NCBI RefSeq assembly: GCF_015277855.1
Contig: NZ_CP063812.1
Span: 558,001 to 622,000 of the forward strand
Source of the DNA: Microbacterium cremeum
GTDB taxonomy: Bacteria > Actinomycetota > Actinomycetes > Actinomycetales > Microbacteriaceae
Length of the DNA: 64,000 nucleotides
Reading direction: 5' to 3'
The notes under the pieces are model-generated. The model saw only the letters and a list, made by a program, of their open reading frames with translations, was not told the DNA's origin and made no database searches. Both the position numbers and the translations under genes were made by a program. This document shows, piece after piece, positions 1 through 64,000 of this stretch; position 1 is the first letter of the stretch; each line of letters begins with the position of its first letter.

Positions 1-213
1 CTGCTGATCTTCAACTCGTTCAAGGTGTTCGATCAGGTGTGGGTGATGACCGAGGGAGGCCCCGGGAACGCCACGCTCACGATCATCACGTTCCTCTATA
101 CGCGCATGCAGATCGACATCGGCTTCGCCGCGGCGGGCACAGCCGTGCTGTTCCTGCTCGTGCTGATCCCGCTCTCGCTCCAGCTGGTCGCTCGACGAAA
201 GGTCACGGCATGA
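1..213 (+). CDS. sugar ABC transporter permease, MalF type (3' end only)
   Basis: Only the last 70 codons are in the window; the reading frame is open from base 1. The visible part carries the phrase VFDQVWVMTEGGPGNAT, typical of the last periplasmic loop of CUT1 sugar permeases, then a final membrane helix and the basic tail ARRKVTA. The family moves mono- or oligosaccharides across the cytoplasmic membrane together with a second permease, a lipoprotein and a shared ATPase. The stop overlaps the ATG of the next permease (ATGA), so the two are translationally coupled. The substrate cannot be told from this fragment. Confidence 0.9.
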   Translation: MLIFNSFKVFDQVWVMTEGGPGNATLTIITFLYTRMQIDIGFAAAGTAVLFLLVLIPLSLQLVARRKVTA

Positions 214-1034
214 ACGCGGCGCTGAAACGCACGGGCTACGTGGTCGCCCTGGTGGGCATCGTGCTGTTCTGCGGAGTCCCGTTCGTCTGGATGCTGCTGG
301 CGTCTCTGCAACCGCTGCAGAACCTGCTCGGAGCGCAGATGGACGTGTTCGCGTTCGCCGACGTGACCCTGAACAACTACGCACGTCTGTTCGAGCAGAA
401 GGACTTCGCGCGATGGTTCTTCAACTCTCTGCTCGTATGCGTCGTCGTCGTCCTGGCGAACCTCGTCTTCGACAGTCTCATCGCGTATCCGCTTGCGCGC
501 ATGAACTTCTGGGGCAAGCCGATCGTCATGCTTCTGGTGGTGGCGGCGATCATGATCCCGGCGCAGGTCATCCTCGTGCCGCTCTATATCCAGATGCGCG
601 ATCTGGGCTGGCTCAACTCGTACGCGGCGCTCATCGCCCCCTACGTCGTGAGTCCGACCGGCATCTTCCTGCTGCGGCAGACGTTCATGGCGATGCCGCG
701 CGAGCTCGACGAAGCCGCGTTCATCGATGGCGCTTCCCGCCTGCGCACACTGTGGTCGGTCCTCGTGCCGAACGCGCTGGCGATGTACGGCACGCTCGCC
801 GTGCTCAAGTTCATGTGGACGTGGGGAGAGTTCGCGTGGCCCTCGCTCGCGGTGAATGATGCCGACCTGCGCACCATCCCTGTAGGTTTGGCGAGCATGC
901 GCAGTCAGTTCGCCACCGAATGGGACCTGCTGATGGCCGGCTCCGTTCTGGCCATCATCCCGGTCGCGCTGTTGTTCGCCTTCCTGCAGAAGTACTTCGT
1001 CGCCGGACTCACCTCCGGGGCGGTGAAGGGATGA
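210..1034 (+). CDS. sugar ABC transporter permease, MalG type
   Basis: The protein has 274 residues and about six membrane helices. The cytoplasmic EAA loop reads PRELDEAAFIDGASRLRT, the docking site for the ATPase, and the C-terminus TSGAVKG is typical of the MalG branch of CUT1 permeases. The start is the ATG overlapping the stop of the preceding permease, and the stop overlaps the start of a LacI gene in the same ATGA way. No ATPase gene follows, so the system probably uses a shared MsiK-type ATPase encoded elsewhere (inference). The sugar transported is unknown; the binding protein should lie just upstream of the window. Confidence 0.92.
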   Translation: MNAALKRTGYVVALVGIVLFCGVPFVWMLLASLQPLQNLLGAQMDVFAFADVTLNNYARLFEQKDFARWFFNSLLVCVVVVLANLVFDSLIAYPLARMNFWGKPIVMLLVVAAIMIPAQVILVPLYIQMRDLGWLNSYAALIAPYVVSPTGIFLLRQTFMAMPRELDEAAFIDGASRLRTLWSVLVPNALAMYGTLAVLKFMWTWGEFAWPSLAVNDADLRTIPVGLASMRSQFATEWDLLMAGSVLAIIPVALLFAFLQKYFVAGLTSGAVKG

Positions 1035-2068
1035 CCGGCGCCTCGGGGTCGTCGGCGCAAGGGGCCCGGCGGCCGACGATGTCGGATGTCGCTCGCGAGG
1101 CGAACGTGTCGAGATCCCTCGTCTCACTCGTCCTGCAGCAACCTGAGAAAGTCGGCGACAAACGCAAGCGCGCCGTGCACGAGGCGATGCGCCGACTGGG
1201 CTATCGCCCGAACGCTGCGGCTCGCCAGTTGGCGAGCCAGCGGACCGACATGTTCGGCGTCCTCGTCTCGGACCTGCACAACCCCTTCTATACAGAGGTC
1301 ATCGACGGCATCCTCGAAGCGGCGGAAGACCTCCGCCATCAAGTGCTGATCGCAAGCGGCGAGCGCGAACCTTCAAAGGAGAAGGCCGCTGCCGAGGCAT
1401 TCGTCGAACTGCGCGCCGAGGGCCTGATCCTCATCACCCCGACCATGAGCACCGAAGAGATCGAGGCGATCGCCGCAGACGTGCCCACCGTGATCGTCGG
1501 GCGGCCGGGTCCGCGCCCCGTCGGCACCGGTCGCGTACTCACCGACGACGCCCAGGGGGTGCGCGTCGCGCTCGATCATCTGCTCGCGCTCGGGCACGAA
1601 GACATCGGATTCGTCGCCGCCGGCGCGAACCCGGGTGCTCGTGCGCGCGAGGATGCCTTCCTGCGCGCGATGACCGCCGTCGGGCTGGCCGACCGAGCGC
1701 AGGTCGCGAATGCTGCACCCAACCAGGACGGCGGCTACGCCGCGGGCCGCGAACTGCTCTCTTCACCGCAGCGCCCCACCGCGATCCTCGCCTCGAACGA
1801 CCTCGCAGCGCTCGGTGTACTCGGCGCCGCAGCCGACCTGGGTCTCAGCTGGCCCGCCGACGTTTCGGTCGTGGGCTACGACAACACGATCCTCGCCCAG
1901 CTTCAGCCCATTGCGCTGACCAGCGTCAACCAGCCGCGCCGACTCATGGGTCGCACAGCCGCGACGCTGCTGCGCGATCTCACGCGCGGGGGAGCGCCGT
2001 CGTCGGTCACACTCGATCCGGAGTTGGTGATCCGCTCGACGACCGGACCCGTCGGCGGAGCACGCTGA
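1031..2068 (+). CDS. LacI-family transcriptional regulator
   Basis: The protein has 345 residues. An N-terminal helix-turn-helix (about residues 17-65, DVAREANVSRSLVSLVL) is followed by the hinge motif RPNAAARQLAS and a periplasmic-binding-protein-like sensor domain with the usual phrases ILASNDLAALGVL and DVSVVGYDN. LacI proteins repress sugar genes until an inducer sugar binds. The gene overlaps the permease before it by four bases, so it is the last gene of that sugar-uptake operon and probably controls it. The start was chosen for the overlap; longer in-frame extensions run into the permease gene. Confidence 0.93.
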   Translation: MTGASGSSAQGARRPTMSDVAREANVSRSLVSLVLQQPEKVGDKRKRAVHEAMRRLGYRPNAAARQLASQRTDMFGVLVSDLHNPFYTEVIDGILEAAEDLRHQVLIASGEREPSKEKAAAEAFVELRAEGLILITPTMSTEEIEAIAADVPTVIVGRPGPRPVGTGRVLTDDAQGVRVALDHLLALGHEDIGFVAAGANPGARAREDAFLRAMTAVGLADRAQVANAAPNQDGGYAAGRELLSSPQRPTAILASNDLAALGVLGAAADLGLSWPADVSVVGYDNTILAQLQPIALTSVNQPRRLMGRTAATLLRDLTRGGAPSSVTLDPELVIRSTTGPVGGAR

Positions 2069-2212
2069 GCCGAGTTCGTGACGCACGCGTGGTCGCGCCG
2101 CCAGGGTCCGCGGTGGCGAAGCTCGCGCAGCGCGGCGTCAGGCGCCGAGCCGGGGGAAGATCACATGTCTCCGCCCTGCCCGGCATGCCACGCCCGCGCC
2201 CAGCACCCGCCG

Positions 2213-2238
2213 CGCCGCCAGCCGGACGCCGGGCGGCG
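2213..2238. terminator. hairpin between convergent genes
   Basis: CGCCGC (2213-2218) pairs with GCGGCG (2233-2238), with an inner CCGG/CCGG stem around an ACG loop. It lies between the converging LacI and VOC genes and could end transcription from both sides. There is no T-run, which is common in high-GC actinobacteria. Confidence 0.45.
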
Positions 2239-2240
2239 GA

Positions 2241-2711
2241 TCACGCCGGCGAGATCGGGTGGGCCGCCGCGACCTCGCTGGTGCGTGCCTGTGCTTCACC
2301 GAGCGCCTCCGCGGAGAACTGCTCCGCGAACTCTCCGGTCGGTGGGATCGGGGTGATGACGTCGAGAAGCACGTCGTCGGGGCCGGCGAAGATGGCATGC
2401 CGCTGACCGAAGTCCTCCGACCGGAGTGGCTGTACGAGGGGGACGCCGGCGGCCAGCAGCCGGTCGTGGACGGCGTCGACGTCGTCGACCTCGAGGTTGA
2501 GCAGCAGGCCGCCCGCGGAGCGCCCCCTGAACCGCTCGGGAATCGTCGGGTGGCTCGCGTCGAGAACGGCGAGCTCCCACGGGCCGCGGCGGAGGCTCAC
2601 GTACCAGTCGGACTCGAACGCGACCTCGAAGTCGAAGTGCTCTCGGTAGAAGGCGGCGCCGGCCGAGGCATCCGTCGTCATGAGCACCGGGTACAGGCTC
2701 GTCAGATTCAT
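2241..2711 (-). CDS. VOC (glyoxalase/bleomycin-resistance-like) family protein
   Basis: This small protein of about 156 residues has the paired beta-alpha-beta-beta-beta fold pattern of the VOC superfamily: LYPVLMTTDASAGAAFYREHFDF at the start and VDAVHDRLLAAGVPLVQPL...FAGPDDVLLDVI in the second half. VOC proteins are metal-dependent lyases, dioxygenases or drug-binding proteins; this one cannot be assigned a substrate. The ATG at 2711 is preferred because AGGAGG lies just before it. An in-frame ATG four codons upstream would put that ribosome-binding site inside the coding sequence. No operon partner is evident. Confidence 0.8.
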   Translation of the reverse strand: MNLTSLYPVLMTTDASAGAAFYREHFDFEVAFESDWYVSLRRGPWELAVLDASHPTIPERFRGRSAGGLLLNLEVDDVDAVHDRLLAAGVPLVQPLRSEDFGQRHAIFAGPDDVLLDVITPIPPTGEFAEQFSAEALGEAQARTSEVAAAHPISPA

Positions 2712-2803
2712 GATCCTCCTCATGTCGTCTCTCTCGCCGATCGCTTCGATGCTAAGGCTGCGAGGTCATCGACCGCGCGAGCCGGGCGCATTCCCCCGCC
2801 GGC

Positions 2804-3889
2804 TCACCACCCGCCGCGCGTCGGGGTATGCCCCTCTCTCGCATCCTCGGGCATGGACATCTCGGCCCGCATGCCGAGGAGGCGGATCGGCCGATCGGGT
2901 TCGATCTTCGCCACGAGCTCCATCGCGCGCGCGATGACGGTGTCGCGGTCGGAGGTCGAGGGGATCTTCTTCGTGAAGGTCTTGGTGAGAAACGGCGCAT
3001 AGCGCACCTTCAGCCCGAGCCCGACGACGGGGCGCTCATCGGCGGCGACCTCGTCGAGCACCTGGTCGAGCAGGTGCCGCGCGGCCGCCTCGATCTCGGC
3101 GGGGTCGACGATGTTCGTCTGGAACGTCGTCTCCTTGCTGTGGCCGCGGGCGACCCAGGGCGTGTCGTCGACGACGGCCGAGCCGTCGCCGCGTCCGAGC
3201 TGGCGATACCAGAGACCCATGCGGGGCCCGAACTCAGTCGTCAGCACGTCGTCTTCGGCGACGGCGAGCTCCGACACGGTGCGGATGCCGAGGGCCGCAA
3301 GTCGCTTCGAGACTTTCGAGCCCACGCCCCACAGGTCGATGGTGGGTCGTCCGCCCATGACCTCCAGCCAGTTCTCGGCGGTGAGCCGGAACGTGCCGCG
3401 GGGCTTGCCGAACCCGGTCGCCACCTTGGCGCGGACGAGGGTGTCGCCGATCCCGATGCTGCAATGGAGCCGGGTCGCGTCGAGCACCGCCTGCTGCATG
3501 CGGCGGGCGTAGCCTTCGGGGTCGTCGGTCTCGACGCCGACGAACGCCTCATCCCAGCCGAGCACCTGCACGACCGCTCCCGGCTGCGCTCGCAGCGTCG
3601 CCATGACCGTCTCCGAGGCGTGAAGGTAGGCGGGAGCGTCGACCGGCAGGATGACGGCATCCGGGATCTTCCGCGCCGCGATCCGCAGCGGCATCCCCGA
3701 TCCCACACCGAACTCGCGCGCCTCGTACGAGGCGGTCGAGACGACGGCCCGCTCAGTGGGGTCGCCGCGGCCGCCCACGATGACGGGCTTGCCCGCGAGC
3801 TCGGGCCGCCGCAGCACTTCCACGGCCGCGATGAACTGGTCGAGGTCGACGTGCAGCACCCATGAGCGCGGCGTCCCGGTCATGGGCAT
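2804..3889 (-). CDS. dinB: DNA polymerase IV (Y-family translesion polymerase)
   Basis: The protein has 361 residues, the normal length for DinB. The palm carries the metal-binding aspartate in VDLDQF (Asp15) and the second acidic pair in GWDEAFVG (Asp113, Glu114), where most relatives have S-I/V-D-E-A. A helix-hairpin-helix thumb (LWGVGSKVSKRLAALGIRT) and a little-finger domain follow. The family copies past damaged bases with low fidelity and without proofreading. The gene stands alone between convergent or same-strand neighbours. No LexA-type operator was recognised, and the ribosome-binding site is weak. Confidence 0.93.
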   Translation of the reverse strand: MPMTGTPRSWVLHVDLDQFIAAVEVLRRPELAGKPVIVGGRGDPTERAVVSTASYEAREFGVGSGMPLRIAARKIPDAVILPVDAPAYLHASETVMATLRAQPGAVVQVLGWDEAFVGVETDDPEGYARRMQQAVLDATRLHCSIGIGDTLVRAKVATGFGKPRGTFRLTAENWLEVMGGRPTIDLWGVGSKVSKRLAALGIRTVSELAVAEDDVLTTEFGPRMGLWYRQLGRGDGSAVVDDTPWVARGHSKETTFQTNIVDPAEIEAAARHLLDQVLDEVAADERPVVGLGLKVRYAPFLTKTFTKKIPSTSDRDTVIARAMELVAKIEPDRPIRLLGMRAEMSMPEDAREGHTPTRGGW

Positions 3890-3933
3890 AGTCTGCCGGT
3901 CGCGCGGTCGCAGGTCACCCCGCGCGGCGCTGC

Positions 3934-4506
3934 TCAGTCCAATGTCGCGATCAGCCGTTCCGCTGCGGCGCGGGCGATCGCGGTGCCGGTGGCCTCCGAG
4001 GCGATGTCGCTCAGGAAGACGTTGTGCAGGGCGATGCCCACGACCCCGTAGGCGACGCTCTCGCAGGCGGCCCGGTCTGCGGCCGGGTGCGACCGTTCGA
4101 GCAGCTCGGCGAGCAGGTCGTGCGTGCCCTGATACGCCGAGACGAGCAGCCGCGCCAGCACGGGATCGGTGCGGGCCGCTTCGACGAACCCGAGGACGAC
4201 CGCGTTGTCATTGCCCGGGGCGGAGAACTCCTCGCCGAAGAGGTGGTCCAGGGCTGCATCGACGTCGGTCGTGCCGGCTGGGAGAACCGACTCTCCCTCC
4301 ATGCCGTCGTAGTAGAACCGGCGCGCGCTCTCGCGCAGCAGTTCCTCGCGGTTGCCGGCGAAGTGCCGCACGTGTCCGCGCGACATGCCCGCCTCCTCGG
4401 CGATGCGCTCCAGGCTCGCTCCGGTGATGCCGTGCGCGCCGATCGTGCGGATCGTCGCGTCGACGATCTGCCGGATCCGCTCATCGGCGACGGATGGTCG
4501 AGCCAT
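3934..4506 (-). CDS. TetR-family transcriptional regulator
   Basis: The protein has 190 residues. The N-terminal helix-turn-helix runs over about residues 10-55 (IVDATIRTIGAHGITGASLERIAEEAGMSRGHVRHFAGNREEL). The rest is the helical ligand-binding and dimer domain. It is divergent from the CocE/ABC/amidase operon across a 117-base gap that holds an inverted repeat near a plausible promoter, so it most likely represses that operon until its substrate or product binds. GGGAGG stands 7 bases before the ATG. Confidence 0.92.
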   Translation of the reverse strand: MARPSVADERIRQIVDATIRTIGAHGITGASLERIAEEAGMSRGHVRHFAGNREELLRESARRFYYDGMEGESVLPAGTTDVDAALDHLFGEEFSAPGNDNAVVLGFVEAARTDPVLARLLVSAYQGTHDLLAELLERSHPAADRAACESVAYGVVGIALHNVFLSDIASEATGTAIARAAAERLIATLD

Positions 4507-4555
4507 CGGTACCTCCCTTTCGCACCATATCGGACTGGAGTCCCAGTTTATTGTC

Positions 4556-4593
4556 TAGTCAGACTTGACTAAGAACAGATCCCTCTCTACCGT
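4556..4593 (+). promoter_or_regulatory. candidate promoter and TetR operator for the hydrolase/ABC operon
   Basis: TAGTCA (4556-4561) and TGACTA (4566-4571) form an inverted repeat around GACT. The repeat overlaps a possible -35 box TTGACT (4565-4570), followed after 17 bases by TACCGT (4588-4593). A repressor on the repeat would block the promoter. The repeat is seen directly; its recognition by the adjacent TetR protein is inferred from position. Confidence 0.5.
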
Positions 4594-4623
4594 TGCTCCC
4601 ATCACGCTCGAAGAGGAGACATC

Positions 4624-6306
4624 GTGACGCAGATCGTCCACGTCGCACCCGCACCGGTCAGCCCCGCCGCACACGAGCAGCGTGTGCGCATGCGCGACGG
4701 CGCGCATCTCGCCACCGACGTGTACCTTCCGGGGGCGCCGGCCGATCCCGACCGCACGCCCGGCGACGCGATCCTCATCCGCCTCCCGTACGACAAGAGC
4801 GGCGAATACACGTTCATCCCGCTGATCGCCGAGTACTTCACCGCGCGCGGCTACCGCGTGGTCGCGCAGGATGTGCGGGGCAAGTTCCGCTCCGAGGGCG
4901 ACGCGCTGCTGTTCGTGAACGAAGTCGACGACGGCTACGACACGATCGAATGGATCATCCGCCAGGAGTGGTCGAACGGGCGCGTCGCGATGTGGGGCGA
5001 CAGCTACTACGGCTACACCCAGTGGGCGGCCGCCGCGTCGCAGCACCCGGCGCTCAAGGCCATCGCCCCGCGGGTGACCGGAACGATGCTCGGCGAGCCC
5101 GTGCGTGCGATCCGCGGGGAGCGCGTGCGCCCGGTGGAATGGGCGATCACGTACCTGTACCCGCTCACGTACTTCCACTCGCAGGACGCCTACTTCTGGG
5201 AGCTCGACACCGCGCGGCGTCCGTTCAGCGCGCAGGCGGAGGAGATCGTCGGCCGGCTGGGCTCCCGCTCCGTGTCGTACGACCAGTGGTATCCGCGGCC
5301 CGTGCATCTGCCGCGCTTCCCGTTCGCCAGCCCTTTCGACGCCCGCCCCGTACCGGTGCTGCACACGATCGGGTGGTGGGACAACTGCGCACCGCTGTCC
5401 TGGGCGGACGTCGCCGAGATCGAGCGGCGACCCGCGTGGGCGCTCAACCACTTCCTGCGGATCGAGTCGATGGACCACGAGGCGTACTACTTGGACGATC
5501 CCGAAGAGTCGCGCGCGGAGTCGCGCTCCGACGAGCAGATCCGTCAAGAGCTGTCACGGATGCTGCAGCCCGCGGCGGACTTCTTCGACGTGTTCGTGCG
5601 GGGCAACGGCCGGCCCGCCGACATCCCCCGGGTGGCATGGAACCTCGCCGGCACGACGGGGATGCGCACCGGAGAGAGCTGGCCGCCTCCGGGCGCCACG
5701 ACCCGCATCCTCTACGCGTCGGCCGGCGGCGGGCTCTCGCCCGAGGGTCCTGGTCGTGCGACGGACCTGGAGTGGGTGCACGACCCGGCAGACCTCGTGC
5801 CCTCGAGCGTGCCGAACGCGTTCGCCTACCTGCAGCACCGGCCCGACGAGTCGGGCATCGGGGAACGCGACGACGTCCTCGCGTTCACGACCGACGTGTT
5901 CGTGCGCGACGTCGATCTCACCGGTCCGGTGCGGGTCGCGGCATCCGTCTCGTCCGACGGCCCGGTGATGGACGTCTTCGCCCGCCTCCTCGACGTCGCG
6001 CCCGACGGCACCGCGCTGCGCATCGCCCGCGGACAGGTGCAGGTGCACGACGCGACCGAGCCGGCGTCGGTCGACATCGACCTCGGCCAGGCCGGATACC
6101 GGCTGCGCGCCGGGCACCGGCTGCGCCTGCACGTCCACAGCAGCGACTTCCCCGAGTTCATCCCGCAGTCCGGCACCGGCGAGGAGCCGTGGGGCGCGAT
6201 CGAGACCGTGCCGAACCGCCAGCGGATCACGCTCGGCGGGGACGACCCGCTGCGCGTGATCATCACCGTTTCACCCGACCCGCGAGCCGAGGAGGCCCCC
6301 GCATGA
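4624..6306 (+). CDS. CocE/NonD-family hydrolase (X-Pro dipeptidyl-peptidase-like)
   Basis: The protein has 560 residues. An alpha/beta-hydrolase domain carries the nucleophile motif GDSYYG (Ser127), a cap region follows, and the C-terminal beta-sandwich ends with the typical TIHRG-like region (LRLHVHSSDFPEF). Relatives include cocaine esterase, glutaryl-7-ACA acylases and other ester or amide hydrolases. It is cytoplasmic, with no signal peptide. The GTG start has GAGGAGA 5-6 bases upstream. It is the first gene of the operon and overlaps the DUF3237 gene by four bases. Together with the importer and amidase downstream it probably cleaves an imported ester or amide; the substrate is unknown. 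Confidence 0.88.
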   Translation: MTQIVHVAPAPVSPAAHEQRVRMRDGAHLATDVYLPGAPADPDRTPGDAILIRLPYDKSGEYTFIPLIAEYFTARGYRVVAQDVRGKFRSEGDALLFVNEVDDGYDTIEWIIRQEWSNGRVAMWGDSYYGYTQWAAAASQHPALKAIAPRVTGTMLGEPVRAIRGERVRPVEWAITYLYPLTYFHSQDAYFWELDTARRPFSAQAEEIVGRLGSRSVSYDQWYPRPVHLPRFPFASPFDARPVPVLHTIGWWDNCAPLSWADVAEIERRPAWALNHFLRIESMDHEAYYLDDPEESRAESRSDEQIRQELSRMLQPAADFFDVFVRGNGRPADIPRVAWNLAGTTGMRTGESWPPPGATTRILYASAGGGLSPEGPGRATDLEWVHDPADLVPSSVPNAFAYLQHRPDESGIGERDDVLAFTTDVFVRDVDLTGPVRVAASVSSDGPVMDVFARLLDVAPDGTALRIARGQVQVHDATEPASVDIDLGQAGYRLRAGHRLRLHVHSSDFPEFIPQSGTGEEPWGAIETVPNRQRITLGGDDPLRVIITVSPDPRAEEAPA

Positions 6307-6758
6307 TCGATCCCATTCTGGAGTTCGCGTTCGAGATCCGCGTCGACGTCGACCCGCATCTTCGCATCGGGCGCAGCGCCGACGAAGAGCTGACGTTCAC
6401 GCCGATCTCGGGCGGCACCGTCGCCGGCCCGCTCCTGTCGGGAGAGGTGCTGCCCTACGGCGGGGACTGGGCCGTCGATCGCGCCCGCACCGCGCAGCTC
6501 GAGGCGCGCTACCTGCTTCGCGCGAGCGACGGCTCCGTCATCGACATCCTCAACCGCGGCTACTTCCGCGCCTCGGCGGAGGTGATCGCGCGCCTCGAGG
6601 CGGGAGAGAACGTGCCCGAGGACGAGTACTACTTCCGCACCGCGCCGGTGTTCCAGACGGATGCCGCGGCCCACCGCTGGCTCGCCGAGCACCAGTTCGT
6701 GGGGCTCGCGCGCGATGAGGACGGCCAGGTGTGCGTCCGGGTCTTCGTGGTGCGCTGA
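6303..6758 (+). CDS. DUF3237 (UPF0311) family protein
   Basis: The protein has 151 residues and matches the DUF3237 pattern: an N-terminal FEIRVDVDP..RIGRS, a central GGTVAGPLLSGEVLPYGGDWA, and a C-terminal YYFRTAPVFQT...HQFVGLAR. Members are small beta-barrel-like proteins of unknown function, often found next to hydrolases and dehydrogenases for aromatic or amide compounds. The ATG overlaps the stop of the hydrolase gene, so the two are coupled. A role in the same catabolic route is inferred from the operon alone. Confidence 0.85.
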   Translation: MIDPILEFAFEIRVDVDPHLRIGRSADEELTFTPISGGTVAGPLLSGEVLPYGGDWAVDRARTAQLEARYLLRASDGSVIDILNRGYFRASAEVIARLEAGENVPEDEYYFRTAPVFQTDAAAHRWLAEHQFVGLARDEDGQVCVRVFVVR

Positions 6759-6792
6759 CGCGCAGCCGATCCGACAACCGAGAGGAATCGAC

Positions 6793-8448
6793 ATGACATT
6801 CCGAGGAAAGGCCCTGGCGGCGATCGCCGCAGGCACGGCGCTCGTCCTGCTGGCGGGGTGCACGCCGCGCGACGGCGAGACGGCGCCCACCGATGACGCC
6901 GACGCGGGTCCGGTCGAGCTCGTCGCCGCGCTCCCCGCCGGCACGGCCGAGGTCGACGAGGTGACGTGGGCGCTGGTCGAGGGCGAGCCGCGTTCGCTGG
7001 TCCCGGGAGCCGACTACAACTTCGTGCAGCCCAACCTGTGCGACAGCCTGCTGCGCGTGCAGCCGGACTTCGGCGTGGCACCCGGCATCGCCGAGCGGGC
7101 AGACTGGGCCGACCCGGTGACCTTCGTCATCGACATCCGCCCCGGCGTCACGTTCTGGGACGGGACGCCGGTGACGGTCGAGGACGTCGTGTACAGCCTC
7201 GAGCGCCACCGCACCGATGTGACGTCGGCGTTCTACGGCGCGTTCGTGCTCGTCGCTGCCGAGGACGGCATCGAGATCACCGGCGAGCGTCAGGTGACGA
7301 TCCGCTTCGTCGCTCCCGACTCCACGTTCCGCGACGCCCTGTCCGGCGGCGCGGGGGCGGTGCTGAACAAGGCGGTGAGCGAGGCGCAGGGCCCGGCGCT
7401 GGGCACGTCCGGCGGCGAGCTCCTGTGTGCGGGACCCTTCAAGCTGGCGAGCTGGACGCCCGGCCGCGAGATCGTGACCGTCGCGAACGAGTCGTACTGG
7501 GACGGCGCTCCACTGGCGAAGAAGCTGACGTTCCGGTTCATCTCGGACGGCACGACGCTCACCAACGCGCTGCTCGAGGGCGAGGTCGACGGTGCCTTCA
7601 ACGTGCCGCCCTCCAGCCGCTCCTCGTTCGAGGCGTCCGAGACCGGGCGTCTGGTGGTGGGGCCGTCGACGGCGTCGTTCTCGTTCGGTCCCGCGCGGGA
7701 GTCCGGCGCTGGTGCGAACCCCATGATCCGGCAGGCGCTGAGCCTTGCGATCGACCGCGAGCAGTACATCTCGACCGTCCTCGGCGGGCTCGGACAGCCG
7801 ATCAGCACCTTCGTGACGCCCTTCTCGTGGTCGGGGTCGTCCGCGGCCGAGGACTATCAGGCCGGGTACGACGCCCTCGCCGCTCCCGAGGTCGACCTCG
7901 ACGAGGCGAAGCGGCTCGTGGCGGAGTCGGGCGAGGACGTCTCGGTGCCGCTGCGCGTCGCGATCCCGGCCGGCAGCAAGGAGCTCTCGCAGACCGCCGC
8001 GATCATCCAGAGCGCGGCCCGGCAGATCGGGTTGACGGTCGAGATCGACGAGCGTCAGGCCGCCGACTTCGCCGCGATCTTCCTTCCCGATCCCGCGCCG
8101 CGGGAGAACCTCGACTTCGTGGCGACCTCCGGATACATGGAGACCCCGGGGGTGCTGGCATACCCGCAGCTCTTCCTCCTCCCTCCTGACCTGGGAGGCA
8201 TCTTCAACTGGAGCGGCTATGCCGATCCCGAGGTGACAGGACTGCTGGAGGCCTCGCGTACCGCGCCGGATGCCGAGTCGGCGGCCGAGGCGTACGTGGC
8301 CGCACAGGAGATCTTCGCCCCCGACCTGCTGCAGGTCAGTCTCGCGGGCTCGTATCACACGACGTTCCTGAACGACGCGCTCACCGGTGCGACGACCTCC
8401 GTGGCCGCGTACGCGAGCCCGTGGGCGCTGCATCTCGGCGGCCGGTGA
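6793..8448 (+). CDS. ABC transporter substrate-binding lipoprotein, family 5 (peptide/nickel type)
   Basis: The protein has 551 residues. A signal peptide ends in the lipobox LLAGC (Cys23), so it should be a lipoprotein on the outer face of the membrane. The mature part follows the family 5 plan: DSLLRVQPDFGVAPGIAE, then FVIDIRPGVTFWDGTPVTVEDVVYSLER and RQALSLAIDREQYI. Family members bind oligopeptides, nickel, glycosides or antibiotics. It begins an importer whose two permeases and fused ATPase follow directly. The start has AGAGGAA upstream. Confidence 0.9.
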   Translation: MTFRGKALAAIAAGTALVLLAGCTPRDGETAPTDDADAGPVELVAALPAGTAEVDEVTWALVEGEPRSLVPGADYNFVQPNLCDSLLRVQPDFGVAPGIAERADWADPVTFVIDIRPGVTFWDGTPVTVEDVVYSLERHRTDVTSAFYGAFVLVAAEDGIEITGERQVTIRFVAPDSTFRDALSGGAGAVLNKAVSEAQGPALGTSGGELLCAGPFKLASWTPGREIVTVANESYWDGAPLAKKLTFRFISDGTTLTNALLEGEVDGAFNVPPSSRSSFEASETGRLVVGPSTASFSFGPARESGAGANPMIRQALSLAIDREQYISTVLGGLGQPISTFVTPFSWSGSSAAEDYQAGYDALAAPEVDLDEAKRLVAESGEDVSVPLRVAIPAGSKELSQTAAIIQSAARQIGLTVEIDERQAADFAAIFLPDPAPRENLDFVATSGYMETPGVLAYPQLFLLPPDLGGIFNWSGYADPEVTGLLEASRTAPDAESAAEAYVAAQEIFAPDLLQVSLAGSYHTTFLNDALTGATTSVAAYASPWALHLGGR

Positions 8449-8476
8449 GCGCCGCGACCGAGAGAGGGGAGCCCGT

Positions 8477-9436
8477 ATGACCGCCACGGTGGCCCGGCAG
8501 CTCCTCGGCAGGATCGGCGGACTGCTGCTCACCCTCTTCCTGTCGAGCGTCCTGATCTTCTCGGCGGTGCTGCTCACACCCGGCGATCCGGTGGTCGCGC
8601 TCGCGGGCGGGCTCCGGCCGACGCCGGAGATGATCGCCGCGATCAAGGAGCAGTACCTCCTCGACCAGCCGGTGTGGATCCAGTACCTGCACTGGATCGG
8701 GGGAGTGCTCAGCGGCGACCTCGGCACCTCGTTCGTCTACCGGACGCCGGTCGTCGAGCTGATCGCCCCGCGGTTCGGCATCACGGTGCTGCTGGTGGCG
8801 TACACGCTGGTGCTGATCCTGGTGTTCGGGGTCGGCTCCGGGATCGTCGCGGCGACCCGCGGACGTGCGGCCGATCGGTCGGTGCTCATCGCGACGTCGA
8901 TCGGCGTCGCGATGCCGACGTTCGTCGTCGCGATCCTCCTCATCTGGGTGTTCGGCCGTGTGCTCGGCTGGTTCCCGGTGTACGGCTCGGGCGAGGGGCT
9001 GCTCGACAACCTCTTCCACCTGACGCTCCCCGCGATCTCGCTCGCGGTGCTCTACATCGCGTACACGAGCCGCATCACACGCGGCGCCGTCGTGGGCCAG
9101 CTGCACGCCGAGCATGTCGACACCGCGCGCGTGCGAGGCATCCCTCGCGGGCAGATCTTCCGCCGTCATGTCTTCCTCAACGCGTCACCGCAGATCCTCG
9201 CGATCTCGGGCGCGACGATCGCAGGACTGTTCGCGGCCTCGGCGATCGCCGAGCAGGCGTTCGGGATCGGCGGGCTGGGCTCGCTGCTGACCGAGGCCGC
9301 CGCGCGCAAGGACCTGCCGGTGGTGCAGGTCATCTCGCTGCTGCTGGTGTTCCTGTTCGTCGTGCTCAACGCGGTGGCCGATGTGGCGATCGCGCTGATC
9401 GACCCGGATTCCGTCAAGCCGAGGAGGACCGCATGA
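8477..9436 (+). CDS. ABC transporter permease, DppB type
   Basis: The protein has 319 residues with an N-terminal helix, a large periplasmic loop (TPGDPVVALAGG...YLLDQPVWIQYLHWIGGVLSGDLGTSF) and five further helices. This is the layout of the first permease of dipeptide/nickel importers. The cytoplasmic EAA-like loop reads VDTARVRGIPRGQIFRRHV. The stop overlaps the ATG of the second permease. Confidence 0.92.
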   Translation: MTATVARQLLGRIGGLLLTLFLSSVLIFSAVLLTPGDPVVALAGGLRPTPEMIAAIKEQYLLDQPVWIQYLHWIGGVLSGDLGTSFVYRTPVVELIAPRFGITVLLVAYTLVLILVFGVGSGIVAATRGRAADRSVLIATSIGVAMPTFVVAILLIWVFGRVLGWFPVYGSGEGLLDNLFHLTLPAISLAVLYIAYTSRITRGAVVGQLHAEHVDTARVRGIPRGQIFRRHVFLNASPQILAISGATIAGLFAASAIAEQAFGIGGLGSLLTEAAARKDLPVVQVISLLLVFLFVVLNAVADVAIALIDPDSVKPRRTA

Positions 9437-10296
9437 GCGTCGCTCAACTCGCCGGCGGCCGCGTGCCGGTCTTCGCCCGCCGGGTCGCAGTCTTCGACCC
9501 GCTGTTCATCGTTGCGGCCATCGTGATGTCGGTCATCGTCGTGCTGGCACTCTTCGGGCCGTTCCTGGCGCCCTACCCGCCCGACCAGCTCTTCGTGGGC
9601 CCGGTCTCGGGCGCGCCGAGCGCCGCGCACCCGATGGGCACCGACGACCTGGGCCGCGACATCCTGTCCCGCGTTCTCGCGGGCGCAGCGCCCAGCGTGT
9701 TCGCCCCTGTCGTCGTCGTGCTCGCCTCGGCCGTCCTGGGATCGGCCGTCGCGATCGCGTCGGCCTGGTTCGGCGGCTGGGTCGACGGCGTCAGCTCGCG
9801 CCTCATCGAGGTGATCTTCGCCATCCCGGGACTCGTGCTCGCGATCCTCGCGGTCTCGATGTTCGGCAAGGGGCTGGTCGCTCCGATCGTGGCGCTGTCG
9901 ATCGCCTACGTGCCGATCGTGGCGCGGCTGGTGCGGGCGGCGGCTCGGCAGGAACTGTCCAAGCCGTATGTCGCCGCTCTGCGGATCCAAGGCGTCGGAT
10001 CGGGGGCCATCTGCTTCCGGCACGTGGTTCCCGCGCTCCTGCCCACGATCCTCGCGCAGGCGACGGTCGGATTCGGCTACGCGATGCTCGACCTCGCGGC
10101 GATCTCGTTCCTCGGCCTCGGCGCGCAGCCGCCGTCGTCGGACTGGGGCGTCATGATCGCCGGCGGGCAGCCGGCTCTGCTGAACGGCGCCCCCGAGCAG
10201 TCGATGTTCCCGGCGCTGCTCGTGGTGGTCACGGTGCTCGCGGTGAACATCCTCGGCGCCCGCGTGACCACGTGGGCGGAAGGAGCCGACCAGTGA
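9433..10296 (+). CDS. ABC transporter permease, DppC type
   Basis: The protein has 287 residues. The N-terminal part has the DppC hallmark HPMGTDDLGRDILSRVLAGA, and the coupling loop is PYVAALRIQGVGSGAICFRHVVP. About six membrane helices are visible. It pairs with the permease before it to form the channel of the importer. Four-base overlaps at both ends tie it to its neighbours. Confidence 0.92.
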   Translation: MSVAQLAGGRVPVFARRVAVFDPLFIVAAIVMSVIVVLALFGPFLAPYPPDQLFVGPVSGAPSAAHPMGTDDLGRDILSRVLAGAAPSVFAPVVVVLASAVLGSAVAIASAWFGGWVDGVSSRLIEVIFAIPGLVLAILAVSMFGKGLVAPIVALSIAYVPIVARLVRAAARQELSKPYVAALRIQGVGSGAICFRHVVPALLPTILAQATVGFGYAMLDLAAISFLGLGAQPPSSDWGVMIAGGQPALLNGAPEQSMFPALLVVVTVLAVNILGARVTTWAEGADQ

Positions 10297-11987
10297 CGCA
10301 GAACGTCCTCGAACTCGACCGGGTGTCGATCGCCGCCCCGGGACCGGGCGGTCCCCGCACGCTCGTGCACGACTGCACGCTGCAGGTCCGCCGTGGCGAG
10401 GCCCTCGCTCTCGTCGGCGAGTCCGGATCCGGCAAGACGCTCTCGGTGCGCGCGGTCGCGGGACTGCTCCCCGAGGGCTTCACCCAGGGCGGCAGCATCC
10501 GCATCGACGGCGAGGACATCGCCGAGATGACCGCCAAGCGCCTGCGCGACATCCGCGCCCGGCGCATCGGCATGGTCTTCCAGACGCCGCGTGCGCACCT
10601 GAATCCGCTGCGCACGATCGGCGACTTCATGACCGAGGCGCTGGTGTCGGTGGCAGGGGAGAGGCCGGATGCCGCGGCGCGGCGCGCGATCGACCTGCTC
10701 GCCGAGGTCGGCATCCCCGATCCCGGCCGCCGCATGCGGCAGCGACCGGGCGACCTGTCGGGCGGTCTGCTGCAGCGCGTCATGATCGCGGCGACGCTGG
10801 CGATGGACCCGCCGATCCTGCTGGCCGACGAGATCACGACGGCGCTGGACGTCACGACGCAGGAGGAGGTCATGGCCGTGATCGCCGACCTCCGCGCGCA
10901 TCGCGACCTCGCGCTGCTGTTCATCACCCACGACCTCGCGCTCGCGGGCGCCGTATGCGACCGCGTCGCCGTGATGCAGCACGGCCGCACGGTCGAGACG
11001 CTCGCCGCGGCCCGCATGCGCGAGGACGCGACCGACGCGTACACGCGCCGGCTGCTGTCGGCCTCCTTGCCGACCGACCTGCTGGCGCACGGCGGCGGCG
11101 GCGACCAGCCGGTGCTGGTGGTCGAGGGCCTGCGCAAGACCTTTCCCGTGCGGTCGGCGTCGGGGGTGCGTGAGACGTTCGTCGCCGTCGACGACGTCGG
11201 GTTCACGCTCGCCCCGGGCGGGTCGCTCGGGATCGTCGGCGAATCAGGCTCGGGCAAGTCGACGACGGCGCGCATCATCTGCGGGCTCGAGCGAGCGGAC
11301 GCCGGCACCGTCTCGGTGAAGGGGGAGGACTGGACGACGCCGGCACGCCGTGCGCGCGGGCGGCGGGCGCGTGCCCGGATCGCGCAGATGGTGTTCCAGG
11401 ACCCGTACCAGTCGCTGGACCGTCGTCAGACCGTGCGGCAGTGTCTCGCCGAAGCTGTCTCGGTGCATCGGCCCGCCGCCTCCCGCGCCGAGCTGAACGC
11501 ACGCGTGGACGAACTCCTCACGGCGGTGACTCTCGACCTCGAGCTCGCCGGCAAGAAGCCGCGCTCGCTGTCGGGAGGGCAGCGGCAGCGCGTCGCGATC
11601 GCGCGTGCGCTCGCCGCGGACCCCGAGATCCTCGTGCTGGACGAGGCGGTGTCGGCGCTGGACGTGACGACCCAGGTCGAGATCCTGACCCTCCTCGACC
11701 GCATCCGCCGCGAGACGGGCGTCGCGCTGCTGATGATCTCGCACGACCTCACCACGGTACGACGCGTCTGCGACCATGTCGTGGTGATGCGCGCCGGCGC
11801 GATCGTCGAGCAGGGGCCCATCGCCGACGTCCTCGACGAACCGCGCGCCGACTACACGCGCATGCTGATCGACTCGATCCCGCGGCAGGGCTGGGTGCCC
11901 CGTCGCCGGCTCCCCGCCCGCACGACCCCCCTGCCGGCCGTGGCCACCGCCACCAACCGGATCGTGACCCCTGGAGGAAAGAGATGA
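10293..11987 (+). CDS. ABC transporter ATP-binding protein, fused DppD-DppF type
   Basis: The protein has 564 residues and two complete nucleotide-binding domains in one chain. Walker A motifs are GESGSGKT and GESGSGKST, signatures are LSGGLLQRV and LSGGQRQRV, and Walker B segments are ILLADEITTALD and ILVLDEAVSALD. Each half has the oligopeptide-transporter C-terminal region. It powers the importer encoded just before it. The GTG start overlaps the previous stop and has GGAAGGAG upstream. The fused form replaces the two separate ATPases of the classical Dpp/Opp systems. Confidence 0.93.
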   Translation: MTQNVLELDRVSIAAPGPGGPRTLVHDCTLQVRRGEALALVGESGSGKTLSVRAVAGLLPEGFTQGGSIRIDGEDIAEMTAKRLRDIRARRIGMVFQTPRAHLNPLRTIGDFMTEALVSVAGERPDAAARRAIDLLAEVGIPDPGRRMRQRPGDLSGGLLQRVMIAATLAMDPPILLADEITTALDVTTQEEVMAVIADLRAHRDLALLFITHDLALAGAVCDRVAVMQHGRTVETLAAARMREDATDAYTRRLLSASLPTDLLAHGGGGDQPVLVVEGLRKTFPVRSASGVRETFVAVDDVGFTLAPGGSLGIVGESGSGKSTTARIICGLERADAGTVSVKGEDWTTPARRARGRRARARIAQMVFQDPYQSLDRRQTVRQCLAEAVSVHRPAASRAELNARVDELLTAVTLDLELAGKKPRSLSGGQRQRVAIARALAADPEILVLDEAVSALDVTTQVEILTLLDRIRRETGVALLMISHDLTTVRRVCDHVVVMRAGAIVEQGPIADVLDEPRADYTRMLIDSIPRQGWVPRRRLPARTTPLPAVATATNRIVTPGGKR

Positions 11988-13417
11988 CCGACCGACCCCT
12001 GTGGCACTACGGCGTGCGCGAGCTCGCCCACGCGATCCGCTCCCGCGCGTCGACCGCGCGGGAGGCGGTCGACGCGCACCTGGCACGCATCGACGAGATC
12101 AACCCGGTGGTGAACGCGCTCACAGTGGTCTTCCCCGACCGCGCCCGCGCCCTCGCCGATCGCGTCGACGCCGCCTTGGAGGCCGGCGAGGACCCTGGTC
12201 CGCTCGCCGGCGTGCCGTTCACGGTGAAGGAGAACATCGACCTGACGTGGTCGGCGACGACGAGCGGCTGGACGTTCCTGGCCGAGGCCGTCCCCGCCCA
12301 TGACGCGACGATGGTCCGCCGGCTCCTCGAGGCCGGAGCCGTCCCGATCGGCCGCGGGAACATGCCCGACTGGGGACTGCGGTGGGACACCGACAACGAC
12401 CTGTTCGGCCGCACCGTGAACCCGTGGAACCCGGCACGCGTGCCCGGCGGATCCAGTGGCGGGGATGCCGTGGCCGTCGCCACGGGCATGACGCCGCTCG
12501 GCCTCGGCAACGACTACGGCGGGTCGCTGCGGCTGCCCGCGTACGCCGCAGGCGTCTGCGCGCTGCGTCCTTCGGCAGGCCGCATCCCCGCGCCGACGCT
12601 CGAGGTGAACGAGCCGGTGTCGCTGTCGCTGCTCCTCTTCGCCGTGAACGGCCCGATCGCCCGCTCGGTCGACGACCTGGATGTCGCGTTCACGCTGATG
12701 CACGGCGCGGACGGAAGCGACCCGACCGCCCTGAGCATCCGGCATCCCGCGTCGTACGACGGGCCACGTCGCGTCGCCGTGGTGCGCGATCCGCTCGGGT
12801 GGGGCGTCGACCCGCAGGTCGCCGACGCGATCGACCGTGCGGCCGGCGCGCTGGCCGCAGCAGGTTGGGAGGTCGTGGAGGTGGAGCCGCCCATGATCGA
12901 GGAGGCCGCGACCCTCTGGCGCCGGATCTCCTCGACCGAGATGGTGGGCGCATTCCTTCCCGGCGCTCTGCCCGCGCCGCTGTCGGAGGGCTCGACCCGC
13001 TACTTCCTCGACAACGTGAAAGAGATCGAGGTGCTCGAGTCGGGGGAGGCCTATGGTGCCGCGTGGGCGCAGCGCGTCGTGATCGCCGGAGCGTGGGAGA
13101 GGTTCCAGGCCGAGCACCCCGTGATCCTCGGTCCGGTGTCGGCACGGCGCATGCCCGAGATCGGCTTCGACCTCTCGGGACCGGCAGCGACGACCGAGCT
13201 GTGGCGCGATCACCGCCTCCTGGTGACGGTGAACTTCCTCGGCCTGCCGTCGGTGGCCGTCCCCACCGGACTCGACGAGGACGGGCTCCCCAGCGGAGTT
13301 CAGCTCATCGGCCCGCGCAACGGCGACCACGTCGCGCTCGCCGCGGCCCGCGACGTCGAGGCGCGGCTCGGGACGCTCACCCCCGTCGACGCACGCGCCG
13401 GGGCCGCGATCGCCTGA
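11984..13417 (+). CDS. amidase-signature family hydrolase
   Basis: The protein has 477 residues. The catalytic Ser-cisSer-Lys triad of the amidase signature family is intact: Lys82 in FTVKENID, Ser157 in PGGSSGGDAV and Ser181 in GNDYGGSLRLPA, with the usual 24-residue spacing between the serines. Members cleave primary amides, acylated amines or carbamates to acid plus ammonia or amine. It is cytoplasmic and the last gene of the operon, overlapping the ATPase gene by four bases. With the CocE-type hydrolase it suggests two-step breakdown of an imported compound. The substrate is unknown. Confidence 0.92.
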   Translation: MTDRPLWHYGVRELAHAIRSRASTAREAVDAHLARIDEINPVVNALTVVFPDRARALADRVDAALEAGEDPGPLAGVPFTVKENIDLTWSATTSGWTFLAEAVPAHDATMVRRLLEAGAVPIGRGNMPDWGLRWDTDNDLFGRTVNPWNPARVPGGSSGGDAVAVATGMTPLGLGNDYGGSLRLPAYAAGVCALRPSAGRIPAPTLEVNEPVSLSLLLFAVNGPIARSVDDLDVAFTLMHGADGSDPTALSIRHPASYDGPRRVAVVRDPLGWGVDPQVADAIDRAAGALAAAGWEVVEVEPPMIEEAATLWRRISSTEMVGAFLPGALPAPLSEGSTRYFLDNVKEIEVLESGEAYGAAWAQRVVIAGAWERFQAEHPVILGPVSARRMPEIGFDLSGPAATTELWRDHRLLVTVNFLGLPSVAVPTGLDEDGLPSGVQLIGPRNGDHVALAAARDVEARLGTLTPVDARAGAAIA

Positions 13418-13425
13418 TCGCGGCC
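13402..13425 (+). terminator. hairpin overlapping the amidase stop codon
   Basis: GGCCGCGATC (13402-13411) pairs perfectly with GATCGCGGCC (13416-13425) around a GCCT loop. The TGA stop codon of the amidase gene lies in the loop and second arm. It is well placed to end the operon. Confidence 0.55.
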
Positions 13426-13539
13426 GGCCGCGGCGGGTGCCGGCCGTGCCCGGCGCTACTCCCGCCCCGCAGAGCCGTCAACCCCGTGCGGCCGCGGTGG
13501 CGGCATCCGTAATCTGGCGGTCCCGGAGGGAGGACCGCG

Positions 13540-14016
13540 ATGACCGACGCCGACCGGCACCCGGTACCGCCGGGCGGCCTGCCGCTGTTCGTGACCGAGA
13601 CGCTGATCGACACGCACCGGTCGCTCGGCGAGCTCGCGGCGGCCGTGCGGCGCTACGGGCATACGTACGTCCGGTACAGCGAGGGGCCCGGGTCGGATCG
13701 CGACCCCAGCGTCGACACCGAGAGCGGGCTGACCCTGCCGGGGCTGTCGGTCAATCCGCTGCATGCCGAGCCGTGGTGGACGCGGCCCTTCGAGGACTGG
13801 CTCGCGCGCCAGGTGTGTCAGTACCGCGAGCTGCAGGAGAAGAACCCCGACCGGTACGCGTGGGTGCTGTGCGGCACCGTCGTGGGCCGGGGCCCCGACT
13901 GCGAGCCGCTGCTGCGCGAGGTCATCCCGATCGCGCGGCTCGACGACGCGCTGCTCGACGAAGCCGTGGCGCGCTACCGCTCGCGCTTCCACGCCGGCCG
14001 CGGCCCGGAGGACTGA
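13540..14016 (+). CDS. DUF6098-like conserved protein
   Basis: This 158-residue soluble protein has a distinctive centre: YVRYSEGPGSDRD, then ESGLTLPGLSVNPL and EPWWTRPFEDWLARQVCQY. I recognise this as an actinobacterial family that I believe is DUF6098; its function is not known to me. The C-terminal half (WVLCGTVVGRGPDCEPLL) looks like a compact alpha/beta fold. GGGAGGA before the ATG supports the start. It stands alone, followed by the hairpin-repeat array. Confidence 0.75.
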   Translation: MTDADRHPVPPGGLPLFVTETLIDTHRSLGELAAAVRRYGHTYVRYSEGPGSDRDPSVDTESGLTLPGLSVNPLHAEPWWTRPFEDWLARQVCQYRELQEKNPDRYAWVLCGTVVGRGPDCEPLLREVIPIARLDDALLDEAVARYRSRFHAGRGPED

Positions 14017-14133
14017 GCGGGCGACGGATGCCGGCACCCCCTGCCCGCTCGCGCGCCGGGGGTTGCGGGGGGTCCACGTGTTCCGGGGTCCCGGGTGTTC
14101 GCGGGTTCGGGGTTTCGCGGGTTCGGGGTTCGG

Positions 14134-14186
14134 GGGTCGCGACACGCGGGGTCGCGGTGTCGATTCCGCGTGTTGTGCCACTTGAG
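14134..14186 (+). repeat. hairpin repeat, copy 1
   Basis: First of four copies of a 53-base element. Its core (14138-14177) folds into a 17-base-pair stem with a six-base loop, read as ACACGCGGGGTCG, loop CGGTGT, then CGATTCCGCGTGT, with flanks that also pair. Two positions pair as G-U only if the plus strand is transcribed. The conserved tail is CCACTTGAG. Confidence 0.8.
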
Positions 14187-14231
14187 TTGCCGCGCGGCTC
14201 GGGGGGCGGGGGTCGGGGGTCGGGAGTTCGG

Positions 14232-14284
14232 GGGTCGCAACACGCGGGGTCGCTGTGTCGATTCCGCGTGTTGTGCCACTTGAG
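14232..14284 (+). repeat. hairpin repeat, copy 2
   Basis: Second copy; the stem core is 14236-14275 with loop CTGTGT. At 14239 it has A where the other copies have G. The position stays paired either way (A-U against G-U), which favours selection on RNA structure. Copies 2, 3 and 4 are 110 bases apart because they share a longer unit. Confidence 0.8.
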
Positions 14285-14341
14285 GCGGAGGCCCAGCCTT
14301 GGAGCTGGCGTCAGCTGCCCGCTCAGGGTCCGGAGGTTCGC

Positions 14342-14394
14342 GGGTCGCGACACGCGGGGTCGCTGTGTAGATTCCGCGTGTTGTGCCACTTGAG
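14342..14394 (+). repeat. hairpin repeat, copy 3
   Basis: Third copy; the stem core is 14346-14385 with loop CTGTGT. One change (TAGATT instead of TCGATT) opens the pair next to the loop. The 57 bases after it are nearly identical to those after copy 2, so this part of the array arose by tandem duplication. Confidence 0.8.
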
Positions 14395-14451
14395 GCGGAG
14401 GCCCAGCGTTGGAGCTGGCATCAGTTGCCCGCTCAGGGTCCGGAGGTTCGC

Positions 14452-14504
14452 GGGTCGCGACACGCGGGGTCGCTGTGTCGATTCCGCGTGTTGTGCCACT
14501 TGAG
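14452..14504 (+). repeat. hairpin repeat, copy 4
   Basis: Fourth copy; the stem core is 14456-14495 with loop CTGTGT. The 219 bases from here to the protease start (14724) are very GC-rich, with several small hairpins. I see no gene and no clear promoter in them. Confidence 0.8.
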
Positions 14505-14723
14505 TCGCCGCCGGGCGCCGGCGCCGCCGCCGGGCGTCGCAGCCGGGGCCGAGCGCCGAAGCCCCGACCCCGGGGCATCGCCGCGGATCGGGCGTTTGCG
14601 CCACGTCAGCGCCGGAGCCGCCGCGTATCAGCGGGCGGCGTCCGCCCTCCTCCTCCGTGGTGGAGATACCACCGGGCGCGGCCCGGGGTTCCGGCCCGCG
14701 CCGGCCGGATGGGGGGACTCATC

Positions 14724-17366
14724 ATGAAATCCAGGATCATCCCGGTGCTCGTCGCGAGCGCACTCGCGCTGGGCGTCACCGCTCTCGCGCCGCCCGCGAG
14801 CGCCGCGCCGCCCGACTCTGCGGGACCGCCCGATCGCGTGCGCGTCGTGGTGGAGCTCGACCGCAAGGGGTCGGCCGACGAGGTCGTGCGCAGCGTCGGC
14901 AAGGGCGCGAGCAAGGTCAAGAAGACCTCGACCATGCCCTACGTCATCATGGAGGTCCCGCGCACCGCGCTGAAGGGCCTCGCGCACAACCCGCACGTCC
15001 GCGGGGTCGTGGAGGACTTCGCCGACCCGCCGGCGCTCGCCAGCTCTCTGCCGGTGATCCAGGGCGACGACGTGCAGGCTCTCGGGTTCACCGGGGCCGG
15101 CGCCACGGTCGCGATCCTCGACTCGGGCATCGACGCCGATCATCCGTACTTCGGGTCGCGCATCGTCGCGCAGCACTGCTTCTCGGATCCCGATGACGAC
15201 GACGGCGACCCCGACGAGGCGAGCCTGTGTCCCGACGGGACGACCGAAGACACCTCGGCCGACATCGACAGCGACAACAATGCCGCGTGCGTCAACGGCG
15301 GAGCGAACATCTGCGACCACGGCACGCATGTCGCCGGCATCGCGGCCGGAAGCGCCGGCGACCACCCGGCCGGCACACCGCCGGGCAACGGTGCGGCTCC
15401 GGATGCGCAGATCATCGCGGTGCAGGTGTTCACGCGCGTCAACACTGCGAGCGGCTGCGCGCCGAACGCGGCGCCGTGCGTGCTGGCGTACGTCTCGGAC
15501 CAGATCCAGGCGCTCGACTGGGTGCGCGGTCAGGCTGCGGCGAACCCCGGCTGGAACGTCGTGGCGAGCAACATGAGCCTCGGCGGCGGACAGTTCTCGT
15601 CGGCGTGCGACGGCGACACGCGCAAGGCCGCGGTCGACGCGAACCTCGCCGCGGGGATCGCCACGGTCATCGCGTCCGGGAACAACACGTTCCTGAACTC
15701 GGTGGGCGCGCCGGGCTGCATCTCGACCGCGTTCACGGTCGGGCGCACGAACGACGACGACACCACGACGAACTCGGGCAACCGGGGTCCGCTCCTGGAC
15801 GTCATGGCGCCGGGGTCGAACGTCATCTCGGCGATCGACGACGACGTCTATGGCAGCAAGAGCGGCACCTCGATGTCGACGCCGTTCGTCTCGGGCGCGC
15901 TCGCGGTCCTTCGCTCGGCGTACCCGACGAGGGCGGTGACCGACCTGATGAACGACATCACCTCGACGGGTGTGCCGATCACCTACGCCACCAACGCGGC
16001 GGGCACGACGACGAACACGACGCCGCGCCTGGACATGCTGGCCGCACTGCAGTCCGCGAACGCGGCGCCGACGGTGACGGCGGATGCCGCATCCGTGAGC
16101 GTCGACGAAGGCTCGCAGGCGACGAACACCGGCACGGTGGCCGACTCCGACGGCACGGTCACCACGCTCACTGCGAGCATCGGAACGGTGACGCGCTCCG
16201 GCTCGACGTGGGAGTGGACCCACACGCCGGCGGACGGTCCGGCCGACACGACGGTCACGATCACCGCGACCGACGACAAGGGCGAGACCGGGCAGGCGTC
16301 GTTCGACCTCCACGTCGACAACGTCGCGCCGACCGTCGTGATCGATGCGATCTCGCCGGCCGACGAGAACGCGCCGGTGTCGCTCGAGGCCCACTTCACC
16401 GATCCGGGCACCGTCGACACGCACACGGCGAGCGTCGACTGGGGTGACGGCAGCGTCACCGCCGCGACGATCGCCGCCGGCACCGTCACGGCGACCCACG
16501 TGTACGGCGACGACGGGGTGTTCCCCGTCACCGTGACCGTGACCGACAAGGACGGCGGCTCGGGCTCCGACGCGGGCTCCGCGACGGTCGCGAACGTCGC
16601 GCCGACGGCCGAGATCACGGGACCGGCGACGACCACGTGGAACGGGCAGGAGATCGTCTTCGGGACGGCGGGCGAGCCGGTGGACTTCACCGCGCGCGGC
16701 ACCGATCCGGGCAGCGACGACCTGACGTTCGCGTGGGACTACGGCGACGGCGCGACTGCGGTCAACGTGCACCTGGTGAACCCGCCCGCGTTCGACGGCG
16801 ACCCGAGTCCCAGCATCCAGCCTCGTGATGTGACGGATGCCGCGCCTCACACGTACGCGATCGCGTGCGCTGCGACGACCGGCGTCGAGGTGACCGACGA
16901 CGACGGGGGCGCCGCCTCCGATCAGGTGCAGGTCATCGTCCTCGGCACGAGCACGGATGCCGGCACCCTCGGGGTGTGGCAGACCGACTACCGCGACAAG
17001 CGCAATCACGGTCACACGACCGACGAGAAGGCGTGCCTGCTCTCGGTGGTGCGGGTGCTGAGCGCGGTGTTCGACGAGCATGTGCCGCTGACCACCACCG
17101 CGCATGCGGTGGCGGCGCTGTGGCCGAAGCACACGAACAACGCCGAGGACCAGTTCGAGGCGCATCTGCTCGCACTGTGGCTCAACGTCGCAGACGGGGC
17201 GATCGCGCTCGACGATCCAGTCGATTCGAACGGCGACGGCACGGCCGACACCACGGTGGGCGCACTCATCCAGGCGGGCGAGGCGGAGCGCACCGCTCCG
17301 GTTCCGTCGCACAGCGCGCTGACGGCGTACAAGAACCTCTTCGAGGCGATCAACGCCGCGGCCTGA
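14724..17366 (+). CDS. secreted subtilisin-like serine protease (S8) with C-terminal Ig/PKD-like domains
   Basis: The protein has 880 residues. A Sec signal peptide ends near APPASAA (about residue 28). An inhibitor-like propeptide follows (about 45-105), then the S8 catalytic domain with Asp133 (AILDSGIDADH), His202 (DHGTHVAGIAAG) and Ser383 (GTSMSTPFVSG). The oxyanion asparagine is in ASGNN. After about residue 450 come Ig/PKD-like sandwiches (VDWGDGSVTAAT, WDYGDGATAV) and a helical C-terminal region of unknown function. There is no membrane anchor or sorting signal, so it is probably released. The ATG at 14724 gives a clean signal peptide. Confidence 0.92.
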   Translation: MKSRIIPVLVASALALGVTALAPPASAAPPDSAGPPDRVRVVVELDRKGSADEVVRSVGKGASKVKKTSTMPYVIMEVPRTALKGLAHNPHVRGVVEDFADPPALASSLPVIQGDDVQALGFTGAGATVAILDSGIDADHPYFGSRIVAQHCFSDPDDDDGDPDEASLCPDGTTEDTSADIDSDNNAACVNGGANICDHGTHVAGIAAGSAGDHPAGTPPGNGAAPDAQIIAVQVFTRVNTASGCAPNAAPCVLAYVSDQIQALDWVRGQAAANPGWNVVASNMSLGGGQFSSACDGDTRKAAVDANLAAGIATVIASGNNTFLNSVGAPGCISTAFTVGRTNDDDTTTNSGNRGPLLDVMAPGSNVISAIDDDVYGSKSGTSMSTPFVSGALAVLRSAYPTRAVTDLMNDITSTGVPITYATNAAGTTTNTTPRLDMLAALQSANAAPTVTADAASVSVDEGSQATNTGTVADSDGTVTTLTASIGTVTRSGSTWEWTHTPADGPADTTVTITATDDKGETGQASFDLHVDNVAPTVVIDAISPADENAPVSLEAHFTDPGTVDTHTASVDWGDGSVTAATIAAGTVTATHVYGDDGVFPVTVTVTDKDGGSGSDAGSATVANVAPTAEITGPATTTWNGQEIVFGTAGEPVDFTARGTDPGSDDLTFAWDYGDGATAVNVHLVNPPAFDGDPSPSIQPRDVTDAAPHTYAIACAATTGVEVTDDDGGAASDQVQVIVLGTSTDAGTLGVWQTDYRDKRNHGHTTDEKACLLSVVRVLSAVFDEHVPLTTTAHAVAALWPKHTNNAEDQFEAHLLALWLNVADGAIALDDPVDSNGDGTADTTVGALIQAGEAERTAPVPSHSALTAYKNLFEAINAAA

Positions 17367-17425
17367 TCCGCGCAGCAAGGAGGGGACGGATGCCTCGCAC
17401 CGAGGCTGGGCCCCGCGCCCCGAGG

Positions 17426-17455
17426 CTCCGGGCGCCGCACCAGCGGCGCCCGGAG
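17426..17455. terminator. strong hairpin after the protease gene
   Basis: CTCCGGGCGCCG (17426-17437) and CGGCGCCCGGAG (17444-17455) form a perfect 12-base stem around CACCAG, 60 bases after the protease stop. There is no T-run, but it is likely a terminator. Confidence 0.65.
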
Positions 17456-17544
17456 TGGGCGTGGGGACCGTCTCCTTCTGTCTCGCAGTAGTCTGACGAC
17501 GGTCCCCAGGTGATCGCGGGACGTGCGTCAAGGGAGAGCGGGCG

Positions 17545-18114
17545 ATGAGGACACTTCGATACTCGATCAACGTCACGCTCGACGGCTGCTGCCACCATGA
17601 GGCGGGACTTCCTCCGGACGAGGAGTCCATGCGCTACTGGACCGACGAGATGGAGCAGGCCGACGCCCTCCTGTTCGGGCGGGTGACGTACGAGATGATG
17701 GAGGCGGCCTGGCGGAAGCCGGTCACGGGGACATGGCCCGACTGGATGAGCGAGTGGGAGGTCCCGTTCGCCGAGGCCATCGACCGGTCGCAGAAGCATG
17801 TCGTGTCGAGCACGCTGACCGCGGTCGACTGGAATGCCGAGCTGACGCGGGGCGAGCTCGGACCAGCGGTTCGGCGGCTCAAGCAGGAGCCGGGCGAGCT
17901 CCTGTGGGTGGGCGGCGTGAAGCTCCCGTTGGCGCTGGCGGATCTGGGGCTCATCGACGAGTACGAGTTCGTCGTGCAGCCGGTCCTCGCCGGGCACGGG
18001 CCGACGCTGCTCGCCGGTCTGCGCGAGCGCATCGAGCTCGAACTCGTGCACCGTCGGGAGTTCCGGTCGGGGGCGGCCGCCCTGCGGTTCCGGCCGCGCA
18101 GCACGTCGGAGTGA
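17545..18114 (+). CDS. dihydrofolate reductase-like (RibD C-terminal domain) protein
   Basis: The protein has 189 residues and the RibD_C/DHFR-like fold: an N-terminal strand RTLRYSINVTLDG, the phrase DALLFGRVTYEMMEAAW and the nucleotide-loop motif LLWVGGVKLPLALADLGLIDEYEFVVQPVLAGHGPTLL. Members are NADPH-dependent reductases of unknown substrate, widespread in actinobacteria. It is not in an operon and converges on the membrane-protein gene that follows. The ATG has GGGAGAG upstream. Confidence 0.85.
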   Translation: MRTLRYSINVTLDGCCHHEAGLPPDEESMRYWTDEMEQADALLFGRVTYEMMEAAWRKPVTGTWPDWMSEWEVPFAEAIDRSQKHVVSSTLTAVDWNAELTRGELGPAVRRLKQEPGELLWVGGVKLPLALADLGLIDEYEFVVQPVLAGHGPTLLAGLRERIELELVHRREFRSGAAALRFRPRSTSE

Positions 18115-18128
18115 CGGGCGACGTGGGG

Positions 18129-19514
18129 TCAGACGTACTGGAACGCCGGCGGGAAGACGACCACCACGATCGCGGCCCACACGAGGTAGACCGGGAGCCA
18201 GCCCGTCTGCCAGCGCTCGAGGCGCTCGAACGGGGTCTTGCGCCTAAGGAAGCGCAGCTGCAGCCACGCGGCGCCCGCGAGGTTCGCGAACAGGATGAGG
18301 TTGAGCCCGAGCGAGGCGAGCTTGTTGGGGCTCGCGCCGTACTCGGCGATGCGGCCGATCATCGCGACGAGCACCATGATGTCGACCACGAGGGCCGCCG
18401 CCACCATCACCAGTTGCAGCCGGTCGAACCATGACGGCGGCGCCAGCCCGTCGCGCGCCGACAGCGCGTACAGGAGCAGGCCGAGCACGACGAGCAGCAC
18501 GATGTCGAAGAGGATCAGCAGGTCGCGCTGACCGAACACCTCGGGCACGTCGCCGCCCGACTCGACGAGGTTGCCCTGCAGGAAGCCCGCGACGATGAAC
18601 GCGAGGAGCAGCAGCGTGAACAGCGGCGTGAAGAGCCTCGTGAGCACCGGGGCGATGTTCTCGACGACGCTCTGCTTCGCCTCGACGAGCCAGCCCGCGA
18701 TGACCACGGCGCCCGCGACGCCGCACGGCAGGACCCAGTCGACGACGAAGCGGCTCGCATCGAGACCGATGGACGCGAAGACGGCGACCGTCAGCCCGAT
18801 GAGCACGGCGCCGCCCAGGGCGATGAGCACGAAGTACACGAACCACTCGCCGGTGAAGCGGATGAAGTCCATGCGGGCGCGGCTCGACCTCACGGCGCCG
18901 CCGACGTAGGCGATGCCGATCACCAGCCACAGCACCACGACCAGGTGAAGGGCCGCGAGCACCAGCGTCGCCCCGTCGGGGGCGAACGGGTACACCGCCA
19001 TCACGACGGCGCCCAGCACGAACGGCACGGCGACGAAGGCGATCGTCCGCGGCGAGGCGCGGCGGTCGACGAGGAAGAACGCGGCCAGGAAGGGCAGCAC
19101 CAGCAGCGCGCCGAAGCGTGCGTAGAAGTCGCCGTCCGCTGCCCATTCGATGCCGAAGAGCGCCGGCGCCTTGATCGCGAGGGCCGCCCCGATCGCCAGC
19201 CCCAGCGCGAGCCACAGCGATCGGCTGCCGCGCGGCCGGTCGGGTGCGTCGGCGAACATCAGCTGCTTCCACAGCCGGTCGGAGTGCTCCCGTGCGAACT
19301 CGCGCGAGAGGTCGTCGAGCGCGCCGAGGCGCTTGACGGCGATGAGGAATGACTCGTCGGGGGCGAGACCGGATACCTCAAGCCGGTCGATCTGGCCGCG
19401 CAGGTGGTCTTCGAGCTCGTCGACGTCGCGGACGTCGATCGCCGCTCCTCGCGACACGTACGTCCGCCACGCGGCGATCTGCTCCTCGATACGCGGTTCG
19501 AGATCCTCGCTCAT
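18129..19514 (-). CDS. polytopic membrane protein with N-terminal permease-prefix-like domain
   Basis: The protein has 461 residues. The first 90 or so are soluble and resemble the permease-prefix domain often encoded beside PadR genes (IEEQIAAWRTYVSRGAAIDVRDVDELEDHLRGQIDRL). About ten to eleven hydrophobic helices follow. I do not recognise a transport signature and assign no substrate. Its ATG lies one base after the PadR stop codon, with GGAGGGG inside the end of the PadR gene, so the two form an operon and PadR probably controls its level. Confidence 0.8.
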   Translation of the reverse strand: MSEDLEPRIEEQIAAWRTYVSRGAAIDVRDVDELEDHLRGQIDRLEVSGLAPDESFLIAVKRLGALDDLSREFAREHSDRLWKQLMFADAPDRPRGSRSLWLALGLAIGAALAIKAPALFGIEWAADGDFYARFGALLVLPFLAAFFLVDRRASPRTIAFVAVPFVLGAVVMAVYPFAPDGATLVLAALHLVVVLWLVIGIAYVGGAVRSSRARMDFIRFTGEWFVYFVLIALGGAVLIGLTVAVFASIGLDASRFVVDWVLPCGVAGAVVIAGWLVEAKQSVVENIAPVLTRLFTPLFTLLLLAFIVAGFLQGNLVESGGDVPEVFGQRDLLILFDIVLLVVLGLLLYALSARDGLAPPSWFDRLQLVMVAAALVVDIMVLVAMIGRIAEYGASPNKLASLGLNLILFANLAGAAWLQLRFLRRKTPFERLERWQTGWLPVYLVWAAIVVVVFPPAFQYV

Positions 19515-19515
19515 G

Positions 19516-19902
19516 TCAGGCCCCTCCGAGTCCCGGGGCGATCCCGCGGTCCGGCGCGAACGCCCTTCCGCCGTCGCGTTCGGTCCACACCTGCTGCAGC
19601 GCCGCGCTCACGACGCTCCACTGCCGGCGCTGCTCGGCGAACGCCGCGCGGCCGGTGCTGCTCAGGCGGTAGTGCTTGCGCGGGCGCCCGGCGGGCGAGA
19701 CGCCCCACGTCGCCTCGACGTGTCCGAGCCTCTCGAGCCGATGGAGCAGCGGGTACAGCATCCCGTCGCTCCATTCGAGCTCGCCGTCCGACAGCTCGCT
19801 GATGCGCTGCAGGATCGCGTAGCCGTAGGACTCGCCGTCGGCGAGGATGCCGAGCACCATGGGCGTCGCCGCGGCGGCGACCAGGTCCTTGCCGATCTTC
19901 AT
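19516..19902 (-). CDS. PadR-family transcriptional regulator
   Basis: The protein has 128 residues. The PadR winged helix is clear: MVLGILADGESYGYAILQRISEL, then WSDGMLYPLLHRLERLGHVEATWG and GRPRKHYRLSSTGRAAF. These regulators usually repress their own operon and respond to small molecules or membrane stress. It is followed with a one-base gap by the membrane-protein gene, a common PadR arrangement. Repeated AGGTA half-sites lie directly upstream. Confidence 0.93.
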   Translation of the reverse strand: MKIGKDLVAAAATPMVLGILADGESYGYAILQRISELSDGELEWSDGMLYPLLHRLERLGHVEATWGVSPAGRPRKHYRLSSTGRAAFAEQRRQWSVVSAALQQVWTERDGGRAFAPDRGIAPGLGGA

Positions 19903-19913
19903 GCGACCCCTTC

Positions 19914-19951
19914 ATACCTAGAACTGCGAGGTACATAGAGCTACAAGGTAT
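19914..19951 (-). promoter_or_regulatory. candidate PadR operator
   Basis: ATACCT (19914-19919) and AGGTAT (19946-19951) are inverted around a spacer that contains a third half-site, GAGGTAC (19929-19935). The cluster begins about 11 bases before the PadR start codon and suits autoregulation. Confidence 0.5.
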
Positions 19952-20056
19952 CACGAGGCCTGCTTCGTCGACATCGAGTGAAGCGGCGACGTCCCGGAAG
20001 GGCCCACAATGGTGCCGCGGGCCGCACCCTGACGCCCGCGACCGGGAGGCACTGCC

Positions 20057-20986
20057 ATGGCGAGAGAGCGCGCGCGGACCCGAATCCGCTCCGAGCTGAA
20101 GAACACCGCGTACGAGATCTTCATCGGCGCACTGTCGATCCTGTCGATCGCGAACCTCGTGCTGATGCTCGTGTTCGCGTCCGACCCGTCGCTGCAGCTC
20201 GTCCTGTCTGTCATGAATGCGCTGTTCAGCGGCATCTTCCTCGGCGACTTCCTGTTCCGGATCTTCACGGCGCCGTCGGCCGCGCACTACTTCTTCCGCG
20301 GCTTCGGGTGGGCCGATCTCCTCGCGAGCCTGCCGTTCGCGCAGTTGAAGGTGCTGCGGATCTTCCGCCTCATCCGCGTCTTCCGGCTGCTGCGCGACCT
20401 GGGCCCGCGGACGCTGTGGAGCACGCTGATCCACGATCGCGCCAACAGCGCCCTCATGACGCTGCTGCTGCTCGGCATCCTGGTGCTGCAGTTCGGCAGC
20501 CTCTCGATCCTCGCGGTCGAGGGCAAGGCCGACGGCGCCAACATCACCTCGGCATCGGATGCGCTCTGGTACACCGTCGTCACGATCTCGACCGTCGGCT
20601 ACGGCGACCAGTACCCCGTGACCAACGCCGGGCGGCTCATCGGCGTCCTGATCATCGTGGTCGGCGTCGGCATCTTCGGCACGTTCACCGGGTACCTCGC
20701 GAACCTGTTCCTCGGGCCGTCGAAGCCCGCCGAGCCGGAGGACGGGGCGACGGATGCCGAGGCCCCGGGTGCGACGCAGGCCACCGCCACGACGGAGGCC
20801 GAGGCTGTCACCGCCACGACGGAGGCCGAGGATCCCGCGGGGATGCCGCAACCGGCGGCTGCGGCATCCGTCGCCCCCGGTGCGAGCCTCGCGGACGAGA
20901 GCGCGGAGCGACTGCGCGTGCTGCTCGCGCAGTCGGAGGAGACGATGGCCGAGATCCGGCAGCTCCTCGCCGACGCGAAGCGCTGA
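20057..20986 (+). CDS. voltage-gated-type potassium channel protein
   Basis: The protein has 309 residues with a six-helix ion-channel layout. The S4 helix is rich in arginine at every third position (about 101-113, RIFRLIRVFRLLR), and the pore carries the potassium selectivity filter TVGYGD (179-184). A low-complexity tail rich in Ala, Glu and Thr (about 225-280) contains a duplicated 22-base unit encoding TATTEAE, followed by a short coiled-coil-like end. It should conduct potassium across the cytoplasmic membrane; there is no RCK or cyclic-nucleotide domain. GGGAGG stands before the ATG. Confidence 0.9.
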   Translation: MARERARTRIRSELKNTAYEIFIGALSILSIANLVLMLVFASDPSLQLVLSVMNALFSGIFLGDFLFRIFTAPSAAHYFFRGFGWADLLASLPFAQLKVLRIFRLIRVFRLLRDLGPRTLWSTLIHDRANSALMTLLLLGILVLQFGSLSILAVEGKADGANITSASDALWYTVVTISTVGYGDQYPVTNAGRLIGVLIIVVGVGIFGTFTGYLANLFLGPSKPAEPEDGATDAEAPGATQATATTEAEAVTATTEAEDPAGMPQPAAAASVAPGASLADESAERLRVLLAQSEETMAEIRQLLADAKR

Positions 20987-20998
20987 GCCGGGTCGGGA

Positions 20999-22243
20999 TC
21001 AGCGGCGCGAGGCGATCGCGGCCGCGACACCCGCACCGAGCACGAGGAGTGCCGCGGCGAGCGGGGCGTACAGGGCGACGGCCGAGCCGGCCGCGTCGGC
21101 GATGACGCCGGTGATGGCCGACGACGCCGACTGACCCACGATGACCGCCGACCCGAGCATCGTCATGACCGTCGCCGAGCGTCCGCGCGGGCTGAACGCC
21201 GCCGCGAGGCTGTACTGCGAGACGAGCGTCGGACCGATGCCGATGCCGATCACGAGCAGGCACACCGCGATCGCGGCGACGCTGTCGACGAAGGGCAGCG
21301 CGATCGTGCCGCCCACGAGGATCGTCGCGAACGTCAGCCAGCGCGCGGTGAGCGTGAACCGCGCCGGGAACAGGGCGACGCCGAGCGCCAGCGCCGCCGA
21401 CCCGAGGCCCATGGCGCCGTAGACCAGGCCGGCCTGTTCGGGGGCGCCGCGCTCGGCCATGAACGCCGTGAGCGAGGTCAGCATCGAGCCGAAGAACAGC
21501 CCCATGCCCAGGGCGCCGGCGACCGGCGCCAGGATGCGCGCCCGGAAGAGCTCTCGGGCGGGGGCCTGCGCGAACCCCTTCTCGCGGCTCGCGGCCGGGG
21601 TCGCCGCGGTCGGATGCAGCGCGAACGCCGTCACGAAGACGAGGGCGAGCAGCGCCGCGCCGATGACGGGGGCTGCGGGGCTCATCGTGGTCGCGAGGAG
21701 TCCCACGATGACGGGACCGAAGACGAACGCGATCTCGTCCGCCGCCGACTCGTACGCCATCGTGCCGTTGACGACCTTCGTGCGGCCGTCCTTCGGGAAC
21801 GCGCGACCGATGATGCCGACGAGGCGGCTGCGCGACAGCGGCGCCACCTGCGGCATGGTCGCGCCGATGAGGAACGCCACTCCCAGGAGCGCGGCATCCG
21901 GTGCCGGTGAGAACGCCAGCCACGCCATCGCCGCCAGCAGCAGGCTGTTGACCGTCCCCGCGACCAGCAGTACGCGGCGCTGGCCGAACCGGTCGGCCGC
22001 GGCGCCGAGCAGCGGCCCGATGAGCGCGGTGCCGAGACCGGTCATCGCGCTGGTGGCGCCGCCGAGCGCGAGCGAGTCGCGCGCCGAGACGACGAGGGTG
22101 AGGATGCCGACCACCATCATCGCGAACGGCAGTCGTGCGATCAGCGCGATGGGGAAGTACGTGTAGCCGGCTTCGCGGATGAGGCTCGGGCGGCGTCCGA
22201 CGCGGACGTCGGTCGTCTCGGGCTCGGCGATCGTGGTGTGCAT
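20999..22243 (-). CDS. major facilitator superfamily transporter
   Basis: The protein has 414 residues with about twelve membrane helices in two halves. The loop between helices 2 and 3 carries the MFS motif in the form GAAADRFGQRRVLL. Sequence elsewhere does not point to a substrate; general similarity is to drug or sugar efflux carriers. AGGAAT lies before the ATG. It converges on the channel gene and is separated by 146 bases from the GH127 gene upstream, a gap that should hold its promoter. Confidence 0.88.
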   Translation of the reverse strand: MHTTIAEPETTDVRVGRRPSLIREAGYTYFPIALIARLPFAMMVVGILTLVVSARDSLALGGATSAMTGLGTALIGPLLGAAADRFGQRRVLLVAGTVNSLLLAAMAWLAFSPAPDAALLGVAFLIGATMPQVAPLSRSRLVGIIGRAFPKDGRTKVVNGTMAYESAADEIAFVFGPVIVGLLATTMSPAAPVIGAALLALVFVTAFALHPTAATPAASREKGFAQAPARELFRARILAPVAGALGMGLFFGSMLTSLTAFMAERGAPEQAGLVYGAMGLGSAALALGVALFPARFTLTARWLTFATILVGGTIALPFVDSVAAIAVCLLVIGIGIGPTLVSQYSLAAAFSPRGRSATVMTMLGSAVIVGQSASSAITGVIADAAGSAVALYAPLAAALLVLGAGVAAAIASRR

Positions 22244-22389
22244 CTGAATTCCTGGCTCTCCGCCGCGGACGGCGGTACATCGTGCCGCCTTGTCGCAGGC
22301 GCCGGAGCGCGGACAGGTAGATGCACATCGAGGATGGGCACGGCGAGTCTACCGCGGCTTCCTGGACGAGCGCAGAGCAGGCGGCGACG

Positions 22390-24324
22390 TCAGCTCGAGG
22401 AGGGAATCCACACGCGCATCGTCGACGGGCCGCGTTGAGCCCACTCGTGGTACGGCACCAGCGGCACCTCGATCGGTTCCGCGTCGATGTCGCCGGAGGG
22501 CGAGCCATAGGGCCACGCCGCGTCGTCGAGCGGCAGCGGCACCACCGGCACCCACACGCGGCCCTGGCGTTCCACGGGCTGAGCGTCCGGTGCGAGCGCG
22601 ACCGCTGCGACGTCGCCGACACCGGCGGGTGCGAGGTCCACCGACTCCAGTGCCAGCACCTCGGGCCCGCGCTCGATCGCGACGCAGCCGCGTACCGCGT
22701 CGATCCGCGAGTCGGGCGCCGAGACGCGCGGCGCCATCGGCAGATCGAGCTCGACGACATCCCCCGCGCGGAAGGCGTGGCGGATCTCGATCATGCCGGG
22801 CTCCACCGTCCGCTGCTGCACGAAGTCGGGGCTGACGATGCGCAGGGACGCCCCCGACGCCCACGCCGGCACCCGGACGCTGAGGGTCCACGGCTCGTCG
22901 GCATCGGAGACGTGCGTGATCGTCACGCGCCCGTCCGCGGGGTAGTCGGTGTCGACGTCGAAGGCGACCACGCGCCCGTCGTCGAGGGTCGTGCGGATCT
23001 CGGACGGCGCGTACTGGTGCAACTGGATGCCGTCCGAGTCCGCCGTGGCGACGTAGGCGTCGAGGCTCGCGAGGGTCCGTGCGACGTTCGGCGGGCAGCA
23101 CGACACCTCGAACCACGGCGCGCGCAGTGAGGACGACGCGCGCGGCGAGGTCACGTCGGGGTCTGCGGGAGCGCCCGGCACGCGCTGGTGCAGCGTGTTG
23201 GCGTAGTAGAACGAACGGCCGTCGGGAGCCGGCGAGGTGGCCACGACGTTGTAGAACGTGCGCTCGATGAGGTCGGCGTGGCGCGGATCGGCACCGGCGA
23301 GCAGCAGCCGCCAGGTGAACATGATCGAGCCGATGCCCGCGCACGTCTCGGAGTAGGCGCGGTCGGGGGGTAGCTCCCAGTCCTCGCCGAACGCCTCGTC
23401 CTGGTGGTGCGAGCCCTGACCCCCGGTGACGTACGTGCGGCGTGCGATCGTGCGCTCCCACTGCAACCGCAGCGCCTTCTGCAGCTCGTTGTCGCCGGTC
23501 TCGACGGCGACGTCCATCGCACCCGCCGACAGGTAGTTCGCGCGCACGGCGTGACCGCGCAGCACGGTCGCCTCGCGCACCGGCACGTCGTCCTGGAAGT
23601 ACTTTCGGCCCCACTCGATGTCGCGGAGCGTGCCCTTGCCGTGGCGCTCGACGAACAGCCGCGCCTGGGCCAGGTAGCGGCGGTCGCCCGTCACGCGCGA
23701 GAGCTCGGCCAGTCCCGCCTCGATCTCGGCGTGACCGCAGATCGCGTCGCGGCCCTCCGGGCCGAACACCTCGCACACCAGATCGGCTGCGCGACGCGCG
23801 ATCCCCAGGAGCCCTTCGCCGGCGCCGGGCCGCGTGCGCTCGCGCGCGACCGCCGCCTGGAACAGATGCCCGAAGCAGTAGAGCTCGTGACCCCACTCGA
23901 GGTCGGACCAGCGCGGGCCCTGCCCGGGTCGGCCGAACATCGTGTTGAGGTACCCGTCCTCCTCCTGGGCGGCGGCGACGCGGCCGACGACCTCGCGGAA
24001 GCGCTCTTCGAGCGCGTCGTCGTCGGTGCGGCCGATCTCCCACGCCAGCGCCTCGAGGTACTTGTACACCTCCGAGTCCGAGAACTCCCGCCCCCGCCGC
24101 TGCGCGGGCAGGCCCCCCGAGACCGCCAGGTCGAAGTTGGGAAGCCAGCCCTCGGACTCGAGGCGCGACCCGATGTGGTCGAGGGTGTGGCGGCCGTTGA
24201 CCTCCTGCCGTGCGGCCCAGAACCCGCCCGTGATGCGGACGTCGCCGAGACCGAGCGGTCGCAGGCGTCCGCAGCTCGGGACGGCAGGTGCCTGCGGCGC
24301 CGGTGTGATGGTGTGCATGGTCAT
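22390..24324 (-). CDS. GH127 beta-L-arabinofuranosidase, cytoplasmic
   Basis: The protein has 644 residues and no signal peptide. It matches the DUF1680/GH127 family typified by Bifidobacterium HypBA1. The zinc and catalytic residues align: Glu310 (16 residues before the next site, as for the acid/base in HypBA1), Glu326 and Cys328 in SETCAG, and Cys409-Cys410 in FEVSCCPPN, the first being the expected nucleophile. The family releases L-arabinofuranose from beta-linked arabinosides. The ATG at 24324 overlaps the permease stop; the ATG at 24318 is an alternative. It is the last gene of a CUT1 importer operon, so it should process the imported arabino-oligosaccharide. Confidence 0.93.
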   Translation of the reverse strand: MTMHTITPAPQAPAVPSCGRLRPLGLGDVRITGGFWAARQEVNGRHTLDHIGSRLESEGWLPNFDLAVSGGLPAQRRGREFSDSEVYKYLEALAWEIGRTDDDALEERFREVVGRVAAAQEEDGYLNTMFGRPGQGPRWSDLEWGHELYCFGHLFQAAVARERTRPGAGEGLLGIARRAADLVCEVFGPEGRDAICGHAEIEAGLAELSRVTGDRRYLAQARLFVERHGKGTLRDIEWGRKYFQDDVPVREATVLRGHAVRANYLSAGAMDVAVETGDNELQKALRLQWERTIARRTYVTGGQGSHHQDEAFGEDWELPPDRAYSETCAGIGSIMFTWRLLLAGADPRHADLIERTFYNVVATSPAPDGRSFYYANTLHQRVPGAPADPDVTSPRASSSLRAPWFEVSCCPPNVARTLASLDAYVATADSDGIQLHQYAPSEIRTTLDDGRVVAFDVDTDYPADGRVTITHVSDADEPWTLSVRVPAWASGASLRIVSPDFVQQRTVEPGMIEIRHAFRAGDVVELDLPMAPRVSAPDSRIDAVRGCVAIERGPEVLALESVDLAPAGVGDVAAVALAPDAQPVERQGRVWVPVVPLPLDDAAWPYGSPSGDIDAEPIEVPLVPYHEWAQRGPSTMRVWIPSSS

Positions 24325-25214
24325 CCTTTGAACGCTCCCGACATGAATCCGCGGACGTAGTGGCGCTGCAGCAGCAGGAACAGAAGGATGCAGGGCAGCG
24401 CGAGCACGACCACGCCCGCCTCTGTGGCGCCGTAGTCGATGACGCCTTGCACCTGCACTCGGAGGTTCGACACGGCAAGGGGCAGCGTCATCCTGTTGGT
24501 GTCGGTGATGAGGATCAGCGGAGCCATGAAGTCGTTCCACGCCGCGAGGAAAGCGAACATGCCGACCGTGATGAGGCCCGGCTTGACAGCGGGGAGCAGC
24601 ACCCGGCGGAGCGCTCCGAACGTCGTGGCGCCGTCGACCATGGCTGCTTCGTCCAGCTCGCGCGGCACCGATTCGAACGAGATCCGCATCATGAACATCG
24701 AGAACGGCAGCTGGAACATCGTGAGCACGATCGCGACGCCGACGAGCGAGTTGCTGAGCCCGACGGCGTTCAGGATCACGTAGAGCGGGATGAGCAGTGT
24801 CGCGTACGGCACCATGAGGATCGCCAGGACGGTGAGGAACAGCAGGTTCTTGCCCGGGAACGAGAAACGCGCGAAGGCGTACCCGCCCAGCGTCGCGACC
24901 ACCAGTGTGAGCAGCACCGTCAGCAGCGCTACGAACGTCGAGTTGCCGAGATACACCCAGATGCCGGCCTGGTAGTCGGCCAGCGCGGCGTAGTTGCCCA
25001 GCCCCCACCCCTCGGGCTGGCTCGTGCCGGCCCGAGGCGCCACCGAAGAGACCGCCGTCCAGATGAGCGGGTAGAGGAACATGATCGCGAGAGCGGTCGT
25101 GAGCACGGCGTACGGGATGCCGAACACCAGGCGGGCGGCGGAGCGTCGGCCGCGTTGACGTGGCGAGCGCGTCTGGATGAGTCGCGTCGCCGACGGAAGG
25201 GTCTGTGCAGACAT
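24321..25214 (-). CDS. sugar ABC transporter permease, MalG type
   Basis: The protein has 297 residues and six helices. The EAA loop reads PRELDEAAMVDGATTFGALRRVLLP and the chain ends RGFMSGAFKG, both typical of the second CUT1 permease. The start ATG lies 11 bases after the first permease gene. With the preceding permease and binding protein it imports a sugar that the GH127 enzyme then cuts, so an arabinose-containing disaccharide or oligosaccharide is likely (inference). No dedicated ATPase is present. Confidence 0.93.
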   Translation of the reverse strand: MSAQTLPSATRLIQTRSPRQRGRRSAARLVFGIPYAVLTTALAIMFLYPLIWTAVSSVAPRAGTSQPEGWGLGNYAALADYQAGIWVYLGNSTFVALLTVLLTLVVATLGGYAFARFSFPGKNLLFLTVLAILMVPYATLLIPLYVILNAVGLSNSLVGVAIVLTMFQLPFSMFMMRISFESVPRELDEAAMVDGATTFGALRRVLLPAVKPGLITVGMFAFLAAWNDFMAPLILITDTNRMTLPLAVSNLRVQVQGVIDYGATEAGVVVLALPCILLFLLLQRHYVRGFMSGAFKG

Positions 25215-25225
25215 GGCGGGCTCTT

Positions 25226-26167
25226 TCAGTCCTCGTCGGCGCGGCGGAAGGCGCGCAGCTGGAGGATGTTGATGACGATGAGGGCGAGCAGCACGATGAC
25301 CGACAGCGCGGCGGCGATGCCGAGGTTGTTCTGCCCCTGGAAGGCCACGTTGTAGATCAGCTGCACGATGGTCATCGTGCTGTTGTCGGGTCCGCCCTTG
25401 GTGAGGATGTAGAACTGCTCGAAGGCGAGCAGCGAGCCTGTGACGCACAGCACGATCGTGAGCGCGAACGTCGGGCGCAACAGCGGCACCGTGATGCTGC
25501 GGAACGTCTGCCAGGTCGAAGCGCCGTCGATGCGCGCAGCCTCGTACACGTCGTCGGGGATCGCCTGGAGTCCGACCAGCATCAGGAGCATGTAGAAGCC
25601 CGCGTACCGCCACACGATCAGGAAGACCGTGGACCACAGCGCACCCTCCGGCGTGCCCAGGAACGTGAAGCCCCACGCCCGCATGAGGTCGGCGAACGGG
25701 CCGGCGTATGGCGAGTAGAGGACGTAGAAGAGAAGGGATGCCGAGGCCAGGCCGAGGGCGCTCGGCACGAGGAACGACGTGCGGAGGAAGGACTTCCATC
25801 GCGTCGACTCCTGCACCAGCAGCGCGAGCCCGAGGCCGAGGCCGATCAGGAGGACCGTCGTGACGACCGTGTACTTCAGGGTGAACCAGATCGAGTCCCA
25901 GAACAGCCGGTGGTCCACCGCGTCGATGTAGTTCTGGGGGAGGTTCCACCCCCGGTTGCCGGCTAGCAGCGGCCAGTCGGACGCCGACATCTGCAGCACC
26001 AGCACCAGCGGCACGAGAAAGACGAACACGACGAACAGCGCCGTAGGTGAGGCGTACAGCCAGCCCCGCACGGCATCGCGTCGCGCGCGCGGCGTGCGGC
26101 GTCTGGTCCGCGGAGCGCTCGGCGGGCTCGCCGCGCGCGTGGACGGCGTGAGGGTGTCGGCGGACAT
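25226..26167 (-). CDS. sugar ABC transporter permease, MalF type
   Basis: The protein has 313 residues. A basic N-terminus is followed by six helices, the EAA loop PDDVYEAARIDGASTWQTFRSITVP and the MalF-type segment YILTKGGPDNSTMTIVQLIY. GGAGAA precedes the ATG at 26167. It belongs to the importer that ends with the GH127 gene. Confidence 0.93.
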   Translation of the reverse strand: MSADTLTPSTRAASPPSAPRTRRRTPRARRDAVRGWLYASPTALFVVFVFLVPLVLVLQMSASDWPLLAGNRGWNLPQNYIDAVDHRLFWDSIWFTLKYTVVTTVLLIGLGLGLALLVQESTRWKSFLRTSFLVPSALGLASASLLFYVLYSPYAGPFADLMRAWGFTFLGTPEGALWSTVFLIVWRYAGFYMLLMLVGLQAIPDDVYEAARIDGASTWQTFRSITVPLLRPTFALTIVLCVTGSLLAFEQFYILTKGGPDNSTMTIVQLIYNVAFQGQNNLGIAAALSVIVLLALIVINILQLRAFRRADED

Positions 26168-26223
26168 GTCGTTCTCCGGGGGAGTGGGGGTGGTGGCCCG
26201 GTCGCCCGGGCCACCACCGGGCA

Positions 26224-27525
26224 TCACTGGGCGAGGATCTCGGTGATCGCGTCGTTGTCGGCGTCGACGGTGTCGGTGCCTTGCAGGACGGCGTTGCGTA
26301 CCAGGGTCAGCCACGGGCTGCCGGGTGCGTTGAACGCCTGCTGGAAGTTGAGCGCCACGGGGGTGTCGCCCTCGGATGCCACCTCGTTGATCGTCACCAG
26401 GCGCGGGTCCTGGGCGGCGTACTCGTTGTCGGCGAAGTCGGCGCGCGAGACGACGTCGTTGTTCTTCGCCAGCACCTCGACCTGCGCCTCCTCCGACATC
26501 AGCCACGTCAGGAAGTTCCACGCCTGAGCCGACTGCTCCGAGTCCTTCGAGACGCCGATCCCATCACCGCCGACGAACGTCGATGCGCCGCCGTCGACAC
26601 CGGGGATGCCAGCCACCCCCGCGTCGAACGGGGTGGACGACAGCAGCGTCGCCGGGTAGAACATGAGGCCGACATTGCCCTCGGTGAATCCGGCCGTCCA
26701 CGTGGGACCGGCCTCGTCCTGCGAGCTCGGCAGCACTGCACCCGACTCCCACAGCTCGTGCCACGTCGCGTAGACCTCCTGCGCGGCGTCGTTCGCGAGC
26801 AGGGACTCGCGTCCGTCCTCGCTGAGGACTTCCTCGCCCGACGCCCAGATGCTGGGGAACCACGTGAAGACGAGGCATCCGCCGCAGTTCAGGCCCGTCG
26901 CGGTGCCGTACACGCCCTCCTTGTCGAGCGCCTGGATCTGCTTGGCCGCCTCGGCGTACTCCTCGAGCGTCGCGGGCGCCTTCTCGGGGTCGAGTCCGGC
27001 CTCGGCGAACAGCTCCTTGTTCCAGAAGAGCATCGAGAGGTCGAGCACGAACGGCAGCACGTGCTCGTTGCCGTCGGCATCGGTGCCGGCCGATAGGTGA
27101 CCCTTGTTGATCTCGTCCTTGTAGTCGAGACCGTCGATCTGGGTGCTGAGGTCCTGGAACAGCCCCTGCTCGACCCAGTTCGGAACGTACACGATGTCCG
27201 CGGCGAAGAGATCGGGGAGCCCGCCCGATCCTGCGGCGGCGCCCACCTTCGCGACGTAGTCGTCGTTGGGTACGACCGTCAGCTCGACCTGGTTCTCGTG
27301 GGTTGCGTTGTAGGCGTCGACGAGCAGGTTCGCCTGCTTCTCGAGGGGTGCCCGCGTCCACAGCGTGAGCGTCGAGCCGTCGTCGACGCCTTCAGCGGGA
27401 ATGGACTCGGCCGGGGTGGTGGTGCTCCCCGTGCCCGAGCAAGCGGCGAGGGCGCCGATGAGAGCCCCCGCTGTGACGAGGGCCGTGGCCGCGCGCAACG
27501 CGCCACGACGTCGGGTGGTGATCAT
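26224..27525 (-). CDS. sugar ABC transporter substrate-binding lipoprotein (CUT1)
   Basis: The protein has 433 residues. The signal peptide ends in the lipobox LAAC (Cys29). The mature part is a family 1 sugar-binding protein: LTLWTRAPLEKQANLLVDAYN, DLFAADIVYVPNWVEQGLFQDL and FWNKELFAEAGLDPEKAPATLEEY. It captures the sugar outside the cell for the two permeases that follow. GAGGAGA before the ATG at 27525 marks the start. The gene is divergent from a LacI regulator that most likely controls the operon. Confidence 0.93.
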   Translation of the reverse strand: MITTRRRGALRAATALVTAGALIGALAACSGTGSTTTPAESIPAEGVDDGSTLTLWTRAPLEKQANLLVDAYNATHENQVELTVVPNDDYVAKVGAAAGSGGLPDLFAADIVYVPNWVEQGLFQDLSTQIDGLDYKDEINKGHLSAGTDADGNEHVLPFVLDLSMLFWNKELFAEAGLDPEKAPATLEEYAEAAKQIQALDKEGVYGTATGLNCGGCLVFTWFPSIWASGEEVLSEDGRESLLANDAAQEVYATWHELWESGAVLPSSQDEAGPTWTAGFTEGNVGLMFYPATLLSSTPFDAGVAGIPGVDGGASTFVGGDGIGVSKDSEQSAQAWNFLTWLMSEEAQVEVLAKNNDVVSRADFADNEYAAQDPRLVTINEVASEGDTPVALNFQQAFNAPGSPWLTLVRNAVLQGTDTVDADNDAITEILAQ

Positions 27526-27597
27526 GCAACTGTCTCCTCTGGCTCTTCTTCGAGCGGATGACGCCGATCGGGTCGGCACCGCTGCTGGGGTGCTGTA

Positions 27598-27672
27598 CTT
27601 TCGAAAAGACCGAAAGCCATTTCGAGCAAGCTATCGTGAGGATCGTCGCGTCGTCAAGTATCGTCGGCGATA
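27598..27672. promoter_or_regulatory. candidate operators between the importer operon and its LacI gene
   Basis: Two inverted repeats lie in the 173-base divergent gap: CTTTCG (27598-27603) with CGAAAG (27611-27616), and TATCG with CGATA around TCGG (27659-27672). Both resemble LacI-family half-site spacing. They differ from the GTTANCGNTAAC sites near the ara operon, so this regulator probably has its own targets. Recognition is inferred from position. Confidence 0.4.
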
Positions 27673-27698
27673 ACCTTTCAGCACCAGAGGAGGTGCCC

Positions 27699-28724
27699 GT
27701 GGCAACGAATGAGACGGGCCCGCGGGCCGCCACGCTGAGCGACGTGGCGCGGCGGGCAGGCGTGTCCATCGCGACCGCCTCGAAAGCGCTCAACAACAGG
27801 GACGATGTCGCGGTGGCGACGCGGCAGCGCGTCCTGCGTGCGGCGGATGAGCTGGCATTCACCCCGAACGCCATGGCGAAAGGGCTGCTGGCCGGCCGCA
27901 CCGGCACCGTCGGTCTCCTCACGAGCGACCTCGAGGGCCGCTTCATGCTCCCGATCCTGATGGGGGCCGAAGACGCTTTCGGAGCCGGGAAGGTGAACGT
28001 CTTTCTGTGTGACGCGCGCGGCGACGCCATCCGCGAACAGCACCACCTCAAGGCGCTGCTGAGCCGGCGCGTCGACGGCATCATCGTCGTGGGACGCCAG
28101 ACCGACCCGCGACCGTCCCTGGGGCAGGAGATCCCCGTGCCCGTCGTCTACGCGTACGCTCCGTCCGACGACTCGCGTGACCTGTCGCTCACCCCCGACA
28201 ACTACGCCGGCGGCCGCCTCGCGGTGGAGCACCTGCTCTCGTGCGGTCGGACCCGCATCGCACATATCACCGGCGACCCGGCGTACGCAGCGGCGCAGGA
28301 CCGCATCGCCGGCGCCCATGCGGCGCTCGACGCTGCCGGCCTCGAGCTGGTCGGCGAGCCGCTGTTCTCGGAGTGGAGCGAGCACTGGGGGAGGGATGCT
28401 GCGGCGATGCTGCTGCAGCGACACCCCGATGTCGATGCGATCTTCTGCGGCTCGGACCAGATCGCGAGGGGTGTGCTCGACACCGCGCGCGACCTCGGTC
28501 GGACGGTTCCCGATGACCTCGCCGTGATCGGCTACGACAACTGGAAGGTGCTCGCGACGAACTCGCGTCCGCAGCTGACCAGCATCGACGCGAACCTGCA
28601 GCAGCTCGGACGCCAGGCGGCCCAGCGGGTGTTCGACGCGATCGACGGCGTCGACATCGGCGAAGGCATCCACCACCTGCCGGTGCGGCTCGTCATCCGA
28701 GGGTCGACGATCGCGCGCCGATGA
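27699..28724 (+). CDS. LacI-family transcriptional regulator
   Basis: The protein has 341 residues. The helix-turn-helix reads TLSDVARRAGVSIATASKALNNRDDV, the hinge is FTPNAMAKGLLAGR, and the sensor domain has DAIFCGSDQIARGVL and DDLAVIGYDNWKVL. The GTG at 27699 is preferred because AGAGGAGG sits 6 bases upstream; longer readings of the frame have no ribosome-binding site. It is divergent from the importer/GH127 operon and probably represses it until an arabinose-derived inducer binds. Confidence 0.92.
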   Translation: MATNETGPRAATLSDVARRAGVSIATASKALNNRDDVAVATRQRVLRAADELAFTPNAMAKGLLAGRTGTVGLLTSDLEGRFMLPILMGAEDAFGAGKVNVFLCDARGDAIREQHHLKALLSRRVDGIIVVGRQTDPRPSLGQEIPVPVVYAYAPSDDSRDLSLTPDNYAGGRLAVEHLLSCGRTRIAHITGDPAYAAAQDRIAGAHAALDAAGLELVGEPLFSEWSEHWGRDAAAMLLQRHPDVDAIFCGSDQIARGVLDTARDLGRTVPDDLAVIGYDNWKVLATNSRPQLTSIDANLQQLGRQAAQRVFDAIDGVDIGEGIHHLPVRLVIRGSTIARR

Positions 28725-28745
28725 GGTCCGGTCCGGACTCGGCGG

Positions 28746-29738
28746 TCAGAGGACGGCGCCGACCATCGCCTCGCCGAGCGGGGTCCGGCGGTGCAGCATC
28801 CGTGCCCCCGCGCGCGTGCTCGCGACCAGCCCGGCGTCGCGCAGCACGGTGAGGTGGTGCGACGCCGTCGAGACCGCCAGCGCGCAGTCCCGCGCGACCT
28901 GCGAGGTCGTGCGGGGCTCGTGCGCGTCGAGCAGGATGCGTGCCCGCGCCGGCCCGAGCAGGGCTCCCAGCGCCGTCTCGACATCGGCGGGGTCACGCGC
29001 CCACGAGGCCATGACGCCCTGCGCGGGGTAGAACAGCGTCGGCTGCGCCGGCGGCTCGGTGAGCACGTTGCACCCGGTCGAGCCCATCACCGACGGCACC
29101 AGCACGAGACCGCTGCCCCGGCAGTCGACGACCTCGCTCCAGATGCGCATCGTGACGCGCACCGCGCCGTGCTGCCACGCGACCCGCTCGTGCAGCGTCT
29201 GGATCATCGCGCCGATACCGCTCTCGGCGATGCGGCGGGCGCGCACGGCGATGTCGGCGCGCAGCACGCGCTCGAGCTGGGTCCACACCGGCGCGATCGC
29301 CGCGTTCCACACGCCGAGCCACGCCTCGGCGATCATTGCGCGCGCCCGGTCGGGGTGGTCGAGCATGCGCTGCACCGCGGCGCGGCGCGCCTCGCCCTCG
29401 GTGCGCACGAGCACCTTGGTCATATCGACCTGGTATCGCGCGTCGTCGATGTCGCGCAGGCGCTCCGACTCGGCCTCGGGCGTGAGCTCCCACGTGGGCG
29501 ACGTGGTGAGGAAGTCGGGGAAGTAGCCGTCGTCGCGGATCAGCAGCGCGAGCACCTCGAAGTCCTCCCGCGGGATCGCGCCGCGAGCTGCCCGCATCCA
29601 TCCCCACTGCAGCGGATAGTGATCGGGCCGCTGCAGCGCGCGCACCGCGTGGCACAGCTCGTGCCCCGGCGAGATGCCGAACCGGATCGCGGTGAGATCA
29701 TCGGGCGCGAGCCGGAAATCGACGTACTTTCGATCCAC
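28746..29738 (-). CDS. ArsR-like winged-helix regulator with DUF5937-type N-terminal domain
   Basis: The protein has 330 residues. The long N-terminal part is of the type I know as DUF5937, beginning YVDFRLAPDDLTAIRFGISPGHELCHAVRAL. The C-terminal 80 residues are an ArsR-like winged helix (LGPARARILLDAHEPRTTSQVARDCALAVSTASHHLTVLRDAGLV). The family is actinobacterial and its ligand is unknown. No metal-binding cysteine motif is visible, so metal sensing is unlikely. It is divergent from the cupin gene and may control it. Confidence 0.82.
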   Translation of the reverse strand: MDRKYVDFRLAPDDLTAIRFGISPGHELCHAVRALQRPDHYPLQWGWMRAARGAIPREDFEVLALLIRDDGYFPDFLTTSPTWELTPEAESERLRDIDDARYQVDMTKVLVRTEGEARRAAVQRMLDHPDRARAMIAEAWLGVWNAAIAPVWTQLERVLRADIAVRARRIAESGIGAMIQTLHERVAWQHGAVRVTMRIWSEVVDCRGSGLVLVPSVMGSTGCNVLTEPPAQPTLFYPAQGVMASWARDPADVETALGALLGPARARILLDAHEPRTTSQVARDCALAVSTASHHLTVLRDAGLVASTRAGARMLHRRTPLGEAMVGAVL

Positions 29739-29783
29739 ATCGAAACTCTAGGGCGACGGATGCCGCGGCGAAAAGCTGTGGGC

Positions 29784-30185
29784 ATGAACACCGACACCGC
29801 CACCATCGTCACGCCGGCCATCGTTCCCGGGGCCGAGCTGGTCATCGGCACCGGCCGCACCCGCCGCTTCATCGGCGCCGAGCACGGCGCCGGAGTCTCG
29901 TACTTCTTCGTCGACAACGAGCCCGGGCAGGGCCCCGACATCCACCGCCACCCCTACCCCGAGACGTGGGTCGTGCTGGAGGGCGAAGCCCGCATCACGA
30001 TCGGCGACCGCACCCTGCGGGCGGTCGCCGGCGACACCGCCACGGCGCCCGCGGGCGAATGGCACAGCTTCAAGAACAGCGGCACCGGCCGGCTGCGGGT
30101 GCTGTGCATCCACGCGTCGGACCGCATCATCCAGGAGTGGCAGGATGCTCCCGGAGTGCTCGACATCCCCACCACCGACCGCTGA
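29784..30185 (+). CDS. cupin-domain protein
   Basis: This 133-residue protein is a single cupin barrel. Cupin motif 1 is PDIHRHPYPETWVVLEGEARI, with two histidines and a glutamate for a metal, and motif 2 is GDTATAPAGEWHSFKNSG. The reaction is unknown; such small cupins may be isomerases, dioxygenases or sugar-binding proteins. The ribosome-binding site is weak, and an in-frame ATG at 29760 is an alternative start. Eleven bases separate it from the DUF4287 gene, so the two may be cotranscribed. Confidence 0.85.
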   Translation: MNTDTATIVTPAIVPGAELVIGTGRTRRFIGAEHGAGVSYFFVDNEPGQGPDIHRHPYPETWVVLEGEARITIGDRTLRAVAGDTATAPAGEWHSFKNSGTGRLRVLCIHASDRIIQEWQDAPGVLDIPTTDR

Positions 30186-30195
30186 GGAGAACCAC

Positions 30196-30486
30196 ATGTC
30201 GTTCCAGGCATACCTCGACACGATCGAGAAGAAGACAGGGCTCACGCCACGCCGGCTCATCGAGATCGCCCACGAGCGGGGCTTCGACGAGAACACCAAG
30301 GCGACGCCGGTCGTCGAGTGGCTCGCCGCCGACTACGGCCTCGGCCGCGGTCACGCGATGGCGCTGTACCACGTCCTCACGAAGGGTCCGCAGATCAGCG
30401 ACAAGCACGTCGGCACCGACGGCACGCACTCCGACCCGTCGAACGTGCTGTGGCTCGACGGCGCGGCGACCAACCCGAACCCCTAG
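30196..30486 (+). CDS. DUF4287 domain protein
   Basis: This small basic protein of 96 residues matches DUF4287: YLDTIEKKTGLTPRRLIEIAHERGF, then PVVEWLAADYGLGRGHAMALYHVL. The helical fold is thought to be a small binding domain of unknown function, found singly or beside DUF1801-type proteins. GAGGAGA before the ATG supports the start. It follows the cupin gene closely and converges on the DUF1992 gene. Confidence 0.88.
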   Translation: MSFQAYLDTIEKKTGLTPRRLIEIAHERGFDENTKATPVVEWLAADYGLGRGHAMALYHVLTKGPQISDKHVGTDGTHSDPSNVLWLDGAATNPNP

Positions 30487-30502
30487 TCGCGCACCGGCTC
30501 GG

Positions 30503-31093
30503 CTACGCCCCGCGCCGCCGCCACCAGGTCCGGCGGCGGGGAGGCGCGGCATCCGTCTCGTCCGAGGCGACGCGTGCCGCCCGCCGCTCGCGCCACGCGC
30601 GGACCTCGGCGTCGACGTCGCGTGTCGGCGTCACCACGGGTGGTCCGCCGAGCAGCTGCCGCCGTGCCTCGATCACCCGCCGGTTGAAGTCCTCCACGGC
30701 TTCGCGGACCCCGTGCTCGTGGTGCAGCTCGTCGAGCCGCGCTTCGAGCTCGCGGTCTTCGACCCGCAGCATCAGCGCCGGCGGCCCGAGACCGGTGAGC
30801 TTCTCGGACTCGATCTTGCGCCGGATCCACCAGTCCGGATCGTGGCTCTGGCCGAGCCCGGGGATGGGCTTGCCCGCACCGGGCAGATCGTCGAACTCGC
30901 CGCGGCGGATCGCCTGCTGGATCGAGACCTCGACGACGGCGGCGCGGTCCGCGGCCGAGTACGCACGGCCCGCCTCCGACGAGCCGGACGGCTCGGGGTG
31001 GCCGGGGTCGTCGCCCGACGGGACGAGGCCCTGCTCGCGCTGCCACTTCTCGAAGCGGTAGCGCTCAGCCTTCTCGCGGGGGTCTTCGCTCAT
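30503..31093 (-). CDS. DnaJ-C28-like (DUF1992) domain protein
   Basis: The protein has 196 residues. The conserved core is AVVEVSIQQAIRRGEFDDLPGAGKPIPGLG followed by DPDWWIRRKIESE, the hallmark of DUF1992, found in bacteria and in the C-terminal part of human DNAJC28. No J domain is present and the function is unknown. A charged, arginine-rich tail ends the chain. Its ATG overlaps the stop of the epimerase gene by four bases, so both are on one transcript. Confidence 0.88.
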   Translation of the reverse strand: MSEDPREKAERYRFEKWQREQGLVPSGDDPGHPEPSGSSEAGRAYSAADRAAVVEVSIQQAIRRGEFDDLPGAGKPIPGLGQSHDPDWWIRRKIESEKLTGLGPPALMLRVEDRELEARLDELHHEHGVREAVEDFNRRVIEARRQLLGGPPVVTPTRDVDAEVRAWRERRAARVASDETDAAPPRRRTWWRRRGA

Positions 31094-31941
31094 CCGGCCG
31101 CCACATGGTCGCGCCAGGAGTGCTGCGGCTCGTAGCCGAGGATCCGGCGCGCCTTGTCGATCGACAGGAGCGTGTCGTGCTCGCCGAACGAGCGGGTCTC
31201 GACGCCGGGGAACACCTCGGCGACGAGCTCGGCGTTCGGGCGCGACATCACGGTGTCGGCCGCCGCGATGATGTAGGTCTCGAAGCCGGCCGGGGCGGCC
31301 TCGAGCGCGCGCTGAACCGCCTGGGCGCCGTCGCGCGCGTCGATGTAGCCCCACAGGTTCCACTTGCGACGGCGCGCGTCGGCGTCGAACGAGGGGAACT
31401 CGGCGTAGTCCTCCGGCACCATGACGTTCGAGAACCGGAACGCCGTGATCGACAGGTCGGGGTGCCACCGCACCAGCTCCACCGCCATGCGCTCCTCGAG
31501 CGTCTTCACGAGCGAGTACACCGACTCGGGGCGCGGCGCGTACTCCTCGTCGACCGGGATGTACGGGGGCGGCACGTCGAACGGCAGACCCAGCACCGTC
31601 TCGCTCGACGCGTAGACGAGGCGACGGATGCCGAGCCTCACGGCGGCCCAGAACACGTTGAAGGTGGCTGCCATGTTGTTGTGGAACGTGGCGACGTCGG
31701 AGCGGATGCCGGGCGCGGGGATCGCGCCGAGATGCACCACCGCGTCGAACCCGTCGTGACGGTCGTTCACCGCGGTGAGGGCGTCGACGACCTGCCCGTA
31801 GTCGGTGAGGTCGACCTGGACGAAGTCGGGGCCGCGGGTGCCGACGACATCGAGACCGATGACGTCGTGCCCCGCCGCACGGAGTTCGCGGGCGACGACG
31901 GTGCCGAGCTTGCCGGAGGAGCCGGTGAGAGCGATACGCAT
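31090..31941 (-). CDS. NAD-dependent epimerase/dehydratase (extended SDR)
   Basis: The protein has 283 residues. The nucleotide-binding motif is TGSSGKLG (residues 6-13), VVHLGA follows strand 4, and the catalytic Tyr and Lys are in SVYSLVK with an upstream serine in YASSE. Extended short-chain dehydrogenases of this kind epimerise or dehydrate nucleotide or free sugars, and some oxidise uronates. The exact substrate cannot be read here. It begins a two-gene operon with the DUF1992 protein; the 161-base gap before it should contain its promoter. Confidence 0.88.
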   Translation of the reverse strand: MRIALTGSSGKLGTVVARELRAAGHDVIGLDVVGTRGPDFVQVDLTDYGQVVDALTAVNDRHDGFDAVVHLGAIPAPGIRSDVATFHNNMAATFNVFWAAVRLGIRRLVYASSETVLGLPFDVPPPYIPVDEEYAPRPESVYSLVKTLEERMAVELVRWHPDLSITAFRFSNVMVPEDYAEFPSFDADARRRKWNLWGYIDARDGAQAVQRALEAAPAGFETYIIAAADTVMSRPNAELVAEVFPGVETRSFGEHDTLLSIDKARRILGYEPQHSWRDHVAAG

Positions 31942-32046
31942 GGTTCCAGCGTGCCACGCGTTGAGGGAGCGGGGCGGAAACGGCGGCCACCGGCATCCGT
32001 CGATCCCGGGAGAGAGGGTGCGAGAGGTGATCGGGGGAACGGAAGA

Positions 32047-32073
32047 GGGCTCGCTCTCTCAGAGAACGAGCCC
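32047..32073 (-). terminator. terminator of the GH43 gene
   Basis: GGGCTCG (32047-32053) pairs with CGAGCCC (32067-32073), with an inner TCTC/GAGA stem. It lies 30 bases beyond the stop of the minus-strand GH43 gene. Confidence 0.6.
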
Positions 32074-32102
32074 TTTCCGACCCAACGGTGCCTGTGGGTG
32101 TG

Positions 32103-35100
32103 TCAGCCGCCGCAGGTGCTCGCCGGTGTCGGCACCTCCTGCACCACCGAGACCGGCTCGCCGCCGACCGTGGCTGTCGCCGTCAGCGTGGCAGAGTCGG
32201 CGGGCACCGCCACCTGCCGCGTCGTGAACGACGCCGAGACCGACTTGCCGGCAGCCAGCGCGCCGAACGACTTCGACCCGAAGGGGGTGGTGGCCGCGAC
32301 CGTCACGGGGAAGCCCTCGCTGTTGGTGACGGTCAAGACCTGGACGACCTTGCCGGCGATGCACCGCGAGATCACCACGCCCGAGACGTTCAGCTGCGGC
32401 GAGGCGCTGCCGGTGACCGTGACCGTCAGCGAGACCGTCCGGTTCGCGGGGGCGAGCTCCTCTTCACGCGTCTGGTTCAGCACGGCCGAACCGTCGGCGG
32501 CGAAGTGCACCGTCTTGACCCGCGCGTGACGGCTCGGGTCGTTCAGGCCGCCGTCGGCGCCCGGGATCCACTCCGAGAACGGCGGGCGGGCGTGGTACAC
32601 GATCACCGGGTTGCCGTCCGCGTCGAGCGTGAACGAGTTGTGACCCGGGCCCTGCTGCTGGCCGCCGAAGTCATCGGACGTCAGCAGCGGGTAGCCGGTC
32701 TTCTTCCAGGTCGACGGCTTCATCAGGTCGCCGTCGATCGGCGCGCGCAGCATGCCGATCGAGTAGGTCTCGTTCACCTCGGAGGCCGAGAAGAAGACGA
32801 AGACCTCCTTGTCGCTCTTGATGACCGCGGCTCCCTCGTTGATGACCTGCGAGTTCGTCCGTTCCCACGCGTAGTTGGGGGTCGAGAGCAGCATCGACGG
32901 ACCGATCAGCTGGCTCGGGTCGGACGGGTCGATCTCGGCCATCCGCAGGTCGGAGCTTCCCGGCTTCTCGGCCCACACCATGTAGTGCTTGCCGTTCGCT
33001 TCGAAGTACGTCATGTCGAGCGAGAAGCTGGTGAACGCCGAGGTGTCGCCCGGTGCCGCCTTCATGTAGCCGAGGTGCTCCCAGTTCGACGCGACCATCG
33101 GGTCGGTGTCACCGGGTGCTCGCATGATCGCGGGGCGGATGTTGAACACGTCGCCGTTGCGGCTCGACGTGAACAGGATGTACCAGTCGCCGTTGATCTT
33201 GTGGAACTCCGGCGCCCAGAAGTAGCGGAACGCGGTCGTGGCGACCTTCGACCCGTTCGACGTGTCGGGCGACTGTGCGTTGTTCGCCCACAGCAGCACG
33301 TTCTCCTGCGCGGTGGTGAGGCCGTTGATGGTGTCGGCGCGGCGGATCACGATCCGGTCGTAGCCGACGCGGGTGTTCGACTGCGTCGTGGGGAACGAGC
33401 CGGTCAGGTAGTACTCGGCCGAACCCGTGCGCTCGTCGTCGCGGAGCACCCACGGGTCGGCCCGCTCCCGGACGAGGATGCCCTTCTCGTCGCCGTAGAC
33501 GGGCTGGTTCACCGTGCCGGTGACCGTGTACGTGCCGGGCTTCTGCAGATCGACAGCGCTGGTGTCCCAGTCGACGCCGAGCTGCTTGGACGAACCGTCC
33601 GAGTAACCCAGCTGCACCTTCTCGGGCAGGGTCAGCTCGCCGCCGAACTCGACCTCGACGTCCTCGCCGGCATCCACCGTCGTGTTGACGATGCGGCCGA
33701 GCGCCTTCTGCAGCACGGCGAGCTCCGCTGCCGTGACCCGAAGGGCCGAGGCCTCGATCGCGCCGGCCGGAAGCCCGGAGACACCGGGCGTCGCGGGTGC
33801 CTCGACCGCCACCGGGGCGCTGAAGGTGGCGAAGTCGGCCGTCGTGACCTCGTACGAAGCTCCCGCCGGCGTGCGAAGAACGACGCGGTATGCGCGCAGA
33901 CCGTTGTCGTACGAGACATCGGCCCGTGCGACCGTGATGCCCTGGGTATTGGTCTGCACCCACTTCTGGTCGGTGAAGGTCACCAGGTCCGTCGAGCGGT
34001 AGACGAAGATCCGGCCGTTCGAGGCGTTGTCGGAGGCGACCATGCCGAAGCTGCCGTCGGGGTGGCGGAACAGCGTCGGGTGGGCGAATCGCGACGTGCC
34101 GGTGCCGAAGGCCGGGTACAGCACGCCCTTGTTGTTGTTGAGCGCCACCAGCGCGTCGCCATCCGCGGCGGCTGCGAGGTGCAGCACCTCCGTCTTGGCG
34201 GTGTCGCCGGTGCGGACGTATGCCACCGCCTGACCGGCGTCCTGCGCGCGCACAGTGACGGTGAAGCTCCGCTGGGCGGTGCGTCCGTCGCGCGCGAACG
34301 TCGCGGTGAGCTCGACCTGCTGGTCGGCTTCGGTGCGGGTGACGGTGCCGTCGGTCGACACGGCGGTCGGGTTCGACGAGCTCCAGCTGAGGTCCGCGCC
34401 GTCCACGCTGTCTCGCAGGACGATGTCGGAGGCGACCACCGAGATCCCGAGGTCGAACGACTCAGCGGTGCGATCGAGGTCGCGCTGAGCGTCGAACGCC
34501 GGCACCGTCACATCGTAGCCGCGGGTGAGCGTCTCGCCGGCGAGCGTGAATGTCGCCGTGAGCGTCACGGCGGCGTCCGGCTGACCCTCCGCCGGGCGCG
34601 TGACGCGGCCGTCTGCTGCGAGCACCGAGGGCTGCGAGGACGCCCACTCGATGCGGGACTGACCGACCGAGCCCGTCGCGGGCAGGGAGATGTCGGTGAT
34701 CGCCTCTGCCGGCAGCGAGACGGCGTCGGCGTCGGCGGTCATCGATGCGATGGTCTGGGATGCCGGGACGCGCTCGCTCAGGTGGTAGAGCTCGGCGACC
34801 TGCTGGGGCGTGTAGGCGGAAGTCGAGACGACCACGTCGTCCACGCCGCCCTTGTAGAAGATGTCGGGGTACGAGGAGCGGCCGATGTACCCCACGAGGC
34901 CGGTTCCGAACTGCGAGACGCTGCGGGGGATCGCCACCTGGCCGACGAGCGCGCCGTTGTAGTAGCCGGTGATCGTGTTGGCGGTGATGACCGTCGTGTA
35001 CATCGTCCATTGCGTGCCGGTGGTGGGGCCGAGCACGCCCTGCGAAGCCGTCGTCGGCGAGATCCCGTACTCGGTGCCCCACGGGGCGCTGGCGTTCGGG

Positions 35101-35555
35101 GCACCCGTGACGACGGACTTCATGCGGTTCTGCGGGTTGCGCGGGTTGAGCATGTAGTACTGCGACGGCGGGTTGGCGGTGGAGCCGAAGAAGAGAGCGG
35201 CGTAGTTGCCGGCGCCTGTCTCGTTGCGCAGCCACGTCGAGATCGTGAGCGTGTCCTTGCCGTCGAACAGGTTCGCCGGGAAGCGGACGTGGCCCGCGCC
35301 GCTGTTGGATGCCCCGCCCGGGAGCGTGAGCACGCCGTCGGCGACGCTCGCTCCGGTGCCGAGGATCGTGCCGTGGTTGCCGTTGCCCGAGACGTCCGCC
35401 GCCTCGCCCGGAGTGCTGAAGTCGTAATGCAACAGCAGATTCGGGTCGGGGGGTGTCGGGTCGGCGTGTGCTGCCGGCGGTGCGAGCACGCCGATGGCGA
35501 GCGCGGCGATCGCCGCGCCTGCCATCCCGACGCGTCGCCAGGACTTCGTTGCCAT
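32103..35555 (-). CDS. secreted multidomain GH43 glycosidase (arabinan-active type)
   Basis: The protein has 1150 residues. A signal peptide ends near AAHADP (about 32). Then come a LamG-like lectin domain (about 40-230), two Ig-like domains (about 235-420), a degenerate propeller-like region (about 430-580) and an Ig-like group 4 domain. The GH43 catalytic propeller (about 695-960) has base Asp700 in RADPWV, Asp847 in SLDMTYFE and acid Glu907 in INEGAAV. The last 100 residues are the two-cysteine module shared with three other enzymes here. GH43 enzymes of this kind cut alpha-L-arabinosides or xylosides. GAGAGG precedes the ATG at 35555. It is divergent from its paralogue across an operator-rich gap. 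Confidence 0.88.
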   Translation of the reverse strand: MATKSWRRVGMAGAAIAALAIGVLAPPAAHADPTPPDPNLLLHYDFSTPGEAADVSGNGNHGTILGTGASVADGVLTLPGGASNSGAGHVRFPANLFDGKDTLTISTWLRNETGAGNYAALFFGSTANPPSQYYMLNPRNPQNRMKSVVTGAPNASAPWGTEYGISPTTASQGVLGPTTGTQWTMYTTVITANTITGYYNGALVGQVAIPRSVSQFGTGLVGYIGRSSYPDIFYKGGVDDVVVSTSAYTPQQVAELYHLSERVPASQTIASMTADADAVSLPAEAITDISLPATGSVGQSRIEWASSQPSVLAADGRVTRPAEGQPDAAVTLTATFTLAGETLTRGYDVTVPAFDAQRDLDRTAESFDLGISVVASDIVLRDSVDGADLSWSSSNPTAVSTDGTVTRTEADQQVELTATFARDGRTAQRSFTVTVRAQDAGQAVAYVRTGDTAKTEVLHLAAAADGDALVALNNNKGVLYPAFGTGTSRFAHPTLFRHPDGSFGMVASDNASNGRIFVYRSTDLVTFTDQKWVQTNTQGITVARADVSYDNGLRAYRVVLRTPAGASYEVTTADFATFSAPVAVEAPATPGVSGLPAGAIEASALRVTAAELAVLQKALGRIVNTTVDAGEDVEVEFGGELTLPEKVQLGYSDGSSKQLGVDWDTSAVDLQKPGTYTVTGTVNQPVYGDEKGILVRERADPWVLRDDERTGSAEYYLTGSFPTTQSNTRVGYDRIVIRRADTINGLTTAQENVLLWANNAQSPDTSNGSKVATTAFRYFWAPEFHKINGDWYILFTSSRNGDVFNIRPAIMRAPGDTDPMVASNWEHLGYMKAAPGDTSAFTSFSLDMTYFEANGKHYMVWAEKPGSSDLRMAEIDPSDPSQLIGPSMLLSTPNYAWERTNSQVINEGAAVIKSDKEVFVFFSASEVNETYSIGMLRAPIDGDLMKPSTWKKTGYPLLTSDDFGGQQQGPGHNSFTLDADGNPVIVYHARPPFSEWIPGADGGLNDPSRHARVKTVHFAADGSAVLNQTREEELAPANRTVSLTVTVTGSASPQLNVSGVVISRCIAGKVVQVLTVTNSEGFPVTVAATTPFGSKSFGALAAGKSVSASFTTRQVAVPADSATLTATATVGGEPVSVVQEVPTPASTCGG

Positions 35556-35620
35556 GTCAAACCTCTCCATCGCGGCCTGTCGCCCACTCGGGAGTGCAGG
35601 CGATGTTGCGAGGATAGCGC

Positions 35621-35733
35621 GTTAGCGCTCACATCAACAGAATTAGGAAGTTGACTCGAGTCAACGAAGTTAGCGGTTTCCAGACATCGATGCTGGAGAT
35701 TCTTAACGAGTTACCGCTAACGTGAGCGATAAC
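35621..35733. promoter_or_regulatory. operator cluster between the divergent GH43 genes
   Basis: Four related 12-base sites occur: GTTAGCGCTCAC (35621-35632), GTTAGCGGTTTC (35669-35680), GTTACCGCTAAC (35710-35721) and, directly abutting, GTGAGCGATAAC (35722-35733). A perfect 16-base palindrome GTTGACTCGAGTCAAC lies at 35650-35665 and may be a separate protein's site. The central CG and 12-base symmetry are typical of LacI-family operators. Similar sites precede the secreted GH127/GH146-type gene and the ara operon. Confidence 0.65.
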
Positions 35734-35774
35734 AACCTGCCCGACGACGGTCAGTCACTTGATGGAGAGTGAAG

Positions 35775-38700
35775 ATGAGATTGTTTACCCGCGCTCGCAG
35801 AGCCTCGGTGGCGGTCGCCGCCGCCGGCGCCATGGTCATCGGCATGGGCGTCAGCACCGCCCACGCCGCGCTCCCCGACGACGGACTCGTCGCCGAGTAC
35901 CTGTTCACCCAGGCATCCGGTGCCACGGTGCCCAACTCCGCCGACGGATCCGCTCTCGGCGCCGCCACCGTACGGAACGTGCAGGCCGCCGACTGGACAG
36001 GATCCTCCCTGACCCTCCGCGGCGGTGCGAAGACGTCGACCGGCAACTGGGTCGAGCTTCCCGACGACATCCTGACGGGCAAGCAGTCGGCGACGGTGAC
36101 CGCCGAGGTCAAGGCCTCGGCGGCGATGCTGACCGGATTCCACTTCCTGTGGAACGTCGGCAACGAGTCATCCGCCACCGAGTACTTCTTCGCGTCGCTC
36201 AACTGCGGCTCCAGCCGCGCGCCCCTCGTCGGCATCAAGGCCGGCGGTGTCGAGCAACTCGTGCAGGCGGGCTCGTGCGGTGTGACGGCGAACCGGTGGG
36301 TCAACGTGACCTCGGTCGTCGACGGGGCCGCCGGCACGGCCTCGCTCTACATCGACGGCGTGCGCGTGGCGCACGGCTCTGTCGCCGCGACGCCGGCCGA
36401 CATCGTCGATCAGTCCCTCAACACGATCGGGCGCGCTCCGTGGCCCGACCCGCTGTTCCAGGGGGCGATCTCGTCGTTCCGCGTCTACGACCGGGCGCTG
36501 TCGGCGGCCGAGGTCGCCGACGTCTCAGCCGCGGACGCGCAGCTCAACGCCGCGGAACTGCAGGCTCAGGCGCAGGCGATCATCGACGGGCTCGGCGTCG
36601 CCGACCTCGAGACCTCGACAGACATCGACCTGCCGACTGCGAGCGGACGCGTCACGTGGACGTCGAGCAACCCCGCGGTCGTCGCTCCGACGGGCCTCGT
36701 GACCGCGCCGCTGTCCGGCCAGCCCGCTGTCGCCGTCGAGCTGACGGCAACGGCGTCGGTGCGAGGCCTGAGCGCGAGCAAGACAATCACGGTCACGGTG
36801 CTGCCCAGTGAGGAGACGTCTGAGGAGCGCATCGAGCGCCTCGCGCAGCGCTTCGTCATTCCGTCCGTCATGCGCTCGGGCACGGCGCTTCCCGCGGCGC
36901 CCGAGGGCACGACCGTCGCCGTGGCCGCGGTCAGCGGCGACATCGCGGCCGGCGAGACCATCACCTCTTCGTCGGAGGAGCCGCAGGACGGCGAGATCAC
37001 CGTCCGGGTCACCGACGCGACCTCCGGGGCGAGCGTCGACCGGGCCTTCGCCGTCCGGGTGATGCCCGCCGGGGCCCCGCAGCTGCTCGCCTACAACCGC
37101 AACCCCACCACGGTGGCCGAGGCCAACAACGCCGACGTCGCGCTCAGCATGCACCTCGCCCTGCAATCCGAGGGCAGGTGGACACCGCTGAACGAGAACT
37201 ACGGCATCTTCTTCCCGAAGACCTCGGCACCCGTTCCCGCGAACGGACCCAGCGAGGGCCTGATCCGGAGCCTCCGCAACCCGCACGTGTTCTACGAGGC
37301 GGACGGCGGCTTCGGCATCGTCGCCACGCGCACGCTGCGCAACGGTGGTCGCGAGGGGCTGCAGTCCAGCAGCCTGCTGTACGCCCGCAGTGCGGACCTC
37401 CTGTCGTACCAGGAGGTCGGCATGGTCGATCTCGGTGTCACGAGCGGCGTCAACGATCCGGCCGTGATCTGGGATTCCGCCTCCGAGCGCTTCGTCGTGA
37501 GCTGGACCTCCGACGCCGGGGCGCCCTTCTACACCACCTTCGGCAGCCTCACGGATGCGACCACGCGTGGCGACGTCGAGCGCGGCTCCATTCCCGCCAA
37601 CGCGGGGACGGCAGACACCGGCATCCCGAACTACGCGACCGGCAACGCGATCGTCGTCTCGACCGAGGTCGCCGACGCTCTGAAGGTTCGCTTCGGCCGC
37701 ATCGTGAACACCGGGGTCGACGACCTCGCCGGCGTCGAGATCGAAGCCGGCGACGAGATCGCCGCCGGCGATCTGCCGCAGCGTGCGCAACTGTCGTACA
37801 ACGACGGCTCCACTGCATCGCGCGCGATCGAGTGGGATGCCGAGTCCCTCGCCGCCGTCGACGTCACGACGCCCGGCACCTATACCGTCACCGGCGCGAT
37901 CAAGCACCCGCAGTACGCGACGCCGTTCGCGGATGAACGCGCCGACCCGTCGATCTTCAAGTTCGACTGGAACGGGCAGACGAAGTTCCTGATGATCGCG
38001 ACGGAGGACCTCAACCTCAATCCGGTCAATCCTGCGAACGGGCCGCACATGCCGATCCGCATCGCGGACAACATCGAGGACCTCTCGGACGACGCCATCC
38101 GGGCCGGCCGCAACGTCGAGATCGACCTGCTGAAGCGGGGCGACACCGACGCGGAGGGAGCGGTGATGACCGGGTGCTTCTGGGCTCCGGAGTTCCACCT
38201 CGTGAACGACACGCTCACGATCTTCTTCATGCCCTGCTACAACGGCTCCAACGGTCAGCCCGACATGTGGACCGGCCGCGCGAGCATCATCCAGCTGAAG
38301 AAGGACGCCCAGGGCAACGACCTGGACCCGGCGGTCCCGGCGAACTGGACGAAGGCCCAGAAGGTGCTTCGCGCCGACGGCTCGATCCTCAACCCGGTGC
38401 AGAACATCTCGCTCGACATGACCTACTTCGAGGACTCGGGTCAGTCGTACTACGCCTGGCAGATGCTCGGGTCGGTGTTCATCGCCAAGATGGACCCCGC
38501 GAACCCCACGCGGCTGACGTCGGCGCCGGTGCGCATCCTGCCGCCCGAATTCGCGTGGGACAACGTCATCGCGGAGGGCCCGAACGTCCACGCGCACAAC
38601 GGCACGCTGTTCATGATCTACTCCGGCTCGAGCGTGGGCGACTCCTACACGACCGGTCTGATCACCGCGAAGGCCGGCGAGAACGTCGACCTGACGTCGC

Positions 38701-39284
38701 CGGCCGCCTGGACCAAGCTGAATTACCCGGTCCAGAAGTCCGGCATGTTCAACGGCGCCTGGCAGCTGGGCACGGGTCACGGCATGTGGTCGATGGATGA
38801 GGACGACAACCTGCTCTACGTCTTCCACGCCCGCACCAGCAACCGTGGCCTGACCGGTCGCGACATGTTCGTCCGTCGCGTCCACTTCGCTTCGGACGGG
38901 ATGCCGATCTTCGACATGGAGTCTGACGAAGAGGTCGCGCCCGACAACCGCCAGGTATCGGTGACCGTGACGGTGAATCCGTCGACCGGACCGCAGCTGG
39001 ACATCTCCGGAGTGGTGACCTCGCGCTGCGTCGTCGGCAAGGTCGTGCAGGTGCTGACCGTCACGAACGGCAACGACGTGCCCGTGTCGGTGTCGTCGTC
39101 GACGCCGTACGGTTCGAAGACGTTCACTTCGCTGGCCGCGGGCAAGTCGGCGTCGGCGTCCTTCACCACCCGCCAGGTCGCTGTGCCCGGTGATGTGGTC
39201 ACCCTGACCGCGACAGCCACGATCGACGGTTCGCCCGTCAGCGTGGAGCGCGAGGTCAGCTACCCGGCCGCCAGCTGCGGCTGA
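35775..39284 (+). CDS. secreted multidomain GH43 glycosidase, paralogue of the divergent gene
   Basis: The protein has 1169 residues. A signal peptide ends near STAHAA (about 32). The layout is a LamG-like domain (about 40-240), an Ig-like domain, a degenerate propeller-like region (about 425-630) with RNPHVFYEADGGFGIVATR and NDPAVIWD, an Ig-like group 4 domain, then the GH43 catalytic part with Asp724 (RADPSIF), Asp881 (SLDMTYFE) and Glu934 (AEGPNV). It ends in the shared two-cysteine module. The ATG at 35775 has GGAGAG five bases upstream. Substrate is inferred as arabinan or arabinoside from the locus; an arabinoxylan target is also possible. Confidence 0.87.
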   Translation: MRLFTRARRASVAVAAAGAMVIGMGVSTAHAALPDDGLVAEYLFTQASGATVPNSADGSALGAATVRNVQAADWTGSSLTLRGGAKTSTGNWVELPDDILTGKQSATVTAEVKASAAMLTGFHFLWNVGNESSATEYFFASLNCGSSRAPLVGIKAGGVEQLVQAGSCGVTANRWVNVTSVVDGAAGTASLYIDGVRVAHGSVAATPADIVDQSLNTIGRAPWPDPLFQGAISSFRVYDRALSAAEVADVSAADAQLNAAELQAQAQAIIDGLGVADLETSTDIDLPTASGRVTWTSSNPAVVAPTGLVTAPLSGQPAVAVELTATASVRGLSASKTITVTVLPSEETSEERIERLAQRFVIPSVMRSGTALPAAPEGTTVAVAAVSGDIAAGETITSSSEEPQDGEITVRVTDATSGASVDRAFAVRVMPAGAPQLLAYNRNPTTVAEANNADVALSMHLALQSEGRWTPLNENYGIFFPKTSAPVPANGPSEGLIRSLRNPHVFYEADGGFGIVATRTLRNGGREGLQSSSLLYARSADLLSYQEVGMVDLGVTSGVNDPAVIWDSASERFVVSWTSDAGAPFYTTFGSLTDATTRGDVERGSIPANAGTADTGIPNYATGNAIVVSTEVADALKVRFGRIVNTGVDDLAGVEIEAGDEIAAGDLPQRAQLSYNDGSTASRAIEWDAESLAAVDVTTPGTYTVTGAIKHPQYATPFADERADPSIFKFDWNGQTKFLMIATEDLNLNPVNPANGPHMPIRIADNIEDLSDDAIRAGRNVEIDLLKRGDTDAEGAVMTGCFWAPEFHLVNDTLTIFFMPCYNGSNGQPDMWTGRASIIQLKKDAQGNDLDPAVPANWTKAQKVLRADGSILNPVQNISLDMTYFEDSGQSYYAWQMLGSVFIAKMDPANPTRLTSAPVRILPPEFAWDNVIAEGPNVHAHNGTLFMIYSGSSVGDSYTTGLITAKAGENVDLTSPAAWTKLNYPVQKSGMFNGAWQLGTGHGMWSMDEDDNLLYVFHARTSNRGLTGRDMFVRRVHFASDGMPIFDMESDEEVAPDNRQVSVTVTVNPSTGPQLDISGVVTSRCVVGKVVQVLTVTNGNDVPVSVSSSTPYGSKTFTSLAAGKSASASFTTRQVAVPGDVVTLTATATIDGSPVSVEREVSYPAASCG

Positions 39285-39353
39285 CCGAGCCCCGATCTGC
39301 TCGCGGACGATCCGTCCGCCTCGGAACCCGAAGTACCAGCGAAGAGGATCTTC

Positions 39354-39448
39354 ATGAACGTGATCTGGAAGACGGGCGCCGTGGCGCCGATGTCTCGCCG
39401 ATGACGGACACGGCGGAGGTGACCACCGCGCCCGCCTCGTGCGGGTGA
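39354..39448 (+). pseudogene. remnant of a further secreted enzyme gene
   Basis: A start region with AAGAGGA and ATG (39354) opens a frame of 16 codons that soon stops. In another frame, 39401-39448 encodes TAEVTTAPASCG before a stop. This closely resembles the end of the neighbouring enzyme (REVSYPAASCG) and the ends of the other module-bearing proteins. The simplest reading is a deletion that removed almost all of a third family gene and left its first and last codons. Basis: seen in sequence; the deletion history is inferred. Confidence 0.5.
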
Positions 39449-39480
39449 TCTGACCCGGCCGCGCGAGCGGCCGTCGCGAC

Positions 39481-39515
39481 GCGCGCCGCGGGTGGGTACC
39501 GACCCCGCGGCGCGC
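39481..39515. terminator. GC-rich hairpin after the GH43 gene remnant
   Basis: GCGCGCCGCGGG (39481-39492) and CCCGCGGCGCGC (39504-39515) form a perfect 12-base stem with an 11-base loop. It may end transcription from the GH43 gene (stop at 39284) or from its lost neighbour. Confidence 0.55.
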
Positions 39516-39542
39516 TGTCGCGCGCCGGGCCTCTGCCGAGAT

Positions 39543-39609
39543 CAGGACAGCTGACGAAGACAGGACGATTCCCGCGAGATCGTCCTGCCTTCGCCAGATG
39601 TCCTGTTTT
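39543..39609. terminator. long compound hairpin followed by TTTT
   Basis: Nested arms pair over 63 bases: CAGGACA (39543-39549) with TGTCCTG (39599-39605), CGAAG with CTTCG, and CAGGACGAT (39561-39569) with ATCGTCCTG (39579-39587). TTTT follows at 39606. It lies between converging genes and may terminate both, or be a mobile palindromic element. Confidence 0.55.
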
Positions 39610-39646
39610 GGGATGCCGCGGAGGGCGCTGCCGCCGACAACCCCGC

Positions 39647-41038
39647 TCAGATGGCCGGCGCGCGGCACCAGGAGATGGCGAAGCCGGGAACGACCTCGGT
39701 CTTCTGCGTCTCGAGCGAGATGAGCCGGGTCTCGACGCGCTCGGGCATGGCCAGGATCGCGTCGTCGAGCGTATTCGCGGCGATGTCAGGTGCGACCACC
39801 AGCCCGACCCAGCGACCGCTGGGCGCCGCGCACACCTGCATGACGGCATCCGTCGTCGGCACCTCGGCGATCACGTGCGAACCACCCGCGTCCGTGTGCA
39901 GTACCACGCGCTGGCCGGCGAGCGTCCCGGAATCGTTGAAGCTCAGATAGGTGAGGAGCGTTCCGCGCCCCGTCACCTCCTCGGCCGCGAACGGCTGGCC
40001 GAGCGCGCCACGGTCACCGGGCGCCGGCGAACGCGAGCCGTCGCGAAGGTCGACGAACTCGGGCCCGTCGTCGGTCCGCACGTACGCCTTCGGCTCGGTG
40101 CGGGACACGTCGTCGATCACCGTCGCCTTTCCCAGGGGGACGGGTTCGCCGTCGAGCGCCGGATCGGCGAGCAGGAGGTCGCGGCCGCGCGTGATCAGCA
40201 GCAACGACGTGGTGCCCTGGACGAAGCGGAAGTCGTCGATGCGAGGGTCGGAGGCGCCGAGTTCGAGCTGCTGGGGCTTCGCTTCGGGTGCGGAGATGGC
40301 ACCGAGGAAGACCATCGAATCGCGGAGCGGAATCCCTTCGACGGACGGATCCGTCCACGTGTAGGCGAATCGATCGCCGGAATCCGACAGCTGCAACCTG
40401 GCGAGCCGGCCCACCGCGGGAAGCCGCACCTCAGCGACGTGTCCGTCCGGCCGTACCACCACCAGCTCGGAGTCGCCCTGCTCGGTGCGCAGGGCCACCA
40501 GCAGACCGCGCGGCGAAGTTCGGAAGTCCTCGATGCGCGGATGCTCGAACACCGTCGTCTGCTCGGCGCCGTCGAGCGTGGTGCGGTAGATGCGGTCCTG
40601 CTCCGGCGTCCGCTCGAGCAGGTAGGCCTCGGCAGGAGGCGTCTGAAGCGTCGTCGAGAACGTCGACGTCGGACCACCCGAGATGCCTGTCACCTCGGTG
40701 ATCGTGACCTCGTAGCGTGTGCCGTCGGCGAGCGGGGCGCCGAAACGGATCCCCACGTCGCGACCGGCGGTGTCGACCGTGAACGGAACATCCGGTTCGA
40801 TCTCGACGTGGCGCGGGGACACCGCTGCGAGCGGCTGATTGGCGGTGAAGATGACGCGCGAACCCGGAGACGTGGTCGCTGCGGCTGGGTCGGCGAGGAC
40901 GGAGGACACGCGCGGACCGGTGAGCAGACTGGCGCCTGCCACGGCCGTCGCGGCGAGCGCGATCACGGTGAGGAGGACGAGGTAGATCGATGCGAATCGC
41001 CGGCGCTGCGAGGGCGCCGGAGCGGTGTCAGTACTCAT
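39647..41038 (-). CDS. membrane-anchored protein with Ig-like domain and WD40/TolB-like propeller
   Basis: The protein has 463 residues. One N-terminal helix (about 15-38) serves as an anchor or uncleaved signal. An SbsA-type Ig-like domain follows (about 55-130, RVIFTANQPLAAVSPRHVEI...YEVTITEVTGISGG). The remainder shows repeated strand patterns such as IYRTTLDGAEQTTVFEHPRIEDFRTSP and LARLQLSDSGDRFAYTW, typical of TolB-like propellers. Its function is unknown. It overlaps the TIGR03943 gene by 11 bases, so it is the third gene of the permease operon. Confidence 0.75.
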   Translation of the reverse strand: MSTDTAPAPSQRRRFASIYLVLLTVIALAATAVAGASLLTGPRVSSVLADPAAATTSPGSRVIFTANQPLAAVSPRHVEIEPDVPFTVDTAGRDVGIRFGAPLADGTRYEVTITEVTGISGGPTSTFSTTLQTPPAEAYLLERTPEQDRIYRTTLDGAEQTTVFEHPRIEDFRTSPRGLLVALRTEQGDSELVVVRPDGHVAEVRLPAVGRLARLQLSDSGDRFAYTWTDPSVEGIPLRDSMVFLGAISAPEAKPQQLELGASDPRIDDFRFVQGTTSLLLITRGRDLLLADPALDGEPVPLGKATVIDDVSRTEPKAYVRTDDGPEFVDLRDGSRSPAPGDRGALGQPFAAEEVTGRGTLLTYLSFNDSGTLAGQRVVLHTDAGGSHVIAEVPTTDAVMQVCAAPSGRWVGLVVAPDIAANTLDDAILAMPERVETRLISLETQKTEVVPGFAISWCRAPAI

Positions 41039-41873
41039 ACGGGTCTTCGGGTTCGTCGATCGGCGTGATCTTCGTCGGACGGATGGCGAGGCTGTCGTCC
41101 CTCGGCGTCACGGCGCCCTCGATGCGCACCCACTGGCCCACATCGATGTCGGACGCCCAGGCCTCGGACGCGACGGGCACGGTCGCGGGCTGCGCGTCGA
41201 TGACGCAGTGTGTGATCACGAGGCGCGTGAGGAGGAACACCCCCGGGTCCTCCGGGTGGGGCGTCACGAATCCTTCCAGCTCGACGGCATCCCCGACGAA
41301 GTCCTCCGGCGATGTCGCCGTGGCGAAGACGGTCGACCAGTCCGGGACGCCGAAGTGCCGCGTATCTCCGGAGCTCACCAGGGCGACGGCATCATCCCGA
41401 TCGAAGAGTGCCGTCGACGCCGATGCGCGGTCGATCGCCAGGGCGACGGAAAGCGTCGTGGGCGGAAGCAGCCAGGCGCCGACGACGACGGCGGAGGCCA
41501 GCGCGCCGCCGAGGACGGACAGGGCGGCAGCGGGCGAAGTCGCCCTCGACGGTCTCGTCGGATGGGCGGAATCCACGTGCGGGTCCTCCGCATCGGGCTT
41601 CCCTAGTCCATCGTGATCGTGATCGTGATCGTGATCGTGATCGTGATCGTGATCGTGATCGTGATCGTGATCGCGTTCCGCTCCGAGCGGCAGCGCGAAC
41701 CCGACGACGCCCACGGCGATCGCGACGACCGCCATGGACACTGCGAACCAGGAGTTGGCGGGATTCAGGTAGAGGCCGAGCTTGCCGGTCAGCGCCAGGA
41801 CCACGATCGCCACGCCCAGCAGCGCCGCGAGTCCGGCTCCGAGCCAGCGTTCCCATCGGTCACCCAACGACAT
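41028..41873 (-). CDS. TIGR03943-family putative permease subunit (YcgQ-like) with His-Asp repeat
   Basis: The protein has 281 residues. Two N-terminal helices are followed by a loop of ten His-Asp pairs, a third helix and a conserved C-terminal domain with FVGDAVELEGFVTPHPEDPGVFLLTRLVITHCVIDAQP. The family is always encoded beside a DUF318 permease, as here, with a 14-base overlap. The His-Asp run strongly suggests binding of a divalent metal such as zinc, but the transported substrate has not been settled for the family. The overlap with genes on both sides indicates one operon. Confidence 0.85.
   Translation of the reverse strand: MSLGDRWERWLGAGLAALLGVAIVVLALTGKLGLYLNPANSWFAVSMAVVAIAVGVVGFALPLGAERDHDHDHDHDHDHDHDHDHDHDGLGKPDAEDPHVDSAHPTRPSRATSPAAALSVLGGALASAVVVGAWLLPPTTLSVALAIDRASASTALFDRDDAVALVSSGDTRHFGVPDWSTVFATATSPEDFVGDAVELEGFVTPHPEDPGVFLLTRLVITHCVIDAQPATVPVASEAWASDIDVGQWVRIEGAVTPRDDSLAIRPTKITPIDEPEDPYEY
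41610..41672 (+). repeat. six-base tandem repeat coding for His-Asp pairs
   Basis: The unit ATCGTG is repeated ten times on the plus strand (41610-41669). On the coding strand it gives alternating Asp and His. Slippage by whole units keeps the frame, so the length of the metal-binding loop could vary between strains. Confidence 0.95.
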
Positions 41874-42954
41874 TCACCACCGCACCGATGAGGAATGCGC
41901 TCGCCACGACGATGGCGACGAGCCCGACGAGGAGTCGCGAGGTGAAGGTGGTGCGCAGCAGGGCGAGCATCTTGACGTCCACGAGCGGGCCGATCAGCAG
42001 GAAGGCGACGATCGAACCGGGGGTGAAGGTGGAAGCGAAAGACAACGCGAAGAACGCGTCGACGTTGGAACAGATCGCCACGACGACCGCGAGCGCGGCC
42101 ATCGCCAGAATCGACAGCACGGGGTCGCTGCCGATCGCGATCAGCACATCGCGCGGGACGAGCACCTGGATCGCGCCGGCGAGGGCCGATCCGATGACCA
42201 GCGCAGACATGACCGCCCTCAGTTCGGCGAGCAGCTGCGTCACGGAGCGTCGGCCGCGGCCGTCCCTGCCCTGCGTCGGCGGCGTCGCGCACGTCTGCGC
42301 GAAGCGGGGGGTGAGCAGCGACTTCGGGTCGGGGTGGCGCGAGTAGAGCCATCCGATGAGGTTGGCGATGGCATAGCCGCCGGCCAGGCGCGCCACGAGG
42401 ATGCCATCGCTGAAACCGAATGCCTGATGCGTGGTCAGGATGACGATGGGGTTCACGATCGGCGCGGCCATGAGGAACGTCAGCGTCTCGGGCACGGAGA
42501 ACCCGCGCATCAGCATGCCTCGCGCGAAGGGCACGTTTCCGCATTCGCAGACCGGGACGAGCATGCCCAGCAGCGACAGCACGGCACGGCGCGCCCACGC
42601 CGGACGGGGGAGCCATCGCTCGATGGCTCCGGGCGGGACCCAGACCTCGATGACGACGGCGAGCAGCACTCCCAGCATCACGAACGGGAGGGACTCGACG
42701 AGCACGCTGACCGCCAGCGTGAGCCCATCCTGCAATCTGTCCGGAAGCGGGACGGCGGTGAACGAGTGTGTGACGAGCGCCGTACCGATCAGGACGACCG
42801 TCAGCAGCGCGCCGGCCCAGAGCCGACGTCGCCGGAGCTGCGGTCGCCGCGCTCGTTCGACGGCCGTGCGCTCGGCTGCCGTGACCCGGGTCGCCGCGAC
42901 GCGCTCTCGCGACGACGGGCTCAGGGTCGCCGCGGGGCGGCGATGTCTAGCCAT
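41860..42954 (-). CDS. DUF318-family permease (YcgR/ArsP_1-like)
   Basis: The protein has 364 residues. An arginine-rich cytoplasmic N-terminus precedes about eight helices. The family phrase VPVCECGNVPFARGML includes the conserved Cys-Glu-Cys motif, and a second conserved stretch is AAPIVNPIVILTTHQAF. Members of this family move metals, metalloids or other small solutes; the paired TIGR03943 protein with its His-Asp loop favours a divalent metal (inference). GAGAGGAGA lies before the ATG. It is the first gene of a three-gene operon. Confidence 0.87.
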   Translation of the reverse strand: MARHRRPAATLSPSSRERVAATRVTAAERTAVERARRPQLRRRRLWAGALLTVVLIGTALVTHSFTAVPLPDRLQDGLTLAVSVLVESLPFVMLGVLLAVVIEVWVPPGAIERWLPRPAWARRAVLSLLGMLVPVCECGNVPFARGMLMRGFSVPETLTFLMAAPIVNPIVILTTHQAFGFSDGILVARLAGGYAIANLIGWLYSRHPDPKSLLTPRFAQTCATPPTQGRDGRGRRSVTQLLAELRAVMSALVIGSALAGAIQVLVPRDVLIAIGSDPVLSILAMAALAVVVAICSNVDAFFALSFASTFTPGSIVAFLLIGPLVDVKMLALLRTTFTSRLLVGLVAIVVASAFLIGAVVNVVG

Positions 42955-42992
42955 CTGCGTTCTCCTCTCCCACCTGGAATTCCGGTGAACAG

Positions 42993-43033
42993 CCCGGATG
43001 CCGGCGGCGCATTCACGGCCGCCGGCATCCGGG
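42993..43033 (-). terminator. terminator of the secreted GH127-type gene
   Basis: CCCGGATGCCGGCGGC (42993-43008) and GCCGCCGGCATCCGGG (43018-43033) form a perfect 16-base stem with a nine-base loop. It begins 7 bases beyond the minus-strand stop codon at 43040. Confidence 0.8.
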
Positions 43034-43039
43034 TACTGG

Positions 43040-46000
43040 CTACAGCACGCCGCAGGGAGCCTGGGCGTACGGCGCGTTCACCGTGGTGGAGACCTCCTCT
43101 CCGCCCACCGTCGCGGTAGCGGTCACCGTTGCTTCGCCCTGCGGAAGGACAGCCGCGCGAGTCGTGAACGCGTAGCTGCCGGTCTTGCCTGCGGCCAGCG
43201 TCACGGCTTTCGAGCCGTATGCCGTGTCGATGCGGACGGCGACGGGTACGTCATCGCCGTTCGCGACACTCACGGTGAGCACCGCCTTCCCTGCGACGCA
43301 GCGTGTCGCAGTCGTCGCAGTCACCGCCAGTTGCGGCTCCGTCGCCTCGCGAATGACCAGGGTGTAGGTCGTCGACGTCTCGTGATCCTGCGCGAACGAA
43401 TGGATCGTGAGTGTCTTCTCTTCGCCCGGTACGAGGCTGACCTCGCGCGGCTCGGTGTCGTCGATGAGGATGTTCCCGACCCGGACGAGCCCGGTGGGCA
43501 CGTTCGGTGTGGCCGTGAACGACATCGACGTGGCGCCCTGGGGGACTGTCACGACGTAGTCGGTCACATCGCCCGAGAACGACGGGGTCAGGACGCCGCC
43601 TTCGACGCTCAGACCGGTCAGCGCGGACTCCGTGCTGTAGGTGACGGGGCGCGAGGTGGCGACTCCGAAGACACCGCCGACGAACCCGCCCGTCGACTGG
43701 TACCGCACCGTCACGACCGGAATCCGGTTGCCCTGACCATCGAGCACCGGAGCCCCGTTCGCGTCGACCTTGTACCGCACGTCCGGGCCCGTCAGATACT
43801 GCGCAGGAATCTGGTCGACGACTTCATAGAAGACGCCGGAACCCGCTGCGTTGGTGATCTGCTGGGTCTTGAACAGTGTGTCGTTCAGGTACACCTGGAA
43901 CGAGCGCCCGTTGTCACCCGAGAAGTACGTCGTCTCCAGTCGGTTGATCGGGGCGGCCGGATCGATGGCCATGTCATAGCTGAACCATCCGTTGCTGTTC
44001 CCATGGCGGTACTGTCGGCCGTTGTGCACACCGACACTCGTCGTGCCTCCGGTCTTCAGGTTCTTCGCGGCCTCACCGTTGTTGTTGTCGAACGTGGTGA
44101 GGATGTCGATGAACCGTGCGAGATCGCGCTGACGCTTCTTCTCGTCCAGGATCGCCTGCTGGGCCGCCGGCGAGTCGGGAACCTCGAAGTTCATGTAGAT
44201 GGCGTAGCGCTGGCCGTGCTGCGAGTAGTGCGGGGTGTAGATCAGATCGCCACCGTTCCGCGTGTTCCGCAGTGTGAACTGCACCTTGCCGTCCGCGCTG
44301 TCTTCGATGCGCACGACGTTCTCCGCGACGTTCTCGTACCACTGCGTCGTGTTCTCGGTCGCGACCGTGACCGTCTGCTGGACGTTCGCGGAGGGCGCGA
44401 GAGCGATGCGCACGCTCACTCCGACCGTGCCCCAACCGGTCATGTTCTCGGTGCCCAGGCCGGCGCTCAGCACCGTCGGGCCGTACTTGAACGCGACGAA
44501 GTCGGGGTTGTCGGGAGTGTCGTAGGCGACGACCTCCATAGGCATCTTCAACTCGATGACATCGCCGGCTGCGACGTCGCTCAGAAGGATGTAGCCCTGT
44601 CGGACATCAGGCGTCACCGCGGCACCGTTCACCGTCAGTGTCGGCTCCCCGGCCACCCAGTCCGGCACACGCAGGCGAAGCGTTGCGCCGTCAGCGAGCT
44701 CGGTCCCCGTGAGCGCGTCGACGGTGACCCGCACCGTGTCGTCGTTGGGGAGGTTCGCCTCCTGGGTGATGCGCATGTTGCTGTCGGCGTGGTCGTACTG
44801 CGAACTGAAGTACAGGTTCACCCAGACTCCGCGGTCGCGTGAGAAGTACAGCGTGTCGGCGAGCTTGGAGAAGTTCTCCATGCCCGTGCCGACGCAGCAC
44901 CAGAACAGCTGGGATTCGCTCGGCGCCGGTCCGTAGATCTTGTAGTACCCCGGGGCCATCGGATTGAAGTACATGCTCATCCCGTTGTCGGGGTTCTGCG
45001 AAGACACGATCGTGTTGATGAACGTGTTCTCGTAGTAGTGCATGTACTTGACGTCCTGCGTCACCTTGAACAGCTCGCGCGACAGCTTGAGCATGTTGTA
45101 CTCGTTGCACGTCTCAGCTGTCTGAGGGTTGCCCGTCGATCCCTGTTGCGTCGCGTACCGCCACAGCGTGTCGGGGGCCCGGAAGTGCTCCGACTGACTG
45201 TTCGCACCGGTGACGTAGGTGTGATGATCCACCACCGTCTGCCAGAAGTTCTGTGCTGCCGAGAGGTACATCCCCAGGTTGTCCTTCTCGGACTGGGTGA
45301 GCATCTCGTAGTACTCGGGGTTCTCGGTGAACACCGTGTATCGCTTGAGCGCACCGATGAACTTCGGGATCGTCGTGTTCGCATGACGGCCGGGCAGGAC
45401 ATCAGTCCCGTTGGCGAGCGACTGGAAGAGGGTGACCTCGTCGAAGGCCTGCGCCGCGGTCTTGAAGTGAGGGTTTCCTCCCGACACGTCGAAGAGCTCG
45501 TACAGCGCCTCATTCATGCCGCCGTACTCGGTGCCCAGAAGCGCCGCGTTGTTGGTCAGCGTCGAGACGCGTCCGTGCATGTACTCGCCGAAGCCCTCGG
45601 CGACCTCGAGCGCGAGCGCCCCGAGTTCGCCCGGCACGTACTCGTACGTGTCGAGCAGGCCGGCCAGGATCTTGTGCAGGTTGTAGTAGGGCACGATCAC
45701 CTGGTCATCGGAGGTCCCTCGTCCTTCGACCGCATTGAGAGCAGAGTCGCGGAACGGGGCGATGTAGCCGGCGCGCGCCGTGCCGTCATATGTGTCCTGC
45801 ACCGCGGCGAGACCGCGGACAGTGGCCTCGAGGTCCGCGAGGACGTCGGCCTTGACCGTCGGGTCGTCGCTGTTGGCGTAGTTCATCGCCAGAGCCGACA
45901 TGTAGTGGCCGAAGGAGTGACCTCGGAAGTTCCACGTCACCGACCCGTTCTCCCATCCGGGGTACGTGGTCGTGTTGATCGCGAAGCTTCCCGGCTTGTA

Positions 46001-47245
46001 GGAGTTCGCGGTGACGCGGAACCAGTGCAGGTAGCGATCCGGATCGAGGGTGAGGAGGTACTCGATCTCCTTCTCCTGCGCGTTCTTCAGGTAGTCGTCC
46101 AGGATCACGACGTCCTCCAGACCGGTGTCCTGGATGGGGGTGACCACGGCGGGAACATACACCTCGAACGTCCTGGTCGTCGTGGGGCCGCCGAGGAAGC
46201 TGGCCCGTGCGGTCAGGGTGACCGTGAGGTCGTCCTGACCTGCTTCGGGGCGCACCACCTTGCCCGACGGGGCGATCGTCTCAGGATGCGAGGACGACCA
46301 CGACACCGTCGTCCCGTTCGACGTGGAGGTGGGCAGCGTCAGGTCGACGGTCGCGGTCGTCGGAACCGTGAGACCGGCCGCCCCTTCGGCCGCCATCGCG
46401 GCGCGATCCACCGTGCCGCCGCCGTCTTCGTAGAGCGCGACGACGCCGGTGAGGTCAGCGACGCCTTCGAACAGGCGATAGTCGTCCAGCGCGGACGTCA
46501 GGTAGCCGCCGTTGTAGTTCGGTCCGTTGTACCCGATCGACTTCGGCAGCGCCGGGGTGGCTTCGGCGATGATCCCGGTCGCGGTCGCGCTGACGGGCGT
46601 CTGCACCGAGGTGGGCACCTTCACGCCGTTGCGGTAGAGGGCGAACTGCTTCGATGCGCTGCTGTAGGTCGCCGTGATGTGCGTCCACTCGCCGACCGGG
46701 AAGAACGCCGCCCGATCGGTGGACGCGGCGCGCACCTCGTGCGGTTGTCCACCGCCCTGCCCGAACGAGAACAGGAGGGGGTTGGTGGCGTTGACCGATG
46801 ATGCGTACCAGCCGGCGCTGTTGTAGGCCCGCTTGTTCCACGAGATGATCTGCTCTCCCGACCCCATCGCCGCCGTGGGCTTGAACCAGAACGACAGCGT
46901 GAGTTCGGACGGCACGAGCTCGCTGCTCGTGCCGAGGTCGAGGTAGGTGCTTCCGCCGAGCTTGAGCGCAGCCGTCTCTGTCTTCACTCCCGGCACGTAC
47001 TCGTAGTTCAACGTCGCAGAGCCGTTGTGGCCCTTCAGCGCCGTCGGATGAGCGAGCGGGCTGCTGTCGGCGACGGTGTTCTCGAACATGAGCTCGAGAA
47101 CTGGGTCACCCAGCCCGAAGTCATCGAGGGCGTGAGCCGGCGCCACTCCGCCGAGAGCGATCGCCCCGGCTGCGACAGTTGCGACGGCCGATAGACCCGC
47201 ATGTCGCATCCTCTGATGGCGTCTCAGACGCTGTGAATCTCGCAT
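43040..47245 (-). CDS. secreted multidomain GH127/GH146-type beta-L-arabinofuranosidase
   Basis: The protein has 1401 residues. A signal peptide ends near APAHA. A LamG-like domain (about 50-255) and an Ig-like domain precede the DUF1680 catalytic region (about 385-900). That region has HSFGHYMSALAMNYA, Glu686 in SQSEHF, Glu711-Thr-Cys713 in AETCNEYNMLKL and Cys783-Cys784 in FWCCVGTGMENF, matching the zinc-cysteine site. Then come a beta-sandwich domain, a cadherin-like domain (ALTGLSVEGGVLTPSFS) and the shared two-cysteine module. The SEHF pattern fits the GH146-like branch better than HypBA1. GGGAGG precedes the ATG at 47245. It acts outside the cell on beta-linked L-arabinofuranose. Confidence 0.88.
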   Translation of the reverse strand: MRDSQRLRRHQRMRHAGLSAVATVAAGAIALGGVAPAHALDDFGLGDPVLELMFENTVADSSPLAHPTALKGHNGSATLNYEYVPGVKTETAALKLGGSTYLDLGTSSELVPSELTLSFWFKPTAAMGSGEQIISWNKRAYNSAGWYASSVNATNPLLFSFGQGGGQPHEVRAASTDRAAFFPVGEWTHITATYSSASKQFALYRNGVKVPTSVQTPVSATATGIIAEATPALPKSIGYNGPNYNGGYLTSALDDYRLFEGVADLTGVVALYEDGGGTVDRAAMAAEGAAGLTVPTTATVDLTLPTSTSNGTTVSWSSSHPETIAPSGKVVRPEAGQDDLTVTLTARASFLGGPTTTRTFEVYVPAVVTPIQDTGLEDVVILDDYLKNAQEKEIEYLLTLDPDRYLHWFRVTANSYKPGSFAINTTTYPGWENGSVTWNFRGHSFGHYMSALAMNYANSDDPTVKADVLADLEATVRGLAAVQDTYDGTARAGYIAPFRDSALNAVEGRGTSDDQVIVPYYNLHKILAGLLDTYEYVPGELGALALEVAEGFGEYMHGRVSTLTNNAALLGTEYGGMNEALYELFDVSGGNPHFKTAAQAFDEVTLFQSLANGTDVLPGRHANTTIPKFIGALKRYTVFTENPEYYEMLTQSEKDNLGMYLSAAQNFWQTVVDHHTYVTGANSQSEHFRAPDTLWRYATQQGSTGNPQTAETCNEYNMLKLSRELFKVTQDVKYMHYYENTFINTIVSSQNPDNGMSMYFNPMAPGYYKIYGPAPSESQLFWCCVGTGMENFSKLADTLYFSRDRGVWVNLYFSSQYDHADSNMRITQEANLPNDDTVRVTVDALTGTELADGATLRLRVPDWVAGEPTLTVNGAAVTPDVRQGYILLSDVAAGDVIELKMPMEVVAYDTPDNPDFVAFKYGPTVLSAGLGTENMTGWGTVGVSVRIALAPSANVQQTVTVATENTTQWYENVAENVVRIEDSADGKVQFTLRNTRNGGDLIYTPHYSQHGQRYAIYMNFEVPDSPAAQQAILDEKKRQRDLARFIDILTTFDNNNGEAAKNLKTGGTTSVGVHNGRQYRHGNSNGWFSYDMAIDPAAPINRLETTYFSGDNGRSFQVYLNDTLFKTQQITNAAGSGVFYEVVDQIPAQYLTGPDVRYKVDANGAPVLDGQGNRIPVVTVRYQSTGGFVGGVFGVATSRPVTYSTESALTGLSVEGGVLTPSFSGDVTDYVVTVPQGATSMSFTATPNVPTGLVRVGNILIDDTEPREVSLVPGEEKTLTIHSFAQDHETSTTYTLVIREATEPQLAVTATTATRCVAGKAVLTVSVANGDDVPVAVRIDTAYGSKAVTLAAGKTGSYAFTTRAAVLPQGEATVTATATVGGEEVSTTVNAPYAQAPCGVL

Positions 47246-47311
47246 GCCAACCTCCCTGTTGGACCGACATCCGCCGTGGATGTCGAGCATGGCTTGTGCC
47301 GCCAAGGTAGT

Positions 47312-47479
47312 GGTAGCGGTAACATCGCGCAAGGGGGAAAGGTCGATCGATCAATGTGCGAAGTCGGCACTCGGGCGGGATCGGGTGGTGCCGACGTCGC
47401 CTGCTCCTCCGCGCCGGATCACGGCCGGAAGGGGCGCACCGGGAACTCGATCTTGTTTCCGCTAACTGTTCTCGGTAAC
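47312..47479. promoter_or_regulatory. operator-like sites upstream of the secreted GH127-type gene
   Basis: Three 12-base sites match the GTTANCGNTAAC pattern: GGTAGCGGTAAC (47312-47323), GTTTCCGCTAAC (47455-47466) and GTTCTCGGTAAC (47468-47479). The first begins 67 bases before the GH127-type start codon; the other two form a close pair in the middle of the 518-base divergent gap. I see no gene in the rest of this gap (47480-47763), and no clear promoter boxes for the surface-protein gene at 47764. Confidence 0.6.
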
Positions 47480-47763
47480 ATCATCGCGAGAGCCCGCCGA
47501 TCCATCGAAGGATCCGTACGCAAAGGTGCCAGATGCTCCAGCAGACCACCCCGCAGTCGCGGGTGACGTCGTCGGCGCACCCTGTCGCGCACCGGTCGTC
47601 CGGACCTGTGACGACGGTGACGACGGATGCCGCAGCATCCGTCGTCGACCGTACGACGGTGCATTCGGCCGGGGCTGGAGATCGTGCGAGACCCGAAGGC
47701 CGGACGGTCCGGTCGCTCGCGAAGTCGGACGGCGCAGCTGCCGGCCGGGGATTGGAGAAACGC

Positions 47764-48390
47764 ATGAACAAGAAGGGCCTGCTGGTCCGCACGGCGGTCG
47801 GCGTCGTCGGCAGCGTGATGCTGATCGGTGCCGCCGGTGCCGCGATCGCAGACGAGGTCGGCGAGGGCGAGGACGTCAGCGTCAACGTCGAGATCACGCC
47901 GCAGGAGCCGGTCGGAGCGCTGACGATGTCGGTCGCGAGCGACTCGACGACGCTCACCGAGGGCGACGCCCCGGCCGAAGGCGTCCGTCAGTTCAACGGC
48001 TTGCTTCCGACGGTCACCGTGACCGACGACCGCGAGACCGTGCCCGAGGGCGTCTTCTGGTACGTGACCGGGCAGTCGTCGTCGTTCTCGACCGTGGGCG
48101 GCGACACCATCACCGCCGACTACCTGGGCTGGGCGCCGCGCCTGCTCACCGAGGCGCCCGCGGGTGAGGTCGCCGAGGGGCCGGTGGTCGACACCGTGAT
48201 CGACGGCGGTCCCAATGGCGTCGGCCTCACCGGCGAGGAGCTGCTCGCGATGAGCCTCGATTCCAGCGACGCACGTCCGACGGGATCGTGGTCCGCGAAC
48301 GCCGACCTGTTCCTGAAGACGCCGTCCACCGTCGCGCCGGGCAGCTACTCGGCGACGCTCACGCTGACCCTGTGGGAGGACGCGAGCTGA
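47764..48390 (+). CDS. secreted WxL-like surface protein
   Basis: The protein has 208 residues. A signal peptide ends near AIADE (about 30). The mature part is a beta-rich domain starting VSVNVEITPQEPVGALTM and ending SYSATLTLTLWEDAS. This resembles the end of WxL cell-wall-binding domains, though the two canonical Trp-x-Leu motifs are not clear. WxL proteins bind peptidoglycan non-covalently in firmicutes and are encoded with DUF916 proteins, as here. GGAGA precedes the ATG. It is the first of three surface-protein genes, with a strong hairpin after it. Confidence 0.65.
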   Translation: MNKKGLLVRTAVGVVGSVMLIGAAGAAIADEVGEGEDVSVNVEITPQEPVGALTMSVASDSTTLTEGDAPAEGVRQFNGLLPTVTVTDDRETVPEGVFWYVTGQSSSFSTVGGDTITADYLGWAPRLLTEAPAGEVAEGPVVDTVIDGGPNGVGLTGEELLAMSLDSSDARPTGSWSANADLFLKTPSTVAPGSYSATLTLTLWEDAS

Positions 48391-48418
48391 CACGTCGACC
48401 ACGCAATCGTGTTGAATC

Positions 48419-48450
48419 GGGTCGGGGCCGCGCACGCACGGCCCCGACCC
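48419..48450 (+). terminator. hairpin between the WxL-like and DUF916 genes (attenuator)
   Basis: GGGTCGGGGCCG (48419-48430) pairs perfectly with CGGCCCCGACCC (48439-48450). It ends 19 bases before the DUF916 start. Partial read-through would give more WxL-like protein than membrane partner. Confidence 0.65.
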
Positions 48451-48469
48451 TGACGTCTGGACCCGCACT

Positions 48470-49540
48470 TTGCCCGAATTCCCGCACCGCACCACCGTGC
48501 TCCACCGGGTGCTGCTCGTCGCAGCGCTCGTGGCGACGCTCACATCGGCGAGCGCGCCCGCGTTCGCCGATGACACCGACGACGCCGCCGGGCAGCCGAC
48601 CGTCCGCTGGTCGGTCACGCCCGCCGACGAGAACGGACCCGATGGCCGCACAGCCGTCGAGCTCGACGTCGATCCGGGCGAGACGGTCTCGGACCACTTC
48701 GCGGTGCGCAATGTCAGCGCCGACGAGGTGACTTTCCGGCTGACGGCCGCGGACGGCTTCTACACCCGCACCGGTCGCTTCGACATCCTGCCCGCCGATC
48801 AGGAGTCGGTGGACTCCGGCACCTGGATCTCGATCCCCGACGAGGTCACCGTCGCGCCCGGTGCGACCGTCGTCGTGCCGTTCGGGATCGCCGTGCCCGA
48901 GACCGCCGAGCCGGGCGACCACGCCGCCGGCATCACGGCGTCGGTGCTGTCTGTGCAGACCGGCGACGGCGGCACGAGCGTCGGCGTCGAGAGCCGCGTC
49001 GGCTTTCGCGTGCTCACGCGCGTGACCGGTGAGATCGCCCCGGCCGCCGCCGTCACCGACCTCGGGGCGCAGTACGCGCTGTCGTGGAATCCGTTCCGTC
49101 CCGGCGAGATCACGGTGACGTTCGACGTCGTGAACGAGGGCAACACGCGGCTCATCGCCGAAGGCGCCGTCGAGGCGGGCGGCCGGAGCGTCGTCTTCCC
49201 GGCCGAGGACGGCATCCGTCAAGAACTGCTCCCGGGCGACACCCGCACGCTCACGGCCGTCGTCGAGGACGTGTGGCCGCTGTTCGTCGTGCCCACCACC
49301 GTCACGCTCTCGCCGATCGTCGTCACGATGGACGGCGAGAGCTCGACCCTCACGCCCGTCGTCGCCAGCGTGCCGGCGTGGGCCGTGCCCTGGCCGCAGC
49401 TCATCATCCTCGCGGGCCTCGCGCTCGTGATCTGGGCGGTGCTGCGTGGGCGCACCCGCTCGCGCCGACGGATCGATGCGCTCGTCGCCGAGGCGCGCGA
49501 GGCCGGCCGCCGCGAGGCCGAGAAGGTGGACGCCCCGTGA
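48470..49540 (+). CDS. DUF916 (WxL-interacting) protein with C-terminal membrane anchor
   Basis: The protein has 356 residues. A signal peptide ends near APAFADD. The DUF916 domain is recognised by RWSVTPADENGPDGRTAVELDVDPGETVSDHFAVRNVS and WISIPDEVTVAPGATVVVPFGIAVPETAEPGDHAAGI. A second beta-sandwich domain follows, then one helix (LIILAGLALVIWAVLRG) and a basic tail. In lactobacilli such CscA-type proteins anchor WxL proteins at the cell surface. The start is the weakest point: TTG at 48470 is used here, with GTG at 48497 or 48509 as alternatives. It overlaps the next gene by four bases. Confidence 0.82.
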   Translation: MPEFPHRTTVLHRVLLVAALVATLTSASAPAFADDTDDAAGQPTVRWSVTPADENGPDGRTAVELDVDPGETVSDHFAVRNVSADEVTFRLTAADGFYTRTGRFDILPADQESVDSGTWISIPDEVTVAPGATVVVPFGIAVPETAEPGDHAAGITASVLSVQTGDGGTSVGVESRVGFRVLTRVTGEIAPAAAVTDLGAQYALSWNPFRPGEITVTFDVVNEGNTRLIAEGAVEAGGRSVVFPAEDGIRQELLPGDTRTLTAVVEDVWPLFVVPTTVTLSPIVVTMDGESSTLTPVVASVPAWAVPWPQLIILAGLALVIWAVLRGRTRSRRRIDALVAEAREAGRREAEKVDAP

Positions 49541-50058
49541 GTCGTCATCGCACGTCGTTCACCGCCGTGGTCGCGGGCGTCGCCCTCGTGGGCTCGCTGC
49601 TGCTCGCACCCGGGCTTCCGGCTGCGGCGGACGAGCCCGATCCCGACTCGGAGGGCGTGACGATCTCGGTCGAGATCGCCCCGCTCGACTGCACGTGGCC
49701 GCCCGGCAAGGGCCCCAAGCCCGGAAAGCCGGGCCACGCCGGCCGGCCCGGCCCGCCCGACGCGCCCTGTCATCCCGGCAATCCCGACAACCACCCCGGC
49801 AACCCCGGCAACCCGGGCAAACCAGAGAAGCCCGAGAAGCCCGATAAGCCGGGCAAGCCGGGGAAGACCGACGTCGCGTCGTCCTCGACGGCGGATGCCG
49901 CACCCGCGGCGCCCGCCGACGCATTCGTGCAGGGTGTCGTGGTCGCAGTCGTGTCGGCGCTGGCAGGTCCGCACGCGCTGCTTCTCGCTCCCGTCGTGGC
50001 GTCGTCCCTTCCCAGCACGGGCGACCTCTACGATGTGCAGAGCAAGAGAGCGAGGTGA
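49537..50058 (+). CDS. secreted Pro/Gly-rich surface protein with LPSTG motif
   Basis: The protein has 173 residues. A signal peptide ends near LPAAADE. After TISVEIAPLDCTWPPGKG comes a collagen-like run of Gly, Pro, Asn and Lys triplets (about residues 55-112), then a hydrophobic stretch and LPSTG at 158-162, 11 residues from the end. In normal sortase substrates the hydrophobic helix follows LPXTG; here it precedes it, so sortase anchoring is doubtful. By position and size it corresponds to the small CscD-type proteins. The GTG start overlaps the DUF916 stop. Confidence 0.75.
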   Translation: MSRHRTSFTAVVAGVALVGSLLLAPGLPAAADEPDPDSEGVTISVEIAPLDCTWPPGKGPKPGKPGHAGRPGPPDAPCHPGNPDNHPGNPGNPGKPEKPEKPDKPGKPGKTDVASSSTADAAPAAPADAFVQGVVVAVVSALAGPHALLLAPVVASSLPSTGDLYDVQSKRAR

Positions 50059-50064
50059 TCGGCC

Positions 50065-51084
50065 ATGTCGGATCAGGCGACGCGAGGCTGGCAGCGCCCC
50101 AGCATCTATGACGTGGCCAAGCAGGCAGGCGTCTCGCACATGACCGTGTCGCGCGTGCTCAACGGCCACCCGAACATCCGCGAGTCCACTCGCGAGCGCG
50201 TGCTGCAGGCGATCGACGAGATGAACTACACGCGCAGCTCCATCGCGCGTGCTCTCGCGACGCGCCGGGCGATGCGCATCGGAGTCCTCGTCGACAGCCC
50301 GGTGCAGTGGGGCCCGAACAGCACGCTGCGCGCCATCGAGAGCGCCGCGCGCGACGCCGGCTACGCGATCAGCGCCTTCTCGATCTCGGACGACGAGGAG
50401 TCGAAGATCGACACCGGGGTGGTGGAGCTCGTCACCCAGGGCGTCGATGCGCTCTGCGTCATCGCGCCCCGCGCCTCGTCGCTCGACCTGCTGCGCCAGC
50501 AGAGCACGGGCCTGCCGACCCTCGTCATCAAGGCCGAGCCGGATGCCGAGATGCACACGGCCGCGGTCGATCAGCGTGCCGGCGCCATGACTGCCGTGAT
50601 GCACCTCATCGAGCTCGGTCACCGCTCGATCGCGCACCTGTCCGGACCCCTCGACTGGTACGACGCGCGGGCCCGCGAGCAGGGCTGGCGCGACGCGCTC
50701 GCCGACGCCGGGCTCTCGATCGCGCCGCCGGTCGTCGGCGACTGGACGTCGGACTACGGCTATACGTTCGGCAAGACCCACGACTTCTCCGAGGTGACCG
50801 CGGTGTTCGCGGCGAACGATCAGATGGCGCTGGGTGTCGTCCACGGGCTCGCCGAACGCGGCCTGCGCGTGCCCGACGACGTGAGCGTCGTGGGTTTCGA
50901 CGACCTCCCCGACGCGCGCCACTTCCTGCCGCCGCTGACGACCGTGCGGCAGGATTTCGCCGCCCTCGGCGCGCTCGCACTCCAGATCCTGATCGCCGCG
51001 ATCGAGGGCGAGGACGTCACCGAGCACGACATCATCGAGCCCCGACTGGTGGTGCGGCGCTCGACCTCGGCGCCCCGCTCCTGA
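50065..51084 (+). CDS. LacI-family regulator, likely of arabinose/arabinan genes
   Basis: The protein has 339 residues. The helix-turn-helix is SIYDVAKQAGVSHMTVSRVLNG, the hinge MNYTRSSIARALATRR, and the sensor domain includes VTAVFAANDQMALGVV and DDVSVVGFDDLPDARHFLPPLTTVRQDF. GAGGTGAT precedes the ATG, 6 bases after the LPSTG gene, so it is probably cotranscribed with the surface genes. It lies next to the importer/ara operon and near all GTTANCGNTAAC sites, which makes it the best candidate for their repressor, an AraR-like role played by a LacI protein (inference). Confidence 0.9.
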   Translation: MSDQATRGWQRPSIYDVAKQAGVSHMTVSRVLNGHPNIRESTRERVLQAIDEMNYTRSSIARALATRRAMRIGVLVDSPVQWGPNSTLRAIESAARDAGYAISAFSISDDEESKIDTGVVELVTQGVDALCVIAPRASSLDLLRQQSTGLPTLVIKAEPDAEMHTAAVDQRAGAMTAVMHLIELGHRSIAHLSGPLDWYDARAREQGWRDALADAGLSIAPPVVGDWTSDYGYTFGKTHDFSEVTAVFAANDQMALGVVHGLAERGLRVPDDVSVVGFDDLPDARHFLPPLTTVRQDFAALGALALQILIAAIEGEDVTEHDIIEPRLVVRRSTSAPRS

Positions 51085-51174
51085 GCCGGTGGCGCGCCGC
51101 CGACCGCGGCGCGCGGACCCGCCGTGCGCGGCGGTCGCGGCATCCGATGTGTCCGCTCACGGACGCGTGTTAAT

Positions 51175-51243
51175 GTTCGCGGTAACGGTGGCGTAACAAA
51201 TCCCGAAATGGCAGTTGCGCGCGAGCATGTTAGCGCGCACAAT
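51175..51243 (+). promoter_or_regulatory. promoter and operators of the importer/ara operon
   Basis: GTTCGCGGTAAC (51175-51186) and GTTAGCGCGCAC (51229-51240) match the shared operator pattern. Possible promoter boxes are TTGCGC (51215-51220) and CACAAT (51238-51243), 17 bases apart, so the second operator fills the spacer and touches the -10 box, a position suited to repression. The 87 bases to the start codon form the leader. Confidence 0.55.
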
Positions 51244-51330
51244 GGACGAGCACACCCGAGAGTGTCCCGCCTGGGGCACAGGGACTTCTCTCTGACCGGG
51301 AACGTCGGAGAGTCTCAAGGAGGAGAAAAG

Positions 51331-52335
51331 ATGTCAAACAAGAAGCGGATGCTCGGCCTGATCGGCTTCGTCGGTGCGGGAGCCCTCGCGCTCGGCCTCT
51401 CCGGCTGCGCCGGCGGCGACGCAGGCGGTTCCGGCGACGGCGGGTCCGGCGACGAGCTCACCACGGTCGGCTTCGTTGCGGTCGGCCCCGAGGGCGGATG
51501 GCGCAATGCCAACGAGCAGGCGATCAAGGACGCCTTCACCGAGGAGGCGGGCTTCGACCTGAAGTACGCTCCCGCGGCCAGCCCCACCGACCAGAAGTCG
51601 CAGATCGACGCGTTCGCGACGTTCGTGAACGACGAGGTCGACGTCATCCTCCTCACCGCGACCGAGGCCTCGGGCTGGGAGGACTCGCTCGAGCTGGCCC
51701 AGGAGGCCGAGATCCCCGTCATCCTGCTCGACCGCGGTGTCGAGGCCAGCGACGACCTGTACGTCACCCGCATCGCCCCCGACAACGTGAACGTCGCCGG
51801 CATGGTCGGCGAGTGGGCTGTCGAGACCTTCCCGGAGGGCGCGAACTACTTCACGCTCGAGGGCGTCCCCGGCCTGTCGGTCGTCAACGAGCGCAACGAG
51901 GGCTTCGATGCAGCGATCGAGGGCAAGGACGGCTGGAACAAGATCGGCGCGCAGACCGCCAACTGGACGGCTGACGAGGGCAAGTCGGTCATCGAGACCG
52001 TGCTGAAGGAGAACCCCGACCTTCAGTTCATCTTCGCCCAGAACGACGAGATGGGCATCGGCGCGGCCGCTGCCGTCAGCGCCGCGGGTCTCGTCCCCGG
52101 CACCGACGTCAAGATCGCCACGATCGACGGCACCACGCCGGCTCTCGAGGCGCTCGCCGCCGGCGAGCTGAGCTTCGTCGCTCAGTACAACCCCTTCTTC
52201 GGCGACCTCGCCGTGCAGGCGGTCAACGACGCGCTCGCGGGCGACGACGTCGAGAAGACGATCATCGTCGAGGGTGAGACCTTCAACTCGCCCGAGGCCG
52301 CGCAGGCCGCGATCGAAGAGGGCAAGGGCTTCTGA
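51331..52335 (+). CDS. sugar-binding lipoprotein, YtfQ-like (furanose ABC importer)
   Basis: The protein has 334 residues. The lipobox is LSGC (Cys26). The mature domain follows E. coli YtfQ closely in plan: VGFVAVGPEGGWRNANEQAIKDAF, ILLTATEASGWEDSLELAQEAEIPVILLDRGV and IFAQNDEMGIGAAAAVSAAGLVPGTD. YtfQ binds galactofuranose, and the related Shewanella system takes up L-arabinose. The araDBA genes on the same transcript make L-arabinose, probably in furanose form, the likely ligand. AAGGAGGAG precedes the ATG. A strong hairpin after the gene could keep its level above that of the membrane parts. Confidence 0.92.
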   Translation: MSNKKRMLGLIGFVGAGALALGLSGCAGGDAGGSGDGGSGDELTTVGFVAVGPEGGWRNANEQAIKDAFTEEAGFDLKYAPAASPTDQKSQIDAFATFVNDEVDVILLTATEASGWEDSLELAQEAEIPVILLDRGVEASDDLYVTRIAPDNVNVAGMVGEWAVETFPEGANYFTLEGVPGLSVVNERNEGFDAAIEGKDGWNKIGAQTANWTADEGKSVIETVLKENPDLQFIFAQNDEMGIGAAAAVSAAGLVPGTDVKIATIDGTTPALEALAAGELSFVAQYNPFFGDLAVQAVNDALAGDDVEKTIIVEGETFNSPEAAQAAIEEGKGF

Positions 52336-52366
52336 CCCGACCCCGTCGACCGGACGAGAAGTGATG

Positions 52367-52402
52367 CGAGCGGGGGTTTGCCGTTCCGGCGGCCCCCGCT
52401 CG
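52367..52402 (+). terminator. hairpin after the binding-protein gene (attenuator)
   Basis: CGAGCGGGGG (52367-52376) pairs perfectly with CCCCCGCTCG (52393-52402), with a smaller GCCG/CGGC stem inside the loop. It stands between the binding-protein and ATPase genes and fits partial termination. Confidence 0.65.
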
Positions 52403-52456
52403 TACTCGTTTCCGTCCCCGTACGAGCCCGCGCAGTGACGAAGGAATCCAGCAGCC

Positions 52457-54064
52457 ATGATTGAACCGATCGCGATCGTCGAGGTCCGAAACGCGTCCAT
52501 CAGCTTTCCGGGAGTGAAGGCGCTCGACGACGTCAGCTTCCGGCTGCTTCCCGGTGAAGTCCACACCCTCATGGGGGAGAACGGCGCCGGAAAGTCCACT
52601 CTCATCAAGGCGCTCACCGGCGTCTACCAGATCGACTCCGGCGAGATCGTCGTGGCCGGACAGGTGAGGCACTTCAACAGCACCGCATCCGCTCAGGCGG
52701 CGGGAATCTCCACCGTGTACCAGGAGGTCAACCTGTGCACGAACCTCACCATCGGTGAGAACGTCATGCTCGGGCACGAGGTGCACGATTGGACGGGCGT
52801 CAACTGGCGCAAGACCTATGCCCGCGCCCGTGAAGCCCTCGCCCGGATGGGTCTCGGCGACCTCGACCCTCGCGCACCCCTGTCATCGATCTCCATCGCG
52901 CTGCAGCAGCTCGTCGCCATCAGCCGCGCGATGGTCACCAACTCCAAGGTGCTCATCCTCGATGAGCCCACCTCCAGCCTCGATGCGAACGAGGTCGAGG
53001 TGCTCTTCGACGTGATCCGCCGCCTCCGCGACCAGGGTGTTGCGATCCTCTTCGTCTCGCACTTCCTCGACCAGGTCTACGCGATCAGCGACCGCATCAC
53101 GGTCCTGCGGAACGGCAAGTTCGTCGGCGAGTACCTCAAGCGCGACCTCGACCGCACGCAACTCATCTCGAAGATGATCGGCAAGGACTTCGAGGCGCTC
53201 CGCGCCCTCGGCTCCAACCGGCAGACGCAGCAGCGCGACCGCAGCGTCACTCCGCTCTTCGCCGCCGAAGACCTCGGTCGCAAGGGAGCGATCGAGCCCA
53301 CGAACCTCGAGATCCACGCCGGCGAGGTCGTCGGGTTCGCCGGGCTCCTGGGGGCCGGCCGCACCGAGCTCGCCAGGCTCATCGCCGGGGCTGACAAGGC
53401 AGACACCGGGGCGATCCGGGTCCGTGGCAAGAAGGTCTCGCTGAACTCTCCCGTCGCAGGGCTCGCGCACGGCATCGCCTACTCCACGGAGAACCGCCGC
53501 GAAGACGGCATCGTGGGGGATCTGAGCGTCCGCGAGAACATCATGCTCGCCGTCCAGGCCCGGCGCGGCTGGCTCCGCCGTGTCCCCGCCCGCGAGGTCG
53601 ATCAGTTGGTGAAGACGTACATGGCGCGGTTCAGCGTCCGCCCGAACGACCCCGACCGTCCCATTCGCCTGCTCTCGGGCGGCAACCAGCAGAAGGTGCT
53701 GCTCGGCCGCTGGCTGGCCACCAACCCGCACCTGCTCCTGCTGGACGAGCCGACGCGCGGTATCGACGTCGGCGCCAAGGCCGACATCCAGGAGACCGTC
53801 GCCGAACTCGCCGAAGGCGGGATGGGCGTGGTGTTCATCTCCTCCGAGCTGGAAGAGGTGGTTCGACTCTCCGAGCGGATCGTCATCCTCAAGGACCACG
53901 AGAAGGTCGGTGAAGTCGTCAACGGGCCCGAAGTCACCGCCGAGAGCATCGTCTCGGTCATCGCCACAGAGTCCGGCAATGTGGCGGAGAAGACCGTCGA
54001 TGCGCTTGCCGACGAGGTGGTCGCCGGTGAATCCGCCGCCAACCATGAAGGGAGCGCGTCATGA
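52457..54064 (+). CDS. sugar ABC transporter ATP-binding protein, two-domain (YtfR/RbsA type)
   Basis: The protein has 535 residues and two nucleotide-binding domains. The first has Walker A GENGAGKST and Walker B LILDEPTSSLD. The second has the degenerate Walker A GLLGAGRTE usual in this CUT2 family, with signature LSGGNQQKV and Walker B LLLDEPTRGID. It powers the furanose importer. The tail overlaps the first permease start by four bases. The first-domain signature (SSISIALQQL) is also degenerate, as in RbsA relatives. Confidence 0.93.
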   Translation: MIEPIAIVEVRNASISFPGVKALDDVSFRLLPGEVHTLMGENGAGKSTLIKALTGVYQIDSGEIVVAGQVRHFNSTASAQAAGISTVYQEVNLCTNLTIGENVMLGHEVHDWTGVNWRKTYARAREALARMGLGDLDPRAPLSSISIALQQLVAISRAMVTNSKVLILDEPTSSLDANEVEVLFDVIRRLRDQGVAILFVSHFLDQVYAISDRITVLRNGKFVGEYLKRDLDRTQLISKMIGKDFEALRALGSNRQTQQRDRSVTPLFAAEDLGRKGAIEPTNLEIHAGEVVGFAGLLGAGRTELARLIAGADKADTGAIRVRGKKVSLNSPVAGLAHGIAYSTENRREDGIVGDLSVRENIMLAVQARRGWLRRVPAREVDQLVKTYMARFSVRPNDPDRPIRLLSGGNQQKVLLGRWLATNPHLLLLDEPTRGIDVGAKADIQETVAELAEGGMGVVFISSELEEVVRLSERIVILKDHEKVGEVVNGPEVTAESIVSVIATESGNVAEKTVDALADEVVAGESAANHEGSAS

Positions 54065-55143
54065 ATCGCGTGAAGACCGCGCTGCGCACGCCCTGGTTCT
54101 GGGGCATCGTCGGCATCGCGCTGCTGCTGCTGATCAACTCGATCAAGAACCCGGCGTACCTCGCGCTCAGCATCAACCCGACGACGGGAATGCTCACGGG
54201 CAACGTGCTCGACATCCTGCGCGTGTCGGCGCCGATCATCATGATCGCGCTCGGCATGACGTTCGTCATCGCCACGGGCGGGATCGACCTCTCCGTCGGT
54301 TCGATGATGGCGGTCGGCGGGGCGGTCGCCATGGAGACGCTTCGCAGCCTGGACGGATCGTCACCCATCGGCGCGATGTTCGCGGCGATCGGCCTGGCGG
54401 TCGTGCTCGCGATGGTCCTCGGCGCGATCAACGGCTTCTTGGTGTCGGTCGTCGGGCTGCAACCGTTCATCACGACGCTGATCATGATGCTCGCCGCCCG
54501 CGGGATCGCCCGCGTCGTGACCGGCGGGCAGAACACCAACGCCACGAACGAGCCCTTCCGCCTTCTCGCGAACGGACAGATCTTCGGCATCCCGACCAGC
54601 TTCGTGCTCGCCATCGCGATCGTCCTGCTCATTGCGCTCGCGATGCGCCGCACGGCGCTCGGTCTCATGATCGAGTCCATCGGGATCAACCCGCACGCGA
54701 GCCGGCTCGCCGGTATCCGGCCCCGGCCCATCCTGTTCGGCGTCTATGTCCTCTCCGCTGCACTCGCCGCGGTCGGCGGCCTGTTCAGCGTCTCGGAAGT
54801 GATGACGGTGAGCGTAGGCGGCACGGGCAACCTGATGGAGCTCGATGCGATCCTCGCCGTCGTCATCGGCGGCACCTCGCTCGCCGGTGGCAAGTTCTCC
54901 ATCGTGGGATCCACCGTCGGGGCGCTCCTCATCGCGACCCTGAACAAGACCGTGCTCTTCCTCGGCATCCCTGCCGCCGCGACGCCGGCCTTCAAGGCCG
55001 TCGTCATCATCGTCCTCGTGCTGCTGCAGTCGGAGCGCGTGCGCTCGTGGGCCTTCGGCGGCTCGTCACGCAGATCCAGCGGGCCGACTCGACCCGCAGC
55101 GGAACAGGGCACGCCGCCCGTCTCGAAGGAGGTCGTCGCATGA
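54061..55143 (+). CDS. sugar ABC transporter permease, YtfT-like (CUT2)
   Basis: The protein has 360 residues with about nine to ten helices. The CUT2 permease motifs are clear: GMTFVIATGGIDLSVGSMMAVGG, GLQPFITTLIMMLAARGIARV, and AVVIGGTSLAGGKFSIVGSTVGALLI. It forms half of the membrane channel of the furanose importer. It overlaps both neighbours by four bases. Confidence 0.93.
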   Translation: MNRVKTALRTPWFWGIVGIALLLLINSIKNPAYLALSINPTTGMLTGNVLDILRVSAPIIMIALGMTFVIATGGIDLSVGSMMAVGGAVAMETLRSLDGSSPIGAMFAAIGLAVVLAMVLGAINGFLVSVVGLQPFITTLIMMLAARGIARVVTGGQNTNATNEPFRLLANGQIFGIPTSFVLAIAIVLLIALAMRRTALGLMIESIGINPHASRLAGIRPRPILFGVYVLSAALAAVGGLFSVSEVMTVSVGGTGNLMELDAILAVVIGGTSLAGGKFSIVGSTVGALLIATLNKTVLFLGIPAAATPAFKAVVIIVLVLLQSERVRSWAFGGSSRRSSGPTRPAAEQGTPPVSKEVVA

Positions 55144-56210
55144 GCTCTACGCGCACGCTCGCCGAAGCAATACCCCCCGTCCCCAACCTGGCGGAGACCA
55201 AGAACACCGCGGTCGCCGGTGGTCTGGCTCGCCTCTGGGAGCGCAATCAGACGCTGATCCCGACCCTCGCCGCGCTCGTGCTGCTGTTCGGCATGCTCAT
55301 CTACGCCGAGGTGGCGTACGGCCGGGTGTTCCACGCGGGAACCATGTCGAGCCTCCTCATCAGCTTCGCACCCACGATCATCCTGGCCGTCGGAATGACG
55401 ATCGTCATCGTCTCGGGCGGAATCGACCTGTCCGTCGGTGCCGTCGTCGCCTTCAGCTCGGTCGCCGGCGTGATGCTCATGAACATCGGCATCGACGGCT
55501 GGGCATCGATGGTCCTCATGATCCTGTTCGGTGCGCTCTTCGGCGTGATCGCAGGCGTCATGGTCCAGTACTTCAGCGTGCAGCCCTTCATCGCGACGCT
55601 GGCGATGATGTTCCTGGCCCGCGGACTGGCCTCGATGCTCTCGACCACGCCCATCCAGGCGCCCGAGAACTCGCCCATCCACCTGCTGGCCACCGACTGG
55701 AAGCTCATCGACGGGCCCAAGGTCAACGACCTCACCATCACCCCCGGCCTGATCATCGCCGTGCTGGTGGTGCTGGGCGGGATGTTCTACATGCACCGCA
55801 GCCGCAGCGGGCGCACGGTCTACGCCATCGGCGGCAACGAGTCGTCGGCGGGTCTGATGGGCTTGCCGGTCGCGCGGACGCGGGTGGGGATCTACATCAT
55901 CTCGGGCGCGCTGGCCGGCCTCGCGGCGGTGGTCTACACCGCTGAAGTCGGCGGCAAGGCGCAGAACGTCACCGGCATCGGCTGGGAGCTCGACGCGATC
56001 GCGGCCGTCGTCATCGGCGGAACACTGCTCACGGGCGGCTACGGCTACATCCTCGGCTCCGTCGTCGGCGTGTTCGTGATCGCCGCCATGCGTCTCATCA
56101 TCACGAAGGACGGCACGATCAACCCCGAATACCTCACGATCATCACGGGCGGCGTTCTGCTCGTGTTCGTGCTGCTGCAGCGCGTTCTCACGCGGCGGAG
56201 GGCAAGCTGA
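55140..56210 (+). CDS. sugar ABC transporter permease, YjfF-like (CUT2)
   Basis: The protein has 356 residues. It shows GMTIVIVSGGIDLSVGAVVAF, SVQPFIATLAMMFLARGLASML, GNESSAGLMGLPVARTRVGIY and AVVIGGTLLTGGYGYILGSVVGV, matching the second permease of YtfQRT-YjfF systems. The N-terminal 40 residues are cytoplasmic. Its stop shares one base with the araD start, so transport and catabolism are on one message. Confidence 0.93.
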   Translation: MSSTRTLAEAIPPVPNLAETKNTAVAGGLARLWERNQTLIPTLAALVLLFGMLIYAEVAYGRVFHAGTMSSLLISFAPTIILAVGMTIVIVSGGIDLSVGAVVAFSSVAGVMLMNIGIDGWASMVLMILFGALFGVIAGVMVQYFSVQPFIATLAMMFLARGLASMLSTTPIQAPENSPIHLLATDWKLIDGPKVNDLTITPGLIIAVLVVLGGMFYMHRSRSGRTVYAIGGNESSAGLMGLPVARTRVGIYIISGALAGLAAVVYTAEVGGKAQNVTGIGWELDAIAAVVIGGTLLTGGYGYILGSVVGVFVIAAMRLIITKDGTINPEYLTIITGGVLLVFVLLQRVLTRRRAS

Positions 56211-56917
56211 TGGCAGCTCTCACACCCGAGGTCCAGGCATCCGTCGACGCCGTCCGCGAGGACGTCGCGAAGCTCCACGGCGAGCTCGTCCGGTACGGGC
56301 TCGTCGTCTGGACCGGCGGCAACGTCTCGGGCCGCGTGCCCGGCGCCGACCTGTTCGTCATCAAGCCCTCGGGCGTCTCGTACGACGACCTCGCGCCCGA
56401 GAACATGATCCTGTGCGACCTCGACGGCAACGTCATCCCCGGCACGCCCGGCAGCGACCGGTCGCCGTCGAGCGACACCGCGGCGCACGCGTACGTGTAT
56501 CGGAACATGCCCGACGTCGGGGGAGTCGTGCACACGCACTCCACCTACGCGGTGGCGTGGGCGGCGCGCGGCGAGGAGATCCCGTGCGTCATCACGGCGA
56601 TGGCCGACGAGTTCGGCGGACCCATCCCGATCGGACCGTTCGCGATCATCGGCGACGACTCGATCGGCCGCGGCATCGTCGAGACGCTCTCGGGCCACCG
56701 CTCCCGTGCCGTGCTGATGCAGAATCACGGCCCCTTCACGATCGGCACCTCGGCCAAGGACGCGGTCAAGGCCGCGGTCATGGTGGAGGACGTGGCCCGC
56801 ACCGTGCACCTCGCCCGTGAGGCGGGTCCGCTGATCCCCATCCCGCAGGACGCGATCGACCGCCTGTACGACCGGTACCAGAACGTCTACGGGCAGACCG
56901 GGGACGAGAGGCGATGA
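56210..56917 (+). CDS. araD: L-ribulose-5-phosphate 4-epimerase
   Basis: The protein has 235 residues, the usual length for AraD. The class II aldolase/epimerase fold supplies zinc ligands His108 and His110 (VVHTHSTYA) and His173 (MQNHGPF). TGGNVSGR and [10 protein letters not shown] bind the phosphate and substrate. The enzyme converts L-ribulose 5-phosphate to D-xylulose 5-phosphate, the last step before the pentose phosphate pathway. The ATG shares its first base with the preceding stop codon, and the gene overlaps araB by four bases. Confidence 0.94.
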
Positions 56918-58521
56918 CCGGGATGCAGCAGGCCGACGTCGCGGCGGCGATCCAGGACGGACGCGCGGTGCTCGGGATCGAGCTCGGCTCCACCCGCATC
57001 AAGGCGTGCCTGGTGCTCGCCGACGACCCGTCGACCGTGCTCGCCGTCGGCAGCCACGCGTGGGAGAACCGCTTCGTCGAGCGCCTGTGGACGTACACGC
57101 TCGAGGACGTGTGGACCGGCCTGCAGGCCGCGTACGCCGACCTCGTCGCCGACGTGCGGCGGACCCACGGCGTCGGACTCGACAGGCTCGGCGCGATCGG
57201 CGTGTCGGCGATGATGCACGGCTACCTCGCGTTCGACGAGAGCGGCGAACTGCTCACGGCGTTCCGCACGTGGCGCAACACCAACACCGACCGGGCTGCG
57301 GCGGTGCTGTCGGAGCTGTTCGGGGCCAACATTCCGCTGCGCTGGTCGGTCGCGCATCTCTACCAGGCGGTGCTCGACGAGGAGCCCCACATCCCCGACG
57401 TGCGCTTCCTCACGACGCTCGCCGGCTACGTCCACTTCAGGCTCACCGGGCGCAAGGTGCTCGGCATCGGCGACGCGTCGGGCATGTTCCCGATCGACCC
57501 GGCCACCCGCGACTACGACCTCGGCATGATCGAGAAGTTCGACCGGCTCGTGGCGGATCGCGCGTACGGGCTGCACGTCTCGGACCTGCTCCCCGAGGTG
57601 CTCGTCGCGGGGCAGCCTGCCGGCGAGCTCACCGCCGAGGGCGCCGCGCTGCTCGACCCCAGCGGTGCGCTGCAGCCGGGCGCGGTGTTCTGCCCGCCCG
57701 AGGGCGACGCCGGCACCGGCATGGTGGCGACCTGCTCGGTCGCCCCGCGCACCGGCAACGTGAGCGCGGGCACGAGCATCTTCGCGATGGTCGTGCTCGA
57801 GCGGCCGCTCCAGCGCGTGCACCACGAGCTCGATGTGGTGGCGACGCCGGCGGGCGACCTGGTGGCGATGGTCCACTGCAACAACGGGGCGAGCGAGCTG
57901 GCCGCGTGGGTCGGCCTGTTCGAGCGGTTCGCCGGGGTGACCGGCGGCGAGCTCGACGCCGACGAGGTGTTCGAGGCCCTCTTCCGCGAGGCGCTGGACG
58001 GCGACCCGGATGCCGGGGGCCTGCTGGCCTACAACCACCTGGCCGGCGAGCCCATCGCCGGCCTCACCGAGGGCCGGCCGCTGTTCGTGCGCACGCCCGA
58101 CAGCCGCTTCACCCTCGCGAACTTCATGCGGGCGCAGCTGTACGGCGTGTTCGGCACGCTCGCCCTCGGGATGCGCGTGCTCGAGACGGAGGGTGTCGCG
58201 CTCGATCGGATGTTCGCGCACGGCGGCATCTTCCGCACCGCGGGAGTCGCGCAGCGGTTCCTCGCCGGTGCGATCGGTGCGCCGGTCGCCGTCGGCGAGA
58301 CCGCTTCGGAAGGCGGTGCCTGGGGCATCGCGGTGCTCGCGGCGTACCTGTCGGCCGCGGGCGAGGCAGACCTCGACGCGTACCTGCGCGAGCGCGTGTT
58401 CGGCGGCGCCGACTTCGCGATCGTCGAGCCCGACCCCGAGGACGTGCCCGGGTTCGCCGCCTACCTCTCGCGGTACCGCGCGGGGCTCGCCGTCGAGGCC
58501 GCGGCCGTCCGCGCCCTCTAG
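56914..58521 (+). CDS. araB: L-ribulokinase (FGGY-family)
   Basis: The protein has 535 residues. FGGY-kinase features include the phosphate-binding [15 protein letters not shown] near the start, [41 protein letters not shown] and, in the second domain, [38 protein letters not shown]. Its place between araD and araA identifies the substrate as L-ribulose; by sequence alone another pentulokinase would be possible. It phosphorylates L-ribulose with ATP. The chain is slightly shorter than E. coli AraB and of the actinobacterial type. Confidence 0.88.
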
Positions 58522-58583
58522 ACCGTTACGACTCGTCGCTGGCCTCCTGGCTCAACGACCGGAATCACCGAAGGACACACCGC

Positions 58584-60095
58584 ATGACCCGTCAGCCTCT
58601 CGCCACCTCCCTCGACTCGTACGAGGTGTGGTTCGTCACCGGCAGCCAGAACCTCTATGGCGAGGAGACGCTGCGCCAGGTGGCGCAGCAGTCGCAGGCC
58701 GTCGTCGACGGGCTGTCGGGGCTTCCGGTGAAGGTCGTATGGAAGCCGGTTCTGAAGGACAGCGACTCGATCCGCCGCCTCGCGCTCGAGGTGAACGCCC
58801 GGGACGACGTCATCGGCGTGATGGCGTGGATGCACACGTTCAGCCCCGCGAAGATGTGGATCGCGGGCCTCGACGCGCTGCAGAAGCCGCTGCTGCACCT
58901 GCACACCCAGGCCAACGTCGAGCTGCCGTGGGCCGACATCGACTTCGACTTCATGAACCTCAACCAGGCCGCGCACGGCGACCGCGAGTTCGGGTACATC
59001 CAGACGCGCCTGGGCGTCGCGCGCAAGACCGTGGTCGGCCATGTGTCGAACCCGGCCGTGCGGCAGCAGGTCGAGGACTGGCAGCGCGCCGCCGCGGGCT
59101 GGACGGCCGCCCGCACCCTCAAGCTCGCGCGGTTCGGCGACAACATGCGCTACGTCGCGGTCACCGAGGGCGACAAGACCGAGGCGGAGCTGCGGTTCGG
59201 CGTGCAGGTGAACACGTGGGGTGTGAACGAGCTCGCCGAGGCGGTGGATGCCGCGACCGACGCCGACATCGACGCCCTGGTCGAGGAGTACCTGGAGTCG
59301 TACGACGTCGCCTCCGAGCTCCTCCCCGACGGCGAGCGTCACCAGTCGCTCCGCGACGGCGCGGCGATCGAGCTCGGCCTGCGGTCGTTCCTCGAGGAGG
59401 GCGGATTCGGGGCGTTCACGACCTCGTTCGAAGACCTCGGCGCGCTGAAGCAGCTCCCGGGCCTGGCGGTGCAGCGGCTCATGGCCGAGGGGTACGGGTT
59501 CGGCGCCGAGGGCGACTGGAAGACCGCGATCCTGGTGCGCGTCGCGAACGTGATGGGCGCGGGACTGCCCGGCGGCGCGAGCCTCATGGAGGACTACACG
59601 TACGACCTGGTCGCCGGCGACGAGAAGATCCTCGGTGCGCACATGCTCGAGGTGTCGCCGTCGCTGACCACCGCGAAGCCGCGCCTCGAGATCCACCCCC
59701 TCGGCATCGGCGGCAAGGACGACCCGGTGCGGCTGGTCTTCACCGCCGACCCCGGTCCCGCGCTCGTGGTCGCGATGAGCGACATGCGCGACCGGTTCCG
59801 CCTGGTCGCCAACGTCGTCGAGAACGTCGACGCCCCTGACCTGCCGAAGCTTCCCGTGGGCCGCGCGGTGTGGAAGCCGCAGCCCGACTTCGCCACCTCC
59901 GCCGCGTGCTGGCTGACCGCGGGCGCCGCGCACCACACCGTCATGACGACCGCCGTCGGCCTCGAGGTCTTCCGCGACTTCGCCGAGATCGCCGGCACCG
60001 AGCTCGCCGTCATCGACGACGACACCACCGTCCACGCGTTCCAGCGCGAGCTGCGGTGGAACCAGGCGTACTACCGGCTCGCTCAGGGACTCTGA
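58584..60095 (+). CDS. araA: L-arabinose isomerase
   Basis: The protein has 503 residues, close to the 500 of E. coli AraA. Landmarks are [65 protein letters not shown], and the C-terminal [11 protein letters not shown]. Active-site glutamates lie in EDLG and [15 protein letters not shown], with histidines further on. It turns L-arabinose into L-ribulose using manganese in the cytoplasm. AAGGA lies before the ATG; 62 bases separate it from araB with no terminator seen. Confidence 0.96.
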
Positions 60096-60131
60096 GCGCG
60101 CGACCCGACCCGACCCGAGGAGCTCTCACCG

Positions 60132-63104
60132 ATGAGAACGCAACCGACCCTCCCCGCGCGCGCCGCGCGCCGACGCGCCATCGCAGCGGGTGTCGCGGCA
60201 TCCGTCGCCGTGTCGCTGATGGGCTTCACGGCACCGTTGGCGGCGACCGCGGCCGAGGTGCCCGCACCCACGGCGCACTACGACATGTCGCACGCGGGCG
60301 GGAGCCTGCTCGACGTGTCGGGCAACGGGCGCCACGCCGCGCTCACGGGCCTCACCGACGCGTCGTTCGCCGACGCGGCCGGTGACGACGTGCTGCGGTT
60401 CCGCGCCGACGGCTACGCATCGCTGCCGCAGGGGCTCGTGACCGGCGCCGACAACGACTTCACGGTCGAGTACACGGTCTCGACGCAGACCGCGGCCAAC
60501 CACTTCGGCTGGGTGATCGGCGACGGCGTCGGACCGTGGAACACCACCCAGCTCGGCAATCACATCTTCCTGAGCCCGCGATCGGCGCAGGGCGGCTACA
60601 CCAACCAGGTGCTCGCCGCCATCCGCGTGAAGTCGGGCACCGACAACGGCGAGTCGCGCATGCCCGCGGGCGGCGGCCTCAACCCGGGCTTCACGACCCT
60701 CACGATGGTCGGCTCGGGAAGTACGCTGACGCTGTACCGCGACGGTGCCGTGATCTCGACGCTCACGCACGCGCGCTCGCTCAGCTCGATCATCCCGAGC
60801 GGCAGCGTGCTGGGCTATCTGGGCCGGTCCCTGTACCAGGGCGACCCGCTCCTGCGTGCCGACGTCGCCGACGTGAAGGTGTGGGATGTCGCCCTCACCG
60901 CCGAGGAGGTCACCGCCAGCATGCCGACCGCCGCTGAGAAGACCGCGGCGACGGCCGCACTGCTGCGCGGCGACGTGCTCGCCGTCATGCTGGGCGCCAA
61001 CCCCGCACTCGACAGCGTGTCGAGCAAGCTGACGCTTCCGGCATCCGTCAACGGCGTGAGCCTCACGTGGGCCTCGTCGGCCCCCGAGATCGTGTCGGCC
61101 ACCGGCGTCGTCACGCGGACGATCACCGAGAACGCGTCGGCGACGCTCACGGCCACGACCTCGCTCGGCACGACGCTCACATTCGAGGTGACGGTGCTCG
61201 CACCGGCCGTCTCGGCCGACCTCGACGCGATCTCGCTCGCCGCGCGCACCACCGAGCACCTGCCGCTGGTCACGTCGGGCGCCGTCAACGGCGCGTCGAT
61301 CGCGTGGACGTCGTCCGACCCGCAGCTGGTGACGCCGACGGATGCCTCGTACGCGGCGCCCGCCGTGGGCGCAGCGGACCCCTACCGCGGGGGCGGCCTG
61401 GTGACGCGGCCGGCGTACGGCTCGGGCGACCGCGAGGTCACCCTCACCGCGACCGCCACGCTCAACGGCGAGACGGCGCAGCGCACGTTCCAGGTGTCGG
61501 TCGCCGAGAAGGGCCGCTGGGCGCCCGACAGGGGCTACGCCGCGGCGTACTTCAAGTCCGACAGCGACGAGAAGATCTACCAGGCGGCGACCTCGGGCAA
61601 CGACTTCTTCACGTTCTCGCCCGTCAACGGCGGCAGCGCCGTGATCACGTCGACCGCCGACACGAAGGGCCTGCGCGACCCGTACATCCTCCGCTCGAGC
61701 CAGGGCGACAAGTACTACATGATCGCGACCGACCTCTGCATCGGCTGCGGCACCGGCTGGGGGCCCGCGCAGTCCGCGGGCAGCCTCAAGGTGCACGTGT
61801 GGGAGTCGACGGATCTGGTCGAATGGACTCGGACGAACGGCGAGAACGCCGGCATCACGATCAACCAGCCCGAGGCCGGCATGACGTGGGCGCCGGAGGC
61901 GTACTGGGACGACGAGCTGCAGTCGTACGTGGTGTTCTTCGCCTCGCGCCTGTACTCCGACGCGAGCCACACGAACACCGACAAGCTCTACGCGCGCATG
62001 TTCTACGTCCTGACGCGAGACTTCAAGACGTTCACGTATCCGCCGGCGACGTGGCAGGACACCGGGTACGCGCGGATCGACTCCACGGTGACGAGGATCG
62101 GCGACTACTACTACCGATTCACCAAGAACGAGGAGAGCGGCGCGGCCGGCATCCTGGAGGCGGGCAAGGACATCTTCCTGGAGCGGTCGAAGGTGCTCAC
62201 GTCTCCCACGACGCAGTCGAACTGGTCGGGTAACCCCGAGACGACGTGGCAGCTCACCGACACCCGGATGACGAGCCTCGAGACCGGGCAGTCGGGTGAG
62301 GGTCCGCAGGTGGTCAAGCTGAACGACGGCGACCCGAACAACAACGCGGCGGGCGACGGGTACGTGTTCCTCGTCGACAACTACGGGGCGGGCGGCTACC
62401 GCGCGTTCGTCACGTCGGAGCAGGCCATCGCGTCCAGCACGCAGGCCGACCGGCTGTCGCACCGGGCGGAGTGGAACGTCCGGCCCATCGGCGGCCTGCC
62501 GGCGAGCCCGCGACACGGCTCGTTCGTGAGCGTGACGCAGTCCGTGCTCGACGCGATGCACGGCTGGACCGCCGTCGAAGCGGTCGACTCGGTCACCGAG
62601 CTCACCGTCGACGGCCGCACCGCCACAGCCCGGGTGACCGCGGCCGACGAGGGCGAGGTCGCCGGGACGGTGACGTTCTCGGGCGGCCAGTGGAGCGCCA
62701 CCGTCGACCTGGACGGCGGCACCGCGACCGTCGACGTGCCCGACGGTGTGTCGTCGGTCACGGCGCACTACGACGGCTACGGCGACGACCTGGTCGCCGT
62801 CTCGACCTCGGAGACGGTGTCGCTCGGCCTCGACCTCGCGGCCACCGCCATCACGCGCTGCGTCGCCGGCAAGGTCACCGAAGTCGTCAGCGTCTCCAAC
62901 CGCGACGACGTCACCGCCTCGGTCACGGTCGAGGGTCGCTACGGCAGCAAGACGGTGTCGCTCGCCGCGGGCAAGACCGTCTCGGTCAGCTTCACGACGC
63001 GTGCCACCGCCATCGTCGCCGGCACCGTGACCGTGACCGCCACGGCGGGCGACGGCCGCACCCACTCGTCGACGACGATCGTGCCGGCCGCCACCTGCCA
63101 GTAG
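60132..63104 (+). CDS. secreted multidomain GH43 glycosidase in the ara operon
   Basis: The protein has 990 residues. An arginine-rich signal peptide ends near ATAAE (about 41). A LamG-like lectin domain (about 45-260) and Ig-like domains (to about 465) precede the GH43 propeller. Catalytic residues are Asp516 (LRDPYI), Asp650 (RIDSTV) and Glu723 (GEGPQV). A small linker sandwich and the shared two-cysteine module end the chain. It lies 36 bases after araA with GAGGAG before the ATG, so export of the enzyme and uptake and use of arabinose are on one operon. Alpha-L-arabinofuranosidase is the likeliest activity. Confidence 0.87.
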   Translation: MRTQPTLPARAARRRAIAAGVAASVAVSLMGFTAPLAATAAEVPAPTAHYDMSHAGGSLLDVSGNGRHAALTGLTDASFADAAGDDVLRFRADGYASLPQGLVTGADNDFTVEYTVSTQTAANHFGWVIGDGVGPWNTTQLGNHIFLSPRSAQGGYTNQVLAAIRVKSGTDNGESRMPAGGGLNPGFTTLTMVGSGSTLTLYRDGAVISTLTHARSLSSIIPSGSVLGYLGRSLYQGDPLLRADVADVKVWDVALTAEEVTASMPTAAEKTAATAALLRGDVLAVMLGANPALDSVSSKLTLPASVNGVSLTWASSAPEIVSATGVVTRTITENASATLTATTSLGTTLTFEVTVLAPAVSADLDAISLAARTTEHLPLVTSGAVNGASIAWTSSDPQLVTPTDASYAAPAVGAADPYRGGGLVTRPAYGSGDREVTLTATATLNGETAQRTFQVSVAEKGRWAPDRGYAAAYFKSDSDEKIYQAATSGNDFFTFSPVNGGSAVITSTADTKGLRDPYILRSSQGDKYYMIATDLCIGCGTGWGPAQSAGSLKVHVWESTDLVEWTRTNGENAGITINQPEAGMTWAPEAYWDDELQSYVVFFASRLYSDASHTNTDKLYARMFYVLTRDFKTFTYPPATWQDTGYARIDSTVTRIGDYYYRFTKNEESGAAGILEAGKDIFLERSKVLTSPTTQSNWSGNPETTWQLTDTRMTSLETGQSGEGPQVVKLNDGDPNNNAAGDGYVFLVDNYGAGGYRAFVTSEQAIASSTQADRLSHRAEWNVRPIGGLPASPRHGSFVSVTQSVLDAMHGWTAVEAVDSVTELTVDGRTATARVTAADEGEVAGTVTFSGGQWSATVDLDGGTATVDVPDGVSSVTAHYDGYGDDLVAVSTSETVSLGLDLAATAITRCVAGKVTEVVSVSNRDDVTASVTVEGRYGSKTVSLAAGKTVSVSFTTRATAIVAGTVTVTATAGDGRTHSSTTIVPAATCQ

Positions 63105-63122
63105 ACCTCGGTCGCTCCGCAC

Positions 63123-63152
63123 GGCGCGGGTTCCGGTCGCGGAACCCGCGCC
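63123..63152 (+). terminator. terminator after the ara operon
   Basis: GGCGCGGGTTCCG (63123-63135) and CGGAACCCGCGCC (63140-63152) form a perfect 13-base stem with loop GTCG, 18 bases after the GH43 stop. It likely ends the importer/ara transcript; some read-through into the aldose epimerase gene is possible. Confidence 0.75.
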
Positions 63153-63207
63153 GCTCGCGGGATACTGAGGGTCGCCTTCTCCACCGACCATCCAGGGAAA
63201 CTCACTC

Positions 63208-64000
63208 ATGGCTCGAACCCCCGCATCCGGAACCCAGCACGCGCTCCGCGCCGGCGATTACGAGGCGGTCATCGCGAGCGTCGGCGCGACGCTGCGCTCG
63301 CTGACGCACCGCGGGCGTGATCTCGTGGTGCCGTTCGACGCCGACGAGGTGCGCCCCGCGCACCGCGGCGCGACCCTGGCGCCGTGGCCGAACCGCGTCG
63401 TCGACGGCGCCTACTCGTTCGGCGGGCGCCAGTTCCAGCTGGCACTCACCGAGCCGGCGCGCTCCCACGCCCTGCACGGGCTCGCGACCTGGCTCGACTT
63501 CGAGGCGATCGACAAGGGCCCCGACCACGTGACCCTCGCCGCGGTCGTCCAGCCGCAGACCGCGTACCCGTGGCGGATCATCGTCATCACGCGCTTCGAG
63601 CTGGGCCCTGACGGGCTCACGCAGTCGGTGACCGCGCGCAACGAGAGCACCGAGCCGGCGCCGTGGGGCACGGGCCCCCACCCGTACCTCGTCGCCGGCG
63701 ACGGCCGCGTCGACGACTGGACCCTCGAGCTGCCGGCCCAGCAGGTGCTCGCTGTCACGCCCGACCGCCTCATCCCGACCGAGCTCGTCGGGGTCGACGC
63801 GGAGGACCCGGAGCGCTTCGACTTCCGCACTGCGCGGCGCATCGGCGCGGCCGAGATCGACCACGCGTACACCGGGCTCGTCCGCGACGACGACGGCACG
63901 ACGACCGTGCGCGTGACGGTCGCCGACGGCACGGGGGTCTCGATGTCGTGGGATTCCGCGTGCCCGTGGGTGCAGGTGCACACCGCCGACAAGCCCGAGC
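63208..64000 (+). CDS. aldose 1-epimerase (galactose-mutarotase family), 3' end outside window
   Basis: The frame is open to the last base, giving 264 residues of an enzyme that is usually about 300. GalM-type motifs are ATLAPWPNRVVDGAY, the substrate histidines in SHALHGL (His87, His90) and GTGPHPYL (His158), and VDDWTLELPAQQVL. It interconverts anomers of aldoses, here probably arabinose, so that the isomerase gets its preferred form. AGGGAAA before the ATG marks the start. It lies just after the ara operon terminator and may have its own promoter. Confidence 0.9.
   Translation, partial: MARTPASGTQHALRAGDYEAVIASVGATLRSLTHRGRDLVVPFDADEVRPAHRGATLAPWPNRVVDGAYSFGGRQFQLALTEPARSHALHGLATWLDFEAIDKGPDHVTLAAVVQPQTAYPWRIIVITRFELGPDGLTQSVTARNESTEPAPWGTGPHPYLVAGDGRVDDWTLELPAQQVLAVTPDRLIPTELVGVDAEDPERFDFRTARRIGAAEIDHAYTGLVRDDDGTTTVRVTVADGTGVSMSWDSACPWVQVHTADKPE

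What the first reader, a model, noticed from the sequence alone, without database searches (positions are those of the whole stretch)
47764..50058. A csc-like cell-surface complex inside an actinobacterial arabinan locus
Three adjacent genes encode a WxL-like secreted protein, a DUF916 (WxL-interacting) protein with a C-terminal membrane helix, and a small Pro/Gly-rich protein with LPSTG. In lactobacilli the csc clusters combine exactly these three kinds (WxL proteins, CscA with DUF916, small LPXTG CscD) and were proposed to act in plant-polysaccharide use. Here the set lies between a secreted GH127-type enzyme and an arabinose-type importer, runs into a LacI regulator after 6 bases, and has operator-like sites upstream. 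It may hold secreted enzymes or arabinan at the wall. The family likeness is from motifs; the role is inference.
Basis: partly seen in the sequence, partly recalled or inferred. Interest (0 to 1): 0.8.

Follow-up and report, generated by a model that had tools for sequence, protein, structure and literature searches.

The report
Actinobacterial surface dock for secreted enzymes
Three small genes beside sugar-cutting enzymes in an actinobacterium look like a distant cousin of a known lactobacillus cell-surface complex, and they travel with a so far unnamed tail that ends the enzymes, which suggests a docking system that holds many different enzymes at the cell wall.

Summary
W2 (48470-49540) is a DUF916 protein with the fold of WxLIP. 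W1 (47764-48390) has no Pfam hit and no literal W-x-L; an actinobacterial intermediate family (larger proteins, several of them enzymes, ending in the same domain) links it to the WxL superfamily. W3 (49537-50058) resembles CscD, but its LPSTG lies behind the membrane helix and is no sorting signal here; 27 of 34 related W3 proteins do carry L(P/A/G)xTG before the helix. The trio is not arabinan-specific: at most 25 of 78 W1 loci have arabinose-type genes.

New: all four large secreted enzymes of the locus end in an unnamed ~97-residue domain (CTD), without a Pfam or NCBIfam family. CTD follows small W1: 34 of 34 genomes with small W1 against 20 of 114 others (relatives), 19 of 19 against 9 of 277 (class-wide); 33 of 33 small W1 genes have a CTD within 15 kb. 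I infer that W1/W2 display enzymes, in cis by a WxL-like tail or in trans through CTD. W3, and enterococcal CscD-like proteins, look like an anchored copy of the WxL N-terminal strand. Binding is not shown.

The parts
47764..48390 (+). W1: secreted 208-aa protein, small WxL-like
48470..49540 (+). W2: DUF916 protein of WxLIP fold with signal peptide and C-terminal membrane helix; start at 48470 (TTG) or 48497 (GTG)
49537..50058 (+). W3: CscD-like: signal peptide, strand VTISVEIAP as in W1, Pro/Gly/Lys spacer, membrane helix; no sorting motif before the helix
50008..50022 (+).
50065..51084 (+). LacI-family regulator, 6 bases after W3
43049..43339 (-). CTD of the GH127 enzyme
43040..47332 (-). 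secreted GH127 enzyme, divergent from W1 (start uncertain)
38991..39281 (+). CTD of a GH43 enzyme
35808..39284 (+). secreted GH43 enzyme with Laminin_G_3 and aBig_2
32109..32399 (-). CTD of a GH43 enzyme
32103..35555 (-). secreted GH43 enzyme with Laminin_G_3 and aBig_2
62829..63098 (+). CTD of a GH43-like protein
60132..63104 (+). secreted GH43-like protein (GH43 E 0.0099 only) with aBig_2 and Laminin_G_3
47311..47480 (.). operator-like sites between GH127 and W1
35620..35734 (.). operator-like sites between the two divergent GH43 genes
51174..51241 (.). operator-like sites before the importer
51331..56210 (+). sugar importer: binding protein (scanned), ATPase and two permeases (read from sequence)
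56210..60095 (+). arabinose-type genes: class II aldolase family (scanned), kinase-like and isomerase-like (read from sequence, not scanned)

Best explanation
W1, W2 and, where present, W3 form an actinobacterial WxL/WxLIP-type cell-surface complex that displays secreted enzymes at the wall. W2 is the membrane-held WxLIP-like partner that stabilises the WxL-like domain. Enzymes join in two ways: in cis, by a W1 domain fused to their C-terminus, or in trans, by the CTD, an unnamed, probably Ig-like C-terminal domain that docks on the stand-alone W1 (or on W1/W2). W3 anchors the assembly: it offers, on a spacer held by a membrane helix or by a sortase, a copy of the WxL N-terminal beta-strand that can complete a WxL fold, as donor strands do in pili. 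In the window this would hold one GH127 and three GH43-type proteins at the surface next to the sugar importer, under one LacI-type regulator. Shown here: family relations, co-occurrence, gene order, C-terminal position of CTD, shared strand, shared operator-like sites. Inferred: every binding step, the donor-strand role of W3, wall location, and expression on arabinan.
For: W2 is in 64/64 genomes with a W1 domain. W2 fold: best match solved WxLIP; profile match to WxLIP of lactic acid bacteria and relatives E 1e-7. W1 to fused W1 domains E 2e-32; fused domains to WxL E 7.5e-5 and PF13731 E 7e-4 and 2e-3 in two of nine scanned. Three W1 relatives bear the UniRef name 'WxL domain-containing protein' (P0098, P0107, P0120). 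CTD: 237 of 246, or 200 of 221 distinct by another model, end within 2 residues of the C-terminus; no Pfam/NCBIfam family; on many catalytic types. Small W1 and CTD: 34/34 vs 20/114, 19/19 vs 9/277 class-wide; CTD within 15 kb of 33/33 full-length small W1 genes, directly upstream on the same strand in 25. Of proteins of 600+ aa next to W1, 62/65 have CTD, none of 11 more than six genes away. No called protein of the two locus sets has both CTD and W1 domain. Own genome: 8 of 10 CTDs lie within 17 kb of the two small W1 genes. W3 strand 29/34 against 1.5 expected.
Against: No binding data. 9 of 54 CTD genomes have no W1 domain found and 9 of 28 class-wide lack small W1. 28 of 78 W1 loci have no W2 called within three genes, 24 of these with CTD, so W2 must serve from elsewhere or is not needed. 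Seven of 50 W1-W2 loci have no CTD protein called in the fetched stretch. A general domain of such secreted enzymes (aBig_2) also tracks small W1, 27/34 vs 20/114, so part of the correlation is lifestyle. 50 of 84 W2 genes have no W3-like gene coupled to them. W1's own fold search gave only middling matches and listed no WxL chain. Genomes are related, so P values overstate independence; genome searches score a limited number of candidates, so absences are soft.
Confidence: 0.53

Rival explanations
1. W1/W2 bind polysaccharide or another cell, not the enzymes; CTD is a separate wall- or glycan-binding tail, and the genes sit together only because both serve surface polysaccharide use.
For: Csc and WxL clusters are described as surface complexes for carbohydrate use or host binding (PMC1534035 abstract, PMC10599100 parts 1-2); CTD enzymes already carry lectin-type domains; some CTD genomes lack W1.
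Against: Direct adjacency of CTD and small W1 (25/33 immediately upstream) and the alternative fusion of the W1 domain to enzymes point to enzymes as the cargo.
Confidence: 0.23
2. Pure lifestyle co-occurrence: CTD is a structural cap of actinobacterial hydrolases, W1/W2 an unrelated surface pair, both enriched in polysaccharide degraders.
For: aBig_2 shows a similar though weaker correlation with small W1.
Against: Within aBig_2-positive genomes small W1 still goes with CTD 27/27 vs 9/20, within aBig_2-negative 7/7 vs 11/94; fall-off of CTD with distance from W1.
Confidence: 0.13
3. W1 polymerises by donor-strand exchange into a thin fibre with W2 as chaperone-like base and W3 as plug; enzymes ride on the fibre.
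Confidence: 0.1

Closest known systems
csc / WxL-WxLIP gene clusters of lactic acid bacteria and relatives (CscA, CscB, CscC, CscD; PMC1534035, PMC10599100, PMC9772566)
   Same: DUF916 protein with membrane helix and WxLIP fold, small secreted WxL-like protein, small (often LPxTG-like) third protein, larger proteins with a C-terminal WxL-like domain in sister loci, plant-polysaccharide setting.
   Different: The small WxL-like protein lacks both literal W-x-L motifs; W2 has no DUF3324 sequence match; no large WxL protein was found in this locus; enzymes carry CTD instead; W3 of the window lacks a sorting motif before its helix; actinobacterial host.
Cellulosome (cohesin-dockerin) enzyme display (recalled)
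   Same: One partner with many different enzymes that share an interchangeable terminal domain.
   Different: No scaffoldin repeats; CTD has no dockerin match; binding untested.
Chaperone-usher donor-strand pilins (structural neighbours)
   Same: Beta-sandwich with a conserved N-terminal strand left out of the model; partner shaped like a pilus chaperone.
   Different: Middling structural scores; no usher considered; Gram-positive wall.

Membership tests
WxLIP (DUF916-DUF3324-TM, CscA), W2 | PF06030 match | tested here: met
   29.1 bits over cut-off; 26.4 bits, under it, by hmmscan
WxLIP (DUF916-DUF3324-TM, CscA), W2 | two beta domains then a membrane helix, fold of WxLIP | tested here: met
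WxLIP (DUF916-DUF3324-TM, CscA), W2 | DUF3324 (PF11797) sequence match | tested here: not met
   not among families at E<=1; so I file W2 as a DUF916 protein of WxLIP fold, not as a canonical WxLIP
WxL domain (PF13731), W1 | Pfam match of W1 | tested here: not met
   none for W1 at E<=1, nor for W1 and 37 relatives at E<=10
WxL domain (PF13731), W1 | two Trp-x-Leu motifs | tested here: not met
   W99-Y-V101 and L201-T-L203
WxL domain (PF13731), W1 | Asp-x-Arg before motif 1, spacing of about 110 and 106 residues as in small WxL (PMC9772566) | tested here: met
   D88-x-R90, 98 residues before, 102 between; D88, R90, W99 invariant in 22 sequences; Asp and Arg sit 11 and 9 before W instead of 8 and 6
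WxL domain (PF13731), W1 | profile relation to WxL | tested here: inconclusive
   direct 4.4%, P 0.009; through fused domains 99.9% then 62%, E 7.5e-5, PF13731 E 7e-4 and 2e-3 below cut-off in two of nine
WxL domain (PF13731), W1 | fold of a solved WxL domain | tested here: inconclusive
   no WxL chain among the rows shown
CscD (small LPxTG protein), W3 | signal peptide and LPxTG-helix-positive tail | tested here: not met
   window W3 has no such motif before the helix; 27 of 34 W3-like proteins do
csc cluster | DUF916 protein plus WxL proteins in one operon | tested here: inconclusive
   DUF916 met; one divergent WxL-like protein; no fused W1 domain among called window proteins
csc cluster | proteins lie at the cell wall / bind peptidoglycan | not testable with these tools
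   needs protein

The most novel reading that the evidence does not exclude
Actinobacteria have a cellulosome-like display system built on WxL-type proteins: many unrelated secreted hydrolases (up to 26 CTD copies in one searched genome) share an unnamed C-terminal docking domain that plugs into a small WxL-like adaptor held by a WxLIP-like protein, and the third protein (W3, and CscD of csc clusters) is an anchored donor strand. It would give CscD, whose interactions were called unknown in 2006 (PMC1534035), a definite mechanism.
Probability: 0.35. Interest if true: 0.88.

Novelty: new variant of a known kind. Interest (0 to 1): 0.7.

Why it matters
A shared, unnamed C-terminal domain that follows a WxL-like adaptor through a whole bacterial class would be a general answer to how these bacteria keep large secreted hydrolases near the cell, and a handle for enzyme display. 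It extends the WxL/csc systems, reported mainly from Bacillota (over 91% of WxL sequences in PMC9772566), to actinobacteria with hydrolases as cargo, and turns the 20-year-old question of what the tiny CscD proteins do into a simple strand-binding test.

Tried and rejected

Limits. Strand comparison with enterococcal CscD-like proteins: only four (L165, L167, L168, L169, all Enterococcus plasmids); L167 has no LPXTG in its open frame and L168 reads IPNMG; 4 of 4 N-termini score above shuffles, but the linker control of L168 scored 37, above its own N-terminus (35), because Pro-rich linkers match too. In some searches my automatic labels were shifted by one gene ('araD' = second permease, 'perm2' = first permease, 'perm1' = ATPase, 'araB' = epimerase); the 25 of 78 count therefore rests on binding protein, two permeases, epimerase and araA, two or more over 100 bits, and may include other sugar importers. 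Dropped or chosen rows: two of 80 loci without a called W1, the 80 being the best of 362; A4 holds 26 of 112 non-redundant CTDs; A5 holds 63 of 79 W1 of the 80 loci plus 11 database proteins and the window; the 20 stretches are a choice from the hits; nine larger proteins were scanned. The 246 CTD proteins include duplicates between the two locus sets (221 distinct; that script ended with an error after printing these numbers). The CTD model was built from these loci, so adjacency is not fully independent; searches use other genomes for the most part. Genome searches score only some first-look candidates (for example 17 of 54 CTD candidates for G000, which found 9 CTDs where one search found 10). 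Gene calls are from my own simple caller, so starts and short genes may be wrong; one search does not depend on it. Literature: Hassan 2023 parts 1-2 of 4, Siezen 2006 abstract and one section, PMC9772566 passages, PMC10509167 passages, the rest listings only; searches on actinobacterial WxL/DUF916, donor strand and CscD listed nothing that I recognised as this system, within open-licence PMC only.

Full report
What is there. The window is 558001-622000 of a 3.98-Mb single-contig genome. The nearest named homologues are Microbacterium. W1 (47764-48390), W2 (48470-49540) and W3 (49537-50058) lie in a row, W2 and W3 overlap by four bases, and a LacI-family gene starts six bases after W3. Upstream, on the other strand, is a secreted GH127 enzyme. 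Further out are two GH43 enzymes. Downstream are a sugar importer, arabinose-type catabolic genes and a GH43-like protein.

W1. No Pfam WxL match for it or for 37 relatives, though three relatives are named 'WxL domain-containing protein' in UniRef. Landmarks of small WxL proteins given in PMC9772566 are in place: Asp-x-Arg before the first motif, 98 residues before it (about 110 expected) and 102 between the motifs (about 106 expected); but the motifs read W-Y-V and L-T-L. A direct profile comparison with 12 WxL proteins is weak (4.4%, P 0.009), though it aligns just the D-x-R...W...F stretch. In other genomes the W1 domain forms the C-terminus of larger proteins: 21 such proteins in 20 stretches that I chose from the hits, with W2 in 19 of the 20. 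Of nine larger proteins scanned, five have enzyme families (GH53, GH30, esterase, phosphodiesterase, phosphatase). The fused domains match W1 at E 2e-32 and WxL at E 7.5e-5 over 108 columns (probability 62%), and two of the nine hit PF13731 at E 7e-4 and 2e-3, below its cut-off. I conclude that W1 is a divergent relative within the WxL superfamily, not a WxL protein by the strict definition.

W3. Among 84 distinct W2 neighbourhoods, 34 have a translationally coupled small gene with a membrane helix. Of these 34, 29 carry a strand VxVxVxIxP in the first 80 residues (1.5 expected from shuffles), and 27 have L(P/A/G)xTG within 22 residues before the helix. The strand is like the N-terminal strand of W1 (best local score beats shuffles at P<=0.05 in 31 of 34; the W1 profile itself hits the window's W3 at E 9e-4). 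In the window, its closest relative L077, and L038 and L042, the motif before the helix is missing and the spacers are long (84-121 residues; two further proteins without the motif have 18 and 27; with the motif 16-70). The window's LPSTG lies behind the helix, where L038 reads APYDVVSKKAR. The own genome holds two sortase-family genes. Four CscD-like proteins from Enterococcus plasmids also begin with a strand like that of WxL proteins, for example AYDSNGVTSFFGVYEEP against AEYTSNGAITFEADPNP, with the caveats given under Tried and rejected. Siezen 2006 proposed that CscD proteins help to anchor the others by as yet unknown interactions. Hassan 2023 reports that a WxLIP strand is predicted to fill a gap in WxL. 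A donor-strand role of W3/CscD would fit, and is my inference. In the W1 model residues 36-50 have no assigned strand and low confidence.

CTD. The four secreted proteins of the window end in a domain of about 97 residues with two cysteines that are invariant in the 26-row alignment. In the fetched loci 246 proteins carry it (221 distinct); by one model 237 of 246, by another 200 of 221 distinct, end within two residues of the C-terminus. No Pfam or NCBIfam family describes it. Of 41 cluster representatives scanned, 12 match GH43, 3 GH59, 2 GH95, 2 GH27, 3 metallophosphoesterases, others lectin or binding domains. So it is an interchangeable tail.

Link between CTD and W1. Among 148 relatives, a W1 domain is found in 64 and all 64 have W2 (W2 in two more). 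Small W1 is in 34, all with CTD, against 20 of the other 114. A control domain, aBig_2, gives 27 of 34 against 20 of 114; within aBig_2-positive genomes CTD still goes with small W1 (27/27 against 9/20), and within negative ones too (7/7 against 11/94). Class-wide (296 genomes) 19 of 19 genomes with small W1 have CTD, against 9 of 277; all 33 full-length small W1 genes have a CTD within 15 kb and 25 have one ending within 800 bases upstream on the same strand. In 78 W1 loci from named genomes, 50 have W2 within three genes on the same strand, 67 a CTD protein within three genes, 47 directly upstream. Proteins of 600 residues or more carry CTD in 62 of 65 cases next to W1, 66 of 94 at two to three genes, 11 of 22 at four to six, 0 of 11 beyond. 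In the window's own genome 8 of 10 CTDs lie within 17 kb of the two small W1 genes. The genomes are related by descent, so the Fisher values in the calls overstate the evidence. Against a strict need: 9 genomes with CTD have no W1 domain found, and 28 of 78 W1 loci have no W2 close by.

Arabinan. At most 25 of 78 loci have two or more importer/araA/epimerase-type genes; 43 of the 53 others have CTD beside W1. The set is therefore a general surface module that lies under arabinose-type control here. Operator-like sites recur before W1, before the importer and between the GH43 genes (8 sites, 1.1 expected), so the module is probably co-regulated with the enzymes.

Mechanism. I think the module displays enzymes: cis by fusion to the WxL-like domain, trans by CTD docking on stand-alone W1. 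W2 stabilises W1 at the membrane-wall interface, W3 ties the assembly by a strand. Order of confidence: W2 is a DUF916 protein of WxLIP fold (shown), W1 in the WxL superfamily (well supported), module acts with CTD enzymes (supported by co-occurrence), CTD binds W1 (inferred), W3/CscD donates a strand (inferred).

Novelty. Databases name actinobacterial W2 as DUF916 or WxL-peptidoglycan-domain protein and W1 mostly as hypothetical, in a few cases as WxL, so single members are known; the link to a common enzyme tail, the cis/trans pattern and the strand copy in W3/CscD were not recognised in the paper searches made.

Noticed in passing
L006 (own genome C1:3743500-3759500), genes at 5447-10270: A second, diverged set in the same genome: large protein ending in a W1 domain, W2 paralogue (34% identity), a Gly/Pro-rich W3-like protein, and a sortase-family hit at C1:3749333-3749572 just beyond. 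Sortase genes also follow WxLIP in the Enterococcus plasmids L165 and L167.
   Followed up: partly
L037 (own genome C1:3247000-3263000): A second small W1 (64% identity) between CTD enzymes with no W2 beside it, so it would have to share the W2 of another locus.
   Followed up: partly
L135, L136, L139, L141, L152: In Cellulosimicrobium and a Sphaerisporangium record W1-W2 sits between genes that look like a Tad/Flp pilus set and genes that look like prfB-ftsE-ftsX (read from sequence starts in L136 and L139, not scanned), with no CTD enzyme called nearby.
   Followed up: no
L157 and L158: W2 genes with a preceding hypothetical protein of W1 size and GH43 enzymes on plasmids of Clavibacter phaseoli and Cellulosimicrobium protaetiae, so the module may move.
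   Followed up: no
L197 4294-4500: A CTD-bearing gene (cut by the end of the stretch) lies beside a fused-W1 + W2 pair, so the cis and trans forms can be neighbours.
   Followed up: no
L169 3250-4617: A lytic polysaccharide monooxygenase gene lies in a WxL/LPXTG/WxLIP stretch of an Enterococcus faecium food-isolate plasmid.
   Followed up: no
window 39647-42954: Three-gene set of the permease (PF03773) / DUF1980 type between the enzymes, apparently unrelated.
   Followed up: no
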